The notes under the pieces: generated by a model
What the model saw: the letters and a program-made list of their open reading frames with translations, nothing else
Databases searched by the model: none
Told to the model about the DNA's origin: nothing
Part shown: positions 1 to 64,000 of the stretch, one piece after another
How the letters are laid out: each line of letters starts with the position of its first letter
Numbering within the stretch: the stretch's first letter is position 1
Origin: Lewinella sp. W8
Lineage (GTDB): Bacteria; Bacteroidota; Bacteroidia; Chitinophagales; Saprospiraceae
Assembly: GCF_004375085.3 (NCBI RefSeq)
Contig: NZ_SNAQ03000018.1
Span: forward strand, 62,001 to 126,000
Direction of reading: 5' to 3'
Length of the DNA: 64,000 nucleotides
Translations under genes and position numbers: made by a program

Positions 1-215
1 ACCGTATCCAAGTCAATAATTAGTAGGTTCCCAACTCCAAGTAGCGTTAGGTTTTTTATAATTTCATTACCAAGGGCTCCGGCCCCAACTACCATTACCG
101 TAGCTTCCTTTATTCGGTCGGCATTCCACCACTTCATCAAATTAAAGCGACTATCCCAGGTAGACGATTTACTCTCAACCGTGACGGAAGATCTAGGTTT
201 TACGGTGGAACTCAT
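1..215 (-). CDS. ThiF/MoeB/HesA-type E1-like adenylyltransferase, N-terminal fragment
   Basis: This gene reads leftwards from an ATG at 215-213 and runs off the window, so only about 71 residues are visible. They contain a Rossmann-type nucleotide-binding loop (VVGAGALGNEIIKNL) followed by LLGVGNLLIIDLDT, the pattern of the E1/ThiF/MoeB superfamily. These enzymes adenylate the C-terminus of ubiquitin-like or sulfur-carrier proteins. The short N-terminus (a Ser/Thr-rich start, then WDSRFNLMKWW) precedes the fold directly. The catalytic cysteine and the arginine/aspartate residues lie outside the window, so the exact subfamily (ThiF, MoeB, or a stand-alone conflict-system E1) cannot be told. 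Confidence 0.8.
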   Translation of the reverse strand, partial: MSSTVKPRSSVTVESKSSTWDSRFNLMKWWNADRIKEATVMVVGAGALGNEIIKNLTLLGVGNLLIIDLDT

Positions 216-342
216 GTGGGTTTGTAAGGGTAGTTCAAATGAATATTCTCCGACTAATATACGAATTTAACTTTATTATTACATTAGAATTTAGCTGGAA
301 TACGCAGTCAGCGCAATCATAAACCCTACCCCCCCACAAAAC
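216..342. other. AT-rich intergenic region
   Basis: This AT-rich gap lies between the start of the ThiF-like gene and the stop of hemD, both on the minus strand. It must hold the promoter of the ThiF-like gene. No coding potential or clear hairpin is seen. Confidence 0.4.
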
Positions 343-1035
343 TCACCCCTCCAACAACCCCACCAACGCCTCCTCCGTAGGATCTTCCGCAACAGAATAC
401 CCAATCTTCCGATCCCGCAGCGCACTCCCCGTACTGGGCCCGATGGCCACCACTAAAGCGCCCTCCGGCAGGGTAAAATGATCGCAGTAGGCCGCCACGT
501 TCAGCGGACTGGTAAACACGTAAATATCCGCCTCGATGGGCGCCGGCGGGGGCACCGCCGCGTTGGCGTAGCAGACGGCGTCCAGTACCCGGACGTCGTC
601 TTGCAGCAAAGTTTGTACGGTCTTGCGGGACTGCTCCGCGCGGGGAAAGAACACCGTCAGTCCGCCCGCTACCCGCCGGAACTGGGCGGCGACGGCCGCG
701 GGTTGCCCGCGGCCCACGAAATCCGGCCGCAGGCCGGCCTCCTCCAGGGCCCGGGCGGTGCCGGCGCCCAGCGCCGCCAGTCGGGGACGTCCCGCCAGTC
801 CCGCCAACGCGTGGATCGAGAACTGTACGGCGCGGGAGCTGTAAAAGAACCACCAGTCGGCCTCCGGGGCAGCAAAGGGTTTCCCCGTAAAGGACAGGAG
901 CGACCGGGCGTGGAGCTCCACTCCCTTCGCTGCGGCCCAAGGCCGCAGGGGGCTGTCCGCGGCCAGGTCCCGACTGATGAAGAGTTTTTTCACGGGGGTA
1001 AGGTAAGTGCTGAATGATTCTTCTTCATAATTCAA
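343..1035 (-). CDS. hemD: Uroporphyrinogen-III synthase
   Basis: HemD cyclises hydroxymethylbilane to uroporphyrinogen III, the branch point to haem, sirohaem and cobalamin, in the cytoplasm. The 230-residue protein has the expected two-lobed pattern of this poorly conserved family: WWFFYSSRAVQF near residue 60, VFFPRAEQSRKTV in the middle, and YVFTSPLNVAAYCDHF followed by VVAIGPSTGSAL near the C-terminus. The ATG at 1035 gives a 14-residue extension before VKKLFISRDL; the in-frame GTG at 993 would give a more typical start. No other haem gene is adjacent, so it appears as a lone gene. The assignment rests on motifs and length. Confidence 0.82.
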   Translation of the reverse strand: MNYEEESFSTYLTPVKKLFISRDLAADSPLRPWAAAKGVELHARSLLSFTGKPFAAPEADWWFFYSSRAVQFSIHALAGLAGRPRLAALGAGTARALEEAGLRPDFVGRGQPAAVAAQFRRVAGGLTVFFPRAEQSRKTVQTLLQDDVRVLDAVCYANAAVPPPAPIEADIYVFTSPLNVAAYCDHFTLPEGALVVAIGPSTGSALRDRKIGYSVAEDPTEEALVGLLEG

Positions 1036-1051
1036 ATAGTGTCCGGACGCC

Positions 1052-1079
1052 GTTTCTCTCGGCTACGCCTTCGCGAAAC
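1052..1079. repeat. Short stem with core shared with a copy at 62217
   Basis: GTTTC and GAAAC (1052-1056 and 1075-1079) flank a core, CTCGGCTACGCCTTCGCG at 1058-1075. Nearly the same core recurs at 62228-62244 with a different flanking stem. Confidence 0.45.
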
Positions 1080-1176
1080 AGCGCCGACCACCGAATTAAC
1101 CCTGGTCTAAACGGTACATGACGCTGCCATCGGCAAGGAATGTCTGGTCATGACAGTGGATTTTGCGTCACATCAT

Positions 1177-1640
1177 CCTCAGCCTCGGTCGACCGGCTTG
1201 CGGAGCAAGCCTATTCCGGGCACTTCTCCTTTGCCTTAGCCTCTGCATTCTCCTCCAACTCCGCTCGGCCGACCAGTCAGCTCGTGCCTCGCGCCTGGGC
1301 GGACGAGCTACCCCTTTGATGGCTCGACGTGAAACGTCTCCACCAGCCTCAGCCTTGCGCGACCGGCTTACGGGAACAAGCCTTTTCCAGGGTTCCTTCC
1401 GGATCTATGCTTCCTTCTTCTTTCTTCCTTCTTTTTTCTTCTTTCTTCCCTCTTCCCCTCTCGGCAGACCAGTCAGCTCGTGCCTCGCGCCTGGGCGGAC
1501 GAGCTATCCCTTTGAAGGCTCGACGTGAAACGTCTCCACCAGCCTTAGCCTTCTCCTCAGCCTCGGTCGACCGGCTTGCGCTTGCCCGACCATTCATCGA
1601 TGGGGCGGGGAGCAAGCCTCTTCCGGGCCTTATTCTTCCT
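1177..1640. repeat. Cluster of GC-rich palindromic repeats
   Basis: Two copies of a unit of about 93 bp start at 1264 and 1460 and differ at only a few positions. Each contains the small hairpin GACGT-gaa-ACGTC. Three related hairpins of the form ACCGGCTTgC...gCAAGCC follow 'cctcagcct'; they begin near 1190, 1360 and 1570, and the first (1195-1211) is a perfect GGCTTGC/GCAAGCC stem. Between the units is a pyrimidine-rich tract (about 1408-1460). Short open frames across this block are repeat-derived and have no recognisable protein features. The block separates hemD from the NYN-domain gene. Confidence 0.7.
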
Positions 1641-2613
1641 CCAGAATTTCCAGCAACTCCACGTTGGTGGCAATCAGCTGTCCCTTGTCGTTGTGGGTCA
1701 GGGTGAAGGCTACCTGATCGTCTTCGTAGAGTTCGTTGAAGTCGGCGTTGTTTACCGTGGTGTGGTGGAAGAATAGGTTATTGGGGGGGTACTTGATGAA
1801 TCCGTAGCCGTTCTTCAGGCTGAAGATTTCGCTCTCCATCCGGTCACCTACTTCCCCTTCGCTTGGCTCTTCGAACTCAATTTCCTGTTCTTCTTCCTCC
1901 GCGGTATCGTGGGTACCGTTATTGTTGGCCTTGAAGGTGCGGTTGCGGCGGTTCTTGTCCGGGTTGCCGGCCACGAACAGGTTATCCACCAGATCTTCCT
2001 CACTTACCCGGGGCTCGTCGATGATGAGGTTCATCAGGGTTGGGTAGCTGCACTCCTCCAGGAGGTCTTGGCTGGTGCGGGTGACCATCTGGGAACCGTT
2101 GTCGGTGGTGAACTCGAAGTCCCAGCCCATTACCATCACCCGGCACCCGAGGCTGTTGAGCTTGCGCACCAGCGGCACGTAGTCGCTGTCGCTGGCGATG
2201 AGGACCACTACGTCCAGCTTGCGCAGCAGGGCCTGCTCGAAGGCCTCCAGCGCCAACCAAACGTCGATCCCCTTTTCCTGACGACGGCCATTGGCGGAGC
2301 GCAACGGACTGTAATGGGTCGTCACCCCGCTGCTCATCAGGATATCGTCAAAGACGCGGTCGTAGTAAAGCACGGCTCCGCGCTGCTGTGCTTCCTGGGC
2401 GTTGAGGCGGCCACGGAAGTAGTGGCTGTCGACGATTTTGGCCATTCCGGGAGCCACCTCCTCCGATTCCGCCACGCGGCTCTCGATGAACTGGTGCAGA
2501 CCGGCAATACTCAACCGCCGCCGCCGGGGGTGGTCGTAGTTGTAGTAGTTTGAAACGTGGAGAAAGTAATTTCCGTCGTAAAAGACGCCAATTTTCGTGA
2601 GGCGATCGGGCAT
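1630..2613 (-). CDS. NYN-domain (LabA/DUF88-like) protein with C-terminal cold-shock domain
   Basis: This 327-residue protein is probably an RNA-processing nuclease. The N-terminal half has the PIN-like NYN fold: IGVFYDGNYF with the first acidic residue, GIDVWLALEAF, and VVVLIASDSDYVPLVRKL carrying the Asp cluster that binds metal. After an acidic linker (about 225-255) comes a cold-shock-like OB fold, with NGYGFIKYP (RNP1-like) and LFFHHTTV (RNP2-like). A nuclease joined to a nucleic-acid-binding domain suggests structured or single-stranded RNA as substrate; the target is unknown. The gene stands alone, with its 3' end in the repeat block. The start ATG at 2613 is directly before DRLTKIGVFYDGN and is convincing. 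Confidence 0.85.
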   Translation of the reverse strand: MPDRLTKIGVFYDGNYFLHVSNYYNYDHPRRRRLSIAGLHQFIESRVAESEEVAPGMAKIVDSHYFRGRLNAQEAQQRGAVLYYDRVFDDILMSSGVTTHYSPLRSANGRRQEKGIDVWLALEAFEQALLRKLDVVVLIASDSDYVPLVRKLNSLGCRVMVMGWDFEFTTDNGSQMVTRTSQDLLEECSYPTLMNLIIDEPRVSEEDLVDNLFVAGNPDKNRRNRTFKANNNGTHDTAEEEEQEIEFEEPSEGEVGDRMESEIFSLKNGYGFIKYPPNNLFFHHTTVNNADFNELYEDDQVAFTLTHNDKGQLIATNVELLEILEEE

Positions 2614-2712
2614 ATCTATGTTATCTGTATGAGCTAAGTACTTGCTATTCCCTGAGGGGGGCGCAAAGGTACAAAATGCTGTAGATACACCTAAACAAAT
2701 CGCGGGAAAGAA

Positions 2713-3423
2713 CTACCAGGTACTGCTCTCCTCGGCGTTCGTCATGGAGCCGGTGCTGACCAGGCGATTGACTTTGGGCTGGAGCATCCAGATGCCGATG
2801 AGCAGCAGATACGAGAGCAAGGCGTAGCCCGCAACTTCCCCGCCCCGGGCGGGGCGACCCAACTCGATGGACTTAAGCGTTTTCCCCACATAATAACAGC
2901 TGTAGACCATGGCGATCAACCAAAAGAAAAACAGGAGGAACATCACCCCGACTCCCGTCAATATTTGCTGGAGGTACTCCTCCTCGGCCATACTTCCATC
3001 ATCGGAGGCATCCCCGGAAAGAGAAGAGAAAAAGTCACCGAAAAAACCCCAGGCTTCCACGAAGAAGTACGCCCCCACGAATAACATCACCGCGTTGACG
3101 ATCATGGCGATTTTGAACCGCTGGGGTTTCAGCGCCGTACCTTCCGGCACGTAGTGGTGCAGGCCCTTACCCACGGACCAGTACCACAAGAAATGCGTCC
3201 CGTAAGAAATCAGGAAGAGCAGGACGAAGAAGTAGAAATAGGAATCAAAATCCGCCATATTCGGCATCATGGCGTCAAAGTCGGCGTCGGGATCCTGCAT
3301 TTCAACTTGCCAGGTGGTGAGATTATCCTGATAAGCAATCTGGAGGCCATACTGGTAAATGGTGACCGCGCTGATGGGAATGAACAGCAGCCAGTGTTTT
3401 GCACGGTGGAAGAATTCGAACAT
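2713..3423 (-). CDS. Multi-pass membrane protein of unknown function
   Basis: This 236-residue protein has about five hydrophobic segments (near residues 10-28, 60-82, 104-130, 155-180 and 203-222). An acidic Asp/Met-rich loop (QDPDADFDAMMPNMADFD) follows the first, and a second acidic loop (SGDASDDGSMAEEE) lies in the middle. I do not recognise the family; the layout resembles small uncharacterised Bacteroidota membrane proteins. It lies 29 bp downstream of murF-alr on the same strand and may be co-transcribed with it, which says little about its role. Confidence 0.7.
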   Translation of the reverse strand: MFEFFHRAKHWLLFIPISAVTIYQYGLQIAYQDNLTTWQVEMQDPDADFDAMMPNMADFDSYFYFFVLLFLISYGTHFLWYWSVGKGLHHYVPEGTALKPQRFKIAMIVNAVMLFVGAYFFVEAWGFFGDFFSSLSGDASDDGSMAEEEYLQQILTGVGVMFLLFFFWLIAMVYSCYYVGKTLKSIELGRPARGGEVAGYALLSYLLLIGIWMLQPKVNRLVSTGSMTNAEESSTW

Positions 3424-3452
3424 AGGTCAGGTGGAAATTTGCCGAAAAATAG

Positions 3453-5942
3453 TCATTCAGTAACATATAGGCGGTGCACCCGCTCCCCGATCCCCGTCAG
3501 GATTTCGTACGGAATCGTCTGAGCGGCAGTAGCCAGCACCTCAATATCGTGCTCGGGGCCGAAAATGACGACCTCCTCCCCTACTTCCACGCCGGGCAGA
3601 TCCGTTACGTCCACGGTGGTCATATCCATACAAACTGAGCCAACGGTAGGAGCGAGTCCCGCACCGATGCGGACGGAAAACCTCCCCTCCCCCGCCAGGC
3701 GGGGAAGGCCATCGGCGTAGCCCACGCTCAGGACGGCAATCCGGGAATCCCGCAGCAATTTCCCCCGGCGGCCGTAGCCGACCGTCTCCCCGGCCGCCCG
3801 CTCGTAGACCGCCGTGATGCGGGTGGAAAACCGGAAGGCGGGCCGCAGGCTCCCCCTCCGCTGCGCATCCCCCAAACCGTAAAGGCCAATCCCCAGACGG
3901 ACCATCTCAAAGGCCGCTTCGGGGAAACGGCTGATGCCGTTGGTGTTGAGGACGTGCCGCATCGGCACGACGGGAAGGGTGTCGCTGATGGCCGCAAAGG
4001 CCGCCCCAAAACGTGCGATTTGCTGCCGGGTGAAATCATCTTCCTCCGGACTTTCACTAACGGCCAGGTGCGTAAATACGGAAAGTATCTCGGGCGGAGC
4101 ACTCATGCTCCGCAGGGCCCCGGCGAGCCGGGGCACCTCCCCGACCGGAAACCCCAGTCGCCCCATCCCGGTATCGATTTCCAGGTGCCCCGGGAGCTGG
4201 TACTCCCGACAGCGCCGGATACCGTTCAGGTCATGGACGACCGGTTCCAGCCCGTAGGCCTTGAGTAACCCAAAGGTGTGGGGTTCGGCGTTGAGCACCA
4301 TGATCGGCAGGCCGACACCGCCCTCCCGCAACTGTCGCCCCTCCTCGGGGTAGGCAACGGCCAGGTAATCCGCGCCGTGTCCTTCCACCGCCCGCGCTAC
4401 CGGGAGGGCACCACCGCCGTAGGCCGAAGCCTTGACCATCGCCATGATCTTCGTTTCGGGCGGTAATCCGCGCCGGTAGGCGTGCAAATTGTCCTGCAGG
4501 GCCCGCAAATCCAGCCGCAGCAGGGTGCGGTGGCGGCTGAGACTGAGGGCATCCGCGACCCGGTCCATCATCTGCCGACTAGCCCCCTTGACCAGGGTGG
4601 TCTGCCCCGCGAAGGACAGTCGGGGGAGTTCCCCGAGCAATTCCGCAACCGATGCAAAATACTCCACTTCGGGGAAGCCTTCGGTGATTTCCCGGGTCTC
4701 CTTCCCTACGGCCAGCAGACGATGAACTTTGCCCCGCAGCAGGGTTTCCAGGGCGCTCCGATCGTCGTTGCCGGTTGCCTGGAGGGCTCCGAGAATGAGC
4801 GTTAGCCGACCGAAGGGATCCTGCTGCCCCGCAAATTCCAGGGCGGCCGCCAGGGCACTCAGGTCATTGCTGTAGGTGTCATTGATCACGGGGCCACCGT
4901 CGCGTCCCCGCCGGAGTTCCAGGCGGTTGGCCAGGGGCCGGAGCCGCGATAAGCGCTCGGTAAGGGATGCGGAGTTTCCCAGGAAAAAGCGGGCCACCAT
5001 CGCCACTAATGCGGCATTCTGTCGGTAGACCGGGGGCCAGTCTGCCGGAAAATCCAGGGTCTCTGTCGCTCCTTCCCCGAGTACTTTCAGGGAGGAAGAA
5101 ACATCCCGGATGACCCGGTGCACCAGCGGGTCCCGGCTGCCGGTCATGACCCATTCCGTCCCGTGAAATAGCGTACATTTTTCCCGGAGTTTATGCTCAC
5201 GACTCCGGAACCCTTCGGCGTGCGCTTCCCCCAGGTTGGTGAATACGCCGGCGGTGGGCCGGATGATGGCCGCCAACCGTTCCATCTCACCCGCTTCGCT
5301 GACGCCCGCCTCAAAGATGGCCAGCTGGTGATCCGGCCGGAGTTGCCAGACCGACAGCGGTACGCCAATCTGACTGTTGTAGGAACGCGGACTGGCGCAG
5401 ACCCGGAGGTCCTCCCCGATCACTTCCTTCAGCCAGTCCTTGACGATCGTCTTGCCGTTGCTTCCCGTAATGGCCAGCACCGGAAGATCAAACTGTCGAC
5501 GGTGCCAGGCGGCCAGGTCCTGCAACAGGATCAGGGGATCCTCCGCGACGATGAACTGCAGGTCCTGGCGCTCCAGAAGGGTTGCCGGCACCCGTACCGG
5601 CTGAGCCGAGTATTCCGTTTCACTCCACGCACCGTCGCCCCCTTCCTTGATCGGCCTCACTGCCTCCCGGCTGACCACAAAATGGCGACCGCCCCGGGCA
5701 ATCAGTTCCGGGATGAAATCAAGACCGTGCGTCCGCTTTCCCGGCAGCGCAAAAAACAGGCTCCGGGCCGGGCGGTCCAGCCGACGGGAATCGACCACCA
5801 GGTCAAAACTGTGGTAGCGAGCGTATAGCTCCTCAATGACCGACCTACTTCCGTCGTAAATTCTTTCCACGCCGTAAAGATGCGAAGGCGAAGCGGCAAA
5901 TAGCCAGGAATGGAGAGTACTTTTGTTCCATGCAAGTTCCAA
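3453..5942 (-). CDS. murF-alr: Bifunctional UDP-MurNAc-tripeptide:D-Ala-D-Ala ligase / alanine racemase
   Basis: This is the fusion of MurF and alanine racemase common in Bacteroidota. The N-terminal half carries the Mur-ligase P-loop (AITGSNGKTIVKDWL near 158-172) and the ligase C-terminal domain (VINDTYSNDLSALAAAL). The second half is a fold-type III racemase: MAMVKASAYGGG has the PLP lysine, and later motifs are HLEIDTGMGRLGF, NTNGISRF and VGYGRRG with the second catalytic tyrosine. It makes D-Ala and adds D-Ala-D-Ala to the peptidoglycan precursor in the cytoplasm. The ATG at 5942 overlaps the divergent gene by 13 bp; the in-frame GTG at 5870 (before ERIYDGSRS) may be the true start. Confidence 0.95.
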   Translation of the reverse strand: MELAWNKSTLHSWLFAASPSHLYGVERIYDGSRSVIEELYARYHSFDLVVDSRRLDRPARSLFFALPGKRTHGLDFIPELIARGGRHFVVSREAVRPIKEGGDGAWSETEYSAQPVRVPATLLERQDLQFIVAEDPLILLQDLAAWHRRQFDLPVLAITGSNGKTIVKDWLKEVIGEDLRVCASPRSYNSQIGVPLSVWQLRPDHQLAIFEAGVSEAGEMERLAAIIRPTAGVFTNLGEAHAEGFRSREHKLREKCTLFHGTEWVMTGSRDPLVHRVIRDVSSSLKVLGEGATETLDFPADWPPVYRQNAALVAMVARFFLGNSASLTERLSRLRPLANRLELRRGRDGGPVINDTYSNDLSALAAALEFAGQQDPFGRLTLILGALQATGNDDRSALETLLRGKVHRLLAVGKETREITEGFPEVEYFASVAELLGELPRLSFAGQTTLVKGASRQMMDRVADALSLSRHRTLLRLDLRALQDNLHAYRRGLPPETKIMAMVKASAYGGGALPVARAVEGHGADYLAVAYPEEGRQLREGGVGLPIMVLNAEPHTFGLLKAYGLEPVVHDLNGIRRCREYQLPGHLEIDTGMGRLGFPVGEVPRLAGALRSMSAPPEILSVFTHLAVSESPEEDDFTRQQIARFGAAFAAISDTLPVVPMRHVLNTNGISRFPEAAFEMVRLGIGLYGLGDAQRRGSLRPAFRFSTRITAVYERAAGETVGYGRRGKLLRDSRIAVLSVGYADGLPRLAGEGRFSVRIGAGLAPTVGSVCMDMTTVDVTDLPGVEVGEEVVIFGPEHDIEVLATAAQTIPYEILTGIGERVHRLYVTE
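5918..5925 (+). promoter_or_regulatory. Possible Bacteroidota -7 box
   Basis: TACTTTTG matches the TAnnTTTG -7 consensus on the plus strand just before the gene at 5930. No good -33 TTTG is visible. If it is used, transcription would begin at or just after the ATG, so the true start of that gene could be further downstream. Confidence 0.3.
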
Positions 5943-6619
5943 AAATTCGTGCTTCCGTGGCCGACTTCAAAACCTGGATGACCACCGAAGAAGCCCTTGA
6001 GTACCTCCCCCATTGGGAAACCCAGCAAAATTGGCAGACCCACTTCGATGTGGAAGCCAAAGAACTTGCCACGGCCTACGATCTGGCGTTGGACTCCAAA
6101 ACCAACCGACGGCACTATCGGCGGGGAGGCTATGACCCCAAACGAGCGATGTTGGCCCTGATGAACTGGGAACCCGACTTTGTCCGGGAAGCTTTTCGCG
6201 ACCTCTTCAGCGAAGACCGGCAACTGGAGGGACGGATTCAGCGGTTCGTCTTTTACGTCAACGAGCTGTTCAACCGCTTCCGGGACGAAAAACCAAAGGA
6301 CAAGACGCCCAGCCACAGCCACGACGACGACTACAACATGGTGTCCATTTACCTGATGGGGCAATTTCCGGAAACCTACGCACCCTACTCCACCAAACTG
6401 CTCCAGACCATTTGCGCGGAACTCGGGGCCAAGGAGGTGCCCGAAGCGGCGGACTTTCCCCGCTACACCAAGTTGCTGACTACCCTGCGACCGTTTCTGG
6501 AGGAGGAGCCGGAAATTCTCGACAATTACCGGCAGGTGCTCCGTCCGGTCGATTATCAGGAGAAGAGTGCTTTACTGGTCTGGTGGTGGTTCAAGATGAT
6601 CGAAAAGCAGGCCGGGTAA
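5930..6619 (+). CDS. Uncharacterised protein (distantly like N-terminal parts of McrB-type AAA proteins)
   Basis: This soluble 229-residue protein is rich in aromatic and charged residues and has no signal peptide or membrane segment. The stretch MVSIYLMGQFPETYAPYSTKL (near 145) followed by an alpha-helical segment ending in DNYRQVL resembles the helical N-terminal domain seen before AAA modules in McrB-like Bacteroidota proteins, but no ATPase is present here. That likeness is from memory and weak. The gene is divergent from murF-alr and followed by a long non-coding gap. An in-frame ATG at 5978 (MTTEEALEYL) is an alternative start. Confidence 0.6.
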   Translation: MQVPKIRASVADFKTWMTTEEALEYLPHWETQQNWQTHFDVEAKELATAYDLALDSKTNRRHYRRGGYDPKRAMLALMNWEPDFVREAFRDLFSEDRQLEGRIQRFVFYVNELFNRFRDEKPKDKTPSHSHDDDYNMVSIYLMGQFPETYAPYSTKLLQTICAELGAKEVPEAADFPRYTKLLTTLRPFLEEEPEILDNYRQVLRPVDYQEKSALLVWWWFKMIEKQAG

Positions 6620-6961
6620 ACGCCTGGTTTATTACCGGATTAAGGGTTTTAGCGGGCACGGAGTGCAGGTGCCGGGTAGTGCCCGGGGGCGCCAGGCGGG
6701 AATGGAGTCCTCGTAACGGCGCCCAAAAGACTGCATGTTTAATCAATTACCCGCAAGGGCATTATAAATGGCGAACTATTGAAATTAATCCGTTGATGGC
6801 CTGACGCCTGCGGGCAAATTAGTGTACCTAACAATCCTACTACAATATCGTAGGTAGAAATACCTGTTATGACAGGATATACCCTTGTTTTGGCGATCAG
6901 CCTTGAAAAAATGGCCTGATCCTCCTTAATTTAAAAGCCATTCATTACGACTCCAGAAATA
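6620..6961. other. Intergenic region with hairpin and dispersed repeat
   Basis: No gene is seen in about 340 bp. Positions 6653-6691 contain the inverted pair CGGGCAC/GTGCCCG around a reverse-strand copy of the GCACCTGC-type repeat, which could act as a terminator for the gene ending at 6619. The rest, from about 6740, is AT-richer and probably holds the promoter of the small gene at 6962. Confidence 0.4.
6652..6672 (-). repeat. Copy of GCACCTGC-type dispersed repeat
   Basis: Read on the minus strand this is GCACCTGCACTCCGTGCCC, nearly the same as the copy at 14802-14822. It lies in non-coding sequence. Confidence 0.5.
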
Positions 6962-7210
6962 GTGAAAGTCTTCTTTGCAAGAGAATTTCTCTGGTTGCTC
7001 ATCACAATCGTCCTCGCCGTACCCATTGCTTTTTTCTGGCTAACGGGGCTTGACATTGTGACCGACGATCCTTCCTTTGGGGAAGAGGAAAAAATCTTTG
7101 TCATGGAGCTTTTTCTGGTTGCTTATGCCGTCAGTTTCCTGGGAATCTACCTGATTCGCATGGTCGTGGCGGCGGTAAAAACCCTGGCGTTGACCCCAGC
7201 GGAAGAATGA
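6962..7210 (+). CDS. Small two-helix membrane protein
   Basis: This 82-residue protein starts with GTG (KVFFAREFLWLL). It has two hydrophobic helices (about 9-28 and 48-70) separated by an acidic loop (DIVTDDPSFGEEEK). Small proteins of this layout are common in Bacteroidota and their function is unknown to me. It precedes the injection-system cluster but is separated from it by a hairpin and 250 bp, so membership of the cluster is unlikely. Confidence 0.6.
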   Translation: MKVFFAREFLWLLITIVLAVPIAFFWLTGLDIVTDDPSFGEEEKIFVMELFLVAYAVSFLGIYLIRMVVAAVKTLALTPAEE

Positions 7211-7212
7211 AG

Positions 7213-7240
7213 AAGGCCGAGCACCGATGGCCTTTGATTT
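7213..7240 (+). terminator. Probable terminator
   Basis: AAGGCC (7213-7218) pairs with GGCCTT (7229-7234) and is followed by a T-rich run. It lies directly after the stop of the small membrane protein gene and separates that gene from the injection-system cluster. A second weak stem (7300-7309 with 7320-7329) follows. Confidence 0.45.
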
Positions 7241-7460
7241 TACATACCATCATTAAATACAATCACCACAACTAACTCACCTACGTCTTACCCATAGCCA
7301 GAAAAGCTGTCTACCGCCTCAGTTTTTCTACATGCCGGACCATAATTGAGTAAGAAAGGACCGTAACGGGCCGCTTTCCTGCTCAGAATCGTCAAGCTTT
7401 CCCCCGGGAAGGCCAGGCAGGCTTTTGTCTTCACCGTAGGGAACGGGAACCAAAAAGCAC

Positions 7461-8033
7461 ATGATCCACCAGGTACTGGATATTATCGTAAAGGAACTCA
7501 ACAACTTTCTGAAAAGATCCGTAAGGGGAAACGAAGACCGTGCGGTTCTGTCGGCGCTGGTGGATATGCAGGGCAACCCTGCCTTTGATGGAGAAAACAA
7601 GATGATCTGCACGTTGGTCAGTCTAGAGCAGGAAAGAGTGGCCCTGAATTCGCTGCCCGGGAGGGCCGTCAAGAAAAATGCCCCCATTCACCTCAACCTC
7701 ATCCTGTTATTCTCCGCTCATTTTCCCGGCAACTACGACGAGGCGCTGAAGTTCTTGTCGCACACCATCGGATACTTTCAGGGCAAACAGGTATTCACCC
7801 CCCAGAATACGCCCGGGCTGCCTAATACTATCGAGCGGGCGGTGATGGAGATCTTCAATATGGATCTCCACTCCCAGAGCCAACTGTGGGGTGCGGTGGG
7901 CGCCAAGATGATGCCGTCAGCCGTCATGAAGCTGCGGATGGTTTCCATCACCCGCGACGTCATTCTGGAGGAAGTCAGTGAAATCACTTCCATCGAAACC
8001 ACTTCCCAGCCACCATCAGCTTCCGGACAATAA
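7461..8033 (+). CDS. eCIS cap/terminator protein, Pvc16-like (DUF4255)
   Basis: The 190-residue protein begins IHQVLDIIVKELNNFL and contains NAPIHLNLILLFSAHF and YDEALKFLSHTIGYFQGKQVF, the pattern of DUF4255/Pvc16. Family knowledge: Afp16/Pvc16 caps the distal end of the tube and sheath and stops polymerisation at a defined length. The Ser/Thr-rich C-terminal tail (about 175-190) is probably disordered. Here it is the first gene of the cluster, whereas in Afp/PVC operons it is last. The next gene starts 6 bp after its stop, so it is probably the leader of one long transcript. Confidence 0.9.
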   Translation: MIHQVLDIIVKELNNFLKRSVRGNEDRAVLSALVDMQGNPAFDGENKMICTLVSLEQERVALNSLPGRAVKKNAPIHLNLILLFSAHFPGNYDEALKFLSHTIGYFQGKQVFTPQNTPGLPNTIERAVMEIFNMDLHSQSQLWGAVGAKMMPSAVMKLRMVSITRDVILEEVSEITSIETTSQPPSASGQ

Positions 8034-8039
8034 GCGCCC

Positions 8040-9185
8040 ATGAATATTTCCTATCATCCCTTGTTGAAGCTGGGCATCCGGCACGCGTACTTTCCGGAGG
8101 AGGACGGATCGGTGGTCCGGATAATTCCAACCCGAAGTACGGCCGCGGCCATGAAGCAATTTTCCCTGCGGATGGTAGATCGCGGGTCCGGCACCCAGGA
8201 GCTGTTTTATGGTACCTATCCCCCGCGTACCAGCCCGTTACTGGACCTGGAGGATCCGCTTTCCCTGTCCTTTATCCTCCGGGTAGAGGATGCTTTCTTT
8301 CAGAATTACACCGAACTCCCCCTGGAGGAGTCCACCCAACATCTGGCCTACTTCACCAACCTGGCCCAGAATTCCGGGCAAGTGGGGGAAGGTAAGTTAC
8401 TGGATGGCGGAACCCGATTGCCGCTGGCTCCGGCAATCATTACCCGCGAAATTGAGGAAGGCTCTACGATCACGTTACTGGACGAATTCGGTGAGACAAT
8501 CGCGAATTACCCGCTGCCCGACCCGCTCAGCGAGAACGACCTTTCTCCGGATATTTTCTCTTTGAAGACACGCTTTCAGAAAGAAGAAGACGGGCCGTTT
8601 TTTCTCCGGCTGGAGATCAACCTCACGGTATTACCGACGGCCAGGTACGCACTGTCGGTCGACGGTCAGGAGGAAGACCCCTTTATTCCTTCCCACGACG
8701 GGCTGCAACGGGGCGACGTTGGCATCGTTACGGTCCACCTCGGGAATCTGGGCGACCACGGCCAGTACGTACTCCAGGGGGATAACATCCTTCCCGAAAC
8801 TTACCTGATGTCTTTTGCTGCCCGCAAGACCATCTGGCGGTACCACTTTATTGACCGTAATGACTCCGGTTATTCCGGATGGAGGATTCTCAACGAAACG
8901 AGTCCTGCCGACGATTTTCCGGATGGAAGTGAGCCCCCCGAGCAAAAGCAACTCCCGGGCGGTGATACCGCTCAGGTGATCGCGTCTACGAAGGCCCTCC
9001 CCTTACAACGGGTACCCGACCGTAAGCTGCAACTGAGCGTGACGCAGGAGCAGGGCGGGCAGGAGCACCAAATCACCATTCCGTTACCCGTCGCGGACGG
9101 CAATCGCATAAGCAACCAGGGATTAACGTCCGATCATCAACCGACGGTACCTCCCTATTTCTCGGACATATTCGTCTACCTGTAA
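8040..9185 (+). CDS. Unknown eCIS-linked protein between cap and sheath
   Basis: This 381-residue protein has no signal peptide, no membrane segment and no family that I recognise. It starts NISYHPLLKLGIRHAYF. The predicted content is mostly beta, with alternating hydrophobic strands such as RLEINLTVLPTARYALSVDG and TAQVIASTKALPLQ, and acidic loops. Its position, 6 bp after the cap gene and 34 bp before the sheath gene, strongly suggests a structural or assembly role in the particle, for example at the distal end. That role is inferred from position only. Confidence 0.75.
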   Translation: MNISYHPLLKLGIRHAYFPEEDGSVVRIIPTRSTAAAMKQFSLRMVDRGSGTQELFYGTYPPRTSPLLDLEDPLSLSFILRVEDAFFQNYTELPLEESTQHLAYFTNLAQNSGQVGEGKLLDGGTRLPLAPAIITREIEEGSTITLLDEFGETIANYPLPDPLSENDLSPDIFSLKTRFQKEEDGPFFLRLEINLTVLPTARYALSVDGQEEDPFIPSHDGLQRGDVGIVTVHLGNLGDHGQYVLQGDNILPETYLMSFAARKTIWRYHFIDRNDSGYSGWRILNETSPADDFPDGSEPPEQKQLPGGDTAQVIASTKALPLQRVPDRKLQLSVTQEQGGQEHQITIPLPVADGNRISNQGLTSDHQPTVPPYFSDIFVYL

Positions 9186-9219
9186 TCAACCAAAGACATC
9201 AACTTCATAAACCTGTACC

Positions 9220-10893
9220 ATGGCCAGAATTTATAAGACCCCAGGGGTTTACATTGAGGAAAGGAGTGCCTTTCCCAATTCGGCGGTACCCGTCCCGACG
9301 GCCGTACCAGCCTTCATCGGCTACACCGAAAATGCCATTCGCGATAAGAAATCGCTGATACTCAAACCGACGAAGATCAGCTCATACGGAGAGTACCTCC
9401 AATTTTTCGGAGGCGCCCCGAAGACCAAGGTAACCGTAACCGGCACCGGTGACCCTACCCTCCCCTACGACATCGCCATCACCGAAAGCTACTTCACGCT
9501 CCACAACCAGATGAAGATGTTCTTCTCCAACGGAGGAACGGATTGTTACATCGTATCCGTCGGGAAATACGTAGACGATGACGGTGCGCCGGTAACCGTG
9601 AACCTGGAGGAACTGAAAAAGGGTATCGCTCCACTGCTGAAGGAACAGGAACCCACCATGTTGGTCATTCCCGACGCGGCGATCGCGCCCGTCGATCCGG
9701 CCGACCAGGAGAACGCCGTAAAGGCAATTTACACCCTGTATCAGGACATGCTCAAGCACTGTGGCGTTGACATGCAAAGCCGTTTTGCCATCACCGACGT
9801 ATGGATGGACCGGGCCAAGTACGACACGGACGACTACGACATGCAGGCCGACGTCAAGCTCTTCCGGAACGGCATCGGCACCAATAACCTTCAGTGGGGC
9901 GCGACCTATTTCCCCTGGCTGCACACCAGTGCCATCGCTCCCGACGAGATTACGCTGCTGAACATTGCGGAGTTTGGCGCCGAGGGGGATGTGCGGCCCT
10001 TCCCCGATGGAACCTTCAACGACAAGAACGAAATCATCGACAAGGCCGCCTTTAAGTCGAGTTTAATTGACGGAGCGGCCACCACCCTGGCGGGGCTACT
10101 GGACACGGCCTTAAATCAGGACGTCTACGATGGCGTCCTCAAGCATTCGGCCGCCACGGACATTAAAAATTCGCTGCTCATCGGTACGGACGACGAGCCC
10201 GGACTGCTGAAGCTGGATCGTAACAACGCGGATGACGTCAAGCGAGTGAACCAGGGGCTGACGTCCGTCAGCAGTATGTTCAAGGCCGTGCTGCGGGATG
10301 TTCGCAAGGAGTTGAACCTGCTGCCCCCCAGCGCAACCATGGCGGGCATCTACTCGATGATCGACAATACCGTCGGGGTGTTTCAATCTCCGGCCAACGT
10401 TAGCGTAGGCTCGGTGATGAACCCGGCCGTAAACATCAGTGCCGACCAGCAGGAAAGCCTGAACGTCCCCATCAACGGCAAGGCGGTAAACGCCATTCGG
10501 TCCTTCCCCGGCAAGGGAGTGCTCGTGTGGGGAGCCAGAACCCTGGACGGAAACAGTCAGGACTGGCGCTACATCAGTGTACGTCGTACGGTAATCTTTA
10601 TCGAGCAATCGATCAAGTTTGCGGCCGAGCCCTACGTATTCGAACCCAATACGGCAGCGACTTGGTCCAACATGAAGGCGCTGATCGTCAACTTCCTGAC
10701 CAACGTTTGGCAGTCGGGAGCCCTGGCGGGCGCAACGGCCGAAGACGCCTTCAGCGTAGACGTCGGCCTGGGAAGTACGATGACCCCGGTAGACATCCTC
10801 GATGGCTACATGCGCATCAGCGTGAAGATTGCCGTCACGCGTCCTGCTGAATTCATCGTCATCACCTTCGAGCAAAAAATGCAGCAGTCATAA
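9220..10893 (+). CDS. Contractile sheath protein
   Basis: The 557-residue protein opens with ARIYKTPGVYIEERSAFPNSAVPVPTAVPAFIGYTE, split by the classic TPGVYIEE sheath motif. It ends with a conserved beta/alpha core (GYMRISVKIAVTRPAEFIVITFEQKM) typical of phage tail-sheath C-terminal domains. It polymerises around the inner tube and contracts to drive it into a target. Afp/PVC systems carry two or three sheath paralogues; only one is present here. The middle region (about 80-340) is the variable surface domain. It is followed after 41 bp by the tube genes. Confidence 0.96.
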   Translation: MARIYKTPGVYIEERSAFPNSAVPVPTAVPAFIGYTENAIRDKKSLILKPTKISSYGEYLQFFGGAPKTKVTVTGTGDPTLPYDIAITESYFTLHNQMKMFFSNGGTDCYIVSVGKYVDDDGAPVTVNLEELKKGIAPLLKEQEPTMLVIPDAAIAPVDPADQENAVKAIYTLYQDMLKHCGVDMQSRFAITDVWMDRAKYDTDDYDMQADVKLFRNGIGTNNLQWGATYFPWLHTSAIAPDEITLLNIAEFGAEGDVRPFPDGTFNDKNEIIDKAAFKSSLIDGAATTLAGLLDTALNQDVYDGVLKHSAATDIKNSLLIGTDDEPGLLKLDRNNADDVKRVNQGLTSVSSMFKAVLRDVRKELNLLPPSATMAGIYSMIDNTVGVFQSPANVSVGSVMNPAVNISADQQESLNVPINGKAVNAIRSFPGKGVLVWGARTLDGNSQDWRYISVRRTVIFIEQSIKFAAEPYVFEPNTAATWSNMKALIVNFLTNVWQSGALAGATAEDAFSVDVGLGSTMTPVDILDGYMRISVKIAVTRPAEFIVITFEQKMQQS

Positions 10894-10934
10894 TCTGCTA
10901 ATCAATCAATAACCATACCTAAATCACCATAATT

Positions 10935-11387
10935 ATGGCTGGAGAAGCACAGGAAGCACCGTGGCCGGTGCCCAAATTTCATTTCAAAGCAACCATCGGA
11001 TCGAAGGGGGAAATCGCCTTTCAGGAAATTTCCGGCTTAGACACGGAATACGACGTGATCGAATACCGTGCCGGCAACAGCATTGACTTTTCGACGGTCA
11101 AAATGCCCGGACTCCGGAAGGGCTCTGACGTCACCCTGAAGAAGGGAATGTTCAAGAGTGATTCGGCGCTGTTCACCTACTTCAGTGAAGTGAAGATGAA
11201 CACCATTGCCCGGGAGACCGTCACCATTCAGCTGCTGGACGAGGAGCACAGTCCGATGTTCACCTGGACCCTGAAGAATGCCTTCCCCATGAAGGTGTCG
11301 GGTACGGACATGAACGCCCAGAACAGTGAAGTTGCCGTCGAGGAGATCGTCCTGGCGCACGAGGGACTGACCTTTGAAGCCGCTTAA
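10935..11387 (+). CDS. Inner tube protein (gp19/Hcp-like), first copy
   Basis: At 150 residues this has the usual tube-protein length. Diagnostic stretches are FQEISGLDTEYDVIEYRAG near the start, KMPGLRKGSDVTLKKGMF in the middle, and WTLKNAFPMKVSGTDMNAQNSEVAVEEIVLAHEGL at the end, given here with the last as a paraphrase of residues 117-146. Hexamers of this protein stack to form the inner tube. It is the likely main tube protein because it is compact and lacks extensions. The second tube gene starts 11 bp downstream. Confidence 0.94.
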   Translation: MAGEAQEAPWPVPKFHFKATIGSKGEIAFQEISGLDTEYDVIEYRAGNSIDFSTVKMPGLRKGSDVTLKKGMFKSDSALFTYFSEVKMNTIARETVTIQLLDEEHSPMFTWTLKNAFPMKVSGTDMNAQNSEVAVEEIVLAHEGLTFEAA

Positions 11388-11398
11388 GTAGGATATCC

Positions 11399-11965
11399 AT
11401 GAAAATCAATTTACCGCAGTACGTACCGCCCGTTGGTTTCTTCTACTCGGTACAGATTTTGGGGGAGGGCGCACCGCCCTCCCCTCCCATGGACGGTGCC
11501 TTTCAGGAAGTTTCCGGGATCAGCGTCAATATGGAGACGGAATCCATCAAGGAAGGCGGCCAGAATCGCTTTGCCCACAAGGTTCCGGGCAGGACCAGCT
11601 ACGGGGACCTAGTCCTGAAACGGGGCCTGATGGTCAAGTCTTCCGGCCTGGCCGACTGGTGCAAAAAAACCTTGGAGGGCGATCTGTCGCAGAAAATCGA
11701 ACCGAAGACCATCAAGGTAATTCTGCTGGAAGCCATGGACGAAAACCCCGGCGGCTTGATGAGTTGGAAATTCGTCAATGCTTATCCCATCAAGTGGGAA
11801 CTCAGCTCATTGGATGCGCAGAAGAGTGAGTTCGTCATCGAAAGCATCACCTTCACCTACAGCTACTTTGACCGGGAAACCGAGCGGGCGGCGGCAGCTT
11901 ACCCGAAGACTCCGCGCCCCAAACCGGCGCCGAAGAAAAAAGCCCAACCCAAACCTAAACGATAA
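11399..11965 (+). CDS. Inner tube protein, second copy with basic tail
   Basis: This 188-residue paralogue shares the fold signals of the first tube protein (AFQEVSGISVNMETES, DLVLKRGLM, WKFVNAYPIKWELSSLDAQK). It adds a Pro-rich insertion near residue 22 and a Lys/Pro/Ala-rich tail of about 20 residues. In related systems a second tube protein forms the tube-initiation layer on the spike hub (Afp5/Pvc5-like). The extended loops and tail fit that role, but this is inference. The gene overlaps nothing; the next gene begins 5 bp after its stop. Confidence 0.9.
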   Translation: MKINLPQYVPPVGFFYSVQILGEGAPPSPPMDGAFQEVSGISVNMETESIKEGGQNRFAHKVPGRTSYGDLVLKRGLMVKSSGLADWCKKTLEGDLSQKIEPKTIKVILLEAMDENPGGLMSWKFVNAYPIKWELSSLDAQKSEFVIESITFTYSYFDRETERAAAAYPKTPRPKPAPKKKAQPKPKR

Positions 11966-11970
11966 TCACC

Positions 11971-12207
11971 ATGCCAATTGAAATTCGTGAGCTGATTATT
12001 GAGGCCAGTTTGGCCCGCTCCGAAGACCGGGGGGAAGAGTCTGCCCGGTTGCTTACCGAAAAAGACCTGGAGGAACTTCGGGAAACACTCGGCTCCGGGG
12101 GTGGACAGGGGGCCAGTAATTCGCTTACAACCTCCTACCGGCAAAAGTTGGTGGAGGAGATTTTACGGGAAGTAAAAAAGATGCTGGAGGAAGAGCGAAG
12201 GAGGTAG
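11971..12207 (+). CDS. DUF5908 small eCIS protein
   Basis: This short protein of 78 residues begins PIEIRELIIEASL, the hallmark of DUF5908, and ends in a charged helix (VEEILREVKKMLEEERRR). DUF5908 genes sit between the tube and LysM/spike genes in many Bacteroidota injection clusters, in the place of Afp6. The function is not known to me; a helper or adaptor for tube or hub assembly is plausible. Confidence 0.8.
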   Translation: MPIEIRELIIEASLARSEDRGEESARLLTEKDLEELRETLGSGGGQGASNSLTTSYRQKLVEEILREVKKMLEEERRR

Positions 12208-12273
12208 TCTCGGGCGTGAGCACCAGGGGTAACACCCGCCAAAAAACCGTCGAATAATTTTAGCCAAGGGGAG

Positions 12274-12960
12274 ATGCCAGAGAACAAACTAAAAATCTAC
12301 GCCTACGAGGACGACAACTTTACCCAGGCCGCCTCGGGAATGTCCCAGCCCCTGGAGGTGAAAATAAACCCCGAGGGGTACAAGCGCTCCTTCATTCCCC
12401 TGAAGGCGGATAAAAACGACGTGGAGAAGCTGGCCCGCGGAGAAATCGTGGACGTAAAAATTATCGACCCACCACCCGAAACCCTCGATCTTGAGCTGAT
12501 TTTTGACGGTACGGGCGCGATCCCCGGAACGGGGGACGTCACCGATGAAATTGAGCTGCTGAAAAAGTATGTCCTGCTCTACAACGGTAAAATCCACTCA
12601 ACGAATTACGTCAAAATTGAATGGGGAGGGTCTTCTGATTTGATCTTTAAGGGGCAGCTGAAGAGTATGTCCGTTGACTACACGCTGTTTGACCCCAACG
12701 GCAAACCCCTGCGGGCCAAGGTGAAGGTTGCCTTTTCACAGTACATCAATTCCGAGATGCGCGAAAGCCTGAAGCAGAAAAACTCTCCCGACCTCACGCA
12801 CGTACGCACCGCCAAAGCCGGCGACAACCTTCCGTTGATGTGTTACCGGATTTACGGCGATTCGGCTTACTACGTACAGGTAGCCGAGGCCAATCACCTC
12901 GACAACGTCATGGTGCTGGAACCCGGCCAGAAAATTGTTTTTCCGCCCATTAAAAAATAA
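12274..12960 (+). CDS. LysM-domain tube/hub adaptor (Afp7/Pvc7-like)
   Basis: The 228-residue protein has an N-terminal beta domain (residues about 1-165; KINPEGYKRSFIPL, LDLELIFDGTGAIPG, LKSMSVDYTLFDPNGKPL). It ends with a LysM module (about 176-226: VRTAKAGDNLPLMCYRIYGDS, then VMVLEPGQKIVFPP). In Afp/PVC and phage T4 (gp53-like) systems this protein locks the tube initiator to the spike hub and baseplate; the LysM acts as a clamp and not as a cell-wall binder. It lies 5 bp before the spike gene. An atypical gap of 66 bp precedes it. Confidence 0.92.
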   Translation: MPENKLKIYAYEDDNFTQAASGMSQPLEVKINPEGYKRSFIPLKADKNDVEKLARGEIVDVKIIDPPPETLDLELIFDGTGAIPGTGDVTDEIELLKKYVLLYNGKIHSTNYVKIEWGGSSDLIFKGQLKSMSVDYTLFDPNGKPLRAKVKVAFSQYINSEMRESLKQKNSPDLTHVRTAKAGDNLPLMCYRIYGDSAYYVQVAEANHLDNVMVLEPGQKIVFPPIKK

Positions 12961-12965
12961 CCTTC

Positions 12966-14747
12966 ATGCCCACTACTCCCATCAATCCGGAAATGGATTA
13001 CGTCTCCTTCGACCTCCTGATCGACGGCAAGGACATCAGCGACGCCGTGGACGTACTCTCCGTGGAGGTCGAGCGGGAGATCAATAAGGTTTCCCGGGCA
13101 GTAATCGCCATTCTACTACCGAGGGGTGACAGCAACGACAAGGACTTTGCCATCTCCGAACAGGACAACCTGGCCCCCGGTGGAGAGCTGGAAATCAAAC
13201 TGGGTTACGAATCAAAGAATAAAACGGTCTTTAAGGGACTCATTCTCCGCCAGCGGCTGAAGGCGCGGGGTGGCCGGAGAACCGTGCTGGAGGTGGTTTG
13301 TCAGGACAAGGCCGTGAAACTTACCCTCGGACAAAAAATCCGAAATTTTGCCGACAAGAAGGACAGCGACATCCTGAGTGCGGTCATCGGGGAAACCGGC
13401 CTGGAGAAAGAGGTAGAGGCCACCACCTACCAACACAAGCTGTTCGTCCAGCCCCAGCTCAACGACTGGGACTTCATCCTCACCCGCGCCGAAGCCAACG
13501 GGATGATCGTGTACACCAACGACGGAAAACTCATGGTCAAAAAGCCCACCAGTAGCGATGACCTTTCCTTTGAGGTGGATTACGACACTTCCGTGCTTGA
13601 ATTTGACGGAGAGCTGGACGCCAGTCAGCAGCTTCCCGCCACCTCCGCCAAGGGCTGGGACTTTGCCAGTGGGGATTTCGTAGAGGGAAAATCCGCCGAG
13701 CCAACGGTCAGCACCATTGGAAACATTACCGGCAAGAAGTTATCGGAGACGATGGGTTCGGCGGACGTGGTCTACCAAATGAGCACGCCACTGGAATCCG
13801 GCGAACTGAAGGGGCTGGCCGACGGGGTGTTGCTCCGCTCCCGCCTCGCCAGCGTGCGGGGAAGAGTGGTGTTTTTCGGCAACGCCACGCCGGAGCTCAA
13901 TAAACTCATCACCCTGAAGGGATTCGGTGCCCGCTTCAACGGCAAGGTGATTGTTTCCCGGGTACGCCACGTGGTCCGCGAGGGGCTTTGGCGTACGGAA
14001 GTTGGCTTCGGAATTGATCCCGAATGGTACTTTCAACGCAGCACGCCACACACCGCCAAGACTCTGCTCCCCGCCATCCAGGGACTTCAGAACGCCACGG
14101 TGGAGAAGATCGATGCCGACGAGGGAAGTGAGCACCGGATCAAGGTTAAGGTGCCCGTACTGGATTGCAGTATCTGGGCCCGCCTGGGCACCTTCTACGC
14201 CACCAACGGGCAGGGGACCTTTTTCATGCCCGAAGTGGGTGATGAGGTAATTGTGGGCTTCATCAACGATGACCCTCGTTTTGCCGTCATCCTGGGGAGC
14301 CTGTACAGCAGCAAAAACGCTCCGGCCTACACGGCCGATGCGGACAATTCCATCAAGGCCTTCACCACCAAGGCCCAACTTAAAATTGAACTGAATGACA
14401 AAGACAAAATCCTGACCATTGAAACTCCGGCGGGTAACAAATGCACCTACTCGGATAAGGATTCCTCGATCGTGATCGCCGATCAGAACAGTAACACCAT
14501 CACGATGGACAGCAATGGCATCACCCTGAAGAGTGGTAAAGACATCACCCTCCAGGCCACCGGAAACGTGAACGTCAAGGCCAATCAGGCGATATCCGCC
14601 CAGGCCAGCGGCGGGGACGTAGCCCTGAAGGGGCTCAACGTGACGGCCAACGGTAACGTGGGCGTCACGCTGAAGGGCGGTGCCACCGCCGAACTCAGCG
14701 CGGGAGGCAACACCACCGTTAAGGGTGCCATGGTGATGATCAATTAA
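12966..14747 (+). CDS. VgrG-like spike (gp27-gp5 fusion; Afp8/Pvc8-like)
   Basis: The 593-residue protein joins a gp27-like hub (residues 1 to about 370: DISDAVDVLSVEVEREI, FKGLILRQRLKARGGRR, then VRHVVREGLWRTEVGFG), an OB fold (about 375-455: HRIKVKVPVLDCSIWARLG, FMPEVGDEVIVGFINDDPRF) and a repetitive beta-prism needle (about 490-593: DITLQATGNVNVKANQAIS and similar repeats). The trimer forms the central spike. The needle ends in VKGAMVMIN, the normal seat for a PAAR tip. No extra effector domain is fused. The long minus-strand open frame under it is a composition shadow. Confidence 0.95.
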   Translation: MPTTPINPEMDYVSFDLLIDGKDISDAVDVLSVEVEREINKVSRAVIAILLPRGDSNDKDFAISEQDNLAPGGELEIKLGYESKNKTVFKGLILRQRLKARGGRRTVLEVVCQDKAVKLTLGQKIRNFADKKDSDILSAVIGETGLEKEVEATTYQHKLFVQPQLNDWDFILTRAEANGMIVYTNDGKLMVKKPTSSDDLSFEVDYDTSVLEFDGELDASQQLPATSAKGWDFASGDFVEGKSAEPTVSTIGNITGKKLSETMGSADVVYQMSTPLESGELKGLADGVLLRSRLASVRGRVVFFGNATPELNKLITLKGFGARFNGKVIVSRVRHVVREGLWRTEVGFGIDPEWYFQRSTPHTAKTLLPAIQGLQNATVEKIDADEGSEHRIKVKVPVLDCSIWARLGTFYATNGQGTFFMPEVGDEVIVGFINDDPRFAVILGSLYSSKNAPAYTADADNSIKAFTTKAQLKIELNDKDKILTIETPAGNKCTYSDKDSSIVIADQNSNTITMDSNGITLKSGKDITLQATGNVNVKANQAISAQASGGDVALKGLNVTANGNVGVTLKGGATAELSAGGNTTVKGAMVMIN

Positions 14748-14801
14748 GCCAGACTTCCCACCGGTCAGCCCAGCACTATAGAAGCCAGACTGCAATACAC
14801 G

Positions 14802-14822
14802 GCACCTGCGCTCCGTCGCCCC
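14802..14822 (+). repeat. Copy of GCACCTGC-type dispersed repeat
   Basis: GCACCTGCGCTCCGTCGCCC lies in the 134-bp gap between the spike and PAAR genes, the longest gap inside the injection cluster. The same core recurs at several other intergenic sites in this window. Confidence 0.5.
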
Positions 14823-14881
14823 CCGGCCTCCGCTCAGGTTACAATTTCCAACCACATTGCCAAGAAAAATCAAAGAACAAT

Positions 14882-15181
14882 ATGCCACCAGCCGCCAGAT
14901 TAACCGATATGCATACCTGTCCGATGCAAACGCCGGGCACCCCGCCGATTCCCCACGTCGGCGGGCCCATCGTCGGTCCGGGAGTACCCAACGTTTTGAT
15001 TGCCAAAATGCCGGCGGCAGTGATGGGTGACATGTGTACCTGCGTGGGGCCTCCCGACAGCATCGTCAAGGGGTCCGCCACCGTAATGATTGGCGGCAAA
15101 CCCGCTGCCCGGATGGGAGATACCACGGCCCACGGAGGAAGCATTGTCATTGGCGCACCTACCGTAATGATCGGTGGATAA
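14882..15181 (+). CDS. PAAR-domain spike tip (Afp10-like)
   Basis: The 99-residue protein is a single PAAR domain. It has PPAARLTDMHTCPMQTPG at the start, then two repeat-like GG/PG turns (VMIGGKPAARMGDTTAHGG and APTVMIGG). His and Cys residues (H11, C13 and later C/H) probably bind the tip metal. It should cap the spike needle with a sharp cone. No N- or C-terminal toxin is attached. It is separated from gp25 by 10 bp. Confidence 0.95.
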   Translation: MPPAARLTDMHTCPMQTPGTPPIPHVGGPIVGPGVPNVLIAKMPAAVMGDMCTCVGPPDSIVKGSATVMIGGKPAARMGDTTAHGGSIVIGAPTVMIGG

Positions 15182-15191
15182 CTAATGCATC

Positions 15192-15617
15192 ATGGAAAAC
15201 CGTAAAATCAAATCTTTTCTTGGTACAGGCTGGAGCTTCCCCCCTCAATTTCTGCTGGACACGGGAAGTATTTCCATGGTGAGCGAAGAAGAAGATATTC
15301 GCCAAAGCCTATTCCTCCTGTTTTCTACTACTCCCGGAGAACGTGTCATGAAACCGGAATACGGCTGCGATCTGCACAGTCTGGTTTTTGAACGGCTCAC
15401 GCCCTCCACCGAGAATCAGATGGTGGACATGATCCGCACGTCGATCATTCGCTTTGAACCCCGGATCATTCTGGAGGACGTCGTGGTGGACATGGTTGAC
15501 GCCTATCAGGGGCGCATTGACATCGGGGTACGGTACACCGTCCGGATTACTAATTCAAGAGATAACATCGTCTATCCCTTCTATTTCAAGGAAGGGACAA
15601 ACGTATTCAATATGTAA
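15192..15617 (+). CDS. GPW/gp25-like baseplate wedge protein (Afp9-like)
   Basis: The 141-residue protein is the gp25 lysozyme-like baseplate component. It contains GWSFPPQFLLDTG, EEDIRQSLFLLFSTTPGERVMKPEYGCDL, which holds the conserved EPR-like core in the form TPGERVMKPEYG, and an acidic C-terminal half. It contacts the sheath initiator ring. Its stop overlaps the leader of the large baseplate gene by only a short gap (10 bp to the likely TTG start), which suggests coupled translation. Confidence 0.94.
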   Translation: MENRKIKSFLGTGWSFPPQFLLDTGSISMVSEEEDIRQSLFLLFSTTPGERVMKPEYGCDLHSLVFERLTPSTENQMVDMIRTSIIRFEPRIILEDVVVDMVDAYQGRIDIGVRYTVRITNSRDNIVYPFYFKEGTNVFNM

Positions 15618-15627
15618 AGCCGACTGG

Positions 15628-18600
15628 TTGAAAGAAAAGGGCACAAGTTCGTTTACTAACTATCAGGGCACCGCAAGGCACCAACGTCAACTCGCGGCAC
15701 TAGACCCCTCATTTGTGGGGATAGACGAACACCAGCTTCACGATCTGCTGGCCGCCGCCGCCTCCTACGCCAAGCACATAAAATACTACAATCGTGAGGG
15801 CCAGGACCAGGCCCCCAACACGGACGAAAAGTACAACTGGTCTCCCTTTTTCCTCAAGGACGAAAGTGTTTTCCTGGCCACACTCCTGAGTGCCGATCTC
15901 TCCCCGTTTGACGACCTGATTCAGGAGTCCTTTCTCAACATTCACCACGACCAGAGCCCGGAGAAGCAACGGTCAACCCTGGAACAGCTCATCGATAGCC
16001 TGCTGGATCTGACCGGCCTCCTCTTCAGTTGGCACCAGCAAGCCAGGGACTTACGCTCCTGGAACGAAGAGCACCGAATCGAGCAGGAAATAGACCGGGC
16101 CATGCTGGGGGACCTGGGAATACAGTTCCGCGCGTTTAAAATCATTGTCCGTGCAGCCCCCCAGACCTTCGGGCTGGACAAAAAGGTACAAAGTAGCTGG
16201 AACCAGCAATTGGCTTCCTTCCCCGACACCTGGGACCGGGAGGAACAGCGCTCCTTCATCCAGGGAGAAGAGAGTTCTTCGCGGGATCTGGGGGATAAGC
16301 TCAAGTTTGCCGGTGCGCGGCTTCAGGAATACTACCGTCGGTTGTACTTCACGATGGCTTACCTGATGGAATTGAGTGAGTCCCTGTTTACGGAATCCAT
16401 TACCAACCGTAATGACCATAACCCCCAAATTGGGCTTTTCATCAGTTTCCTGAAGCTATTTGGAGAAGCCCAGCGGGAGCTGAATTCAATTACCGGGCGT
16501 CATCTTGACTACTACTACGAGGAAGTACTCGGGCTACGTCCTCGGGGGGGCGTACCGGATTCCACTACGATTTGCCTGGAGACGGTTCCCGGGGTTCGGG
16601 AGGTCGTCATCCCGTCGGGCACGCTGTTTCTGGCGGGCGTCAACGCAGAGGGTGTTCCCTCTCACTATAAAATCCTCCGGGAGCTGATCGCCACCCCGGC
16701 GAGCGTGGCGGTGCTGAAGACCGTTTTTGTCAGCAAGAACCCCATCGTGCAAACCGGAAGTTCTTACCGACTGGTTTCGGCGATCTACGCCGCCCCGGTA
16801 GCCAACTCCGCCGATGGGCGGGGAGGAGCCTTTACGGGTACGGACACCAGCTGGCCCGTACTGGGGGAGGATCAGTTTGATTTTGGTAAGAAGGATCGCC
16901 AGATGGTCACCTCAACGCTGGGCTTCGCGTTTTGCTCCAGCACCCTGCTCGTCGGGGAAGGTAGCCGGGAAGTAAAAATGACCTTACGCTTCACCCCCGC
17001 TTCCTTCCTGACGCTGCGGGATCTGCTCGACGACATTGCCAATAACTCGGAGGGGAAATCCAGTAGAGGAGATATTTTCTCTTCCGTATTTACGCACCCC
17101 TTCCTACTTTCTCATACGGGCCCTGAAGGTTGGGTGGAAATCGAAAAATACCGCATTCTTCCCCCGCCCGAAGAAAGTTGGAACACTCCGGTACTCACGC
17201 TGGAATTCCAATTGGATCAGTCGGCCCCCGCCATCACGCCTTACGACCCTTCCCTCCATCAGGAAGCCTTCACGACTTCCTGGCCCGTACTTAAGGTACT
17301 GCTGAGTGACCAGGAGGCGATTTATGGATACTCTTTCCTCCGGGACCTGGAACTTGAAGAAATATCCCTGGATGTCTCCGTAAAGGGCCTAAAAAATATT
17401 ACCGCCAATAATGACCAGGGGCTGCTCGATGCCTCTGGTCCTTTTCTTCCTTTTGGCCCCTTTCCCCGGAAAAACAGCTACTTCCTCTTCGGTCACCAGG
17501 AATTGTTCAACAAACCACTCGACTCCCTGAATGTACACATTGAATGGGGAGAAACGCCCGAAACGGATAATGGCTTTGCGGACCATTATGCTGCCTACGA
17601 TCAGGACATCACCAACGAGAGCTTTACCGTAAGGGTAAGCGGTTTGACGGATTATGCCTTCCAGCCCGGAAGCCGTGAACAACAGGAGGAATTCCCACTC
17701 TTCTCCAGCCATTACGTCCAACAGCCAGCACTTTCTCCACATACGACGATTGAGATCGATGAAGCCAGCCTGAGGCGAATGCAGTTTCGGCCCTTATTCC
17801 ACCTGACGGAGCTTCCACCCTACGATAACGGCTGCCGTACGGGTTATTTCAAGTTCAACCTGGCGGCGCCCTCCATGGCCTTCGGGCACGCGCTGTACCC
17901 CCGGCTGTTTGCCCGGGTAATGGCCGAAAATGCCCGTCCGCGCCCCTTTCGACTCTTCGGTGAAGCGGAGGAAGAACCGCTGGTGATTCCTAACGAACCC
18001 TACACGCCGGTCATTAACCAGATAAGCCTGGATTATACCGCTTCCACCACCCTGAAACTGGGTCGCCTTGACCAACGAGAAAATAACCCCACGGAGGACA
18101 ACGCACTGTTTCGTCTTCATCCTTTCGGGCAGGAGACGGTCTACCAGAAGGGGCTACTGACTACTCCCCATCTGTGTCCGCGGTTTGATGAAGATGGCTA
18201 TTTATATATCGGCATCCGGGATCTACACCCCCCGCAGCAGCTGTCGCTTTTCTTTGATCTGGAGGAAAGTGAGAAAAAATTCAGTCGGGGAGCACCGGAC
18301 GTGAAGTGGCATTACCTCCACGGGGAAGAATGGCGGCCCTTCCCCGTACAACATATACTTTCTGACACCACGGTCAAGCTGTCCACGAGTGGCATTCTTC
18401 ACCTCTATTGTTCCGAAGAAATGACCAGGGGCACCCACCTGCTGGGCCCGGACGTCCACTGGATCCGAGCGTCGTCAGCGGGCAATCTTTCTACTGCGGG
18501 GCGGTGCCGGGCCATTCTCTCCAACGCCGTGGACGCCTCGTGGATTGACAACGGAGATGACCACCATTTGAAAACTCCACCCGCAGACCGGCCGCCCATC

Positions 18601-19512
18601 ACCGAGCCGGTCGTGACCCTTGCGGGCATCAGTAAGGTAACCCAGCCAGCGGCCTTCTCAAAAGGCATGCCGGCCGAGCAAAAATCTGCCTACTACGTCC
18701 GTAACAGCGAGCGGCTGAGGCACAAAAACCGGGGGGTGAACGTCTGGGATATCGAACGCCTCGTGCTGGAATCCTTTCCCGACATCCAGCAGGTAAAATG
18801 CATCGGCAAGCACATGCACGAGGATATCCTCGGGGTCGGAGAGGTGCTGGTGGTGGTCATTCCCCGGATATCCGGCCCCAACCCCACGCCAAGGGTGGGA
18901 TACCATATTCTTCAGGAAATTCAGGAGTACCTGAAGTCGCTGTCCTCGGTTTTTGCCGACATCCGCGTCATCAATCCGGTTTACGAACGGCTCAAGGTGA
19001 GTTGCCACGTAAAACTGACCAAAGAGAGTACCCTTCACCGAGGACGGGCGCTGAAGGAGGTGGAGGATGCGATAAAAAACTACGTCTGCCCGTGGTTAGG
19101 CGGAGGTTCCGTCAACCTTGGCGGGTCGGTAAGTAAGACCGAGATCCTTGCCATCATCAATGAATGCCGACACATCCAGTATACTACTGGCTTTTCCATG
19201 GTGCTCATCTACGAAAAACAAGATGACTTCTACTCCCTGGAAGACACGGCGGTGGAGGATACCAATGCAGAAATCCTTACGGCCAGCCGGCCGTGGAGTG
19301 TCTTGATTCCACTCGAAGAGCATCAGATCGAAATTCTCGAAACCGATGACCACCAGTTTGAGTCCATCACGGCCATCGACCGGATGCGGCTAGAGGCCGA
19401 CTTCATCATCCTGGAAGAAGGCGGCGAGGATATGGACCTTCCATCTCCCTCCGGTAGCGGCCAAGACGGAGCCGCCGACTTTGACCTTCCCCCCTCCTGG
19501 TTAACCCCATAA
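15628..19512 (+). CDS. Large baseplate J / gp6-like wedge protein (Afp11-like)
   Basis: The reading frame opens further upstream inside gp25. Protein similarity starts at KEKGTSSFTNYQGTARHQRQL, so a TTG at 15628 is the likely start (about 1294 residues). The N-terminus has the eCIS pattern DEHQLHDLLAAAASYAKHIKYYN. A baseplate-J-like domain occupies about residues 1080-1230: VVVIPRISGPNPTPRVGYHI, FADIRVINPVYERLKVSC, and TKTEILAIINECRHIQY in the form SKTEILAIINECRHIQYT. The central 700 residues contain many beta-rich insertions (surface domains). It forms the iris of the baseplate with the gp7-like partner encoded two genes downstream. Confidence 0.92.
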   Translation: MKEKGTSSFTNYQGTARHQRQLAALDPSFVGIDEHQLHDLLAAAASYAKHIKYYNREGQDQAPNTDEKYNWSPFFLKDESVFLATLLSADLSPFDDLIQESFLNIHHDQSPEKQRSTLEQLIDSLLDLTGLLFSWHQQARDLRSWNEEHRIEQEIDRAMLGDLGIQFRAFKIIVRAAPQTFGLDKKVQSSWNQQLASFPDTWDREEQRSFIQGEESSSRDLGDKLKFAGARLQEYYRRLYFTMAYLMELSESLFTESITNRNDHNPQIGLFISFLKLFGEAQRELNSITGRHLDYYYEEVLGLRPRGGVPDSTTICLETVPGVREVVIPSGTLFLAGVNAEGVPSHYKILRELIATPASVAVLKTVFVSKNPIVQTGSSYRLVSAIYAAPVANSADGRGGAFTGTDTSWPVLGEDQFDFGKKDRQMVTSTLGFAFCSSTLLVGEGSREVKMTLRFTPASFLTLRDLLDDIANNSEGKSSRGDIFSSVFTHPFLLSHTGPEGWVEIEKYRILPPPEESWNTPVLTLEFQLDQSAPAITPYDPSLHQEAFTTSWPVLKVLLSDQEAIYGYSFLRDLELEEISLDVSVKGLKNITANNDQGLLDASGPFLPFGPFPRKNSYFLFGHQELFNKPLDSLNVHIEWGETPETDNGFADHYAAYDQDITNESFTVRVSGLTDYAFQPGSREQQEEFPLFSSHYVQQPALSPHTTIEIDEASLRRMQFRPLFHLTELPPYDNGCRTGYFKFNLAAPSMAFGHALYPRLFARVMAENARPRPFRLFGEAEEEPLVIPNEPYTPVINQISLDYTASTTLKLGRLDQRENNPTEDNALFRLHPFGQETVYQKGLLTTPHLCPRFDEDGYLYIGIRDLHPPQQLSLFFDLEESEKKFSRGAPDVKWHYLHGEEWRPFPVQHILSDTTVKLSTSGILHLYCSEEMTRGTHLLGPDVHWIRASSAGNLSTAGRCRAILSNAVDASWIDNGDDHHLKTPPADRPPITEPVVTLAGISKVTQPAAFSKGMPAEQKSAYYVRNSERLRHKNRGVNVWDIERLVLESFPDIQQVKCIGKHMHEDILGVGEVLVVVIPRISGPNPTPRVGYHILQEIQEYLKSLSSVFADIRVINPVYERLKVSCHVKLTKESTLHRGRALKEVEDAIKNYVCPWLGGGSVNLGGSVSKTEILAIINECRHIQYTTGFSMVLIYEKQDDFYSLEDTAVEDTNAEILTASRPWSVLIPLEEHQIEILETDDHQFESITAIDRMRLEADFIILEEGGEDMDLPSPSGSGQDGAADFDLPPSWLTP

Positions 19513-19521
19513 TCTTTACCC

Positions 19522-20340
19522 ATGTTAATGAACCGAGCCTCCCTGAAAAGTCTATTCAGCAAAGGAAAATTTCCTTCCGAAAATCACTTTGCCCACCTAA
19601 TTGACTCAACCGTCAATAAAATGGAGGATGGCATCGGAAAGTCAGCGGAGGAAGGCCTACAATTGTCGCCGCAAGGAGAAGCGGACCCGGTGCTGAGCAT
19701 TTACGAGCGCATGGACGTCGAGCGGCCTTCCTGGCAACTCAAATTACTCCGGGACAACGATGCCCGGGGACTGAGCTTTGAAAAACTGGGGAAGGATGAG
19801 TTTAATCAGGAAACCTCTGCGAGCCGTTTGTTTCTCAGTAACGAAGGGAATATTGGCGTAAATACCACCCAGCCCCTTAGTGACCTTCACGTAAACGGTA
19901 CCCTGGGCCATAATGCGCGGATTGGCACGCTGGTAATGGGGGAGGTGGAAGGTGACGGAAAGTGGCACACCGTCATTGGCGGCCTTTCCGGGCCCCAGGC
20001 GTTTGAAGCGGTGGCCCGCATTGACGGCCCGACGGGAAAGGCCAAATATGCCTTTACGCACGCGATTGCCCTTAGCACTTATGGCGGAAGACGATCACGG
20101 TGGAAAATCAAGCAGACCAGGGCCTACTACGGTTGGTTTTGGAACCGAATTGATTTCAAATGGGACGGCGACACCTTTGCGTACGCCCTCAAGGTGAGAA
20201 CCAGACAAAATTACGGCAAAGGAGAAGACGGCAGCTACAGCAAGATTCGCTTCCATCTTTCTTCCCTCTGGGACGACCGTTTGTTTTCTTCCCAGCATTT
20301 CACCCCCACGGCACCAACCGGGGAAAAAGAAAATGCCTAA
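19522..20340 (+). CDS. Fibre-like protein, candidate receptor-binding component
   Basis: This 272-residue protein begins with a short helical anchor (RASLKSLFSKGKFPSENHFAHLIDSTVNK). A fibre-like head follows (NEGNIGVNTTQPLSDLHVNGTL), a motif common at the start of Bacteroidota tail-fibre and chaperone-type adhesins. The C-terminal 120 residues are aromatic and beta-rich (AYYGWFWNRIDFKWDGD). It sits between the gp6-like and gp7-like genes. A role in target recognition or baseplate decoration is inferred from position and motif. Two possible ATGs, 19522 and 19528, cannot be told apart. Confidence 0.75.
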   Translation: MLMNRASLKSLFSKGKFPSENHFAHLIDSTVNKMEDGIGKSAEEGLQLSPQGEADPVLSIYERMDVERPSWQLKLLRDNDARGLSFEKLGKDEFNQETSASRLFLSNEGNIGVNTTQPLSDLHVNGTLGHNARIGTLVMGEVEGDGKWHTVIGGLSGPQAFEAVARIDGPTGKAKYAFTHAIALSTYGGRRSRWKIKQTRAYYGWFWNRIDFKWDGDTFAYALKVRTRQNYGKGEDGSYSKIRFHLSSLWDDRLFSSQHFTPTAPTGEKENA

Positions 20341-20343
20341 ACC

Positions 20344-23300
20344 ATGGAAGAGCACCAGTCGGTAATTCGCAAGGAGGAACTTTCCCGTGGGCTCAATTAT
20401 GATGACCTGCGGCTACGGGGCATTGCTCACGCCCAGCAACTGTCCGGGGCCACGTGGACGGACTACAACGTCCATGATCCCGGCGTCACCCTGCTGGAAT
20501 ATCTCTGCTTTGCGTTAACGGACCTCAGCTACCGGGCGAATTTTGACATTCGGGACATCCTGTACGCGAACGATGACCAGGGTAAACCCGACATCAATAA
20601 CGCCTTCTTTCCGGCCCACGAGATTCTACCCACTACTCCCCTGACGCCCCACGATTACCGGCGTTTGCTCATCGATCAGGTCAAGGATATTCGCAACGCC
20701 TGGTTCGACCCCATTTTAAACCACCAACGAGAATACCGGGGACTGTTTAAAGTCCGGATTCAGTTAGCCGAAGACATTGACCGCACCCTTCCCAGGGAGA
20801 AAGTACTGGCTTCCGTCAGGGAACTGCTCATGGCCCACCGCAATCTGTGCGAGGACCTGGACGACATTGTCATTCTTAAAACCGAGCACATCCATTTTTC
20901 TGCCGTAATCGAGATCCAACCCGATGCTTTTGGGGAAATGGTCATTGCCCGGATTCTTCATACGGTGGAACAAAAACTGAATCCAGGTATCCGCTACTAC
21001 ACCAAGGAAGAGTTGCTGGCGGAAGGTCTGTCCATCAGCGAAATCTTTGATGGTCCCGAACCCGTGCACGGTTTCATAAAGCCCGAGAGCCTGAAGAAAT
21101 TCCCGGACAACACCAACATTTCTGAACTCCGCGAAGAAATTTCCGCCGTAGAGGGCGTCAAATTGATCAACGATCTGAAGGTATGGAAGGAAGGGCAAAG
21201 GATTACGGGGGATGAGATTGTCCCCGGCCAGGACGCAGCCCTTAGTCTGGACCCGTCGATGATTGAAGGTACTGGGCAGCTTGGCGAGCTTAAGTTGCTG
21301 CGCAACGGGGTTTCCGTATCCATCAATCCCCGCCAAACCCGGCAATTTTACAATAACCTTTCGGCCAAAGGGAAAAAGGGATTTCAACTGAAACTGAAGC
21401 TCGGTGAGCCCCCGGCAGTATCCCACAAAAAAGTCCGGGATCTGCGGTCATACTACTCGCTGCAACGCCTCCTGCCCGCCGTCTACGGACTGGGAGCTTA
21501 CGGACCACCCGCCACCGCCAACCGCAGTCATCGGGCGTACATTTCCCAGCTTAAGGGGTACCTGATTTTTTTTGAACAACTAATGGCCAACTACCTGGCC
21601 CAACTGGCCAACGTTCGTCACCTGTTCTCCATCGCGGAAGAGAAGGACCCCGCCGGAAAAACGCATGAACCCAGCTATTTCTATCAATTTCCGCATGATA
21701 TTCCCGAAGGGATTAACCTGGTCAATACGACCGAAGAGAATCCGTCGCCGGAAGTAATTGAGGAGTTGATCCAGGAAGTTTTCGGAGCCTTTGACCCCGC
21801 CGACGAGCGACGAGGACGTTTTCTGGACCACCTGTTGGCCCGCTTTGGGGAAACCTACGCCGGAGACTACCTGAAATTGCTCAACCACGAATCCCGCGAA
21901 GAGATCACCCACCAGTTGCTCAGGGGGAAAGCCGCATATCTCCGCCACTATTGCGAAATCAGCCGGTACCGAAGCCGGGGATTCAATTATCTGAAGGAGG
22001 CCTGGGAAAACGAAAACGTATCCGGACTCAAGAAGCGACTTGCCCTTCAGCTAAACCTGCACGACTCCCTGCCCGGTAGTCAGACCCCGAAATACCAAAA
22101 CCGTTTTCTGGGCAAGAACCGATACATTGACGATCTCCTGGGTTTCCGGGAGGAAAAGGCCGATGGTAAGCAAAGCCGCTCCAGGCTGTCCTTCGGTAAA
22201 ATCATCCGCAAGGGGTGCCAGGCCAGCAATTACGACATTTCCGGCAGGGGAAAAAATATGCGACTCACCCTGAAGGAACAAAAGCTTCCCGGTGGGGGCA
22301 AGTCCCCTTTCGGTACGGATGGTGCGAACGCCGACAAAGCGGGCAAATCCCAATCTTCGGGCGCGGACGCAGGTGCCACGATCACCCGGGGCAGCAAAGA
22401 CAACCTGGAGAAGGTCCGGGATAAGCTTCTGCGGCGATTCAATGACATTAACCTCCAGGGAGAAGGCTTCTTCCTGCTGGAAAACATCCTCCTCCGCCCC
22501 CGGGCCCGGCCCGGAAGCATGTTGGTCTTCGAAATGCCCCTACCCATTGAGTTGGGCCTGGAAAGCATTGAGTTGCGTACTCCGCACTTTACCACGGAGA
22601 AAGAACTCCAGGACCTTAGCAATGAACTGTTGTTACTGGGCGCTCAGGTAAAGAACTGGTCCTTGCTGGAAACGGATGAAGGATGGTCCATCGTCCTGTC
22701 AAAACATCAGTCTCCACGCCTACTCAGTGCTCCGATTCGCGTTGGCAGTACTCAGCGGGAAGGGTCCGAAAGTCCGGAGCAGGCACAAAAAATCCTGGAC
22801 TTTCTTCACCAAACCGTAACGAATTTGCGGGACCACAATCCACCGGCCCTGCAGGAATACCTGAGGTTTGAGGGGGAGCGCCTTCCCGGACACTCCGTTA
22901 ACTCCGATTTCTATTCCCTCCGTCTGAGTATGGTGGCCCCGAACTGGCCCGTGAAATTTCATGAGCGCGACTTTCAACAGCTCTTCCAGCAGGTGGTTGC
23001 CCGGAATATTCCCGCCCACCTCAGCGTCGACTACTACTGGTTATCCGTAACGGACATGCGGGAATTCGAGGGTCACTTCAAGACCTGGTTGGAGGCGTTG
23101 AAAAACGAAGACGACCGGCAACACCAAGCTGCCTCCCTGCAACTTATCCGAATCCTTCGTGGCCAGCAGTCCGACCAATCCGAGGGAGAAAAATATCAGG
23201 GTTTTCCACGGTCGCTTCTGGAGCGCCTGACGCAGCGGTTTGGGTACGGATTTCTGCTCTCGGAGGATGACCTCGGCCTGTTCATCTGCAACCGCCCGCA

Positions 23301-24489
23301 GGTCGTCTACCTGCTCAAGGAAGAAGGTATTGATACCTGGCAAAAACTCCGCAGAACGTCCACGTCGGAGCTGGAGAAATTGCTGATCCGAAAAGGTGAG
23401 AAAATTGATCCGAAAGAAATTGCGGGGTGGAGACGGCAGGCGGCCCTGGCCCTGGATGGACAATGGTCAGACCTGCAGGAGTATCAGGAGCAGTTTATGG
23501 CCTCCGCCGAGTACGGTCCTTCCCCTCGTCGCCCGACGGCTAAGGTGGAGCGAAAGCTAAGGGAATTGGCTAAATCCCCCGACGTATTGCTGGACCGAAT
23601 CGAATCGTGGATCGCCCGGTATCCCTCTTCCAGAAGTTTACCCATCAACCTGCTTGATTTCCTTTGTGGAGCGGCGGGATACGGATTCATCATCCCCGAA
23701 AATGACCTCCAGATTCTCCCCGGCCTAACGGAACAACTCCGGGCGGGCCTTCAGGGCCAGGGCATTACTACCCGCCTACTGCTAAGTGAGATGGACGAAT
23801 CCAGATGGCAGAGCATTCTCAATCAGTTTCAAATTACGGAAGGCGCTCCCTCCTTCGAAGAAATTCACGCATACAGCACCCTGGCGGCCAACGGGCGCCG
23901 GGAAGACTGGGAACAACTTCTCCGGGTCCAGCGGGAAAATCATCCGGACCGGACTCACTCACCCCTGCAGGACAGACTATCCTATCACCTTGAGCGTCTG
24001 CGAAAGGGCACGTCGGAAGTAACCCTGGAGAAAACGATCCTCACCCGACTCAGGGATTGGCGGGCGACGGAAAGCTCCTGGCACATTACCCCGAAGCTGC
24101 TTGAGATACTGCTATCGGAGGGTACCGACACCATTGTGTTCCCCGTCGATGACCTGACCGTAGTTGAGGGAATCGGTGAAAAATATGCCGACGTATTGTG
24201 TTCGTCAGGGATCGAAGACCTTGAATCCCTCGGGGCCCAGCGGCCCGCTTCACTCTACAATCAGCTGCGGGACAAAAACCTGAGCGTTAACGTTCCACAG
24301 CTTACCTTCTGGATCGACCAGGCCCAGCTCGCTACGGACCACCAGTGGCAGTCGCTGATCGACCTGCAGAAACACGGTGAAACGGACCTGCTGCAATCGG
24401 CCCGGATTGAGACACCCCTAAGGAGGCGCATTCAAGCCTGGCTGGACGCAAACGCCAGCTCACACTCCGCCAGATCAACCAGAAAATGA
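20344..24489 (+). CDS. Large gp7-like baseplate protein with three C-terminal helix-hairpin-helix modules
   Basis: The 1381-residue protein opens with the Afp12/gp7-type signature (WTDYNVHDPGVTLLEYLCFALTDLSY, residues about 38-63, shortened here to TDYNVHDPGVTLLEYL). It therefore partners the baseplate-J protein in the wedge. From residue 968 on it differs from the usual pattern. Three related modules begin at 968, 1113 and 1263, each with (E/P)xDDL, a hairpin such as VEGIGEKYADVL, a GI pair, and WxxQAxLAxdxqWxxLxxxQ. This matches the DUF4332-like helix-hairpin-helix module known from other Bacteroidota proteins. A low-complexity linker lies near 655-690. Its stop overlaps the next start (ATGA). 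Confidence 0.88.
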   Translation: MEEHQSVIRKEELSRGLNYDDLRLRGIAHAQQLSGATWTDYNVHDPGVTLLEYLCFALTDLSYRANFDIRDILYANDDQGKPDINNAFFPAHEILPTTPLTPHDYRRLLIDQVKDIRNAWFDPILNHQREYRGLFKVRIQLAEDIDRTLPREKVLASVRELLMAHRNLCEDLDDIVILKTEHIHFSAVIEIQPDAFGEMVIARILHTVEQKLNPGIRYYTKEELLAEGLSISEIFDGPEPVHGFIKPESLKKFPDNTNISELREEISAVEGVKLINDLKVWKEGQRITGDEIVPGQDAALSLDPSMIEGTGQLGELKLLRNGVSVSINPRQTRQFYNNLSAKGKKGFQLKLKLGEPPAVSHKKVRDLRSYYSLQRLLPAVYGLGAYGPPATANRSHRAYISQLKGYLIFFEQLMANYLAQLANVRHLFSIAEEKDPAGKTHEPSYFYQFPHDIPEGINLVNTTEENPSPEVIEELIQEVFGAFDPADERRGRFLDHLLARFGETYAGDYLKLLNHESREEITHQLLRGKAAYLRHYCEISRYRSRGFNYLKEAWENENVSGLKKRLALQLNLHDSLPGSQTPKYQNRFLGKNRYIDDLLGFREEKADGKQSRSRLSFGKIIRKGCQASNYDISGRGKNMRLTLKEQKLPGGGKSPFGTDGANADKAGKSQSSGADAGATITRGSKDNLEKVRDKLLRRFNDINLQGEGFFLLENILLRPRARPGSMLVFEMPLPIELGLESIELRTPHFTTEKELQDLSNELLLLGAQVKNWSLLETDEGWSIVLSKHQSPRLLSAPIRVGSTQREGSESPEQAQKILDFLHQTVTNLRDHNPPALQEYLRFEGERLPGHSVNSDFYSLRLSMVAPNWPVKFHERDFQQLFQQVVARNIPAHLSVDYYWLSVTDMREFEGHFKTWLEALKNEDDRQHQAASLQLIRILRGQQSDQSEGEKYQGFPRSLLERLTQRFGYGFLLSEDDLGLFICNRPQVVYLLKEEGIDTWQKLRRTSTSELEKLLIRKGEKIDPKEIAGWRRQAALALDGQWSDLQEYQEQFMASAEYGPSPRRPTAKVERKLRELAKSPDVLLDRIESWIARYPSSRSLPINLLDFLCGAAGYGFIIPENDLQILPGLTEQLRAGLQGQGITTRLLLSEMDESRWQSILNQFQITEGAPSFEEIHAYSTLAANGRREDWEQLLRVQRENHPDRTHSPLQDRLSYHLERLRKGTSEVTLEKTILTRLRDWRATESSWHITPKLLEILLSEGTDTIVFPVDDLTVVEGIGEKYADVLCSSGIEDLESLGAQRPASLYNQLRDKNLSVNVPQLTFWIDQAQLATDHQWQSLIDLQKHGETDLLQSARIETPLRRRIQAWLDANASSHSARSTRK
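23245..24393 (+). repeat. Three diverged HhH modules inside the gp7-like gene
   Basis: The modules start at 23245, 23680 and 24130 (spacing 145 and 150 codons). Each has about 85 residues of recognisable similarity followed by a helical linker of about 60. They are too diverged at DNA level for a recent duplication. The first keeps WRRQAALALDGQWSDLQ and the third WIDQAQLATDHQWQSLID; the second has lost the tryptophan and the canonical spacing but keeps ENDLQILPGL. Confidence 0.7.
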
Positions 24490-27400
24490 GCCGCACAAAC
24501 ATCATTGGGCGGCACCGGTTTCGCATCACGGTAACTTCCCCGCGGGAAGCAGATTTCATCTTTGAAACCATCAGCGACCTGTCGAAACGAAAACTTCCGG
24601 AGGCATTGGAACGGACTTTATCCAGGCATGACGTCCGGAATCAGGTAATTAAAATTGACCGGCTTAATCTCAACCTGGGCGAACTCCCCAAACAGGGGTT
24701 TGAGCAAGAACTCTTGAAGCGTTTATCGACGGCCCTCGACGAAGCACTTCAAAACAATGGTGCGCCCCAACCATCAAGGATTCAACCCATCCGACAGAGC
24801 GAAGAGGACCTGGTAATTCATTATTTACGTCACGGCTATTTCCCGTGGAGATACACCAGTGCCGATGCTCGTGGGGTATCGGACATGCTGATCGACGTGC
24901 TGGAAAAAGCACCAAACTCCCTGAGGAGGAAGCTGAAAAAGATGTTGGGCGTGTCCAGCATAAGGAAACGGCTGGCCCAGCACTTCTCGCTGGAAAGCCT
25001 GCGTAAGCTTAAAGAAATAAGCTGGGGAGCGGGAAAAACCAGGGAACAGCTCATCTTGCACGAATTAATCCTGGCCGGTAGAGCGGGAGGCCTGGGGGCG
25101 GTGCCCCCCCGAAACATGGAGGCGGGCTTTCTGGTAGCTGCCGCCGGTTCCACACCCCGGGAATCCGCACAAGCATCGTCCATCAGGTGGGCAGCCAGAC
25201 TGATTAATGAGGTGGGAGACATTCTGGGTATTCCCCCCAGGCTGCTAAGTCAGCTCCTGTTGGATGGTGCCCGGGAGGATGACATTTTAATTTCCAAAAC
25301 TACCGCTCGGGCAATTCGCAGCATTTCTTCTTCGCCTGCCCCCGTTACCCCACCTGCGCATACGGGACGGGAAGAGACGAGGGCCGTCCTTCAATTTCTC
25401 CGCTCCGGAAGGGTACCAGCACCATTCAACTTGTCGGCATCCGGCATGGAAGGCCTGCTGAAAAAACGGATGGAGAAGGGTGACGAAGTGGTGGTGAAGG
25501 CCCTGGAGAAAATTTTTCGTGACCTTTCCTTCAGGCAGCAATTACCGCGGCGGTTTTCCGGATCAATGGTCACTTTTCTTTACCGGTGGTGGTGGAGGGA
25601 CAATTGGGAAATTTTCCAAAAATATCGGGAAGACGTGACCTATCTGCTCTTCACCATTGATTCCGCTACCAAAACGAAAACGGATCTCCGTAACTGGGTA
25701 CAGGCTAAGTTATCGGGAGCGGGAAACTGGCAACGCCCGGTACTGCCCGATCAACGGGCGATCGGCAACTTGCTGACGGATTGGGGCCAGGACTGTGGCA
25801 TCCCGGTACCGGAAGTGATGATGCGAGCAAGGGCCGCCATTCAGGAGGCCAGGGCCTGGGAGAGCTCGCTCCCTACCCTCGTGGATACGCTGGAGAACGC
25901 AGCAGCGTCCACAACCTTTACCGACAGCCTTCCAAACCGGGTACTGTTTCTGTTGCGGCATTATCTCGACAATGGCTTTTTGCCCGCCACCGACGCGCAG
26001 CATGGCCTCCTTCGGTTGGAGGAGCAAATACTTCCCCTGCTTCATCAGCTCAACCCAGAACTTTTTTTATTACTCCTTGATCGACTGGTCGAAAGGAAAG
26101 CACGATCCCGATTGGCTAACGGCTTTTCGGCGGATTTCCTCGAAACCGTCCTGGTAGGCTTGATGCAACTGGCCTCCGGAGAAAGCTCCGCGGGGGAGGT
26201 GCTCGGGCAATCAGGATCGGTTGGCCCCGCAGCCCGTGACCATGACGCTGCTCCTCCGGAAGATTCACGGCACCTGCCCTCCGGGCCCATCTCCACTGAC
26301 CAGGAGCCGGGGCCTTCTCCGGAGAAAGAAGAGACCGATCAGGAAACCAGAACTTCTTCAGCATCAACGGGGGCGTCCAAAATAGCGCGGGACGCGAGTA
26401 CTCCGCCCGCAAAAGTTTCCGAAAGCGACCTTCCGCCAAATTCTGACCTTGAAGGAAAAGGATCTTCCCATGCGAACAGGGACGATTCCGGCACCTCGCC
26501 ATCCGCAGAGCAGCGGCAGGAAGCGAGAAACGCCCCAACTTCCCCACCCGACCGGGCCTTGCCGATTGCCGATAAAAATAGCGACTCCCCTACCTCGCCC
26601 ACCCGCCAAACCACTGCTGACCTAACGGCAACGGCCGGTCGTGATCCTCTCCAACCTTCAAAAGATTCTCCATTGGCCGGTTCCTCAGAAGGAGGTAGCA
26701 CTGGTGACGTCCCGGTCTCCGCCCCCCGGAATGCCCCGGCTACTCCGCCCCCAAATTCCACCTGGGGAATTTTTTACCGTAGCCTACCCAATTTGTACCC
26801 GGAAGGAACCCGCTGGAAACCCACCCGGGAGAGCTATCTGAGGGACATGAAATTAATGATGCTCGGGGCGCTGGCAGACCCCGGCATGAAGCAGCCTTCC
26901 ATGGGTAGTATTCTGTTACGGTGGGCCAGAGTCTTGAAGGATAATTACCGGCCCACAGCTCCAGAATTTTCTGCCTACCTCCATTTCCTGGTCGGGCAGG
27001 ATTCCCTTCCAACGCCCCTGCGGAATGCGGTCAGGGTAATGCAGGATATGGAGGAAAAAACCACGGCGGAAGTGGTCAGCCGAGCACCGGAAACGGCCGA
27101 TCAACTCCCCCCCGATAAAAGCACCCAACGTGACGAAATGGTGGAAGAATGGGTTACCTGGATTCGGGGAGGGAGGACTTCTGATGGGAAACGCCCCTCG
27201 CTCAGCGACCTGCGAACAATCATCAAACTTCCGGATCAGGCGTGGAGACACTTCCTCGGGAGCATCCAGGGAAAACAACTTCGGCTGGATCGGTTCCTGC
27301 AACTGCTTTCCGACGAGTTGTGGCAGGCCCTTCACCGGCGGCTCATTAACCATTACCTGCCCGGGCACCGAGGAGTCCTGGAGGCGCTGCGTGAGGCCAT

Positions 27401-30053
27401 TCACGGTAGTAAGCTTTACCCGAATGAGAAAACGACCAACCAGCAATATAAGCGGTATACCCTGGAGGTTCTCTGGGGCAAAGGGCCACTGCCCTTCACG
27501 GGGTATTCGTTTACCTTAAAGCTCGTGTCCCTGATTGCCCGGGAAAAGCGATTGACGACTACCGGGGTGGCCCAGCAGCTTCAACGGCACCTTGATCCGG
27601 ACGAAGGACACCCCGGATTACTGGAAATACTGGCAAGGATCATCGCTCAGATATCCGAAAAGGAGAAGGCGCAAATTGAAAGAGAGGAAGCCCGTCATCG
27701 GGAACAATTCCGCCAGATCGAGGCCGGGGCCCGAGAGGGTACTTTCTTCGTGGCCGCCCTGCAGTATTTTCTTGACCATGGCGGTATTCCCTGGTGGGCA
27801 GCTCCGGAAATCTCTGACCTGAACATGCTCTGGGAAAGGGCCATTCAGGCCGACATGGATGGTTTGAGGGTATTCCTGAGGGATAGACCAAATCACGCCG
27901 GAGCGTTACTCCCCTTCCTGACGCGGAAAAATTGGCGCAGTTTTCTGAAAGCAAGGTTTCCTGCCTACGTCGACTTTTTGGAAGCCTTTGCTGCCGCAAA
28001 CGAAGTCCTCATTAATTCCGGCGGGTACGGGGAACTTTCGGGCTTGCAGAAGGAGTGGCTTTCGGGATGGAATTTTGCCGTGGAGGCCGAGGAATTCAGT
28101 AGTGAGGGCTTTTTGCTCCGGGCAATTCCGGAGTCCGCTGCGGCCTTCGGACTTCCGGTCGACCAATACCTGGATATTTTCCGTGCGGAAGTAAACGCCT
28201 CCGTAGTTCTCGGTCAGCTATCATTTTACGCACTCTCCAGAGTGTTGGAGGACCTCATCGAACGCGGAGCACTGGCTTCACCCCTGCCCGAAGCCCCCGA
28301 TGCCCGAGAGAAGGTGGATGCTCGGCGGGAGGCCGGCAGCTCCCCGCAAGATGGCCCTGAAGACCTCCCGGCGGGCGTAGGGGAAGCCCCTACTTCCGCA
28401 GCGGCCGCCGACGGGGAGGGCTCGCCACCCGAGTCGACGCCATCCGACACCAAAGGAGCCGGGGAGGAAGTCGCTGTGCAAAAGGCGGTAGGAAGCTCCC
28501 CACAAGATGGCCCTGAAGACCTCCCCTCGGGCGTAGGGGAAGCCCCCACTTCCGCAGCGGCCGCCGACGGGGAGGGCTCGCCACCCGAGTCGACGCAATC
28601 CGACACCAAAGGAGCAAGGGAGGAAGACGTTGTGCAAAAGGCGGCCGGCAGCTCCCCGCAAGATGGCCCTAAAGACCTCCCGTCGGGCGAAGGGGAAGTT
28701 CCCACTTCCGCGGCGCCCACCGACCGGGAAGGCTCGTCTCCTAAGTCGACGCAATCCGACACCAAAGGAGCCGGGGAGGAAGGATCGGCTACTCTCACGG
28801 GTGCCGGGCAGGAGGATCAGAACGTCGCGACGGACGGGGAGTCTCTCCTTCCGGGAGATACCGCTGCCCCCTTGGGAGAAAGACTAGAAGAGGGGGCCAC
28901 TGGCGATTCAGCTCCTTCCGGTTCGGGGGTTCCGCCCAAGAGCTACGCAGAAACGCTCGGTGAGGAACTGTATCTGGTCGGTCATTTTCTGCGGTACGGC
29001 GCACCTCCCCCAGAAAACATTTCGGTGCCCCGGGAACGGTTGCTATTGCTTCAGGAGCGCTTGCTCAATTTGCATCCCGAGTTGGTGCTCCCCGTATACC
29101 GGTCGGCATTTCGGGAGGTCGGTGGAAGAAACCGATTGCTGCACTTTTTTCCGGAAAGCTTGTGGCTCCAGATTGCCCAGCGCATGATGGGCCGGGAACT
29201 AAGCAGCGTGCAACGCCGCTGGCGAGACATTAGGACCTTACTCGCCAAGACTCCTCTCAGTCTATCCGAAGATGCCTTCCGCCACCAGGTCTGGCACCAT
29301 CTTTTGCGATACCTTGGAGAGCAAGACCAGAAGGTTAATGTTCCTGATTTTACGGAGCAGTTGCTGAAAGATCTGGCGATCAAAGTATCCAGTCCTGTGG
29401 AAACCTTGCTCAATACCCTGCGCGAAGGACTTTCGTCTGCTCCGGAAAGTATTGACGGCAAGGAATGGGATGAAGTACTGGGCGCTATCCAGAAGCGAAG
29501 AATTGAACAACAAACTGAAAATATGGAAGGTGACGGACACCTGATTGAGGAAGCTATTTTTATTGAAAACGCAGGACTGGTTATTCTCGGCCCCTTCCTC
29601 GCCCGGTATTTTTCGACCCTGAACATGCTGGACGGAAAAGTCTTCGCCAGCGAAGAGCAGGCCATACGGGGAGCCCAACTGCTACAGTACGTGGCCACGG
29701 GGCTGACGGAATCTCCGGAGCATTTGCTGGTATTCAATAAGATTCTATGCGGCCTCCATCCTTCGGTTCCCGTTCCGGGGTCCATCGACCTTACGGAAAA
29801 AGAAGAACAGGTATCCAGTCAGCTACTCCAGGCCGTCATGCAAAACTGGGACAAGATGAAGAACTCCACCGTCGAAAATTTTCGGGGATCTTTTGTACTA
29901 CGCCCGGGGATGCTCATGGAACGCGAGGATCAATGGTCCCTGGCGGTAGAATCTGCGGGATACGACGTACTCCTTAAATTTCTTCCCTGGACCATCTCCG
30001 TCGTGCGATTGCCCTGGATGGAGAAATTTATTACGGTAGATTGGAAAACCTAA
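24486..30053 (+). CDS. Contractile injection system tape-measure protein (CIS_TMP family)
   Basis: This very large protein (1855 residues) should set particle length. The family N-terminus is seen in VIKIDRLNLNLGELPKQ (about 56-72). The family C-terminus begins with FIENAGLVILGPFLARYF and ends ESAGYDVLLKFLPWTISVV with RLPWMEKFITVDW. In between, at least five copies of a degenerate motif LxxFLRxGxxP lie near residues 108, 299, 485, 1088 and 1493. Two Pro/Ser/Asp-rich segments (about 561-758 and 1262-1481) look disordered; the second contains three exact-period 52-residue repeats. It overlaps the gp7-like stop (ATGA) and is followed by the ATPase after 10 bp. Confidence 0.9.
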   Translation: MSRTNIIGRHRFRITVTSPREADFIFETISDLSKRKLPEALERTLSRHDVRNQVIKIDRLNLNLGELPKQGFEQELLKRLSTALDEALQNNGAPQPSRIQPIRQSEEDLVIHYLRHGYFPWRYTSADARGVSDMLIDVLEKAPNSLRRKLKKMLGVSSIRKRLAQHFSLESLRKLKEISWGAGKTREQLILHELILAGRAGGLGAVPPRNMEAGFLVAAAGSTPRESAQASSIRWAARLINEVGDILGIPPRLLSQLLLDGAREDDILISKTTARAIRSISSSPAPVTPPAHTGREETRAVLQFLRSGRVPAPFNLSASGMEGLLKKRMEKGDEVVVKALEKIFRDLSFRQQLPRRFSGSMVTFLYRWWWRDNWEIFQKYREDVTYLLFTIDSATKTKTDLRNWVQAKLSGAGNWQRPVLPDQRAIGNLLTDWGQDCGIPVPEVMMRARAAIQEARAWESSLPTLVDTLENAAASTTFTDSLPNRVLFLLRHYLDNGFLPATDAQHGLLRLEEQILPLLHQLNPELFLLLLDRLVERKARSRLANGFSADFLETVLVGLMQLASGESSAGEVLGQSGSVGPAARDHDAAPPEDSRHLPSGPISTDQEPGPSPEKEETDQETRTSSASTGASKIARDASTPPAKVSESDLPPNSDLEGKGSSHANRDDSGTSPSAEQRQEARNAPTSPPDRALPIADKNSDSPTSPTRQTTADLTATAGRDPLQPSKDSPLAGSSEGGSTGDVPVSAPRNAPATPPPNSTWGIFYRSLPNLYPEGTRWKPTRESYLRDMKLMMLGALADPGMKQPSMGSILLRWARVLKDNYRPTAPEFSAYLHFLVGQDSLPTPLRNAVRVMQDMEEKTTAEVVSRAPETADQLPPDKSTQRDEMVEEWVTWIRGGRTSDGKRPSLSDLRTIIKLPDQAWRHFLGSIQGKQLRLDRFLQLLSDELWQALHRRLINHYLPGHRGVLEALREAIHGSKLYPNEKTTNQQYKRYTLEVLWGKGPLPFTGYSFTLKLVSLIAREKRLTTTGVAQQLQRHLDPDEGHPGLLEILARIIAQISEKEKAQIEREEARHREQFRQIEAGAREGTFFVAALQYFLDHGGIPWWAAPEISDLNMLWERAIQADMDGLRVFLRDRPNHAGALLPFLTRKNWRSFLKARFPAYVDFLEAFAAANEVLINSGGYGELSGLQKEWLSGWNFAVEAEEFSSEGFLLRAIPESAAAFGLPVDQYLDIFRAEVNASVVLGQLSFYALSRVLEDLIERGALASPLPEAPDAREKVDARREAGSSPQDGPEDLPAGVGEAPTSAAAADGEGSPPESTPSDTKGAGEEVAVQKAVGSSPQDGPEDLPSGVGEAPTSAAAADGEGSPPESTQSDTKGAREEDVVQKAAGSSPQDGPKDLPSGEGEVPTSAAPTDREGSSPKSTQSDTKGAGEEGSATLTGAGQEDQNVATDGESLLPGDTAAPLGERLEEGATGDSAPSGSGVPPKSYAETLGEELYLVGHFLRYGAPPPENISVPRERLLLLQERLLNLHPELVLPVYRSAFREVGGRNRLLHFFPESLWLQIAQRMMGRELSSVQRRWRDIRTLLAKTPLSLSEDAFRHQVWHHLLRYLGEQDQKVNVPDFTEQLLKDLAIKVSSPVETLLNTLREGLSSAPESIDGKEWDEVLGAIQKRRIEQQTENMEGDGHLIEEAIFIENAGLVILGPFLARYFSTLNMLDGKVFASEEQAIRGAQLLQYVATGLTESPEHLLVFNKILCGLHPSVPVPGSIDLTEKEEQVSSQLLQAVMQNWDKMKNSTVENFRGSFVLRPGMLMEREDQWSLAVESAGYDVLLKFLPWTISVVRLPWMEKFITVDWKT
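28335..28782 (+). repeat. 156-bp tandem repeat, three copies, in tape-measure gene
   Basis: Copies begin at 28335, 28491 and 28647 with a period of exactly 156 bp (52 codons). Copies one and two are almost identical in DNA; copy three is more diverged and ends early. The repeat encodes GSSPQDGPEDLP, then GEAPTSAAAADGEGS, then SDTKGAGEE. The in-frame period means copies can be gained or lost without breaking the gene. Confidence 0.93.
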
Positions 30054-30063
30054 ACAAATTGAG

Positions 30064-31509
30064 ATGAGCAATCTGGAAGCTAATGCCGTCGCCCTGGGAA
30101 AGGAATACCAGTGGTTCAATGAAGTCATTGAGGCTCGTTTCACGCGATATTTCCAACCCGCAGCGGACGCTCCGGACGTACAGGATTTGGTTCCTCCCGA
30201 TCACGCGGAAGGGGCCGGCCCCTACGTAGATTACCTAAAGGGGTTAGCGGATAAAATTCCCCAATCTGACGAAGGTCCGGTTTCCCACACCGAGCAGGTT
30301 ACCGCCCACCGTCTGCTCCTGCTGCTGGCCCTGGCTCCTCACCTACAGCCCGCTACCCTGGACGTTTTTTTCACCAAAAACACCAATTTCGACCGGGGAT
30401 TTACCGAGTTTGGCGGACTAACCGGAAAACAACACGGTGGCTTCCTCCCCACGGGAGAAACGGCGCTCTTTTTACTGGCTGGAGGCGACCTCCGCCGACG
30501 AATGTTTTTTACCGGCCTCTTTGAGGAATCCCATTTTCTCTACACCGAGAACGTCCTTCAACTCTCCGGACAAAAGGCCGACGAACCCTTCCTGAGCGGA
30601 CAGTTGACCATCAGTAATGAATACCTGACCAGGTTCACCACCGGCGATGAATTCCGCCCCCGCTATTCCTCCAACTTCCCCGCCAAACACTTACAAACGC
30701 CGCTGGAGTGGGACGACCTGGTGCTCGAGGCACCGCTGGAAGCCCAGGTGCTGGAGCTAGCTTCCTGGATGAGCAGCGAGGCGATCATCCTGGGGAAATG
30801 GCAAATGACGCGCCTGTTTAAGCCCGGCTACCGGGCGCTTTTCCACGGCCCTCCGGGAACGGGAAAAACACTTTGTGCTACCCTGATCGGCAAGAAACTG
30901 GGGCTACCCGTGTACCGAATTGATCTTTCTCAGGTCGTATCGAAATACATCGGCGAAACGGAGAAAAACCTCGCCAACCTGTTCAACATCGCGGAGCACA
31001 AAAACTGGATACTTTTCTTCGACGAAGCGGACGCACTCTTTGGCAAGCGTACGGCCACCAAGGACGCCCACGACCGCTACGCCAATCAGGAAGTATCCTA
31101 TCTACTGCAACGCATCGAGGATTTCCCCAGCCTGGTTATCCTGGCCACCAACCTGAAGGCCAACATCGACGACGCCTTCGCCCGCCGCTTTCAGTCCATC
31201 CTGTACTTTCCCGTTCCCGGTCCACTCCAGCGGCTGGAGTTATGGGAAAATGCCTTCGGAGAAAACTTGCCCCTCGAAGCGGAAGTGGACCTGAAGCAAC
31301 TGGCCCGAGAGTACGAAATTTCGGGAGGCGACATCGTAAACGTGGTGCGTTACTGCGCCCTGAAGGCCGCCCAACGGGTGCGGGAAGAACACGAAAAGCG
31401 GGCGGAAGAACCGCCCCCGAAGGTGATCGAAGCCATACGCAAAATCCGGAAACGGGATATCCTCGAGGGCATTCGCCGTGAACTCCGCAAGCAGGGCAAG
31501 ACGGTGTAG
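30064..31509 (+). CDS. AAA+ ATPase of the injection system (Afp15/Pvc15-like)
   Basis: The 481-residue protein has an N-terminal helical part (to about 220), then an AAA+ core. The core has Walker A GPPGTGKT (about 262-269), Walker B WILFFDEADALFG (about 315-327), sensor-1 LVILATN (about 358) and the arginine pair in DDAFARRF. The C-terminal lid is followed by a basic helix (IRKIRKRDILEGIRREL). In Afp/PVC this ATPase is needed for assembly but is not part of the particle. It is the last gene on this strand and its stop lies 11 bp from the stop of the converging DUF4407 gene. Confidence 0.95.
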   Translation: MSNLEANAVALGKEYQWFNEVIEARFTRYFQPAADAPDVQDLVPPDHAEGAGPYVDYLKGLADKIPQSDEGPVSHTEQVTAHRLLLLLALAPHLQPATLDVFFTKNTNFDRGFTEFGGLTGKQHGGFLPTGETALFLLAGGDLRRRMFFTGLFEESHFLYTENVLQLSGQKADEPFLSGQLTISNEYLTRFTTGDEFRPRYSSNFPAKHLQTPLEWDDLVLEAPLEAQVLELASWMSSEAIILGKWQMTRLFKPGYRALFHGPPGTGKTLCATLIGKKLGLPVYRIDLSQVVSKYIGETEKNLANLFNIAEHKNWILFFDEADALFGKRTATKDAHDRYANQEVSYLLQRIEDFPSLVILATNLKANIDDAFARRFQSILYFPVPGPLQRLELWENAFGENLPLEAEVDLKQLAREYEISGGDIVNVVRYCALKAAQRVREEHEKRAEEPPPKVIEAIRKIRKRDILEGIRRELRKQGKTV

Positions 31510-31520
31510 TACGGTTGCTT

Positions 31521-32690
31521 TCAGGACGGATGCTCGCTGGCCGAACCTTCCCGGAGCTTACGCATCCGCTCCTCGGCCAGCCAGGCGTCGATTTGATCCT
31601 GGACAATTTCCATGCGGGCATCCGCCATGGCCCGCATCGCTTCCTGTTTCTGCCGGACCTCCTCGGCAATCTCTACGTTATGGAGTTCGTGGTGCTTGGC
31701 GATTTCCTTGTTCATCGCCAGCTTTTCGACCTCAATGCGCCGCAGTTGTTCCAGATAAAATTCGTGCTCGATCCGCGCCAGCAGTTCGTCGTAGGGGCCC
31801 CGTGGGGCCAGGAGCTTGGTCAGGAGTGGGGAAACCTCAATGAGGATAAACAGCAGGATGATGAACAGTCCCGGCCCGGCGGGTAATTCTCCGGAAGCCG
31901 ACAATCTGGCCAGTAAACCCCGGGACACGGCGGCTTCGGCCTCCTCGGTAGCCAGTCGGGCCGTAGCTTCCAACTCCTCGATTTGTGCCCGAATGGCCTC
32001 CCTGGCCCCATCGTTCTGCAGCTTCATTTCCCGGTATTCCCGGTCCGTCGCCAGGTATTTCTGCTCCTTGCGGGCGCACTCACTACCCCGGCCCCGCTTT
32101 CCGGTACCACAGGTTCCGTCACATTCACACTTGTAATCCTGGTAGTCCTGCTCCCGGCGCTGGAGGGCCGCTTCGGTTTGACGCTCAAGCTGGCCGATTC
32201 GTTCTTCCAGTACCTGGCGCCGGTCCAGGATCGCGGCACCTGCGGCCTCGCCCTTCGTCCTTTGCCGTTCCGTCAATACTTCGTTGATCTCCTCCTGAAA
32301 GATGCGTAATTCCAGCGGCTTGGCGATGACGATGGCCAGGGAAATGGCCAGCAGAAAGCGGGGAATAGCCAGCGTAAGCTGCCGGGAAAAGGGACCTTCC
32401 TTCTTCAGGGTCGAGACGATGTAACGATCCAGGTTAAAGATGATCAGCCCCCACAGTGCGCCAAAAGCCACCGCTGCTCCCAGGTGTTCAAAAACGGTGA
32501 AGAAAGCGTACCCGCCCGACAGCGTCGCCAAAAGGCCCGTGAAAAAGACCGTTCCCCCAATTCCGGTAAACTTGGCGTGCTCAGACCGCGGGCAGGCGGC
32601 CAGAACTTCCGGATGGGCGCCGGAGCAAAACCACAGGAACCGCATGATGGCGGGCGGTTTAGGGACGGATGGGCGCGAGCGCAGGTTCAT
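31521..32690 (-). CDS. DUF4407 membrane protein with cytoplasmic coiled coil
   Basis: The frame opens at 32759, but the ATG at 32690 forms an ATGA overlap with the stop of the upstream gene (32689-32687), the better start (389 residues). About three membrane helices near the N-terminus are followed by a Cys/Gly patch (CECDGTCGTGKRGRGSEC) in the middle of a long coiled coil, then another helix (GPGLFIILLFILIEVSPLL). This is the DUF4407 layout. Function unknown. It converges on the injection ATPase and is probably co-transcribed with the Ig-like and STAND genes; a membrane anchor or signalling partner is possible. Confidence 0.85.
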   Translation of the reverse strand: MNLRSRPSVPKPPAIMRFLWFCSGAHPEVLAACPRSEHAKFTGIGGTVFFTGLLATLSGGYAFFTVFEHLGAAVAFGALWGLIIFNLDRYIVSTLKKEGPFSRQLTLAIPRFLLAISLAIVIAKPLELRIFQEEINEVLTERQRTKGEAAGAAILDRRQVLEERIGQLERQTEAALQRREQDYQDYKCECDGTCGTGKRGRGSECARKEQKYLATDREYREMKLQNDGAREAIRAQIEELEATARLATEEAEAAVSRGLLARLSASGELPAGPGLFIILLFILIEVSPLLTKLLAPRGPYDELLARIEHEFYLEQLRRIEVEKLAMNKEIAKHHELHNVEIAEEVRQKQEAMRAMADARMEIVQDQIDAWLAEERMRKLREGSASEHPS

Positions 32691-33919
32691 GGTTCCCGCT
32701 TTTGGAGCAAGGTAATCAGGTTTTTCCACCAGGATTTTCTCCGGGTACTGGCCCGCCATTCCTCCCGCAGCCTATTCCGGGTTTCCGCGTCGAGGGTTTC
32801 CAGTAACTCCCCGACCTTTGGCAGTACGGGAGCTACCGGGAGGGCTTCGGGTAACGCTCCCGGCGTCGGTTCCCATCCGTTTTCGGGTACCGTGGGCGTG
32901 GCGGGGGGAGAGAACACCTTTACGGTGATGCGCTCCGACTGAACGTCCACTCCCGAAGCCGCCCGGAGGTTCAGGACCGCGATATTTTCAACCGCAATCG
33001 CTTTGCTGCCCACCAGTCCGGGAAGTGGTTCCCCGTTCAGGCTAACGCCCTCCACATCCCTTGCGTGCCAATGCAGGATTAGGGTCTCACCGGCAACCAG
33101 TGCGTAATGGTGGGGCAGATCAACCCCGGATCGTAGGGGGCGTTCTTCGCCCTCCCCCACCGTTGCCGTCAACCAGTAGCGCAGCTGGGGGGAGTGGGTG
33201 ACGGAGATGATGATTTTTTTTGTGAGTCGCCAGTCTCCCTTTCGGGCCACCAGACAATACTCCTGATCACGGACCGGGCGCACCAACTTACTGGCTACCG
33301 ACGCTACCGTTTCCGGACCGGGCGATAAGGTAACGCTATCGGCCCCCGTTACCGACCAGTTGAGTCTTACCGTTTCCCCGAGGGGAATACGTTGTGAAGG
33401 GGCGTGAAAATGCATCTCCAGCGGTAAGCGGAGGCGCTGCCAGGACGCCATCGCCGACAAGCGCCGGAGTCCTTCTCCCAATAGTTCAGGGGACACCGCT
33501 TGCGCATCCTGCCGCCAGCTGCTGCGTTGGTTCAGGAGTTGTTGCAAGGCACGCTGGTGGGTTAGGTGTCGTCCTGCGGGCGCATCCCGATCCGTCAGCC
33601 AGCCCCGTTTCCCGTCCAGGATCGTTAGCGTTCTGGCGGGTAATGGGTGAGTGTATAAAGGACCCGGCAGTAAATACAGTTGCCCCCCCGCCTCGACATA
33701 ATTTTCCAGGTAGCGTTGGGTAATGGCCACTTTACCCAGGGCCGGAAGCGGAAGCCACAGGGTTCCGGATCGCCCGGACCGGATGGCGGTCAGCAGCGAC
33801 TGCAGAAAACTGCGCGGGGAGGTGGTGCCCAGCCAGACCTCTACGGAAACCGAGGCATTCAGAATATCCGTGGGTAAGGATGCCCCTCCGGCATCAGAAT
33901 ATGGTGCCAAGACCTTCAC
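32687..33919 (-). CDS. Unknown protein with probable Ig-like domains, middle gene of the converging unit
   Basis: This 410-residue protein has no signal peptide or membrane helix. The N-terminal 170 residues form an alpha/beta region with LQSLLTAIRSGRSGTLWLPLPALG and YVEAGGQLYLLPGP, vaguely like a phospholipase-D-type fold but without an HKD motif. Residues about 175-260 and 265-350 look like two Ig-like beta sandwiches (IPLGETVRLNWSVTGADSVTL; VAGETLILHWHARDVEGVSL), both starting from the same 'GET.xLxWxaxxxxxVxL' pattern. A Pro-rich linker and basic tail follow. It starts 3 bp after the NTPase stop and overlaps DUF4407 by ATGA, so the three genes form a tight unit. Confidence 0.75.
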   Translation of the reverse strand: MKVLAPYSDAGGASLPTDILNASVSVEVWLGTTSPRSFLQSLLTAIRSGRSGTLWLPLPALGKVAITQRYLENYVEAGGQLYLLPGPLYTHPLPARTLTILDGKRGWLTDRDAPAGRHLTHQRALQQLLNQRSSWRQDAQAVSPELLGEGLRRLSAMASWQRLRLPLEMHFHAPSQRIPLGETVRLNWSVTGADSVTLSPGPETVASVASKLVRPVRDQEYCLVARKGDWRLTKKIIISVTHSPQLRYWLTATVGEGEERPLRSGVDLPHHYALVAGETLILHWHARDVEGVSLNGEPLPGLVGSKAIAVENIAVLNLRAASGVDVQSERITVKVFSPPATPTVPENGWEPTPGALPEALPVAPVLPKVGELLETLDAETRNRLREEWRASTRRKSWWKNLITLLQKREP

Positions 33920-33922
33920 GCC

Positions 33923-36900
33923 TTATTCGCATTCATGTTCCGTATCCACCCGCTCCAGCATGCGACATACCCGTTTTTCGAGCACCTCAAGATTGGTTGG
34001 CCAACGTCTCAGCGTATTGTTTTCCACAGATATCAGAAAATCTTCATTAGCCAGGCAGATGGCGTCCTTACTGCGGGTGTTGGCGGGGAGTTTAAGGTGG
34101 TCCCAGGTATGCTCCCTTCTGTAGAAGGCACCCGGAACGGGACGTGCCTGCGGCTGATCCAGGTTGTAGAGCCAAATGGTCCCATCCAGGCTCGAGGAAA
34201 TCAGCTGGCGGTTGCCCGTTCCTTCACTTCCCCTGCGGTCGTTGAAGATGAGTCCGCTGACGCCCGAGCGATGGAAGCGCCGACTTATCCCCGAAGTATC
34301 CGTCTGCGCTTTCAGCCCATTCGGATATCCCGCAATATCTCCAATCCAGACTCTTCCGTCTTCTCCACCCATGGCAATCCAGTTGTTGTCCGGGTCTTCC
34401 TGAAAAGCAATGGCCGAGATGGAAAATCCTGGATGGCTCACCTGGCTACCCACTAACCGTGGCCCAGTATTTCCAATCCTTGGGACGTATTCGTAAAGGG
34501 CCGATCCGGCTGAGCCGCCGGCTAAGAAGTGGGTGCCGGAAACGTTTCCTTCCAGTAAGGTGACGGCCTTCAGGGAATTGACCAGGGGGGTAATCTGCTC
34601 TAACGCGTAGCCGTTCCGCTTCGGGACCAGCAGGGCCACGTCATTATCCCGCAGGACCACAAAGACATCATCGTCGCTCGTCATGCGAATGGACAGCAGG
34701 GCCTTCCCATAGTTGTTGGTCAGGTTCAATTCTCCGGGGGCCACCACACAATTTTCTTTGGGGTGGGCCTCCGGACAATCCAGGCCCGTAAAGTAATGGA
34801 TGGTACCCGAATAGCTGGTGACGTAAAGTGACTTCCCGTCCCGGGAATAGGCCATCGAAGAAATACTTTTATTAATGGAGGGTAGCGTCATGCTCACGAC
34901 TGACTCGTCTTCCAGAAAGAATACGGTAATTTCTCCGGTGGCGTCACCAATCGCGATCTGTTCAAACTTTGTGGAATTGCTGGCTACGGCAGTGATTCGG
35001 GAATGGCGATTTCCGAGAAATCCACGACCGTTCCGGTTAGCCTCCTGGTCCAGGTGGTTGTTCAGTGCTCCGGCGTTTTCCCACAGTACGTGATACATAT
35101 AGGGATACTGAAAATTTATTTCCGAAGTATTCGCCGTGTTTTCGTAGAGGGCCTTTCGGACGTTGCCCAATACGGAATGGGTCGTTTCCTCCAGGTTGGT
35201 GGGCTGGTTGGCAATGTTGCCCTTAAACCAGGATTTAGACCAGGCCAGGATTCTTGACGCAAGACTTTTTTGCTCTTCCTGTTGGTGGTAATTGTCAATG
35301 AGGTGATCGAGGTCGAGCAGGGTCTCGTGGGTAATCTGGTAGTGGAAGTTATCGGGATTTGGATGAAGGTCAATGATGTTTTTCCGGGCGAGGAAGTGAA
35401 TCAAGGCTGCGGGATCTTCGATATCGCTGCTGGTTTCAACGGTATGCTTCAGCTCCCTGAATTCCCTGGTGCGATAGATGTTGCTGGACAGCAGATTGGC
35501 CTTTGCCATGGAATCCACAAAATCCAGTAAGACCAAATTCTTCTTCGTGCGATCGGCATCTACGGCGAACAATATGGCAAGAATACTCAGGCCAATCATC
35601 CCGATGGTCACCATGATGGCCCGGCTGGCCCGCTTTTGCTGCTCTTCCAGTTCTTCTTTCCGTTCCCGTTTCTCGGCATCAAGGTTCTTTTGATGGAGCG
35701 CAGCACTTTTCTCGAAATACTTCTCCACCAGGGTGAAGGCGGTGTGCTTTTCTTCCTTGATAAATTCGGGGATGGCGGGATTTTCATCAAACTCTCCGGG
35801 CTGAAATATCTCTGGCGGATGATACTTATTGGCCCACGCTTCGTTGGGGTGATCCCTTTTCTTCCAATCGCGATAAAAATCTACTTCCGCCAGCGAGAGG
35901 GCGGTTTCCGGAATTTCGACCCGGTAACTTTTGGTTTTTTCCTTTTTAAACAGCCCTCTGATCCAGGACCAAAGTTGCTGGAACAGACTAATGTTGGGAA
36001 TATCGGGACGATCGGCATCGGCAAGGTTTTCCGTCGGAGGCTTAGCTCCTTCGTCAATAAAGTATCGCTTGGCGGAAAAGACGAGGTCCTTATAAAAATT
36101 GGAGGATCCCCATTCTCTGTCCACCGCCTTGACAAAAAACTTCCATTCCTGGATGAGGCCAGTGGCGCCGAGATTTATTACGATGTCATCACTTATTTCA
36201 CTCGCGGAGGTAACGTCTTTGCCGAACGGCGTTGCCCAGTTGATCAGGTTAGGTAAATGGTGATCGTCAGAGGAGAAGGTAGCGATGGCTGCCCTTAGCA
36301 AATCATCCTTTTGCCGCTTAGCCGCTTCCTTAGATTGCTTTTCGGTGCCCGCCTCTTCTTTTTGGGGAGTGTCCCCGGATTGGTCTACCAGTAAATCTCC
36401 CCGGAAACAGACTTCCCGAAGGGTAGCAAAATCAATGGAGTAATTCTGCGCCACCCTGTCTGGTGAAGCGTCCTTCAGCGTAACGGCTCGAAACAATCGG
36501 TCTATCAGCGTAGTACCAATTTTGCCCCCTTTGGCATCGAGGGATTTTCTGAAGGTATCCAGTAGGTGGTTACAGAAATGGTTCGGGACTTCAGCAAGTC
36601 CTCCGTAGGCACGCTGTGCCTTGAGCAATTGATTGAAGTAGACATTAACCTGCTCCTCATATCTTTCTCTGGATGGCCCTTCCAGTTCCGTCAGCCACTG
36701 TTGCCACTCCATCAGGTTTTTCCGGTCCCTAAATTCCTCCCGGATGGATTGCACGGTTTGGCGCACACCCATTTCCTCGAGGGTCCGCAGATGTTGGGTG
36801 ATGAAATCAAAATGATGCTCCAGGTTCTGGAAGAATGTCACCAGTAACTCATCGGACTTCCCCGCCAACAAACAGAGCATCATATTGACCCTCGTGGCAA

Positions 36901-37726
36901 GTTCCCGCTTCTTGCCAATGAGGTCCCGGTATTCGGTGATCAGGCCCTGATAAATCCGCTCACACCCGGGGTGAATCCTCCCCGGGTCGGGGGAATGATA
37001 CAGGGAATTGGCCATTCCTCTGGTGGAAATTGTTGGTAATGAATATCGGTGCATGCTCACCAATTCCGGCCAACCCTGGTAGGTATTCAGGCGATCAAGG
37101 TATTCGGTGCTGATGGAGAAGACCAGATTTACCGGCACATCCTCCTGCAGGGCTTCGAGAAAAAGGTTGAAGAACAAGACCCGGTCTCCGGGCTGGTAGG
37201 CCAGGGGATCAATTTCCTGTCCGGGCTGGAGTTGCTCCCGTCTTGCGTCACCGATGCGGAACATTTCCTCCACCTGATCGACGATGATCAATAATCTGAA
37301 GGGTTTGGTGGCGGCCTCACGGGCTTCGCGAATGACCCTGATCAGACCTTCATTGTCTGCCCGCAGCGCGGCGCTAATGCGTTCGTGGAAAAAAGGTTGG
37401 ACGATTTTTTCCGCCTGAAGTATTCCTGGTTTGGCCAGGGCGGAGGCCAGGCGGCCGATGGGATTGATCTGGGGGGTAAAGTGCACCACTTTCCATTCTC
37501 CGGAGCCCTCTTTTTCCGTTGCTGTTTTACGTTCAAAGTGGGGAATGAGTTGTCGCTTCAGAAAAAAACTTTTCCCGCTTCCACTATCTCCCCGGAGAGC
37601 GACGAATCGCGTGCCGGCGGTGAGCTGATTGTATACATCGAGTAGGGCCTCTTCCCGGTCAATGGTTACTTCAGACTTCAGGTCGTCGAAGAATAGAGAA
37701 CGAACTTGGGTTTCGACGGAGGACAT
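33923..37726 (-). CDS. STAND-like NTPase with transmembrane segment and WD40-like propeller
   Basis: The 1267-residue protein starts with a P-loop NTPase (ALRGDSGSGKSFFLKR near 40-55; Walker B RLLIIVDQVEEMF near 142-154) of the STAND type (nSTAND1-like). A winged-helix/helical region follows. A single hydrophobic helix (IMVTIGMIGLSILAILFAV, about 702-722) comes next, after a charged coiled coil. The C-terminal 350 residues have WD40-like blades (for instance WIAMGGEDGRVWIGDIAG and LISSSLDGTIWLYNLD). Such proteins act as ligand-triggered switches. It is the first gene of the converging unit. Its link to the injection system is inferred from position. Confidence 0.85.
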   Translation of the reverse strand: MSSVETQVRSLFFDDLKSEVTIDREEALLDVYNQLTAGTRFVALRGDSGSGKSFFLKRQLIPHFERKTATEKEGSGEWKVVHFTPQINPIGRLASALAKPGILQAEKIVQPFFHERISAALRADNEGLIRVIREAREAATKPFRLLIIVDQVEEMFRIGDARREQLQPGQEIDPLAYQPGDRVLFFNLFLEALQEDVPVNLVFSISTEYLDRLNTYQGWPELVSMHRYSLPTISTRGMANSLYHSPDPGRIHPGCERIYQGLITEYRDLIGKKRELATRVNMMLCLLAGKSDELLVTFFQNLEHHFDFITQHLRTLEEMGVRQTVQSIREEFRDRKNLMEWQQWLTELEGPSRERYEEQVNVYFNQLLKAQRAYGGLAEVPNHFCNHLLDTFRKSLDAKGGKIGTTLIDRLFRAVTLKDASPDRVAQNYSIDFATLREVCFRGDLLVDQSGDTPQKEEAGTEKQSKEAAKRQKDDLLRAAIATFSSDDHHLPNLINWATPFGKDVTSASEISDDIVINLGATGLIQEWKFFVKAVDREWGSSNFYKDLVFSAKRYFIDEGAKPPTENLADADRPDIPNISLFQQLWSWIRGLFKKEKTKSYRVEIPETALSLAEVDFYRDWKKRDHPNEAWANKYHPPEIFQPGEFDENPAIPEFIKEEKHTAFTLVEKYFEKSAALHQKNLDAEKRERKEELEEQQKRASRAIMVTIGMIGLSILAILFAVDADRTKKNLVLLDFVDSMAKANLLSSNIYRTREFRELKHTVETSSDIEDPAALIHFLARKNIIDLHPNPDNFHYQITHETLLDLDHLIDNYHQQEEQKSLASRILAWSKSWFKGNIANQPTNLEETTHSVLGNVRKALYENTANTSEINFQYPYMYHVLWENAGALNNHLDQEANRNGRGFLGNRHSRITAVASNSTKFEQIAIGDATGEITVFFLEDESVVSMTLPSINKSISSMAYSRDGKSLYVTSYSGTIHYFTGLDCPEAHPKENCVVAPGELNLTNNYGKALLSIRMTSDDDVFVVLRDNDVALLVPKRNGYALEQITPLVNSLKAVTLLEGNVSGTHFLAGGSAGSALYEYVPRIGNTGPRLVGSQVSHPGFSISAIAFQEDPDNNWIAMGGEDGRVWIGDIAGYPNGLKAQTDTSGISRRFHRSGVSGLIFNDRRGSEGTGNRQLISSSLDGTIWLYNLDQPQARPVPGAFYRREHTWDHLKLPANTRSKDAICLANEDFLISVENNTLRRWPTNLEVLEKRVCRMLERVDTEHECE

Positions 37727-37996
37727 GGAGAAAAATTAGTGGTATGGCCACCGTCTGGGGTGGTGTCGGGGAGGAGATTTCTCACAACGAACGACAACGC
37801 CAGCGAGGCCCTTCAAAGCAGCAATTTTAAGGTACGGGAAAAAACAAAAAAAAGCGAAATACCGCACTTCTGCGTTTATAAACAGGTAAATACACCTACT
37901 ATTTTTTAGTAAGTTTCCCCTATCATGCAACTAGGTTTCCCCGCTGGCCCTCCGAAGTGAAATTCTTGGGTTTTTCTCTGCTTTCGGTATTAAAGT
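37727..37996. other. Divergent intergenic region
   Basis: This region lies between the NTPase (minus) and the secreted-protein gene (plus) and should hold both promoters. A TA-AAG-TTTG sequence near 37991-37999 resembles a -7 box for the plus strand. The middle (about 37840-37920) is AT-rich. No open frame with protein features is seen. Confidence 0.4.
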
Positions 37997-40012
37997 TTGC
38001 ACCTGCGCTCGCGCCCCGGTCATTCGAAAATTCCTGTTGCTATCTATACCAAAACCACATATCCTTTCCTCCGGGAATTCCCCCGAGTTTTCTGGGTGCT
38101 TTGCCTGGTCATTCACGGTAGCGGGTCTTTCCTGGCGGCGCAAATTTCCGACAGCATTCCGGGCTTACAGCTTAGTGCCGACGCCCTACGGGGGAACCTT
38201 ACTTTCCCCGGAGAGGAGATCCTACTGAATTTGGGGTACCAACCTACCGGCCCCCTCCCCAGCACGGTGAAGTTCGGTCTGAAATTACCTCCGGGAGTTA
38301 CGTACGGGGGCAATGACTGGACGCCGGAGGGAGATAGCCTGACTACGGTAGCCATCCTGAGCGATGCGACCGCCTTTACCATCAGCATTCCCCTCCAAAT
38401 TGACGCCACGGTTACTTCGCCCCAACTCCCCTTCAGCGCCAGTGCCACGGTGACCGGTAATGGGCATACCGCTCATCTTTACCTGCTTACGGCACGTAAG
38501 TTGTCCGAAACCCAGGACACCTGTTTAACCCTAGCGGACACCAGCCTCAATTTTGCCCAAACGTTGGTCTCGACCCGAAAGAGAATACTGGCGGAGCTGC
38601 CGGCCCCGATTGACCTTTCCCCCACCGGTCCGGTCAGGATCAGCGCAAAAAACTGCTCGGTTTTCAAATTAAACGCCTCCCCGCTGGATGGGCTCAAGGG
38701 CAAGAAAAAGGATAAGTGTAGTTGTCTGAAGTTCACCTTTGCCGGGCCGGAGGCGAATAATCTTCCCGCGCGGTATGACCCCGGAAAAAAACCGCTCAAG
38801 GGGTGCCGGGAACTCATCAGTGGCAGTAAAAAAGGAGATACCATTCAGGTGACCATCAGGACGATTGATCAGGCGCCCCTCCGAAGGATTGTCCTGACCG
38901 ACGGGGCCGGAGAAATCCTCGAGGCCAGCTACGAGTCCGGCGCCCTGATTTTTGAAACCGTTCTGGAATCCGACACCTTTTCTCTGCATCTGTACCTGCA
39001 GGCCAAACGAAAGTATATCTTCTTTCCGGAGAAGAAATATGCCTTCCTTGAGGTCTTACGGAAATCGACCAAAATGGAAGTCTTTCGTGGTAATGCTCCG
39101 GTAGCCGTGGCTCCGGATACCGTGACGCTGTTCCGGTCACTTGGGCTCGTCACCGATACGCTCAGAATATGGAAAAGTACCGTGGTCACTACGGGGCCAG
39201 AAGCATCAATTTTTCATCGGATTGCCATCAGCGAACGACCAAGGTTTGACACCTTAGACGCGCATCAATTAAGCCTGGATAGTAACTGGATAAGCCATGG
39301 CCCCATAGATTCCCTGGGACGAGATACCTGCCTGGGCCAATTTTCCGTTACGTCTACCGCTCAGGCAGTTGCGACCACCGGATGGGATCCCATTGACACC
39401 CTGTTCTTTCAGGTATCGGACACCAGTGGAACCGTCGTGGGACTACGGAATCCTCTCGGGAAGCGAATGGGTTCCATTGACCTCAGCATTCCCATGCGAC
39501 TCAACACGGCGGACCCACCGGCAAGGGACCGTCTGATGGGAATTGCGTACTGGATCGGGGTAGGTACCCCGTCGATCACGGCCTATGCCGCTTTGGGGGA
39601 GGAAGTCCCTCCCGAATGGGCCCAACCGGGGGTGACGGCTCCCCTGGCGGCTTTCGCGCAGGGATTTCCGGTGGTGCTACCGAAGCTTAGCCCGGAATAC
39701 AAATTGTTTCGGGAGCAGTTTGTCCGCTATGCCTTCACCGATGAGAGGGGACGAAGGAATTTTTCGAAAGATCAGGGCATTCCCGTACTGGTGGCAATTA
39801 ATCCGAACCGCCCCAATTTCGGGGTAGTGACTGGTCCGGAGCTCGACCAGCTGATCGGGAGGCTGAACCCCGGAGGCAAGCAGGATCAATTATCGCTCAA
39901 CCTGAGCTTCATCAATCAGCACCAAATCAATACCTATCGGATAAAACTCTACCTCATCGCCTGGTATCGGGTGGAGACCCCCGTAACAAAATGGGAAGTC
40001 CAGCGCCCCTGA
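37997..40012 (+). CDS. Large secreted protein of unknown function
   Basis: The open frame begins with a TTG at 37997, but a hydrophobic signal-like stretch (FPRVFWVLCLVIHGSGSFLAAQ, described here as residues 28-49) suggests a later start; no in-frame ATG precedes it and a GTG lies at 38096. The remainder (about 620 residues) is beta-rich. An Ig-like N-terminal domain (residues about 60-160) is followed by a Cys-containing region (RISAKNCSVFKLN; KDKCSCLKF) and a C-terminal domain with Pro/Gly turns. I do not recognise the family. The next gene follows after 36 bp and is probably co-transcribed. Confidence 0.7.
   Translation: MHLRSRPGHSKIPVAIYTKTTYPFLREFPRVFWVLCLVIHGSGSFLAAQISDSIPGLQLSADALRGNLTFPGEEILLNLGYQPTGPLPSTVKFGLKLPPGVTYGGNDWTPEGDSLTTVAILSDATAFTISIPLQIDATVTSPQLPFSASATVTGNGHTAHLYLLTARKLSETQDTCLTLADTSLNFAQTLVSTRKRILAELPAPIDLSPTGPVRISAKNCSVFKLNASPLDGLKGKKKDKCSCLKFTFAGPEANNLPARYDPGKKPLKGCRELISGSKKGDTIQVTIRTIDQAPLRRIVLTDGAGEILEASYESGALIFETVLESDTFSLHLYLQAKRKYIFFPEKKYAFLEVLRKSTKMEVFRGNAPVAVAPDTVTLFRSLGLVTDTLRIWKSTVVTTGPEASIFHRIAISERPRFDTLDAHQLSLDSNWISHGPIDSLGRDTCLGQFSVTSTAQAVATTGWDPIDTLFFQVSDTSGTVVGLRNPLGKRMGSIDLSIPMRLNTADPPARDRLMGIAYWIGVGTPSITAYAALGEEVPPEWAQPGVTAPLAAFAQGFPVVLPKLSPEYKLFREQFVRYAFTDERGRRNFSKDQGIPVLVAINPNRPNFGVVTGPELDQLIGRLNPGGKQDQLSLNLSFINQHQINTYRIKLYLIAWYRVETPVTKWEVQRP
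37999..38023 (+). repeat. Copy of GCACCTGC-type dispersed repeat
   Basis: GCACCTGCGCTCGCGCCCC is followed by GGTCAT. It lies just after a possible -7 box and before the probable true start of the secreted-protein gene. Because other copies are non-coding, the TTG at 37997 is doubtful as a start. Confidence 0.5.
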
Positions 40013-40048
40013 TGGCCATCGTGAACCCGAGAAAAACCTGATTAACCC

Positions 40049-41839
40049 ATGTACCCAAATATTCGCATTGTACTCTGCTGTTTGCTGTTAGGGATAGGTG
40101 CTCCACTTGCGGCACAGGATCAAAGTGGTCAGGAGGAAGCTCCGGGTTTGCTGGATCGGTTTCTGGCGATATTCCAGCGACCGGACACCGTCAAGTCCGA
40201 GCTACTCGACAGCCTTCAGGCCAGAAATGCCTACCGGGAGCAGAGCGTCTCGGAGCGCTACGATTTGATTTACAACCTCATTCACCGGGAGCAACAGGCC
40301 TACTATCGGGACATTAATGATTCCACCAAGGCCGTTCTGGCCGAAAGTGCCGGCCTCGATCAGGCGAAATACGTGAGTCCAAAGGGAGACACCATACTTC
40401 GGGCTACGAACGTCAAGGTATTTGGTTGGCACCCCCACTGGATGGGCGGTAGCTACGAAAGCTACAACTTTCACCTACTCAGCCACGTGGGCTTATTTTC
40501 CTATAACGTAAACGTTGAGTCCGGGAAGCCTTACGACAACCCGGAAGTGGTAGAGGCCTGGGAGACGGACCCCGACTTCAAACTGATTGACCTAGCCCAC
40601 GAAGCGGGGTGCAAGGTTATGCTCACCATCACCAACTTTGGCGAGCGAGAGAACCGGATTTTCCTACGGGATACTCTCCGGCAAAACCGACTGATCGATG
40701 ACGTGGTCAGCCGTCTGGTCCGGCTGGAGGCGGACGGTATTGATCTGGACTTCGAGTTGATTCCCCCGAATTACGACAAGCAGCTCGCCGACTTCATCAG
40801 GCGGCTGAGTGCGCGCCTGGCTAAAGGAGCGGGTCAGTTCGAATTGAGCGTAGTGCTGCCCAAGGTCAACCGTGGACCGGGCCTTAACAACAATCAGAAC
40901 ACCTACAACATTGACACCCTGCAGAAATACGTTGATTTTTTCACGCTGACCGCCTATGATTTCACCACCGGGGACTACGCCCCGGGAGCCATTGCTCCAC
41001 TGTTCAATCCGGACCGGGTACGACTTCCTTACGGTAGTATTGAAGACGTGGTGTACAATTATCTCGAAGCGGGAATGCCCCGGGAGAAATTGTTAGTAGG
41101 ACTTCCGTACTACGGAGGCAAATGGACGAGGTTGTACAACCGCAGTGACGGAAAAGACACGACCCTGTTTGAGCACCTGACCTTTCGGGAAGTATCCCGG
41201 ATGCAGCAGCAGCGGGGAGCCCCAAAGCGGGACTACGATGCCTGGGCGTCGTACTACCGCGAATCAGTCATTCCTCCCCTTCCGGGTTACGATGAGGCAA
41301 CGGAAATCACGTGGTTTGACGATCGTCAGACCCTCAGCAGAAAGTACGATTGGGTACTGGAACAGGAACTGGGCGGGGTGGGCATCTGGGCCCTGGGCTA
41401 CGATGCTCCCGATACTACCTTATGGGGGTTACTGGACGAAAAGTTCGTTCCCGTCAACGATACCCTGGTGTACTATAATCCCGCAGCGTCCTACTTTTAC
41501 CTGCCTAGTGCCCTGCTGCGCTACCGTGACGTTATTGCGATTTCCGGGCTTTTTGTTTTCCTTTTCCTGGCGATCGGCTTTATCTGGGCCTTGTTCGACT
41601 GGCGGGTCCGGGACGTATTCTTCACCAACAAAACCCTTCGCATCCTTTACATCGTTGCCACCTTCGCCCTGGTGACCGCTACCTGTGCATTTTTTCTTTT
41701 TCTCAATCCCGGAATCCTGGAAAATATCCATACCGGATGGTTGATTTTACTTGCTTTGGTGGTTGGATTGGTAAGTGGAACGTTCATCGTCAGGTTAATC
41801 AACCGCTGGTTTGCCAACCTACGAGAGGGCATGCCATAG
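40049..41839 (+). CDS. Membrane-anchored GH18 (chitinase-like) glycosidase
   Basis: The 596-residue protein has a signal peptide (to about LAAQ, residue 22), a helical spacer, and a TIM barrel of family GH18. The catalytic signature DGIDLDFE (229-236) is intact, with the Glu acid, and other family segments include KVFGWHPHWMGG and GIWALGYDAPD. After the barrel come three transmembrane helices (about 493-515, 531-555 and 563-583), so the enzyme is anchored by its C-terminus, with the barrel on the outer face of the inner membrane. GH18 enzymes cleave GlcNAc polymers; peptidoglycan-type or chitin substrates are both possible. Confidence 0.9.
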   Translation: MYPNIRIVLCCLLLGIGAPLAAQDQSGQEEAPGLLDRFLAIFQRPDTVKSELLDSLQARNAYREQSVSERYDLIYNLIHREQQAYYRDINDSTKAVLAESAGLDQAKYVSPKGDTILRATNVKVFGWHPHWMGGSYESYNFHLLSHVGLFSYNVNVESGKPYDNPEVVEAWETDPDFKLIDLAHEAGCKVMLTITNFGERENRIFLRDTLRQNRLIDDVVSRLVRLEADGIDLDFELIPPNYDKQLADFIRRLSARLAKGAGQFELSVVLPKVNRGPGLNNNQNTYNIDTLQKYVDFFTLTAYDFTTGDYAPGAIAPLFNPDRVRLPYGSIEDVVYNYLEAGMPREKLLVGLPYYGGKWTRLYNRSDGKDTTLFEHLTFREVSRMQQQRGAPKRDYDAWASYYRESVIPPLPGYDEATEITWFDDRQTLSRKYDWVLEQELGGVGIWALGYDAPDTTLWGLLDEKFVPVNDTLVYYNPAASYFYLPSALLRYRDVIAISGLFVFLFLAIGFIWALFDWRVRDVFFTNKTLRILYIVATFALVTATCAFFLFLNPGILENIHTGWLILLALVVGLVSGTFIVRLINRWFANLREGMP

Positions 41840-41987
41840 CGTTGAGGGTCCAACAAAAATTCACAGGAAGGCTAATTCTCACGCTCAAAATATCCTTAAA
41901 ACAAAAAAGTATCATCAAAAAAGATACAAAAACGGATTAAACGCCCATTAAAGCGTACAAATCTTAGCCAATTAGTGCAAATTTTTT

Positions 41988-42038
41988 GTTTAAAACTTGA
42001 TTTGTTTTAAAACAAGCCCTAGATTTGTTTCATAAACA
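41988..42038 (+). promoter_or_regulatory. Promoter with three operator-like dyads before the antirepressor-like gene
   Basis: Dyads of the TGTTT/AAACA type lie at 41988-41996 (GTTT-a-AAAC), 42002-42015 (perfect TTGTTTTAAAACAA) and 42026-42038 (TGTTTcatAAACA). A perfect -7 box TAGATTTG is at 42020-42027, with CTTG at 41996-41999 as a weak -33, 20 bp apart. The central dyad lies between the two promoter elements, the third overlaps the -7 box and start site. This arrangement suggests a DNA-binding repressor, possibly the product of the gene itself. Confidence 0.6.
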
Positions 42039-42051
42039 GCAGGTTTCCAAC

Positions 42052-42840
42052 ATGGAATTGCAAATATTAACCAGTAAGAAAGGTACCCGAGTTGTTAAGG
42101 CCAGTGAGCTTCATCGTGCACTTGGGCTTACCGATCACCATTACCAGACCAACGTCCGTCATTGGCTCAAGGATGTCTATCAATTTCCCGATGGCATCCG
42201 TCGCGCAGAGGGGATGAAGGACTACGCCAGAGCCCGAAAAGCCGGGAACGCACTGGTTCAGGAATACTATCTCTCCGTTGAGCTGGCCAAGCTCATTGCG
42301 CTATCGAGCCGCTCTAAGGTCAAGCAGGCCGTGGCCATTAAGTTGAGTAAGGAGGCCGAGGTCTTCCCGGAACACGTTCAACTGGACGGTGCGGCCCTGC
42401 TGAATCTTCTCGAGCAAACCAAGGCCATGACGCGCATCAGTTGCCAGCGCGCCGCCGAAAGTCGTCACTACAAGCACTACGTACAACGACGCGGGAACGG
42501 GGAATACTGGAACCACTTTCGCCACGAGCAAGTTGTCTTCACCACGATGGAAGAACTGCGGAGTGCCCTTACCCATCGAAAAGTCAAGGTAAGTGGCAAG
42601 CACAACCTTCGGGACTTACTACTACGCCAGGACCCTTACGAACTCATTCGCATCGGGATCACGGATCACTATGCTGCCCAGGGGAATCCCCTACCCTACG
42701 CTCAGGAACTTGGCAAACTGGCCCGTAAACTGGCTCAGGAAATGCATCTTGAGGTCGTCGACGACCGCAACGGAGATCTGCTCTTTGCCCCCGCAGCCGA
42801 CGCCGACGTACTCCGGCAAATGCAACGGGTAGCCGCCTAA
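42052..42840 (+). CDS. Antirepressor-like (AntA/AntB or Bro-like) regulator
   Basis: From the ATG at 42052 the protein has 262 residues. The frame is open from a TTG at 42025, but that lies on the -7 box. The N-terminus ELQILTSKKGTRVVKASELHRALGL, followed by HYQTNVRHWL and YYLSVELAKLIALSSRS, resembles phage antirepressor N-terminal domains. The second half is helical (YKHYVQRRGNGEYWNHF) and unrecognised. Stand-alone chromosomal copies are common in Bacteroidota and probably act as transcription regulators. The dyads in its promoter suggest autoregulation. No phage genes are nearby. Confidence 0.72.
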   Translation: MELQILTSKKGTRVVKASELHRALGLTDHHYQTNVRHWLKDVYQFPDGIRRAEGMKDYARARKAGNALVQEYYLSVELAKLIALSSRSKVKQAVAIKLSKEAEVFPEHVQLDGAALLNLLEQTKAMTRISCQRAAESRHYKHYVQRRGNGEYWNHFRHEQVVFTTMEELRSALTHRKVKVSGKHNLRDLLLRQDPYELIRIGITDHYAAQGNPLPYAQELGKLARKLAQEMHLEVVDDRNGDLLFAPAADADVLRQMQRVAA

Positions 42841-42928
42841 AACTTTAGAGTCAGCCCCCACAGTCTAACGGTCTAACAGACTAAAAGACCAACAGACTAA
42901 AAGACTAACAAACCAACAGACCACCCCC
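42841..42928. repeat. Short degenerate repeat of AGACTAA-type units
   Basis: Units such as 'cagactaaaagac' and 'agactaacaaacc' recur irregularly at about 9-10 bp. They contain GTCT/AGAC dyads and could serve as a weak terminator between convergent genes. There are no spacers of CRISPR type. Confidence 0.4.
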
Positions 42929-43990
42929 CTACTCCCCGGCTTCAGTCTTCCGGATCCATTCAATCAATCCCGTGAAGTAAGTGTTCTGATCGTCATAAAA
43001 GCTGAAGTGACTTCCCTCCGGACAGTGCACGTGACTACCGTTGGGGAATTCGTCGGCCATTGCCCGCATGTGCTCCGGATCCATCGTGTCATACTGCCCG
43101 CCGATGGTGAGCACCGGAATGGTGATATTTTTCAGGTCCTCCATTCGGTCCCAATCCTTTAGCGAGGCGTCTCCCTTAATGCCAAATTCGCTGGGCCCCT
43201 GCATGCCAACGTAAATCTGCTCGTTTAGCCCATCAAATCCCCGATTGACGGGTTCCGGCCAATCTTCCAGTGGCATACGCAGGACATGTCGAGGATAATA
43301 ATTGTTGTAGATGGTATTGAGGTAATTCGGATTTCCAAAGTCCTCCGCCTCCTCGTAAGCCAGAATCCTTGCCAGGGTATCGGGGTCCAGGGCGGGACCG
43401 AGGACATCCTGGGCGTAGGCATTGTAATCGGAAATGGAGGCCATCATGTTGCTAACCACCAACCCATTCATTTTGTCCTGATGCTTCAGGGCGTACTCGA
43501 TGCCGAGAATCCCCCCCCAACTGTGCCCGAGGATGTAGAAATTGTCTTTATCCAGGCCCAGGGCCTGGCGGACCTGCTCCACTTCGTCCACAAATCGATC
43601 GATGGTCCAAAGGCTGGCGTCGGTGGGTACGTCGCTTAACCTGGACCCCAGTTGATCGTAGTAATAATATTCGATTCCTGCTCCAGGAAAGTAACTGTCG
43701 AAACACTCGAAGTAGGCGTGATTGGCGCCGGGACCACCATGCAGTAGCAGGACCTTGACGTCTGGATTATTTCCCACTCTTTTGGTCCAGACGTTGAAGT
43801 CTCCGGCGGGAGTAGTGATGGGAATCATCCGGGCTCCGCCCGAAAGCTGGGCTTGTGGCGCATCACCCAGATCGTGATAGGTCGCCAGGTTGCTATCCGC
43901 CGCCGGTTCGGCTGGCGGGGATGTGGGAGATTCACAGGACGAAAGGATAGCCAACAGGGCAATAAACGGGAGGTATTTCATAGCGGTCAA
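42929..43990 (-). CDS. Proline iminopeptidase-family lipoprotein (S33 alpha/beta hydrolase)
   Basis: The 353-residue protein has a lipoprotein signal peptide ending in LSSC (Cys about 19). The alpha/beta-hydrolase core follows: VLLLHGGPGANHAY (oxyanion loop HGGPG), then GHSWGGILGIEYAL with the nucleophile serine, an Asp in GGQYDTMDPEHM, and a His in CPEGSHFSFYDD. The HGGPG and GHSWGG motifs are those of proline iminopeptidases (family S33), which remove N-terminal proline. The outer-membrane or periplasmic location implies peptide scavenging. It is convergent with the antirepressor-like gene. Confidence 0.9.
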   Translation of the reverse strand: MTAMKYLPFIALLAILSSCESPTSPPAEPAADSNLATYHDLGDAPQAQLSGGARMIPITTPAGDFNVWTKRVGNNPDVKVLLLHGGPGANHAYFECFDSYFPGAGIEYYYYDQLGSRLSDVPTDASLWTIDRFVDEVEQVRQALGLDKDNFYILGHSWGGILGIEYALKHQDKMNGLVVSNMMASISDYNAYAQDVLGPALDPDTLARILAYEEAEDFGNPNYLNTIYNNYYPRHVLRMPLEDWPEPVNRGFDGLNEQIYVGMQGPSEFGIKGDASLKDWDRMEDLKNITIPVLTIGGQYDTMDPEHMRAMADEFPNGSHVHCPEGSHFSFYDDQNTYFTGLIEWIRKTEAGE

Positions 43991-44133
43991 TTTGGTCAGG
44001 ACAATTTAGGGGCAAATCCCACTATTTTCCCAGCGATGCTCCGCCTTAGCGTGGAGGGATTGATTACACAATCGCGAAGAGCTCCCGGAGACAAGCAATG
44101 CCGAGGAAGGTTTTTCGGATTTTTTTTGCCTCG

Positions 44134-44165
44134 GTCGACAGCGTCTACTAGTAGACTCTGTCGAC
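44134..44165. repeat. 32-bp near-perfect palindrome
   Basis: GTCGACAG and CTGTCGAC (44134-44141, 44158-44165) flank a perfect inner palindrome (44143-44156, GTCTACTAGTAGAC); only the pair at 44142/44157 mismatches. The sequence GACGAAATTTGCCCC follows. A related element lies at 54760-54810. It is in the gap between the divergent peptidase and symporter genes. Confidence 0.7.
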
Positions 44166-44270
44166 GAAATTTGCCCCCCATGCCCCAATATTGAGTAGTC
44201 TCCTTTTCCCCCACGCCCCAAGAAATGCACCGACTTGGACAAGCTTCCCGAAGAATGATAACTTGCGTGC

Positions 44271-45821
44271 ATGATTGATTTGCTGATCGTCCTCGTCTAC
44301 TTTACCGTCATCATGCTGGCCGCCCTCGGCGGCCGTAACCGGGACGAGGACACCAGTGCGGAAGCCTATTTCCTCTCCAATCGTAATCTCCGGTGGCCTT
44401 CGGTGGCCATGTCCACCATCGCTACGAACATTCAGGGCTATCAGTTCCTGGGCATGATGGGCTCCGCCTACCTGTATGGCCTGGCCCAGGCCAACCTCGA
44501 GATTAATGCCGTTCAGGGCATCCTGCTGGCGGCCTTCCTGTTCGTCCCCATGTACCTACGGGAGCGCATCATCACCATTACGCAATTCATTGAACGGAAA
44601 GTAGGCCCCAGGGTGGCGCTGGCCTACAGCCTGGCGAATCTGGCCCTGTTCGCCACCGTCACGCTCGGCGGGGCCCTGTTCTGGGGAGCCTACGCGGCAG
44701 AACTGGTCTTTGGCGACTACTTCACCTTCATCAGCGACCACCGTGCGCTGAGGGTAGGCGCCCTGATCCTGGTACTCGGCGTCTTTTCGGCCGTTTATAC
44801 TTACCTGGGTGGATTGGCCGCAGTCGTCAAAACGGACATCATCCAATTCAGCATCCTGCTCTTCGGCGGAATTGCCGTCACGCTCATTGCCGTTCACCAT
44901 CTGGGGGGCTGGTCGCAACTCTACGAAAAGACTCCGCAGTTGATGCACCTGCACCTACCGGCAGATCACCCTACCCTGCCCTGGACCATGCTCTTCGGAC
45001 TGTTCTTCCTGAACATCAATTACTGGTGTGCCAACCAGGCCGTAGTGCAGCGGAGCCTGGCGGCCCGCAGTCTCCGGGAAGCCCAGGTAGGCCTGATGGT
45101 TGGCGGACTCACCAAATACCTGATGGCCGTCATCATCATCGTTCCGGGCATTGCCCTGTTCGGTATTCTCGGCGAAAATGGCCTGGCCGACCCCGACAGC
45201 ACCTTCCCCTACCTCGTGGATACTTACCTGCCCGTCGGACTTAAGGGCATCATCCTTTGTGCCCTCTTCGCCAGCCTGATGTCTACCGTTGATTCCACCT
45301 TCAACAGTCTGGCTACGCTGTGGAGCGTGGACGTGTATAAGCGCTACCTACGCCCCCAGGCTACGGACGCCGAAATGGTGGCGGCCGGAAGAAAAACCAT
45401 ATTGGTTACGCTGTTAACGGGCATCGGTATGGGCCTGACCCTGATGCTCGTAAAATTCAACAACCCCGAAGCGGCCTTCACCCACACCCTCAACGAACTC
45501 CGCTATTTCGTCAATTGTGGCATCGTGGTCGTGATTCTCTCGGCGGTCCTACTCATCGCTCCGGTGCCCCGCATCACGCTGTGGGCCTTCGTGGCCTCCG
45601 CTCCCCTCAACCTACTCATCAAATGGCAATTTCCGGACATGAATTACTTCGTCCGGGCGGGCATCGTAATTGTGGGTCTGTTCGTGATTTTCCAGTTGTT
45701 ACCGGGCAAAAACCGAATCCGACCACTCCGGAAACTACTGGAAGCCGACGGTAGAGATACCGCCTGGCTGGGCCTTGGCCTGGCGCTTTCGCTGCTGGCG
45801 CTGCACCTCGTGTTCCACTAG
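44271..45821 (+). CDS. Sodium:solute symporter (SSS family)
   Basis: The 516-residue protein has about thirteen membrane helices and the SSS (SLC5) pattern: SNRNLRWPSVAMSTIATNIQGYQFLG near the N-terminus (given as residues 32-57), then YLGGLAAVVKTDIIQF, and SLMSTVDSTFNSLATLW near 340 with the Ser residues of the Na+ site. It imports a solute, possibly a sugar or myo-inositol, with Na+; the substrate cannot be read from the sequence. A TAACTTGC element resembling a -7 box lies just upstream of the ATG. No co-transcribed catabolic gene follows; a terminator is downstream. Confidence 0.92.
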   Translation: MIDLLIVLVYFTVIMLAALGGRNRDEDTSAEAYFLSNRNLRWPSVAMSTIATNIQGYQFLGMMGSAYLYGLAQANLEINAVQGILLAAFLFVPMYLRERIITITQFIERKVGPRVALAYSLANLALFATVTLGGALFWGAYAAELVFGDYFTFISDHRALRVGALILVLGVFSAVYTYLGGLAAVVKTDIIQFSILLFGGIAVTLIAVHHLGGWSQLYEKTPQLMHLHLPADHPTLPWTMLFGLFFLNINYWCANQAVVQRSLAARSLREAQVGLMVGGLTKYLMAVIIIVPGIALFGILGENGLADPDSTFPYLVDTYLPVGLKGIILCALFASLMSTVDSTFNSLATLWSVDVYKRYLRPQATDAEMVAAGRKTILVTLLTGIGMGLTLMLVKFNNPEAAFTHTLNELRYFVNCGIVVVILSAVLLIAPVPRITLWAFVASAPLNLLIKWQFPDMNYFVRAGIVIVGLFVIFQLLPGKNRIRPLRKLLEADGRDTAWLGLGLALSLLALHLVFH

Positions 45822-45843
45822 CAAGCCAATAATTTGGCGTCAC

Positions 45844-45852
45844 CGCAGGTGC
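45844..45852 (-). repeat. Reverse copy of GCACCTGC-type repeat core
   Basis: CGCAGGTGC lies after the symporter stop. Read on the minus strand it continues as ACCTGCGGTGACGCC, almost identical to plus-strand sequence at 46022-46036, so the two flank the terminator as an inverted pair. Confidence 0.4.
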
Positions 45853-45907
45853 AGTGATAACGGAACCCCCGTGCTCAACCGGGGTGCCGTGTTTATGGCA
45901 AAAAAAA

Positions 45908-45962
45908 GAGGGATTGAATAGCGGAAGATGCAGATTATTTTGCTTCCGTCATTCAATCCCTC
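45908..45962. terminator. Strong bidirectional terminator
   Basis: GAGGGATTGAAT (from 45908) pairs with ATTCAATCCCTC (to 45962), and inner CGGAAG pairs with CTTCCG, making a stem of roughly 18 bp with a few bulges. An A-run precedes it. It lies between the convergent symporter and M14 peptidase genes and would stop transcripts from both sides. Confidence 0.85.
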
Positions 45963-45992
45963 ATCCATTCATTGCTTCAGGTCCACCGCACG

Positions 45993-46036
45993 GCACCTGC
46001 GCGTTAGCGCCCTCGTGCTCTACCTGCGGTCACGCC
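45993..46036 (+). repeat. Copy of GCACCTGC-type dispersed repeat
   Basis: GCACCTGCGCGTTAGCGCCC is followed at 46022 by ACCTGCGGTCACGCC. Two adjacent versions of the same core lie in the gap before the M14 peptidase stop codon. Confidence 0.45.
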
Positions 46037-46060
46037 TCATCGGTTTCCAAACGCAACCGG

Positions 46061-48595
46061 CTATTCAATCGTCGAACCGCTGATCGTACTGCCAAAGAAA
46101 ATGGCGTTGAGGAAGGGGCGGTTTGAGCCGTACCAGAAGGCGCGGAAATTGGGGTTGTCGGCAAAATTGATGGACCGGCCGCCATTCCGACCGGAAACAA
46201 TCACCGCCGCGGAGTTCGCCAGTTGGTCCTCAAATCCGCGGGGGGAATAGCCACTCATCAGTGCATTTTCACCGTACATCAACGGGCTGGCGTAAACATT
46301 GCGTGAAGGTTCAAACATCATCGTCCCCCGCTTAAACATGGGCAACGATTCGCGTTCTAAACCAAAGAGGAGCGGATGGGTCAGGTCGCCGGTAGCTTCA
46401 TAGATCGCGCCACCAAGCACCTTACCGCCACCGTCGCGGCCCGCCATCCCGTAGGGCCGGCGGTCCGTGTCTCCGGCATCGGGGTCTTTCCGGGACCGCA
46501 TCGTAATATTCGCCAGGTCATTGCGGGCAGCCCAGGAGGCTGCTCCCTTCTGGGTGATGAGCACCCGACCGGGCCCCATCCATTCTTTAATGGCCTCCGT
46601 ACCGGCGTCCCCCAGTCCGCCGTAGTAACCGTCCACCATGATGATGGTGTTGTAGCGATCCAGGTCGGCCCGGGCCACCCGGTCAACGGACAGTTTGGTG
46701 ATTGGAATGTTGAACCGCTGATCCAGCAGGTGCCAGACTTCACCTACGTCGTAGCTCCGGGTTCCCCCCTCCACGAGCACGGCAATTTCCGGCTTCCGCA
46801 GGGATTCGTAGGCCGAACGGCTCCCCAACATGAGTCCCTGATCGACGGTACCCGTATTCACGGCCAGCACGTCAATGCCGGTGGCAGACTCCACCTCACG
46901 CACCAGTTCGAAGAGCTCATCCTCGTCCATCGTCTGATTGTTACCCACGGGAATCATTATGGTGCCCCGGCCCATTTCCACACCATCCCTGGTGGTAAAG
47001 GGCTTGCTGGAGACCTTGGCAATGACCCCGGCATCCAGGAACATGTAGGCGGCCTTGGCGCTGTAGTAATCGTTCCAGGGGAGCAGGTAGGCGTAGTCCG
47101 CCCGATCCGCCGTAGGCTCTTCCATTCCGGTGCCGCCCAGCGGCATCCAGTCACCTCCGGCGGGTAATCCACCCGTCACCTTCTCGTAGGGAAGGTTGAA
47201 GGCGTAGGGCATGACGAAGGTGGATACATCGTAAAACAGACTATCCTCGAATTCCGTGATCGGCTCAAAAACGGCCTTGGTGAAGGGCGTCGCCCCAAAC
47301 CAGTAGCGGTCGGGGTTTCCGTCACCGTCCTGCTTGACGGGCACGTCGTGGCGACGCATGATTTCCGCCAGCTCCCGGGCACGGCCCGGGTCATTATCGG
47401 TGTCCACTACGTAGCCGTCTTCCGCCACGTTGTTGAGGTTGAAGTTTCGCTGGTAGCGCAACAGGTCATCCCGCAACTCCCCGAAGGCCTTGATGGTGCT
47501 CATGGCCGTGGCCACCTGATTGCGGATGGTGAAGGGAAAAGACAGCAAGCCATTCTCGGACTCCTGAAGATGACCGCGGGAACTTGCCTGCTCGAAGAGA
47601 ATCCCCACGCAACCGTTGATGTCGGGATAAGTGGAGCCCTTTCCGTAGTAGAAATCATCGTAGCCCTCGCCACTGTAGTAAAGGGACCCGATTTCATCCA
47701 GTGCTTCGGCGTGGTACTCCCCGATCCTGGCCGTCAGGTCCTGGTTCACCTGGGGTGTCATGGGGTGAATCCGCGTGGGCTCGCCCGGCATGAAAAAGAA
47801 CGTAGCGTTCGTGCCCATCTCGTGGTGGTCGGTCAGTACGTTGGGCTTCCATTCGTGAAACTGCTTGATGCGGGCCCGGCTTTCGGGGTGCTGGACGGGA
47901 AGCCAGTCGCGGTTCAGGTCGAACCAGTAGTGGTTCGTCCGGCCGCGGGGGTAGGCCTCGTTGTATTCGCGGTCCTGCCCGTCGGCGGTCATCACTTTAT
48001 TCTTGTGCACGTTGGCCCAGCTGGCAAAACGGTTGAAGCCATCCGGATTGTAGCAGGGATCGAAGAGGATGATGTTGTTGTCCAGTACCTCGGCCACCAC
48101 GTCATAGGGTGCTGCCGCCAGGTAATAGGCCACCAACGGAGCTGCGTTGCCACCGCTCGGCTCGTTACCGTGGATGCTGAATCCCTGGTACAGTACCGCC
48201 GGTACGTCGGCGAGGTCGCCCTCCCGGACGTTGCTGTTGCGCACGTTCCAGAATTCGTGTTTCACCCGGAGATCTTCCAACCGGGCTTGGTTATCCGGAC
48301 TGGTGAAGATGAGGTTCAGCAGCGGGCGGTCCTCGTAGGTCCGGCCAATCTCCTCCAGCTTAATGCGGTCACTCTGGCTGGCCAGTAGCCGCATGTAGGC
48401 TTGCTGGAGGTCGTGGCTGATGTGCCAGTCGCCAATTTGCCAGCCGAGGAATTCTTCGGGCGTGGTGATGCTTTGATCGTAGTCGAGATCGGGCAGATAA
48501 TACGTAAGGGGGCGGTCTTCTTCGGAGTTACTGGTTTGGGCCGAAAGGCTTAGGCCAGCCAGTAACAGCAGACCACTGAGCAGGAGTTTATGCAC
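46061..48595 (-). CDS. Secreted M14 zinc carboxypeptidase with C-terminal glutamine-amidotransferase-like domain
   Basis: A GTG at 48595 starts directly at the signal peptide (HKLLLSGLLLLAGLSLSAQ); the ATG at 48676 would overlap the upstream gene. The 844-residue protein has the M14 zinc site: GFSIHGNEPSGGN (His and Glu), DHHEMGTNATFFF (third ligand region), and the catalytic Glu in GILFEQASSRG. The C-terminal part (from about 610) has EIAVLVEGGTRSYDVGEVWHLLD and IIMVDGYYGG, a ThuA/GATase-like fold without a clear catalytic triad. It removes C-terminal residues from peptides in the periplasm or outside. It follows the hydrolase gene on the same strand. Confidence 0.9.
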   Translation of the reverse strand: MHKLLLSGLLLLAGLSLSAQTSNSEEDRPLTYYLPDLDYDQSITTPEEFLGWQIGDWHISHDLQQAYMRLLASQSDRIKLEEIGRTYEDRPLLNLIFTSPDNQARLEDLRVKHEFWNVRNSNVREGDLADVPAVLYQGFSIHGNEPSGGNAAPLVAYYLAAAPYDVVAEVLDNNIILFDPCYNPDGFNRFASWANVHKNKVMTADGQDREYNEAYPRGRTNHYWFDLNRDWLPVQHPESRARIKQFHEWKPNVLTDHHEMGTNATFFFMPGEPTRIHPMTPQVNQDLTARIGEYHAEALDEIGSLYYSGEGYDDFYYGKGSTYPDINGCVGILFEQASSRGHLQESENGLLSFPFTIRNQVATAMSTIKAFGELRDDLLRYQRNFNLNNVAEDGYVVDTDNDPGRARELAEIMRRHDVPVKQDGDGNPDRYWFGATPFTKAVFEPITEFEDSLFYDVSTFVMPYAFNLPYEKVTGGLPAGGDWMPLGGTGMEEPTADRADYAYLLPWNDYYSAKAAYMFLDAGVIAKVSSKPFTTRDGVEMGRGTIMIPVGNNQTMDEDELFELVREVESATGIDVLAVNTGTVDQGLMLGSRSAYESLRKPEIAVLVEGGTRSYDVGEVWHLLDQRFNIPITKLSVDRVARADLDRYNTIIMVDGYYGGLGDAGTEAIKEWMGPGRVLITQKGAASWAARNDLANITMRSRKDPDAGDTDRRPYGMAGRDGGGKVLGGAIYEATGDLTHPLLFGLERESLPMFKRGTMMFEPSRNVYASPLMYGENALMSGYSPRGFEDQLANSAAVIVSGRNGGRSINFADNPNFRAFWYGSNRPFLNAIFFGSTISGSTIE

Positions 48596-48642
48596 GGGGT
48601 TGAATTTGGTTGGCGCGAAATATAGGAATTTTGGGGCAGGGA

Positions 48643-49521
48643 CTACCGGACCATCCGCTCCAAAAAACCAAACCAAACCGCTGCGTAAGCTTTCCCTCCC
48701 ACTTCCCAGAGGTCAGCGTGGTCTCCGCCCGCCACGAGGTAAAGGTTTTTATCCGCCGACCCGATGGCCGCCAGCAAGCGGTGGGCGTGGGCGACGTTGA
48801 TGTTGGCGTCGGCATCCCCGTGAATCAGCTGAACGGGTTGTCGGATGGACCGGGCCGCGTCAATGGGCCGTACCTGGCCGGGGCGGAAATTTGCGATCCT
48901 GCCGGCGAAGAAGAGTACCAGGTCCGTCACCCAGTACGGCAGGGGGAAACCACTCATCCGACGCCCGTAGGCGTTGGTGACCTCCCGCAAGTCGGTGAAG
49001 GTGCTCTCGATGAGACCAAATTTCAGTCTCGGCTCCCGGGCCAGGCTCTGGAGGGCAACGGCCCCGCCCATGGAGTTGCCGTAAATGCCCGTTGGCAGGC
49101 CGGGGTTTCTCGCTTCCAGCCAGTCCACCGCCCGGGCCACGTCCTGCCACTCCCGGTAGCCGTAGGTCAGGTAAGCGCCCCCACTTTTGCCGTGGGCACG
49201 CTGGTCCCAGATCATCACGTTGAACCCGCGCCTGGCCAGCGCCGCCACATAGGGAAGGTAGACTTCCTTACAACTCCCCACGCCGTGCAGCATGATGAAA
49301 TTTGCCCTCGGCGTAACCGTGGCCGGCACGTAGAATGTATCAAGTTCAACCCCATCCGCACCTTCGAACCGCAAGTGTTCGTAGGGAACCCCGAATTCCT
49401 CCGGCGTACGATGCGAGATGCGTCGCCCCGGTTGCAGTACGGCAAAGGGCAGCAGTCGGGCGGTGAGGAAGAAAAAGGCACCGGCCAGCAGCGTCAGCAA
49501 TAAGAGAAGGGCAACGACCAT
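48643..49521 (-). CDS. Membrane-anchored alpha/beta hydrolase
   Basis: The 292-residue protein has an N-terminal membrane helix (VVALLLLLTLLAGAFFFL) and an alpha/beta-hydrolase core. The core shows FIMLHGVGSCKEVYLPY, the nucleophile elbow GIYGNSMGGAVAL, Asp in LIHGDADANI and His in GGDHADLWEVGG. It resembles the YqkD/BEM46-type esterases (DUF3530/S9-like) found beside peptidases. The substrate is unknown. It is 24 bp downstream of the GldM-like gene and about 47 bp upstream of the M14 gene, so the three may be co-transcribed. Confidence 0.88.
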   Translation of the reverse strand: MVVALLLLLTLLAGAFFFLTARLLPFAVLQPGRRISHRTPEEFGVPYEHLRFEGADGVELDTFYVPATVTPRANFIMLHGVGSCKEVYLPYVAALARRGFNVMIWDQRAHGKSGGAYLTYGYREWQDVARAVDWLEARNPGLPTGIYGNSMGGAVALQSLAREPRLKFGLIESTFTDLREVTNAYGRRMSGFPLPYWVTDLVLFFAGRIANFRPGQVRPIDAARSIRQPVQLIHGDADANINVAHAHRLLAAIGSADKNLYLVAGGDHADLWEVGGKAYAAVWFGFLERMVR

Positions 49522-49545
49522 GATAACGGCTGGCGAAGGTACGCA

Positions 49546-50256
49546 TCATTGGAGGCTAAAGGCGAGCGAATTCACGGATTGAAAACTTGAATCGCCGGGG
49601 CATCGCACCTTAACTTCCGTAAACAGGAAGTGATCGCCGGGTTCTCCCCGGGTGGTCAAGGCCAATGTTGGTCCATCAAACTTGCCTCCCCGGTTACTGA
49701 CTTTTTCTACTTCACCGTTAGATTTCACTCGGGTCAATACGAAACCCGAGATTTGGCACATCAGGTCAAAATCAAAATTGTCTAACAGGGCATTAATCCC
49801 CGCTTGAGCTTTGAATTGTCCCGCCGAGATATTACCCCCCAGGCTATTCCCAAGGCGCACCATTGGAGCGGGAACACGTTTAGCCCGGAATACTTTCTTG
49901 GCAACCTGCAGGCCCACTTCATTCAGTACGAGGAGGCGAACTTCTCCGGCTTCGTAGGGCCGAATGATGTATTCCCCTCCGGCCCCATGAAAAACAGACT
50001 TACCCCCAGAGACGAGAATCTTGAATGAGTTTAGACTGGCGTACTCTGCCTCCAGCGTGATGGGGTTCTCGAGGCCGACCCAGAGGACATTCATTTTATC
50101 TGCCTTGACGCTCACCACGGGCGGGCATTCCATGGCGGGTGCCGGCAGGGCCGGCGGCTCGGGACGGGCGCGATCATCTGTGAGGGTGAGCTCCTGGCAG
50201 CCGCAAAGGGAAAGCCCGAGCACCAGTAAGAGAAGGGGGCGAAGGGAGTAGGTCAT
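49546..50256 (-). CDS. Stand-alone lipoprotein with GldM C-terminal-like domains
   Basis: The 236-residue protein has a lipobox (LSLCGC, Cys about 20) and then the domain pair seen at the C-terminus of the gliding/T9SS protein GldM. First comes VVSVKADKMNVLWVGLENPITL (given as residues 48-69), the GldM 'kMNVLY.G..NPI' signature; then VRLGNSLGGNISAGQFKAQAGINA and FVLTRVKSNGEVEKVSNRGG. The GldM membrane helix and N-terminal domains are absent. GldM spans the periplasm and contacts GldK/N; a free lipoprotein copy may bind the same partners or serve a different complex. Confidence 0.85.
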   Translation of the reverse strand: MTYSLRPLLLLVLGLSLCGCQELTLTDDRARPEPPALPAPAMECPPVVSVKADKMNVLWVGLENPITLEAEYASLNSFKILVSGGKSVFHGAGGEYIIRPYEAGEVRLLVLNEVGLQVAKKVFRAKRVPAPMVRLGNSLGGNISAGQFKAQAGINALLDNFDFDLMCQISGFVLTRVKSNGEVEKVSNRGGKFDGPTLALTTRGEPGDHFLFTEVKVRCPGDSSFQSVNSLAFSLQ

Positions 50257-50573
50257 ATTTCAAACGGTGGTTGCCAAGATAACGATCCGGGCGTGTGCAA
50301 TCCGTCATCGTTAATCGTCTTTTCCCCGAAATTAGTCGAATCAGCCCCCGACGGAGTTGCCTTGCCTGACCGCGGCGACTAGATTGCCGATGATCCAAAG
50401 CATTATCCCCCATCAAAGATGCTGGAGATTCTCTTCGGTGGCCTGCACTTCCTCGGGTTGGGTAGAGAAGCGAATGCAACGGAGTGTGGAGCGAAGCGGA
50501 ATACTCGGCTTTGCCGGTACAGGTTCTAAGTATATCGGTTGAAGCCAGGTTTTCGGCCATACCGGACTTCTTT

Positions 50574-50600
50574 GCACCTGCGGTCCCTCGCCCCGGTATC
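50574..50600 (+). repeat. Copy of GCACCTGC-type dispersed repeat
   Basis: GCACCTGCGGTCCCTCGCCC is followed by CGGTATC. It lies 20 bp upstream of a -7 box of the DUF2207 gene. Confidence 0.5.
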
Positions 50601-50619
50601 AGCAAAGAATTTCAACGTT

Positions 50620-50627
50620 TATATTTG
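50620..50627 (+). promoter_or_regulatory. Bacteroidota -7 box of the DUF2207 gene
   Basis: TATATTTG matches TAnnTTTG exactly and lies 19 bp before the ATG at 50646. This supports that ATG over the much earlier frame opening at 50484. No clear -33 TTTG is visible. Confidence 0.5.
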
Positions 50628-50645
50628 TCCAACACCACCTTCATT

Positions 50646-52325
50646 ATGCGCACCTTATTGCTGGCGATTACGCTTTTTTGCTCTACCTCGATCCTGGTCC
50701 AGGCCCAACGGGAGGCCATTCAGGACTACGATGTGGTCCTCCGCATTCAGACCGACGGTTCACTGGAGGTCACCGAAACCATTCGGGTGTCCGTCACCGG
50801 AGATCAAATCAAGCGGGGCATTACCCGGGCCTTCCCCCTGCGCAGCAAAGTGGAGGACCAGCGGGCGCGCAACCAATCCTACGACATCATTTCCGTCAGA
50901 CGGGACGGCATGGAAGAGGATTACCACACCAGTAAGGGCGGCGGCAACCTGACGCTTTATGCCGGTCGGGCCGACGTTTTCCTGAATCCCGGCACCTACA
51001 CCTACGAGATCACCTACCGCAGCCCGAACCAGGTGTACTTCACGCCGGAGGTTGACGAGATCAGCTGGACGGCCATTGGCACCGAAAACAGCATTCCCGT
51101 GATTCGGGCCTCGGTGGAGGTCCGGACGCCCGCCGGAGTAACCCCGACGCAGTGGTCCTGCTACACCGGGCCAGTCAACGCCCGGGAAAGTAACTGCTCG
51201 GCCGAGCAAACCGGCGACGTGGTGCGCTTTAACGCTACTCAGCAACTGATTCCCGGCCACGGCATGACCGTAGCGGTTGGGTGGCCCTCCGGGGTGGTCA
51301 ATCGGCCACCGCCTCCCTCCTGGGGAAAAACCAACGGCGGCTGGCTGGTTGGTCTGCTGGGAATTCTGGGCGCACTATTCTACGGCTTCAACAGTTGGCA
51401 GCGGTACGGCCAGGATCCCCCGAGTCCCCCCGTGCGGATACAATTCGCCCCGCCGGAAGGTCTCTCTCCGGCCAGCGTGGGCTACATCGCCACGGGCTTC
51501 CCCAGCGAGAACCAGATGATCGCCACCCTGGTTTCTCTGACCCAAAAGGGCTTTATGGAAATCACGGAAGAGGAAAAGAAGGGGATTTTTACCAATTCCG
51601 AGATGTTCGTCCTGCATCCCTGCGGAAAGATTCCCTCCCCCGACGAGCTGACGCCGGAAGAGCAAGCCGTATACGATCATCTGTTGGACGACCAGGACGT
51701 GATCGAATTGAACGGCTCCTATAATTCAAAGCTGGCCAAGGCCTTCAGTGAGCACCAGCAGAGCCTGCGTCGGCAGCACCGTAAATTCCTGAATGAGGGC
51801 AATAACGCCAAAAAGATTCTTCCCCTGGTGGGCATTCTCCTGCCCGCCATCGGCCTGACGGCGCTGCTCGCGAAGTGGGATACTACGGGCTACGCGTTTC
51901 CGGCCATCATCACCCTGGGCGCCGGGTTGGTGGTGGGACTGCCGGTTTTCGCCTGGTTGATCCGCAAGCCTACCCCGGAGAAACTGCAGCTCCGGGCGGA
52001 GATCAAGGGTCTCAAAGAGTATTTCTCCCTATCCAAAGAGGAACACCGGCGTACGCTGAACGCTCCGGAAATGACCGAAGAGCACTACCTGAGCATGCTG
52101 CCCTACGCCATGGCACTCGGAGTATCCAACAACTGGTCAGCGGACCTGGCCAGTGATTTGCTCTCCACCATGGAACATCAACTATATTACGCCCCGACCT
52201 TCCACAAACAGTTTCGCGCCCAGTATTCCAGCACCGCTACCCAGGCCAGTTCCGGAGGGTCATCCTCCGGTGGTGGCGGTTCGGTCGGCAGTGGCGGCGG
52301 CGGTGGCGGCGTTGGGGGGTGGTAG
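50646..52325 (+). CDS. DUF2207 membrane protein
   Basis: From the ATG at 50646 the protein has 559 residues: a signal peptide (RTLLLAITLFCSTSILVQAQ), an extracytoplasmic DUF2207 domain (DYDVVLRIQTDGSLEVTETIRV, shortened; ends near 210), a helix (WLVGLLGILGALFYGF), a cytoplasmic winged-helix-like part (SENQMIATLVSLTQKGFMEI), two more helices (about 385-430), and a Gly/Ser-rich C-terminal tail ending in GGGGVGGW. This tail is typical of the family. The function is not known; the N-terminal domain faces the periplasm. Confidence 0.92.
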   Translation: MRTLLLAITLFCSTSILVQAQREAIQDYDVVLRIQTDGSLEVTETIRVSVTGDQIKRGITRAFPLRSKVEDQRARNQSYDIISVRRDGMEEDYHTSKGGGNLTLYAGRADVFLNPGTYTYEITYRSPNQVYFTPEVDEISWTAIGTENSIPVIRASVEVRTPAGVTPTQWSCYTGPVNARESNCSAEQTGDVVRFNATQQLIPGHGMTVAVGWPSGVVNRPPPPSWGKTNGGWLVGLLGILGALFYGFNSWQRYGQDPPSPPVRIQFAPPEGLSPASVGYIATGFPSENQMIATLVSLTQKGFMEITEEEKKGIFTNSEMFVLHPCGKIPSPDELTPEEQAVYDHLLDDQDVIELNGSYNSKLAKAFSEHQQSLRRQHRKFLNEGNNAKKILPLVGILLPAIGLTALLAKWDTTGYAFPAIITLGAGLVVGLPVFAWLIRKPTPEKLQLRAEIKGLKEYFSLSKEEHRRTLNAPEMTEEHYLSMLPYAMALGVSNNWSADLASDLLSTMEHQLYYAPTFHKQFRAQYSSTATQASSGGSSSGGGGSVGSGGGGGGVGGW

Positions 52326-52375
52326 GCTTTACGCCATTCCCGGCAAAAGTCTCATCTTAGAAAGAAACCACTGCC

Positions 52376-53263
52376 ATGCGCCCGCTAATTCTACTGGTCG
52401 TGCTGCTAACGATCAGTACCGAACGGTCATCCGCCCAACAGTTGCCGGACACTACCGATTTTTTCACCATTGAAGTCCCCCGGTTCGCGGAAGGGGAAGG
52501 CCCGACGGTTTGCATTGACGCGGGACACAACAACTTTCACACCCTGAACGGTCGCTACCGAGCCTTTGCCAACATCCTCGAAGCCGATGGTTACGGGGTC
52601 GTCTCCCGAACGGGAGCCCTGTCTCCCGCCACCTTCGCCGGATGCGACGTTTACGTGATTTCCAACGCCCTCCACGAAAGCAACGCCAACTCCTGGCCCA
52701 CTCCCAATCCCTCGGCCTTTTCCCGGGAGGAGATTGCGGCGACGAGGGAATGGATTGACGGCGGCGGCGGGCTTTTCCTCATTGCGGACCATATGCCCTT
52801 CGGGGGAGCAGCCCAGGAGCTGGGGCAGGCGCTGGGCTTCGCCTGGCTGAACGTGTACGCCAACGACGGCAACCGTAATTTTGATTTCTTCACCAGGGCC
52901 GAGAAAACCCTTCATTCTGACCCCATCACGGAAGGCCTTGATTCCATCGTAAGCTTCACGGGCAGCGCCTTTGCGCTGCCTCCCGACGGGACTCCCTTGC
53001 TTTCCTTCAATGATGACTTTCAGGTATACTTCACGAATCGTCCCGCCGTTTTTTCTGCGGACGTTCCGCGCACTTCCGCCCGGGGGCTCCATCAGTTGGG
53101 ATATCGCAGCATCGGTCATGGGAGAGTCGTAGCCAGCGGTGAAGCCGCCATGTTTTCGGCTCAGCTGGCGGGCCCCAACGCCTATCCCATGGGATTAAAC
53201 AACCCCGCCGCGGCAAACAACATTAAGCTGCTGCGCAACCTGCTATTCTGGTTGAGTAAATAG
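52376..53263 (+). CDS. Secreted DUF4350/GATase-like protein
   Basis: The 295-residue protein has a signal peptide (RPLILLVVLLTISTERSSAQ) and a Rossmann-like GATase1 fold: TVCIDAGHNNFHTLNGRYRAFANIL (residues 42-66), YVISNALHE, EWIDGGGGLFLIADHMPFGG. DUF4350-like proteins share this fold but lack the amidotransferase cysteine, and none is evident at the elbow here (FLIADHMP). The role is unknown; it may bind a ligand or a peptide. It follows the DUF2207 gene by 50 bp on the same strand and may be co-expressed. Confidence 0.75.
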   Translation: MRPLILLVVLLTISTERSSAQQLPDTTDFFTIEVPRFAEGEGPTVCIDAGHNNFHTLNGRYRAFANILEADGYGVVSRTGALSPATFAGCDVYVISNALHESNANSWPTPNPSAFSREEIAATREWIDGGGGLFLIADHMPFGGAAQELGQALGFAWLNVYANDGNRNFDFFTRAEKTLHSDPITEGLDSIVSFTGSAFALPPDGTPLLSFNDDFQVYFTNRPAVFSADVPRTSARGLHQLGYRSIGHGRVVASGEAAMFSAQLAGPNAYPMGLNNPAAANNIKLLRNLLFWLSK

Positions 53264-53332
53264 TTGGGAGTATCACTCTCCTGGGCCGCTTTCCCAACGG
53301 GTGTTCATGAATATTTTGCGTTCGCGGGGTGC

Positions 53333-53340
53333 TATCTTTG
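53333..53340 (+). promoter_or_regulatory. Bacteroidota -7 box of the ornithine aminotransferase gene
   Basis: TATCTTTG matches TAnnTTTG and lies 17 bp before the ATG at 53358. TTTG occurs at 53315-53318, only 14 bp upstream, so the -33 element is imperfect. Confidence 0.45.
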
Positions 53341-53357
53341 CCGAAAGCTGACTAACC

Positions 53358-54641
53358 ATGACTGAAACCAACAACAAAACCGCCCAGTACCACATTGATC
53401 TGGAAGATCAACACGGAGCCCACAATTATCATCCACTACCCGTAGTCCTCAGCGAGGGCAAGGGTTGTTACGTTTGGGACGTAACCGGCAAGCAGTACTT
53501 CGACTTCCTGAGCGCCTACTCGGCCGTAAACCAGGGACATTGCCACCCCCGGATCGTGGACACGCTGGTGGAACAGAGCCGAAAATTATCGCTCACCAGT
53601 CGGGCCTTTCACAACGATCGGCTGGGGGAGTACGAACGCTACCTGACCAAATACTTCGGCTTCGACAAAGTACTGCCCATGAATACCGGGGCGGAGGGCG
53701 TAGAAACGGCCATCAAACTTTGCCGGAAATGGGGCTACGAAAAAAAGGGCATTCCCACGGATCAGGCCCGAATCATTGTTTGTGGACAAAATTTCCACGG
53801 CCGTACCACTACCATTATTTCCTTCAGTTCCGATCCCGACGCGAAGGGAAGCTTTGGGCCCTACACGCCTGGGTTTGAGACCGTTCCCTACGGAGACGTT
53901 GAAGCCATGCGCACGGCGTTGGCCAACCAACCCGAAACCATCGCCGGGGTACTGGTGGAACCCATCCAGGGAGAAGCGGGAGTATTTGTTCCCGGGGAAG
54001 ATTACATCCCTCAGGTAGCGGCCTTGTGCCGGGAGCACAACGTACTTTTCATCGCCGATGAAATCCAAACGGGCATCGGCCGGACCGGAGCGCTGCTCCG
54101 TATCTGCGGCGACTGTAGCTGTCAGGGACACTGTGAACAACAGGCTACCTACACCCGGCCCGACATCCTGATTCTGGGTAAGGCGCTCAGTGGGGGAACC
54201 TATCCGGTATCTGCGGTACTGGCGGACGACCCCATCATGGAGGTAATCAAGCCCGGCCAACACGGCTCCACCTTTGGCGGAAATCCCGTTGCCTGCGCCG
54301 TTGCTCAGGAGGCACTGGAGGTCATCCGCGACGAAAAGCTGACCCAAAATGCCCGCCAATTGGGGATCGTCTTCCGGCAGCGGATGCAGGAGCTCGTTGA
54401 CCAGTACCCTGCCCTGCTCAGTCTGGTGCGCGGCAAGGGCTTGCTGAATGCCCTGGTCATTAACGATAGTCCGGACAGCAAGACGGCCTGGAACTTCTGC
54501 CTGGCGCTGGCCGAGCATGGGTTACTGGCCAAGCCTACGCACGGCAACATCATCCGGTTTGCGCCCCCGCTGGTAATTTCGGAACAGGAACTGCACGAGG
54601 CCTGTGACATTATCGCCAAGGTGGTGCGGGCCATGGCATAA
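53358..54641 (+). CDS. rocD: Ornithine aminotransferase
   Basis: The 427-residue fold-type I PLP enzyme transfers the delta-amino group of ornithine to 2-oxoglutarate, giving glutamate semialdehyde for proline or glutamate metabolism. Visible motifs are DFLSAYSAVNQGHCHPRI, PMNTGAEGVETAIKLCRKWGY, FIADEIQTGIGRTG with the PLP Asp, and LILGKALSGGTYPVSAVLADD with the PLP lysine. An insertion after the RTG loop, with four Cys in CGDCSCQGHC (about 250-260), is not part of the classical enzyme and looks like a metal site. The -7 box at 53333 gives a leader of about 10 bases. Confidence 0.93.
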   Translation: MTETNNKTAQYHIDLEDQHGAHNYHPLPVVLSEGKGCYVWDVTGKQYFDFLSAYSAVNQGHCHPRIVDTLVEQSRKLSLTSRAFHNDRLGEYERYLTKYFGFDKVLPMNTGAEGVETAIKLCRKWGYEKKGIPTDQARIIVCGQNFHGRTTTIISFSSDPDAKGSFGPYTPGFETVPYGDVEAMRTALANQPETIAGVLVEPIQGEAGVFVPGEDYIPQVAALCREHNVLFIADEIQTGIGRTGALLRICGDCSCQGHCEQQATYTRPDILILGKALSGGTYPVSAVLADDPIMEVIKPGQHGSTFGGNPVACAVAQEALEVIRDEKLTQNARQLGIVFRQRMQELVDQYPALLSLVRGKGLLNALVINDSPDSKTAWNFCLALAEHGLLAKPTHGNIIRFAPPLVISEQELHEACDIIAKVVRAMA

Positions 54642-54759
54642 TGGCCTTTGCCTGAGCTACTGAAGGGATCGCAAGATTTCGATGCCGAAATCCGTGCTGC
54701 GGTGAGTGGACGGTCGGGATAATTGGGTAGGGAGAAGGAGGGTTCTTTTTAGGGGAGCC

Positions 54760-54810
54760 GGCAAAAAATCGACTAAGTCTACATGTAGACTTAGTAGACG
54801 AATTTTGCCC
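54760..54810. repeat. Palindromic element related to 44134
   Basis: A perfect 24-bp palindrome (54772-54795, centre ACATGT) lies inside an outer pair GGCAAAA (54760-54766) and TTTTGCC (54803-54809). The right side, GACGAATTTTGCCC, matches the right flank of the palindrome at 44134-44165. It lies between ornithine aminotransferase and PBP1A. Confidence 0.7.
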
Positions 54811-54958
54811 GCTAGCTTCTCCACCGAATTCCTTCTCACCCTCCCCGAATACTCGTCAACTGCCCGCACTTACTGCTTCACCCCTAGTCATCAAACTATT
54901 ATACCGATCTTTACCCCCGCATCGTTTGAACAACGGCAAAATCTTAAATAAGGCCTAC

Positions 54959-57535
54959 ATGTCCCGGATCAAAGCATTTTTTTTGGGTTCAGTCGATAAT
55001 CCTACCCACCGAAACCTTCTGGTTTGGTTTTGGCGTCTGGTTTTCGCGGTCCCCATTATTGGTATTCTCGTTTTCGTTAGTCTTAGTTTCACCAACCTCC
55101 CCTCCGTAACCGAACTGGAGAACCCCCAGAACAATGAGGCCAGCCGAGTGATCGCGGGAGATGGCGTGACGGTACTCGGACGCTACTTCCTGGAAAACCG
55201 GGTCATGGTTGACTTTGAGGATCTGGGGCCCCACCTCGAACCAGCCCTGGTGGCGACCGAGGATGAGCGCTACTACAACCACAGCGGTATTGACTGGCGG
55301 GCGCTCGCCCGTGCCGTGGTAAAGACGGGGATCATGGGACAACGGTCTTCGGGCGGTGGCTCCACGATCACCCAGCAGCTCGCCAAACTCTTATTCACCG
55401 AAGGCGGCGAGGGGAGTAAGAACATCGTGGAAAGGCTGTTCCAAAAGCTGCAGGAGTGGATCATTGCCGTTCGCTTAGAACGGAAATACACCAAGCAGGA
55501 AATTATCGCGATGTACCTCAATCGCTACGACTTCATCAACGGGGCGCAGGGTATCCGGGCGGCCAGCGAAAACTATTTCGGAGGTAAACGCCCCCACGAG
55601 TTGGAACTGCACGAAGCGGCCACCCTCGTGGGCATGCTCAAAAACTCTTCGCTATACAATCCGCTCCGTAACCCCGAAGGGGTCATGAATCGCCGTAACG
55701 TGGTGCTCGCCCAAATGGTGCGGAACGATAAACTGAGTCGCGAAGAATTTGAGCGACTTAAGGCCCTGCCGTTAGGCATTGAGTACAGCAACCAAACCCA
55801 CGACGATGGACTTGCCCCCTACTTCCGGATGGTCCTCAAAGAGGAAGCAAAGAGAATTCTGGCCCAGGACCAGTATCTGAAAACCGACGGAACGCCCTAC
55901 AACGTAGATCGCGACGGGCTGACGTTCTACACCACCATCAACCCCGCCATGCAGGCGCACGCGGAGGAACAGGCCGTTAAACACATGAAAGGGCTGCAAA
56001 AGGAGTTTTTCCGTCACTGGAGAAACGAAGACCCCTGGACCTACGAAAGTCCCTACAGCGAAACCGAAATCCCGGTTGATATCCGACAGGAGAGCCTACG
56101 GCGGGAGATAAGAAGGTCCGATCGCTATCAGCGACTACGGTCCAGAATCCTCCTGCCCGTGATTAATAAGGTCAACAAAAAAAGCGACCTCACCTTTCAC
56201 GCGGATGACCGCGAGGTCCTGAGGATCGTGATGGAATCGGAAGAACCCGGAATCATCCGCAGTTTGGTGCGCCGCAAGATGATCGGCAATAAACTGGCCG
56301 ACAAGTACCGGCAGGTCATGAAGCTGGAAGAATTTGAGGAGTTGAAGACCGCGTGGTACGAACTCCAAAAGGTAGTGGACCAGCAATTCGCCGAACCCGT
56401 GAAAATGCGAGTATTCACCTACGATAATGCGCGCATGGAAACCGATACGACCATGACACCACTGGACAGTATCCGCTACCATAAAATGATTCTCCAGTTT
56501 GGTTCCATGTCGGTCGAACCCACGACGGGCTTCGTGCGCACCTGGGTTGGGGGGACTAATTTCAAGTGGTTCCAGTTTGATCACGTCACTACCAAACGGC
56601 AGGTGGGCTCGACCTTCAAACCCTTTATTTACGCTACTTCCGTTGACTTGCGGGGCATCAGTCCCTGTTTTGAAGTACTCGATGCTCCGGTAACCATCGC
56701 TCCCGGCGACGGGAGTTTCTACCTGGCCGAACCCTGGACTCCCCGAAACGCCTCCGATAACTACAGCGGAGAGTTTATGAACCTCTACTACGGCCTGAAG
56801 AACTCCGTGAACACCGTTTCGGCCTACCTGATGCAGGAACTCGGATCTACGGAGCCCGTCCGGAATCTGGTCGCCAATATGGGCATCCCCAAATCAGAAA
56901 TCCCGGATGCTCCCTCCATTGCCCTGGGTTCCGTAGACCTTACCGTACGGCAGATGACCGGTGCCTACACTACCTTCGGAAATGGTGGCATCTTTAACCG
57001 TCCGGTATTTCTGACCAGAATTGAAGATCGTACCGGGCGGGTGATATATGAATACATCCCGGAAACCCGGCAGGCCATCAGCCCCGCCGCCAATTACGTC
57101 ATGGTAGACATGCTCAGAAAAGCCTCCGTGGGTAATCTGCGTGGTGTGCAGGGACCGGTAGGCGGTAAAACCGGTACCACGAACGACCAGACGGACGGTT
57201 GGTACATGGGCCTTACCCCCGAGCTCGTCGTGGGTACCTGGGTCGGTGGTGACGCCCGATGGATTCGCTTCCGCAGCCTCGGCCTGGGGGGAGGTTCCCA
57301 CATGGCCAAGCCCTTCTTCCGGGAATTCGTCAAGAACGCCCAGCAAGACGAAAACATCGAATGGGACACCAAGCGGGACTTTACCCGCCCCCGCGGATCT
57401 CTGGGGATTGAATTAGACTGTGAGGCCTACTCCAGTGGTAATGAAGACCTGCTGGAAAACGGACGAGACTCCTTGTTCCTGCCCAACGACCCCTTCGGTG
57501 GTGGCAGCATCAACAACGATCCCGATTTTCAGTAG
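54959..57535 (+). CDS. Class A penicillin-binding protein (PBP1A-like)
   Basis: The frame opens at a TTG (54926); ATG at 54959 is the better start (858 residues). A cytoplasmic tail and one membrane helix (LVFAVPIIGILVFVSLSF) are followed by the GT51 glycosyltransferase (VATEDERYYNHSGIDW with the catalytic Glu, GGSTITQQLAKLLF). The transpeptidase follows, with the SxxK serine in GSTFKPFIYA, SxN in KNSVNT, and KTG in GGKTGTTND. An inserted charged region separates the two catalytic parts (about 355-510). It polymerises and cross-links peptidoglycan in the periplasm. A long terminator lies directly downstream. Confidence 0.95.
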   Translation: MSRIKAFFLGSVDNPTHRNLLVWFWRLVFAVPIIGILVFVSLSFTNLPSVTELENPQNNEASRVIAGDGVTVLGRYFLENRVMVDFEDLGPHLEPALVATEDERYYNHSGIDWRALARAVVKTGIMGQRSSGGGSTITQQLAKLLFTEGGEGSKNIVERLFQKLQEWIIAVRLERKYTKQEIIAMYLNRYDFINGAQGIRAASENYFGGKRPHELELHEAATLVGMLKNSSLYNPLRNPEGVMNRRNVVLAQMVRNDKLSREEFERLKALPLGIEYSNQTHDDGLAPYFRMVLKEEAKRILAQDQYLKTDGTPYNVDRDGLTFYTTINPAMQAHAEEQAVKHMKGLQKEFFRHWRNEDPWTYESPYSETEIPVDIRQESLRREIRRSDRYQRLRSRILLPVINKVNKKSDLTFHADDREVLRIVMESEEPGIIRSLVRRKMIGNKLADKYRQVMKLEEFEELKTAWYELQKVVDQQFAEPVKMRVFTYDNARMETDTTMTPLDSIRYHKMILQFGSMSVEPTTGFVRTWVGGTNFKWFQFDHVTTKRQVGSTFKPFIYATSVDLRGISPCFEVLDAPVTIAPGDGSFYLAEPWTPRNASDNYSGEFMNLYYGLKNSVNTVSAYLMQELGSTEPVRNLVANMGIPKSEIPDAPSIALGSVDLTVRQMTGAYTTFGNGGIFNRPVFLTRIEDRTGRVIYEYIPETRQAISPAANYVMVDMLRKASVGNLRGVQGPVGGKTGTTNDQTDGWYMGLTPELVVGTWVGGDARWIRFRSLGLGGGSHMAKPFFREFVKNAQQDENIEWDTKRDFTRPRGSLGIELDCEAYSSGNEDLLENGRDSLFLPNDPFGGGSINNDPDFQ

Positions 57536-57557
57536 GTTACACGCTAACCTACTACCT

Positions 57558-57606
57558 TAAACCGCAGCGCCGGTCCCGGATGATCCGGGACCGGCGCTGC
57601 GGTTTA
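57558..57606. terminator. Perfect 23-bp-stem bidirectional terminator
   Basis: Two perfectly complementary 23-base arms (57558-57580 and 57584-57606) surround a 3-base loop (TGA). The arms are GC-rich (CCGCAGCGCCGGTCCCGG) with A/T-rich outer ends. It sits between the convergent PBP1A and DUF6089-type genes and should stop transcription from both sides. Confidence 0.92.
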
Positions 57607-57628
57607 CGGTTAATTCCTTGCGGGACGA

Positions 57629-58498
57629 TCAGAAGTTGTAACAACCGCTGCGACCGCGGCCGGTACCCCCTTCTCCGATGATGATTCCCAGGGTTAATCC
57701 TCCGACGAAGTAGTAGTCATTGAATTCTCCTCCGCGGCGGTAGGTAAGGTCTTCTACACTCGCTACGTTCTGAACGGCGGGATTGGAAAACCGGGCGGCC
57801 AGACTCCCTTCGGGAGAAAGTTCCAGGATGTCCAGGTAGCGCACCTCGGTATCCCCGATGTCATCCAGATAGTCCGTGCCCGTGTAGCGGATTCCGCCCT
57901 CCAGACCAAGTACGATTCTTTCCCCGAAGCGGTACCGGATGCCACCACCGAGAATGCCGATTACCCGGGTAAGCTCATAGGGAGCCGCGGCGTAACGGGT
58001 AGGGTCCAGTCCCTGACCTTCCGTCCGGAGTGGCTGAAGCTCATAGAACGTGCCGTCCAGTTCACCTTCCGGGTTATAACTCAGCACCCCAACACCACCG
58101 TAGATGTAGGCCGCCAGATGGTTGTAGCTGCGGTCGCCGATGTAGAACAGGTCGTATTCCGCGACCAGGTTGAACTCCGTAATTCTGGACCGGAAATTCC
58201 GGCTAACGGGAACCAACTCATTATTTTCATTCAACAGGGTGGTTTCCCGCTCGGCACTGATGCGACCAAAATTACCGTTGACGCGCACCCCGAAGCGATC
58301 CGTAGGCCGGTAACGTAGGTAGGCACCACCCGCGAAATTCATGTCTTCAACGAACAGGCCGAATTCAGCGGGAGAAAGGTCACCGCTGTATACGGCAACG
58401 CCGCCCTTCACGCCCAATTCAAGGTACTGGGCGTTGGCCGATGTCGCGACGAAACAGCAAAACATGACGAGAGAGAGTGGGAGTAAGCGCATCCGCAT
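57629..58498 (-). CDS. Outer-membrane beta-barrel protein (DUF6089-like)
   Basis: The frame opens at 58654, but the signal peptide begins at the ATG at 58498 (RMRLLPLSLVMFCCFVATSANAQ), giving 289 residues. The mature part starts YLELGVKGGVAVYSGDLSP, the DUF6089 opening. Alternating strands follow (YLRYRPTDRFGVRVNGNFG, FNLVAEYDLFYIG, AYIYGGVGVLSYNPEG, GIRYRFGERIVLGLEGGIRYTGTDYLDD in part). The end is GRGRSGCYNF. DUF6089 proteins are small barrels of unknown role in Bacteroidota. It faces PBP1A across a strong terminator and is divergent from the ABC transporter gene. Confidence 0.9.
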   Translation of the reverse strand: MRMRLLPLSLVMFCCFVATSANAQYLELGVKGGVAVYSGDLSPAEFGLFVEDMNFAGGAYLRYRPTDRFGVRVNGNFGRISAERETTLLNENNELVPVSRNFRSRITEFNLVAEYDLFYIGDRSYNHLAAYIYGGVGVLSYNPEGELDGTFYELQPLRTEGQGLDPTRYAAAPYELTRVIGILGGGIRYRFGERIVLGLEGGIRYTGTDYLDDIGDTEVRYLDILELSPEGSLAARFSNPAVQNVASVEDLTYRRGGEFNDYYFVGGLTLGIIIGEGGTGRGRSGCYNF

Positions 58499-58633
58499 AG
58501 TGGAAGTCTGTTGGTTATTTGGGATTAATCGCGTCAAACGAATGTCAGACAATGGATAAAATTTCAAAGTTACTTCAAAAATTGTGCTAAGGCAGACATT
58601 TTCTTGTCTTAAACGTTTCCTTTGCGTTGCAAT

Positions 58634-60466
58634 ATGGCTGAAAAGACTGATCATACCCCCCCGGAGACGGAATCCCGTCCAGTCAAAGAAAAATTCTCAC
58701 GGTCGCTGAGAATTTTTGATTACGTATGGCACTACCGCTGGAAGTTTGTGCTCAGCTTCGTCATCTTAGGCATCAGCACCCTGGTTTTTTTGGTCATTAT
58801 GCAGTTGCCGGGCGAAGCCCTCAACATCCTGAACGGTGAAGGCAAATACGGCCTGACCACTTCTGAAGTTTTCCTCTTACTGACCATTTTGCTCATCGCC
58901 CAGGCACCCCTCAGTTTTCTGCGGGTGCGGCTTCAGGCGGAAGTCAGTGAAAAGGCGATGGGAACGCTGCGTAAGGATTTGTTTGGCAAAATTTTGCAGC
59001 TCAATGTTCCCTTTTTTGAAAGTAATCGGGTCGGGGAGCTGTCCAGTCGGATTACCAACGACATCACCCAGATTCAGGGACTCTTTTCCCTGGTGCTGGC
59101 GGAGTTTCTGCGGCAAATCATCATCCTGCTGGGGGCGATCATCTACATCATGTTCACGATGCTCAAGCTGGCCCTGGTCAGCCTGGCCATCTTTCCGGTA
59201 GTGGTGATTGCCGCCATGTTTTTTGGTCGCTACGTTCGCCGGATGACCAAGGCCCGCCAGGAACAACTGGCCCAGTCCAACGTCATCGTCGAAGAAAGCC
59301 TGCAGAGCATCAGCACCGTCAAGGCCTACACGAACGAACCCTTCGAACGGGACCGCTACGGGAAGAGCATCGACGAGACCGTCCGGATTGCCCTCAAGAC
59401 CGCCACGGCCCGGGGACTTTTTGCCGCCTTCATCGTTACGGTAATGTTCGGAGCACTGTTCTACATCATTTATCGGGCCGTCCTCCTGGTGCAGAGTGGC
59501 GACCTTCCCATCGGTGATCTGTTCAGCTTCGTGATCTTTACCGGGCTCATCGGCGGATCCATTGCCAGCCTGGGTAACTTTTACACGGAAATTCTCTCCG
59601 CCCTCGGGGCCTCGGACCGCGTCGTGGACATCCTGACCAGCGAAGAGGAAGAATCCCGGAAGTCTGCACCCGCAGGCTCCCGCCCGGCACCTGCGGCCCC
59701 TCGCCCACAACTGACCAGCGCCCGGAGTATCCATTATGACAACGTGCACTTTGTCTACCCCACCCGACCGGACGTACCCGTCCTGAAGGGCATCGACTTC
59801 TCGATTCAGGCCGGACAAAAAGTGGCGCTGGTGGGTGCCAGTGGCAGCGGAAAATCCACCATCCTGAAACTCCTCCTACGGTTTTACCCCCTGGAGTCCG
59901 GGAAAATCTCCGTGGACGGGAAAGACATCAACGATTACGACCTGTACGACTTCCGCGACGAACTGGCCCTGGTCCCCCAGGAAGTGCTGCTCTTCGGGGG
60001 AAGCATTCGGGAAAATATCGCCTACGGGAAGCTCGAGGCCACCGATGCGGAAATTCGCGAAGCCGCCCGGCAGGCGAACGCCCTGGACTTCATCGAAAAA
60101 TTCCCCGAGGGCTTCGCCACCATCGTCGGCGACCGGGGCATTCAGCTCAGTGGTGGCCAGCGACAGCGCATCGCCATTGCCCGGGCCATCCTCAAAAATC
60201 CATCCATCCTCTTACTGGACGAAGCCACCAGTAGCCTCGACGCCGAAAGTGAACGCGTCGTGCAGGACGCCCTGAACCGCCTGATGGAAGGGCGTACGAG
60301 CATCATCATCGCCCACCGACTGGCGACCATCCGGGAAGTTGATCGCATCTACGTGATCGAAAACGGCAAAATCATTGAAACGGGCACCCATCAGGAGCTC
60401 AGCGCCCGACCAGAAGGTGCCTACTCTGCCCTGGCCCGGCTCCAATTCGAAAGTCTTCCGGAATGA
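58634..60466 (+). CDS. ABC exporter, fused permease and ATPase
   Basis: The ATG at 58634 (AEKTDHTPPETES) gives 610 residues. Five or six membrane helices form the type-IV exporter domain (VWHYRWKFVLSFVILGI; EVFLLLTILLIAQAPLSFL; LALVSLAIFPVVVIAAMFF; FAAFIVTVMFGALFYIIYRA). The nucleotide-binding domain has Walker A GASGSGKST, signature LSGGQRQRI and Walker B ILLLDEATSSLD. It resembles MsbA/lipid or drug exporters, but no substrate can be assigned. The linker (about 347-365) is Ala/Pro-rich and its DNA resembles the dispersed GCACCTGC repeat. The stop overlaps the murB start by four bases (ATGA). Confidence 0.93.
   Translation: MAEKTDHTPPETESRPVKEKFSRSLRIFDYVWHYRWKFVLSFVILGISTLVFLVIMQLPGEALNILNGEGKYGLTTSEVFLLLTILLIAQAPLSFLRVRLQAEVSEKAMGTLRKDLFGKILQLNVPFFESNRVGELSSRITNDITQIQGLFSLVLAEFLRQIIILLGAIIYIMFTMLKLALVSLAIFPVVVIAAMFFGRYVRRMTKARQEQLAQSNVIVEESLQSISTVKAYTNEPFERDRYGKSIDETVRIALKTATARGLFAAFIVTVMFGALFYIIYRAVLLVQSGDLPIGDLFSFVIFTGLIGGSIASLGNFYTEILSALGASDRVVDILTSEEEESRKSAPAGSRPAPAAPRPQLTSARSIHYDNVHFVYPTRPDVPVLKGIDFSIQAGQKVALVGASGSGKSTILKLLLRFYPLESGKISVDGKDINDYDLYDFRDELALVPQEVLLFGGSIRENIAYGKLEATDAEIREAARQANALDFIEKFPEGFATIVGDRGIQLSGGQRQRIAIARAILKNPSILLLDEATSSLDAESERVVQDALNRLMEGRTSIIIAHRLATIREVDRIYVIENGKIIETGTHQELSARPEGAYSALARLQFESLPE
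59687..59707 (+). repeat. Coding copy of GCACCTGC-type repeat in ABC-exporter linker
   Basis: GCACCTGCGGCCCCTCGCCC encodes part of the linker APAAPRP between the permease and ATPase domains. The other copies in this window are non-coding. Confidence 0.45.
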
Positions 60467-61470
60467 TCCAGCATGAGGTCGCGCTAGATCGCTTCAACAC
60501 TTTTGGTCTACCGGCCATCGCGGAGTCCTACCTGCCCCTGACGCACGTCGATCAGTTACGGGCCCCGGTGTTTAAGACTGCTCCGGATCTGGTGCTTGGC
60601 GGAGGAAGTAACCTCCTGTTGCTGGATCGGGTTCCGGGCCTCACGGTTCACGTTCTTTTGGGCAGTATCCTTCAGGCCGACGGGAAGGGTAAATTCCGCG
60701 TTGGTGCCGGGGTCGACTGGAATCAATTCGTCCGCCACACCCTGGAAGCGGGCTTTGGCGGGCTGGAAAACCTGGTCCTGATTCCGGGCACGGTGGGTGC
60801 CGCGCCGGTTCAGAATATCGGGGCCTACGGGGCGGAAGTCGCCGAATTCATTACCGCCGTGCACGTTTACGAATACGGCCACGGCCCCCGGCAGCTCAGC
60901 CCGGAGGACTGTGCCTTTGGCTACCGGGACAGCCGCTTTAAGCGGGAGGAAGGGCGTTTTTTGATCACCGCGGTAGATTTCGACTTGTCGGCATCCCGCC
61001 CCCTCAAGCTCGATTACGGGGCCATTCGGCAGGAGCTGGAACGTTTACAGATTTCGTCTCCCGGTCCCGGCGACGTTGCCCTGGCCGTCACCAATATTCG
61101 GCGGCGAAAACTACCCGACTGGTTTTTCCTCGGCAACAGTGGAAGTTTTTTCAAGAATCCGGTGGTCCCAAGGGCCGTTCATGAAAATCTCCTGCGGGAA
61201 TACCCCGACCTGCCCGCCTACCCCATCGACGAGGCGAACGTCAAGCTTCCCGCGGGCTGGCTCATTGATCATGCGGGGTTGCGCGGTCACCGGGAGGGGG
61301 CGGTAGGCACGTACTCCGGACAGGCCCTGGTGATGGTAAACCATGGTGGGGCGAACGGAGCGCAGGTGCTGGCGTTCACCGAAAAGGTGCAAAGTATTAT
61401 CCAGGAAAAGTATGGGGTTCAGCTAGAGCGGGAGGTTCGACTGGTGGGCCAAAGCCAGAAGCGGGGATAA
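60463..61470 (+). CDS. murB: UDP-N-acetylenolpyruvoylglucosamine reductase
   Basis: The 335-residue flavoenzyme reduces UDP-GlcNAc-enolpyruvate to UDP-MurNAc. The FAD-binding part has LVLGGGSNLLLLD and IPGTVGAAPVQNIGAYGAEV. The active-site Tyr is in CAFGYRDSRFK and the Ser in FLGNSGSFFKNPVV, consistent with a type I MurB; the C-terminal substrate lid has PAGWLIDHAGLRG. The start ATG lies inside the ABC-transporter stop (ATGA), so translation is coupled. The following gene on the minus strand ends directly after the murB stop, with no gap. Confidence 0.97.
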   Translation: MIQHEVALDRFNTFGLPAIAESYLPLTHVDQLRAPVFKTAPDLVLGGGSNLLLLDRVPGLTVHVLLGSILQADGKGKFRVGAGVDWNQFVRHTLEAGFGGLENLVLIPGTVGAAPVQNIGAYGAEVAEFITAVHVYEYGHGPRQLSPEDCAFGYRDSRFKREEGRFLITAVDFDLSASRPLKLDYGAIRQELERLQISSPGPGDVALAVTNIRRRKLPDWFFLGNSGSFFKNPVVPRAVHENLLREYPDLPAYPIDEANVKLPAGWLIDHAGLRGHREGAVGTYSGQALVMVNHGGANGAQVLAFTEKVQSIIQEKYGVQLEREVRLVGQSQKRG

Positions 61471-62109
61471 TCAGTAGCCGTTGGGCATCATCATTCTCAT
61501 GCCCTGAAGGCAGGCGAGCAGGACAAAAAGCCCGCCCAGAAAGAAGTTGATGTTGCGGGTAAAGTAGGCCGCATTCCGGCTGATCCAGTCCGACATCCGG
61601 GCGTAACTGCCGAAGATGATCAGGCTACCGGAGCCGGCACCGAGGGTGAAGGCGGCCTTGCTCCCGGCCGTTACGGCCAGGTAACCATCGGCGATCAGCC
61701 AACCGCCCAGTGCGAAGAAGTAGGGCACCGTGAGGAAGTTCATGGCCGCCAGGATCATTCCGTTGATGAACGGCCCACCCTTATAGGGTTTTTCCACCTC
61801 AGCTTTTCTGGCCGCCCGTGCCCGGAAGCCCTGCACGAGGAAGAAAACCGCCAGGCCCAGGAAAATTACAATCGCCCACTGCTTCATGCCCTCAATGATC
61901 CCGGGGTTCTGGGAGAGGTATTTGGCAAAGAAAATGGACACTCCGGCCTGCAACATAAAGGTGGCCGCCAAACCACCGGCAAACAGGTAACCCGCTTTGA
62001 TTCCGGCCTTAAGGCTCGTTGATACCGCGGTCATGTTCAGCATCCCCGGAAACAGTGTTCCTCCGGCAGCGGCGGCAAGTCCGATCAATAGTGCAGTAAA
62101 AAATTCCAC
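61471..62109 (-). CDS. LysE/RhtB-type amino-acid exporter
   Basis: The 212-residue protein has about six hydrophobic helices, starting FTALLIGLAAAAGGTLFPGMLNMTAV with the Pro-Gly-containing first helix of LysE-type translocators. A basic cytoplasmic loop follows (RARAARKAEVEKPYKGG). The family exports amino acids; the substrate here is unknown. Its stop abuts the stop of murB. The short gap upstream (62110-62303) contains the promoter. Confidence 0.8.
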   Translation of the reverse strand: MEFFTALLIGLAAAAGGTLFPGMLNMTAVSTSLKAGIKAGYLFAGGLAATFMLQAGVSIFFAKYLSQNPGIIEGMKQWAIVIFLGLAVFFLVQGFRARAARKAEVEKPYKGGPFINGMILAAMNFLTVPYFFALGGWLIADGYLAVTAGSKAAFTLGAGSGSLIIFGSYARMSDWISRNAAYFTRNINFFLGGLFVLLACLQGMRMMMPNGY

Positions 62110-62216
62110 ATAACAAAGGTAAACCGTAATCCAGCATTTATGGCCTTTCCCCTCCCAAAGGGCCCATTTTTCGGATGTTGAAGCCCATTGTATAGACTAA
62201 GTTGGTGGAAATGAAG

Positions 62217-62251
62217 ATTAATTTACCCTCGGCTACGCTTTGCGAATTAAT
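62217..62251. repeat. Stem with core shared with a copy at 1052
   Basis: ATTAATT (62217-62223) pairs with AATTAAT (62245-62251) around the core CTCGGCTACGCTTTGCG (62228-62244). The core differs at only two positions from that at 1058-1075; the flanking stems differ completely. It lies 53 bp before the phosphohexomutase start. Confidence 0.45.
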
Positions 62252-62303
62252 TTAGCCTCTCCGCTTCCGTATGGAGGCGCGGAAATTCTCTACCCACAAG
62301 AAT

Positions 62304-63713
62304 ATGCAACCAGTAAAGATCAAGTTCGGCACCGATGGATGGCGTGCCATTATTGCACAGGAGTACACCGTAGATAACGTAAAGCGCGTTGCCGAAGGCA
62401 CCGCACAGTGGCTAAAATCCCAGGGAGGCAGTCGGGTCGTCATTGGGTACGACTGCCGGTTCGCCGGTAAGCTGTTCACGGAAACGACGGCAAGAGTACT
62501 GGGTAAGCACGGTATTACTTCCCTGGTTGCTCCCGATTTCATCTCTACCCCGATGGTCAGCTTGGGGGTAGTCAAAGCCGGCGCGGACCTGGGCGTGGTC
62601 ATTACGGCCAGCCACAATCCGCCCAGCTACAATGGCTACAAACTCAAATCGAAACTTGGTGGGCCATCGGTTCCCGCGGACGTCAGTGCCGTGGAAGAAC
62701 TCATTCCCGATGAGGTCCCCCAGGATTTACCCACTTATGCCTCCCTGGTGGAGCAGGGTCTGGTGGAAGAGCATGACTTTGAGCAAATCTACCTGGATCA
62801 CGTTTACGCCAATTTCGACGTTGAACTGATTCGCTCCAGTGGCATCGGCATCGCCTACGATGCCATGTACGGCGCCGGACAGAGCGCCATGCAGCGCCTG
62901 CTCCCGAATGCCACCCATCTGCACTGCGAGATCAACCCCGGTTTCAACGGTCAGGCTCCGGAGCCAATCGGTCGTAACCTGCAGGAGCTATCGGATACGA
63001 TTAAGCAGGATGACCGCCTGGCCCTGGGCATTGCTAATGACGGCGATGCGGATCGCATTGGCCTTTTTGACGAAGACGGTGAGTTTGTGGACAGCCACCA
63101 CATCCTCCTGCTCCTGTTAATGTACCAGTACGAGTATAAAAACATCAAGCAAGGTGAAGTGATCCTTACCTTCTCCGTGACCGATAAACTGAAGAAGCTC
63201 GCCAAGATGTACGGCCTACCCTTTGAAGTTACCAAGATTGGCTTCAAGTACATTGCGGAGATTATGGCGGAGCGCGACGTCATCGTCGGTGGAGAGGAAT
63301 CCGGTGGTCTGGCCGTTTCCGGTCACATTCCCGAAAGGGACGGCATCTGGATTGGACTCATGATTGCCGAATACATGGCCAAAACCGGCAAAAGCCTGAA
63401 AGCGCTGATCGCCGACCTTTACGAAAAGGTGGGTTCCTTCCATAATGACCGGGATGATGTCCACGTCGAAAATGATCGAAAATGGGCCATCGTCAAGCAG
63501 GCGAAGGAAGATCCGTTTACGGCATTTGGCGCCTACGAGGTATCCGAGGTGGCCCACGTGGACGGGAGCAAATTCTACCTGGGGAGCGAAGACCGGTGGG
63601 TAATGGTCCGGCCAAGTGGTACCGAACCCGTCCTCCGCGTCTACGCCCAGGGAGCCGATGCCGCCGAGGTACGGTCGATTCTGGATGCCGCCAGAAAAGA
63701 AATGGGGATTTAA
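62304..63713 (+). CDS. Phosphoglucomutase/phosphomannomutase family enzyme
   Basis: From the ATG at 62304 the protein has 469 residues (the frame opens at 62271). It shows all four sites of the alpha-D-phosphohexomutase family: the phosphoserine loop TASHNPPSYNGYK, the metal loop GIANDGDADRIG, the sugar loop GGEESGGL and the phosphate loop VRPSGTEPVLRVY. It interconverts hexose 1- and 6-phosphates and so feeds envelope sugars or glycogen; whether glucose, mannose or glucosamine is preferred cannot be told. The stop is followed by a long terminator hairpin. Confidence 0.95.
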   Translation: MQPVKIKFGTDGWRAIIAQEYTVDNVKRVAEGTAQWLKSQGGSRVVIGYDCRFAGKLFTETTARVLGKHGITSLVAPDFISTPMVSLGVVKAGADLGVVITASHNPPSYNGYKLKSKLGGPSVPADVSAVEELIPDEVPQDLPTYASLVEQGLVEEHDFEQIYLDHVYANFDVELIRSSGIGIAYDAMYGAGQSAMQRLLPNATHLHCEINPGFNGQAPEPIGRNLQELSDTIKQDDRLALGIANDGDADRIGLFDEDGEFVDSHHILLLLLMYQYEYKNIKQGEVILTFSVTDKLKKLAKMYGLPFEVTKIGFKYIAEIMAERDVIVGGEESGGLAVSGHIPERDGIWIGLMIAEYMAKTGKSLKALIADLYEKVGSFHNDRDDVHVENDRKWAIVKQAKEDPFTAFGAYEVSEVAHVDGSKFYLGSEDRWVMVRPSGTEPVLRVYAQGADAAEVRSILDAARKEMGI

Positions 63714-63736
63714 GATTCTTGGGTCCCTTGCTTTAG

Positions 63737-63826
63737 AGCGTTAGTTCCTGGATTTGGGTGCGCAAACGTTCAGCCATCGGCTGAACGATGAGCTCCCGCA
63801 GCAGCGAACTAACGCTTCTTTTTTGC
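63737..63826 (+). terminator. Terminator with nested hairpin
   Basis: AGCGTTAGTTC (63737-63747) pairs with GAACTAACGCT (63806-63816), enclosing a perfect inner stem CGTTCAGCC/GGCTGAACG (63767-63775 and 63779-63787). A run of T follows. It terminates the phosphohexomutase gene and precedes the decarboxylase. Confidence 0.8.
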
Positions 63827-63867
63827 TTCTTCCTCGAAGGAAATTCAGCAATCAATAAAGTTCCTCA

Positions 63868-64000
63868 ATGATGGATGATCTCAGTCCAGATCTTCAACGC
63901 GCCTATGCTCCCCAAACCTTCCGGGAGATGGGGCACGCGTTGGTCGATCAACTTGCAGACTATCTGGACGGTGTGGATACCACTCCCGCCAACGTAGTTC
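63868..64000 (+). CDS. PLP-dependent aromatic-amino-acid-decarboxylase-type enzyme, N-terminal fragment
   Basis: Two adjacent ATGs (63868 and 63871) start a frame that runs off the right edge; about 44 residues are visible. They read DDLSPDLQRAYAPQTFREMG, then HALVDQLADYLDGVDTTP. The opening 'FREMGHALVDQLADYL' is that of group II PLP decarboxylases (aromatic L-amino-acid or glutamate type), in which this N-terminal helix swaps between subunits. The PLP lysine is not in the window, so activity and substrate cannot be judged. Confidence 0.7.
   Translation, partial: MMDDLSPDLQRAYAPQTFREMGHALVDQLADYLDGVDTTPANVV

Follow-up and report, generated by a model that had tools for sequence, protein, structure and literature searches.

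The eCIS cluster of the marine bacterium Lewinella sp. W8 encodes an Alg12/Cis12-type baseplate wedge protein that ends in an arm of three helix-hairpin-helix (HhH) modules. We give a probability of about one-half to the reading that this arm is a lineage-specific protein-docking device, added to the exposed end of the wedge at the baseplate rim. The window analysed comprises 64,000 nucleotides (positions 62,001 to 126,000 of contig NZ_SNAQ03000018.1), and all coordinates refer to it. Here, the HhH-armed gene (20344..24489, forward strand) is an unbroken open reading frame encoding 1381 amino acids, and the genes around it (sheath, tubes, VgrG-like hub, gp25, Alg11, tape measure and AAA) identify the locus as an eCIS cluster. 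The order is Pvc16-type cap, cap-adaptor-like protein, sheath, two tubes, tube/LysM protein, VgrG-like hub and gp25, followed by:

15454..19512, forward strand: Alg11/Cis11-type wedge protein (All3317/Alg11 matches)
19522..20340, forward strand: 272-aa fibre-like gene (fib272) between both wedge genes (Cis13/All3316 and bd2133 matches)
20344..24489, forward strand: Alg12/Cis12-type baseplate wedge protein (gp6/gp7-like), 1381 aa, with the C-terminal HhH arm (phmmer against the PDB)
24486..30053, forward strand: tape measure protein (CIS_TMP), starting in an ATGA overlap with the 3' end of the HhH-armed gene
30064..31509, forward strand: AAA+ ATPase of the eCIS cluster

The N-terminus of the fib272 product matched Cis13/All3316 weakly (E 0.029), and a short fibre-repeat match was found to Bdellovibrio bd2133 (E 3e-6). 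The length of the Alg11/Cis11-type protein and its matches to All3317 and Alg11 suggest that it belongs to the cage class; with the TTG listed as its start codon it overlaps the gp25 gene, and alignments to most relatives begin only around residue 44-72.

A preliminary description of the locus had called the HhH-armed product a gp7-like baseplate protein. Using phmmer against the PDB, we found that its core matches All3315/Cis12 (4.3e-84), Alg12 (1.1e-75), Pvc12 (9.3e-23) and Afp12 (1.9e-17), the All3315 matches covering residues 9-129, 131-574 and 853-923. The gp7-like label is therefore right and, going by these alignments, gp6-like plus gp7-like is the more exact term. The arm lies directly behind the last conserved core domain:

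20344..23178, forward strand: conserved core, residues 1-945, common to arm-less relatives
22897..23178, forward strand: last conserved core domain, residues 852-945
23194..24486, forward strand: C-terminal extension (arm), residues 951-1381 (431 residues)
23260..23505, forward strand: HhH/DUF4332 module 1, residues 973-1054 (60.5 bits; without GxG; WRRQAALA...W..L...Q present)
23692..23934, forward strand: HhH module 2, residues 1117-1197, diverged in sequence (11.4 bits; predicted fold HhH-like)
24145..24375, forward strand: HhH/DUF4332 module 3, residues 1268-1344 (50.4 bits; canonical GIG hairpin at residues 1276-1278, 24169-24177)

The module HMM was built from 39 modules, all taken from non-eCIS proteins of relatives to avoid circularity and originally picked up through their resemblance to modules 1 and 3. 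Three domains were recovered in the window protein (60.5, 11.4 and 50.4 bits), and their starts at residues 973, 1117 and 1268 fit the three modules proposed earlier from residues 968, 1113 and 1263; the top domain score among 2000 composition-preserving shuffles of the extension was 6.4 bits. Pfam DUF4332 scored 35.7 bits over the whole protein, in two stretches (gathering cut-off 23.2), and 40.9 bits on residues 951-1381 alone. As the preliminary description had it, modules 1 and 3 are clear and module 2 is diverged. By itself module 2 gives a weak signal (survey search E 0.08), but its counterparts in two relatives of equal layout reach 16.4 and 27.3 bits. Predicted structures of modules 3 and 2 matched solved HhH folds, in line with the fold originally suggested, and the assignment of module 1 as HhH rests on its sequence (60.5 bits).

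The finer motifs fared less evenly. An (E/P)xDDL signature expected in each module is found in module 3 (PVDDL), with SEDDL in module 1 and PENDL in module 2; similarly, a G-I-G or like hairpin is present in module 3, while module 1 reads FICNRP and module 2 P-G-L-T. The WxxQAxLA tail holds for modules 1 and 3 and has been lost from module 2. An additional conserved helix precedes each module; it reads LPxxLLxxLxxxxGYGF before the first two and has diverged before the third, and the repeat spacing is thus approximately 145-150 residues.

We then assessed how widely such modules occur on gp7-like proteins. The stretches inspected (20 + 80 + 30 + 40 plus the window, the 80 being the best 80 of 503 confirmed) yielded 171 with a gp7-like frame, of which 150 were distinct and 145 of these included the C-terminus; a gp7-like match at E <= 1e-30 was found in 110 of 398 family genomes, and the sample covers part of these. 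Modules were present in 7 of the 150 distinct frames: three each in the window, G006 and G018, two in G042 and one each in G007, G221 and G317. As had been supposed, the segment is thus grafted; it is not a core domain of all Afp12 homologues. In a whole-arm search at E <= 1e-18, three of the 398 family genomes had the three-module form, and among 395 genomes drawn from the phylum the window's own was the only one; this search misses weaker forms, as G042 was not reported, nor were G221 and G317, seemingly within the same draw. Further whole-arm matches (G326, G179 and G027) are to frames of 337-417 aa. No match was found among plasmids, no viral contig was confirmed by arm alignment and PHROGs gave no match for the whole protein or the arm. 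Against the PDB, the sole match to the arm by sequence was ribosomal L4 (E 0.76).

Of 108 rows, the 70 with the highest scores entered a phylogenetic tree (model LG+G4 without mixture, built in quick mode). All seven carriers fall in one clade of 8 (SH-aLRT 99), the eighth member (L037) having no modules, and parsimony requires two changes for module presence. The simplest history would be one gain, later copying to two or three modules and one loss, although the direction is our inference. On this tree, the Alg12-type protein of a single clade would have acquired one DUF4332-type HhH module at its C-terminus on one occasion, and some species would later have multiplied it to two or three.

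The module is widespread in the family. Of 100 family genomes, the window's own among them, 59 had one or more matches to the arm at E <= 0.001. Among 27 loci from relatives and one own-genome protein, the module is fused to the ribosomal proteins bL27 and bS16 (one each Pfam-confirmed), to a proprotein P-domain protein (Pfam-confirmed) and to a glycogen-binding-type protein (AMPK1_CBM at 24.2 bits, slightly under the cut-off of 26.8). It also occurs, often paired, on proteins which by eye have an N-terminal hydrophobic segment and a coiled coil. The Pfam DUF4332/HHH_5 scores of some of these non-eCIS modules fall slightly below the cut-offs. The module was already said to occur singly on other Bacteroidota proteins; the same module is indeed found in the family, and with several proteins carrying pairs, 'singly' is incomplete. 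Given its presence on so many unrelated proteins, the eCIS protein carries a promiscuous, family-specific add-on.

The end of the wedge protein to which the arm was added appears to be free. The C-terminus of Cis12 is a YPxAxLHDCED...LNQTxLGT peptide (i-Evalue 6.6e-8 against a relative's tail), with a weaker version in Alg12 (0.23); in Cis12-type homologues this peptide comes after the last core domain. PMC13314943 reports that the trimeric Alg19 fibre attaches to a C-terminal loop of Alg12, in the way that TssK attaches to TssG; because the peptide is the very C-terminus, it may well be this loop. By pattern, the peptide is absent from the window protein and from all 38 rows of its larger group, and present in 27 of the 70 other rows, which is an undercount. 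We compared its presence with that of a fib272 homologue at 87 loci, after dropping 11 with a cut gene end or less than 2.5 kb upstream and skipping 3 duplicates. Peptide only was found at 27 loci, gene only at 46, neither at 14 and both at none (Fisher 1.5e-12, phylogeny uncorrected and with a pattern that was not blind). As the peptide is missing and never occurs alongside a fib272 homologue, the arm would extend from an unoccupied end, in a type of wedge that seemingly relies on a different fibre system.

On the basis of these observations, we propose that the arm is exposed at the baseplate edge, where the HhH fold would serve protein contacts, holding a fibre, a neighbouring baseplate or an envelope protein to the rim. 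With one arm per wedge by homology, six arms of three modules would stand around the baseplate edge. According to PMC8894135, the gp7-like part faces outwards on the baseplate, contacts fibres or is thought to form superstructures, and is a hotspot for re-engineering; a recent survey (PMC12923769) reports that Afp12 homologues are the predicted anchor of most eCIS fibres.

An alternative is docking at a membrane or the envelope, in which a membrane protein would be the anchor point of the arm, on the model of the Cis12 extension, and the particle would be cell-associated rather than released. Such an arrangement is suggested by thylakoid CIS (tCIS), in which, according to PMC8894136, the extra Cis12 domain is a 'wide connector' reaching the thylakoid membrane, and it would suit the HhH pairs seen by eye on coiled-coil proteins with N-terminal hydrophobic segments in the same family. 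However, the Cis12 extension (610-1100) precedes the last core domain, while the extra segment of the window protein comes after it. Moreover, a transmembrane anchor in the arm or in fib272 was rejected, as neither has a hydrophobic stretch (maximum Kyte-Doolittle values over 19 residues of 1.54 and 0.55, respectively, against 2.31 for the control DUF4407). Nor was a partner identified: an all-against-all comparison of carrier loci for a gene common to the carriers returned, among the matches listed, mainly shadow frames of core genes. Five of the carrier regions share a frame of roughly 80-116 aa that lies upstream of the cap gene. We consider membrane docking unlikely.

Nucleic-acid binding was also among the functions first proposed; the modules would hold DNA or RNA, for example for nucleoid tethering or nucleic-acid cargo. 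DNA-type HhH modules contact the backbone through a GxG hairpin. The predicted folds matched mostly DNA-binding HhH domains, module 3 retains its GIG hairpin and, in relatives, the ribosomal proteins bL27 and bS16 bear a module of this type. Nevertheless, the G-h-G hairpin of nucleic-acid-binding HhH domains is not found in every module of the arm, being present in module 3 and missing from modules 1 and 2. Across the carriers, GxG occurs in 4 of 14 eCIS modules compared with 38 of 39 non-eCIS modules (p 5e-7), where one of the 14 matches (L035 / G007) stopped short of the hairpin and was counted as lacking it; by eye it reads RMP. Three-module proteins retain GxG solely in the last module, and the three single-module proteins are without it (two scored, the third being the RMP case). 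The window modules are also acidic (net charges -3, -5 and -7), although charge varies so widely among relatives that we give this little weight and do not regard it as decisive. The loss of most GxG hairpins argues against nucleic-acid binding and for protein contacts. A nucleic-acid platform is thus disfavoured and in our view quite improbable, leaving protein or membrane docking as the best reading of the functions initially suggested; cargo loading, likewise among them, gained no support from the results.

Fusion and amplification of a promiscuous domain without a specific task, or as a spacer, would fit the many unrelated proteins that carry the module, the clade member without it (L037) and an arm that evolves faster than the core, but seems a poor explanation for W, Q, A and L positions of modules 1 and 3 that are invariant across three species at 27-38% identity, and for modules retained in 7 of 8 clade members.

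Returning to protein docking, a more specific form of it is a long shot. In some Saprospiraceae-type eCISs, the TssK-like fibre dock may have been replaced by the family's HhH 'connector' arms, six of which (up to 18 modules) would clip the baseplate to HhH-bearing scaffolds such as the coiled-coil (HhH)2 proteins with hydrophobic N-termini. If true, HhH clipping would join the T6SS membrane complex and the thylakoid connectors as a further tether for an injection machine. In the literature on HhH domains with contractile injection systems, baseplate wedges, Saprospiraceae and Bacteroidetes ribosomal-protein C-terminal extensions, we found no report of an eCIS baseplate bearing HhH modules; the protein family, the module and the idea of a hotspot were each known before, and it is their combination that is new. 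The natural series of 0, 1, 2 and 3 modules could be used to probe the function of the wedge C-terminal position, a place at which eCISs have been said to be re-engineered for different fibres, arrays and membranes.

Compared with known systems, the modules are the same by profile as Pfam DUF4332 (PF14229) and HHH_5 (PF14520), with the W..QA.LA...W..L...Q tail in modules 1 and 3, but differ from the usual forms in their diverged hairpins, their tandem arrangement in threes and their baseplate host. Their likeness to the NusA AR2 domain (6ib8_C) and the RadA/Rad51 N-terminal domain is one of HhH fold, with no sequence relation shown beyond it, and a common fold with either shows no function. 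The arm sits at the same end of the same kind of protein as the TssG-TssK and Alg12-Alg19 fibre attachments described in PMC13314943, yet the putative docking peptide is missing throughout the window's group (0/38). It is C-terminal, in contrast to the internal extension of Cis12. Finally, while Cis12/All3315 of the Anabaena tCIS (7b5h) clearly, and Alg12 of AlgoCIS (7aeb, 9wsz) weakly, end in YPxAxLHDCED...LxxTxLGT, the window protein ends in the HhH arm instead. A single small module, which on the simplest history was acquired one time and afterwards duplicated or triplicated, thus stands where other homologues carry what is probably a fibre-holding peptide.

Genes downstream of the eCIS baseplate region, and a short frame found in relatives of strain W8, were located as follows (L-numbers are the relatives' fetched loci).

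31521-32759 of the window (-), DUF4407 gene; also L206 5318-6496, with further matches in L107 and L153
33923-41839 of the window, nSTAND1-WD40 gene (-), uncharacterised 671-aa gene and GH18 glycosidase; also L200, L206, L208 and L205
L209:9400, L034:969, L207:13034, L208:13344 and L205:16844, frame of ~80-116 aa directly upstream of the cap gene

In the window, as in N. lacunae, the DUF4407 gene adjoins the AAA ATPase gene in convergent orientation. Linkage of the three genes that follow to the eCIS is kept in N. lacunae, G007 and G042, while GH18, whose start resembles a signal peptide, is the only one of the set linked to the eCIS in the relative G221. Among 80 fetched loci, GH18 was matched in 2 and nSTAND in 1, with 9-kb flanks that were frequently too short to reach these genes. 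The short frame precedes the cap gene in at least 5 genomes whose gp7-like protein bears HhH modules, among the matches listed.

The HhH module of the eCIS arm also occurs as an appended copy on ribosomal proteins bL27 and bS16 of relatives (L058, L063, L064, L066, L068 and others), and Pfam confirmed one bL27 and one bS16. The literature searched (HhH in Saprospiraceae; C-terminal extensions of Bacteroidetes ribosomal proteins) held no account of this arrangement. In L050, L051, L052 and L113, loci of the same family, large insertions produce giant gp7-like frames of 1789-2348 aa, in which a module search found no HhH modules.

Finally, homologues of the 272-aa fibre-like gene (window 19522-20340) and the Cis12-type C-terminal peptide were found together in none of 87 related loci, a count not corrected for phylogeny. 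This mutual exclusion suggests that the two represent alternative fibre-attachment systems.
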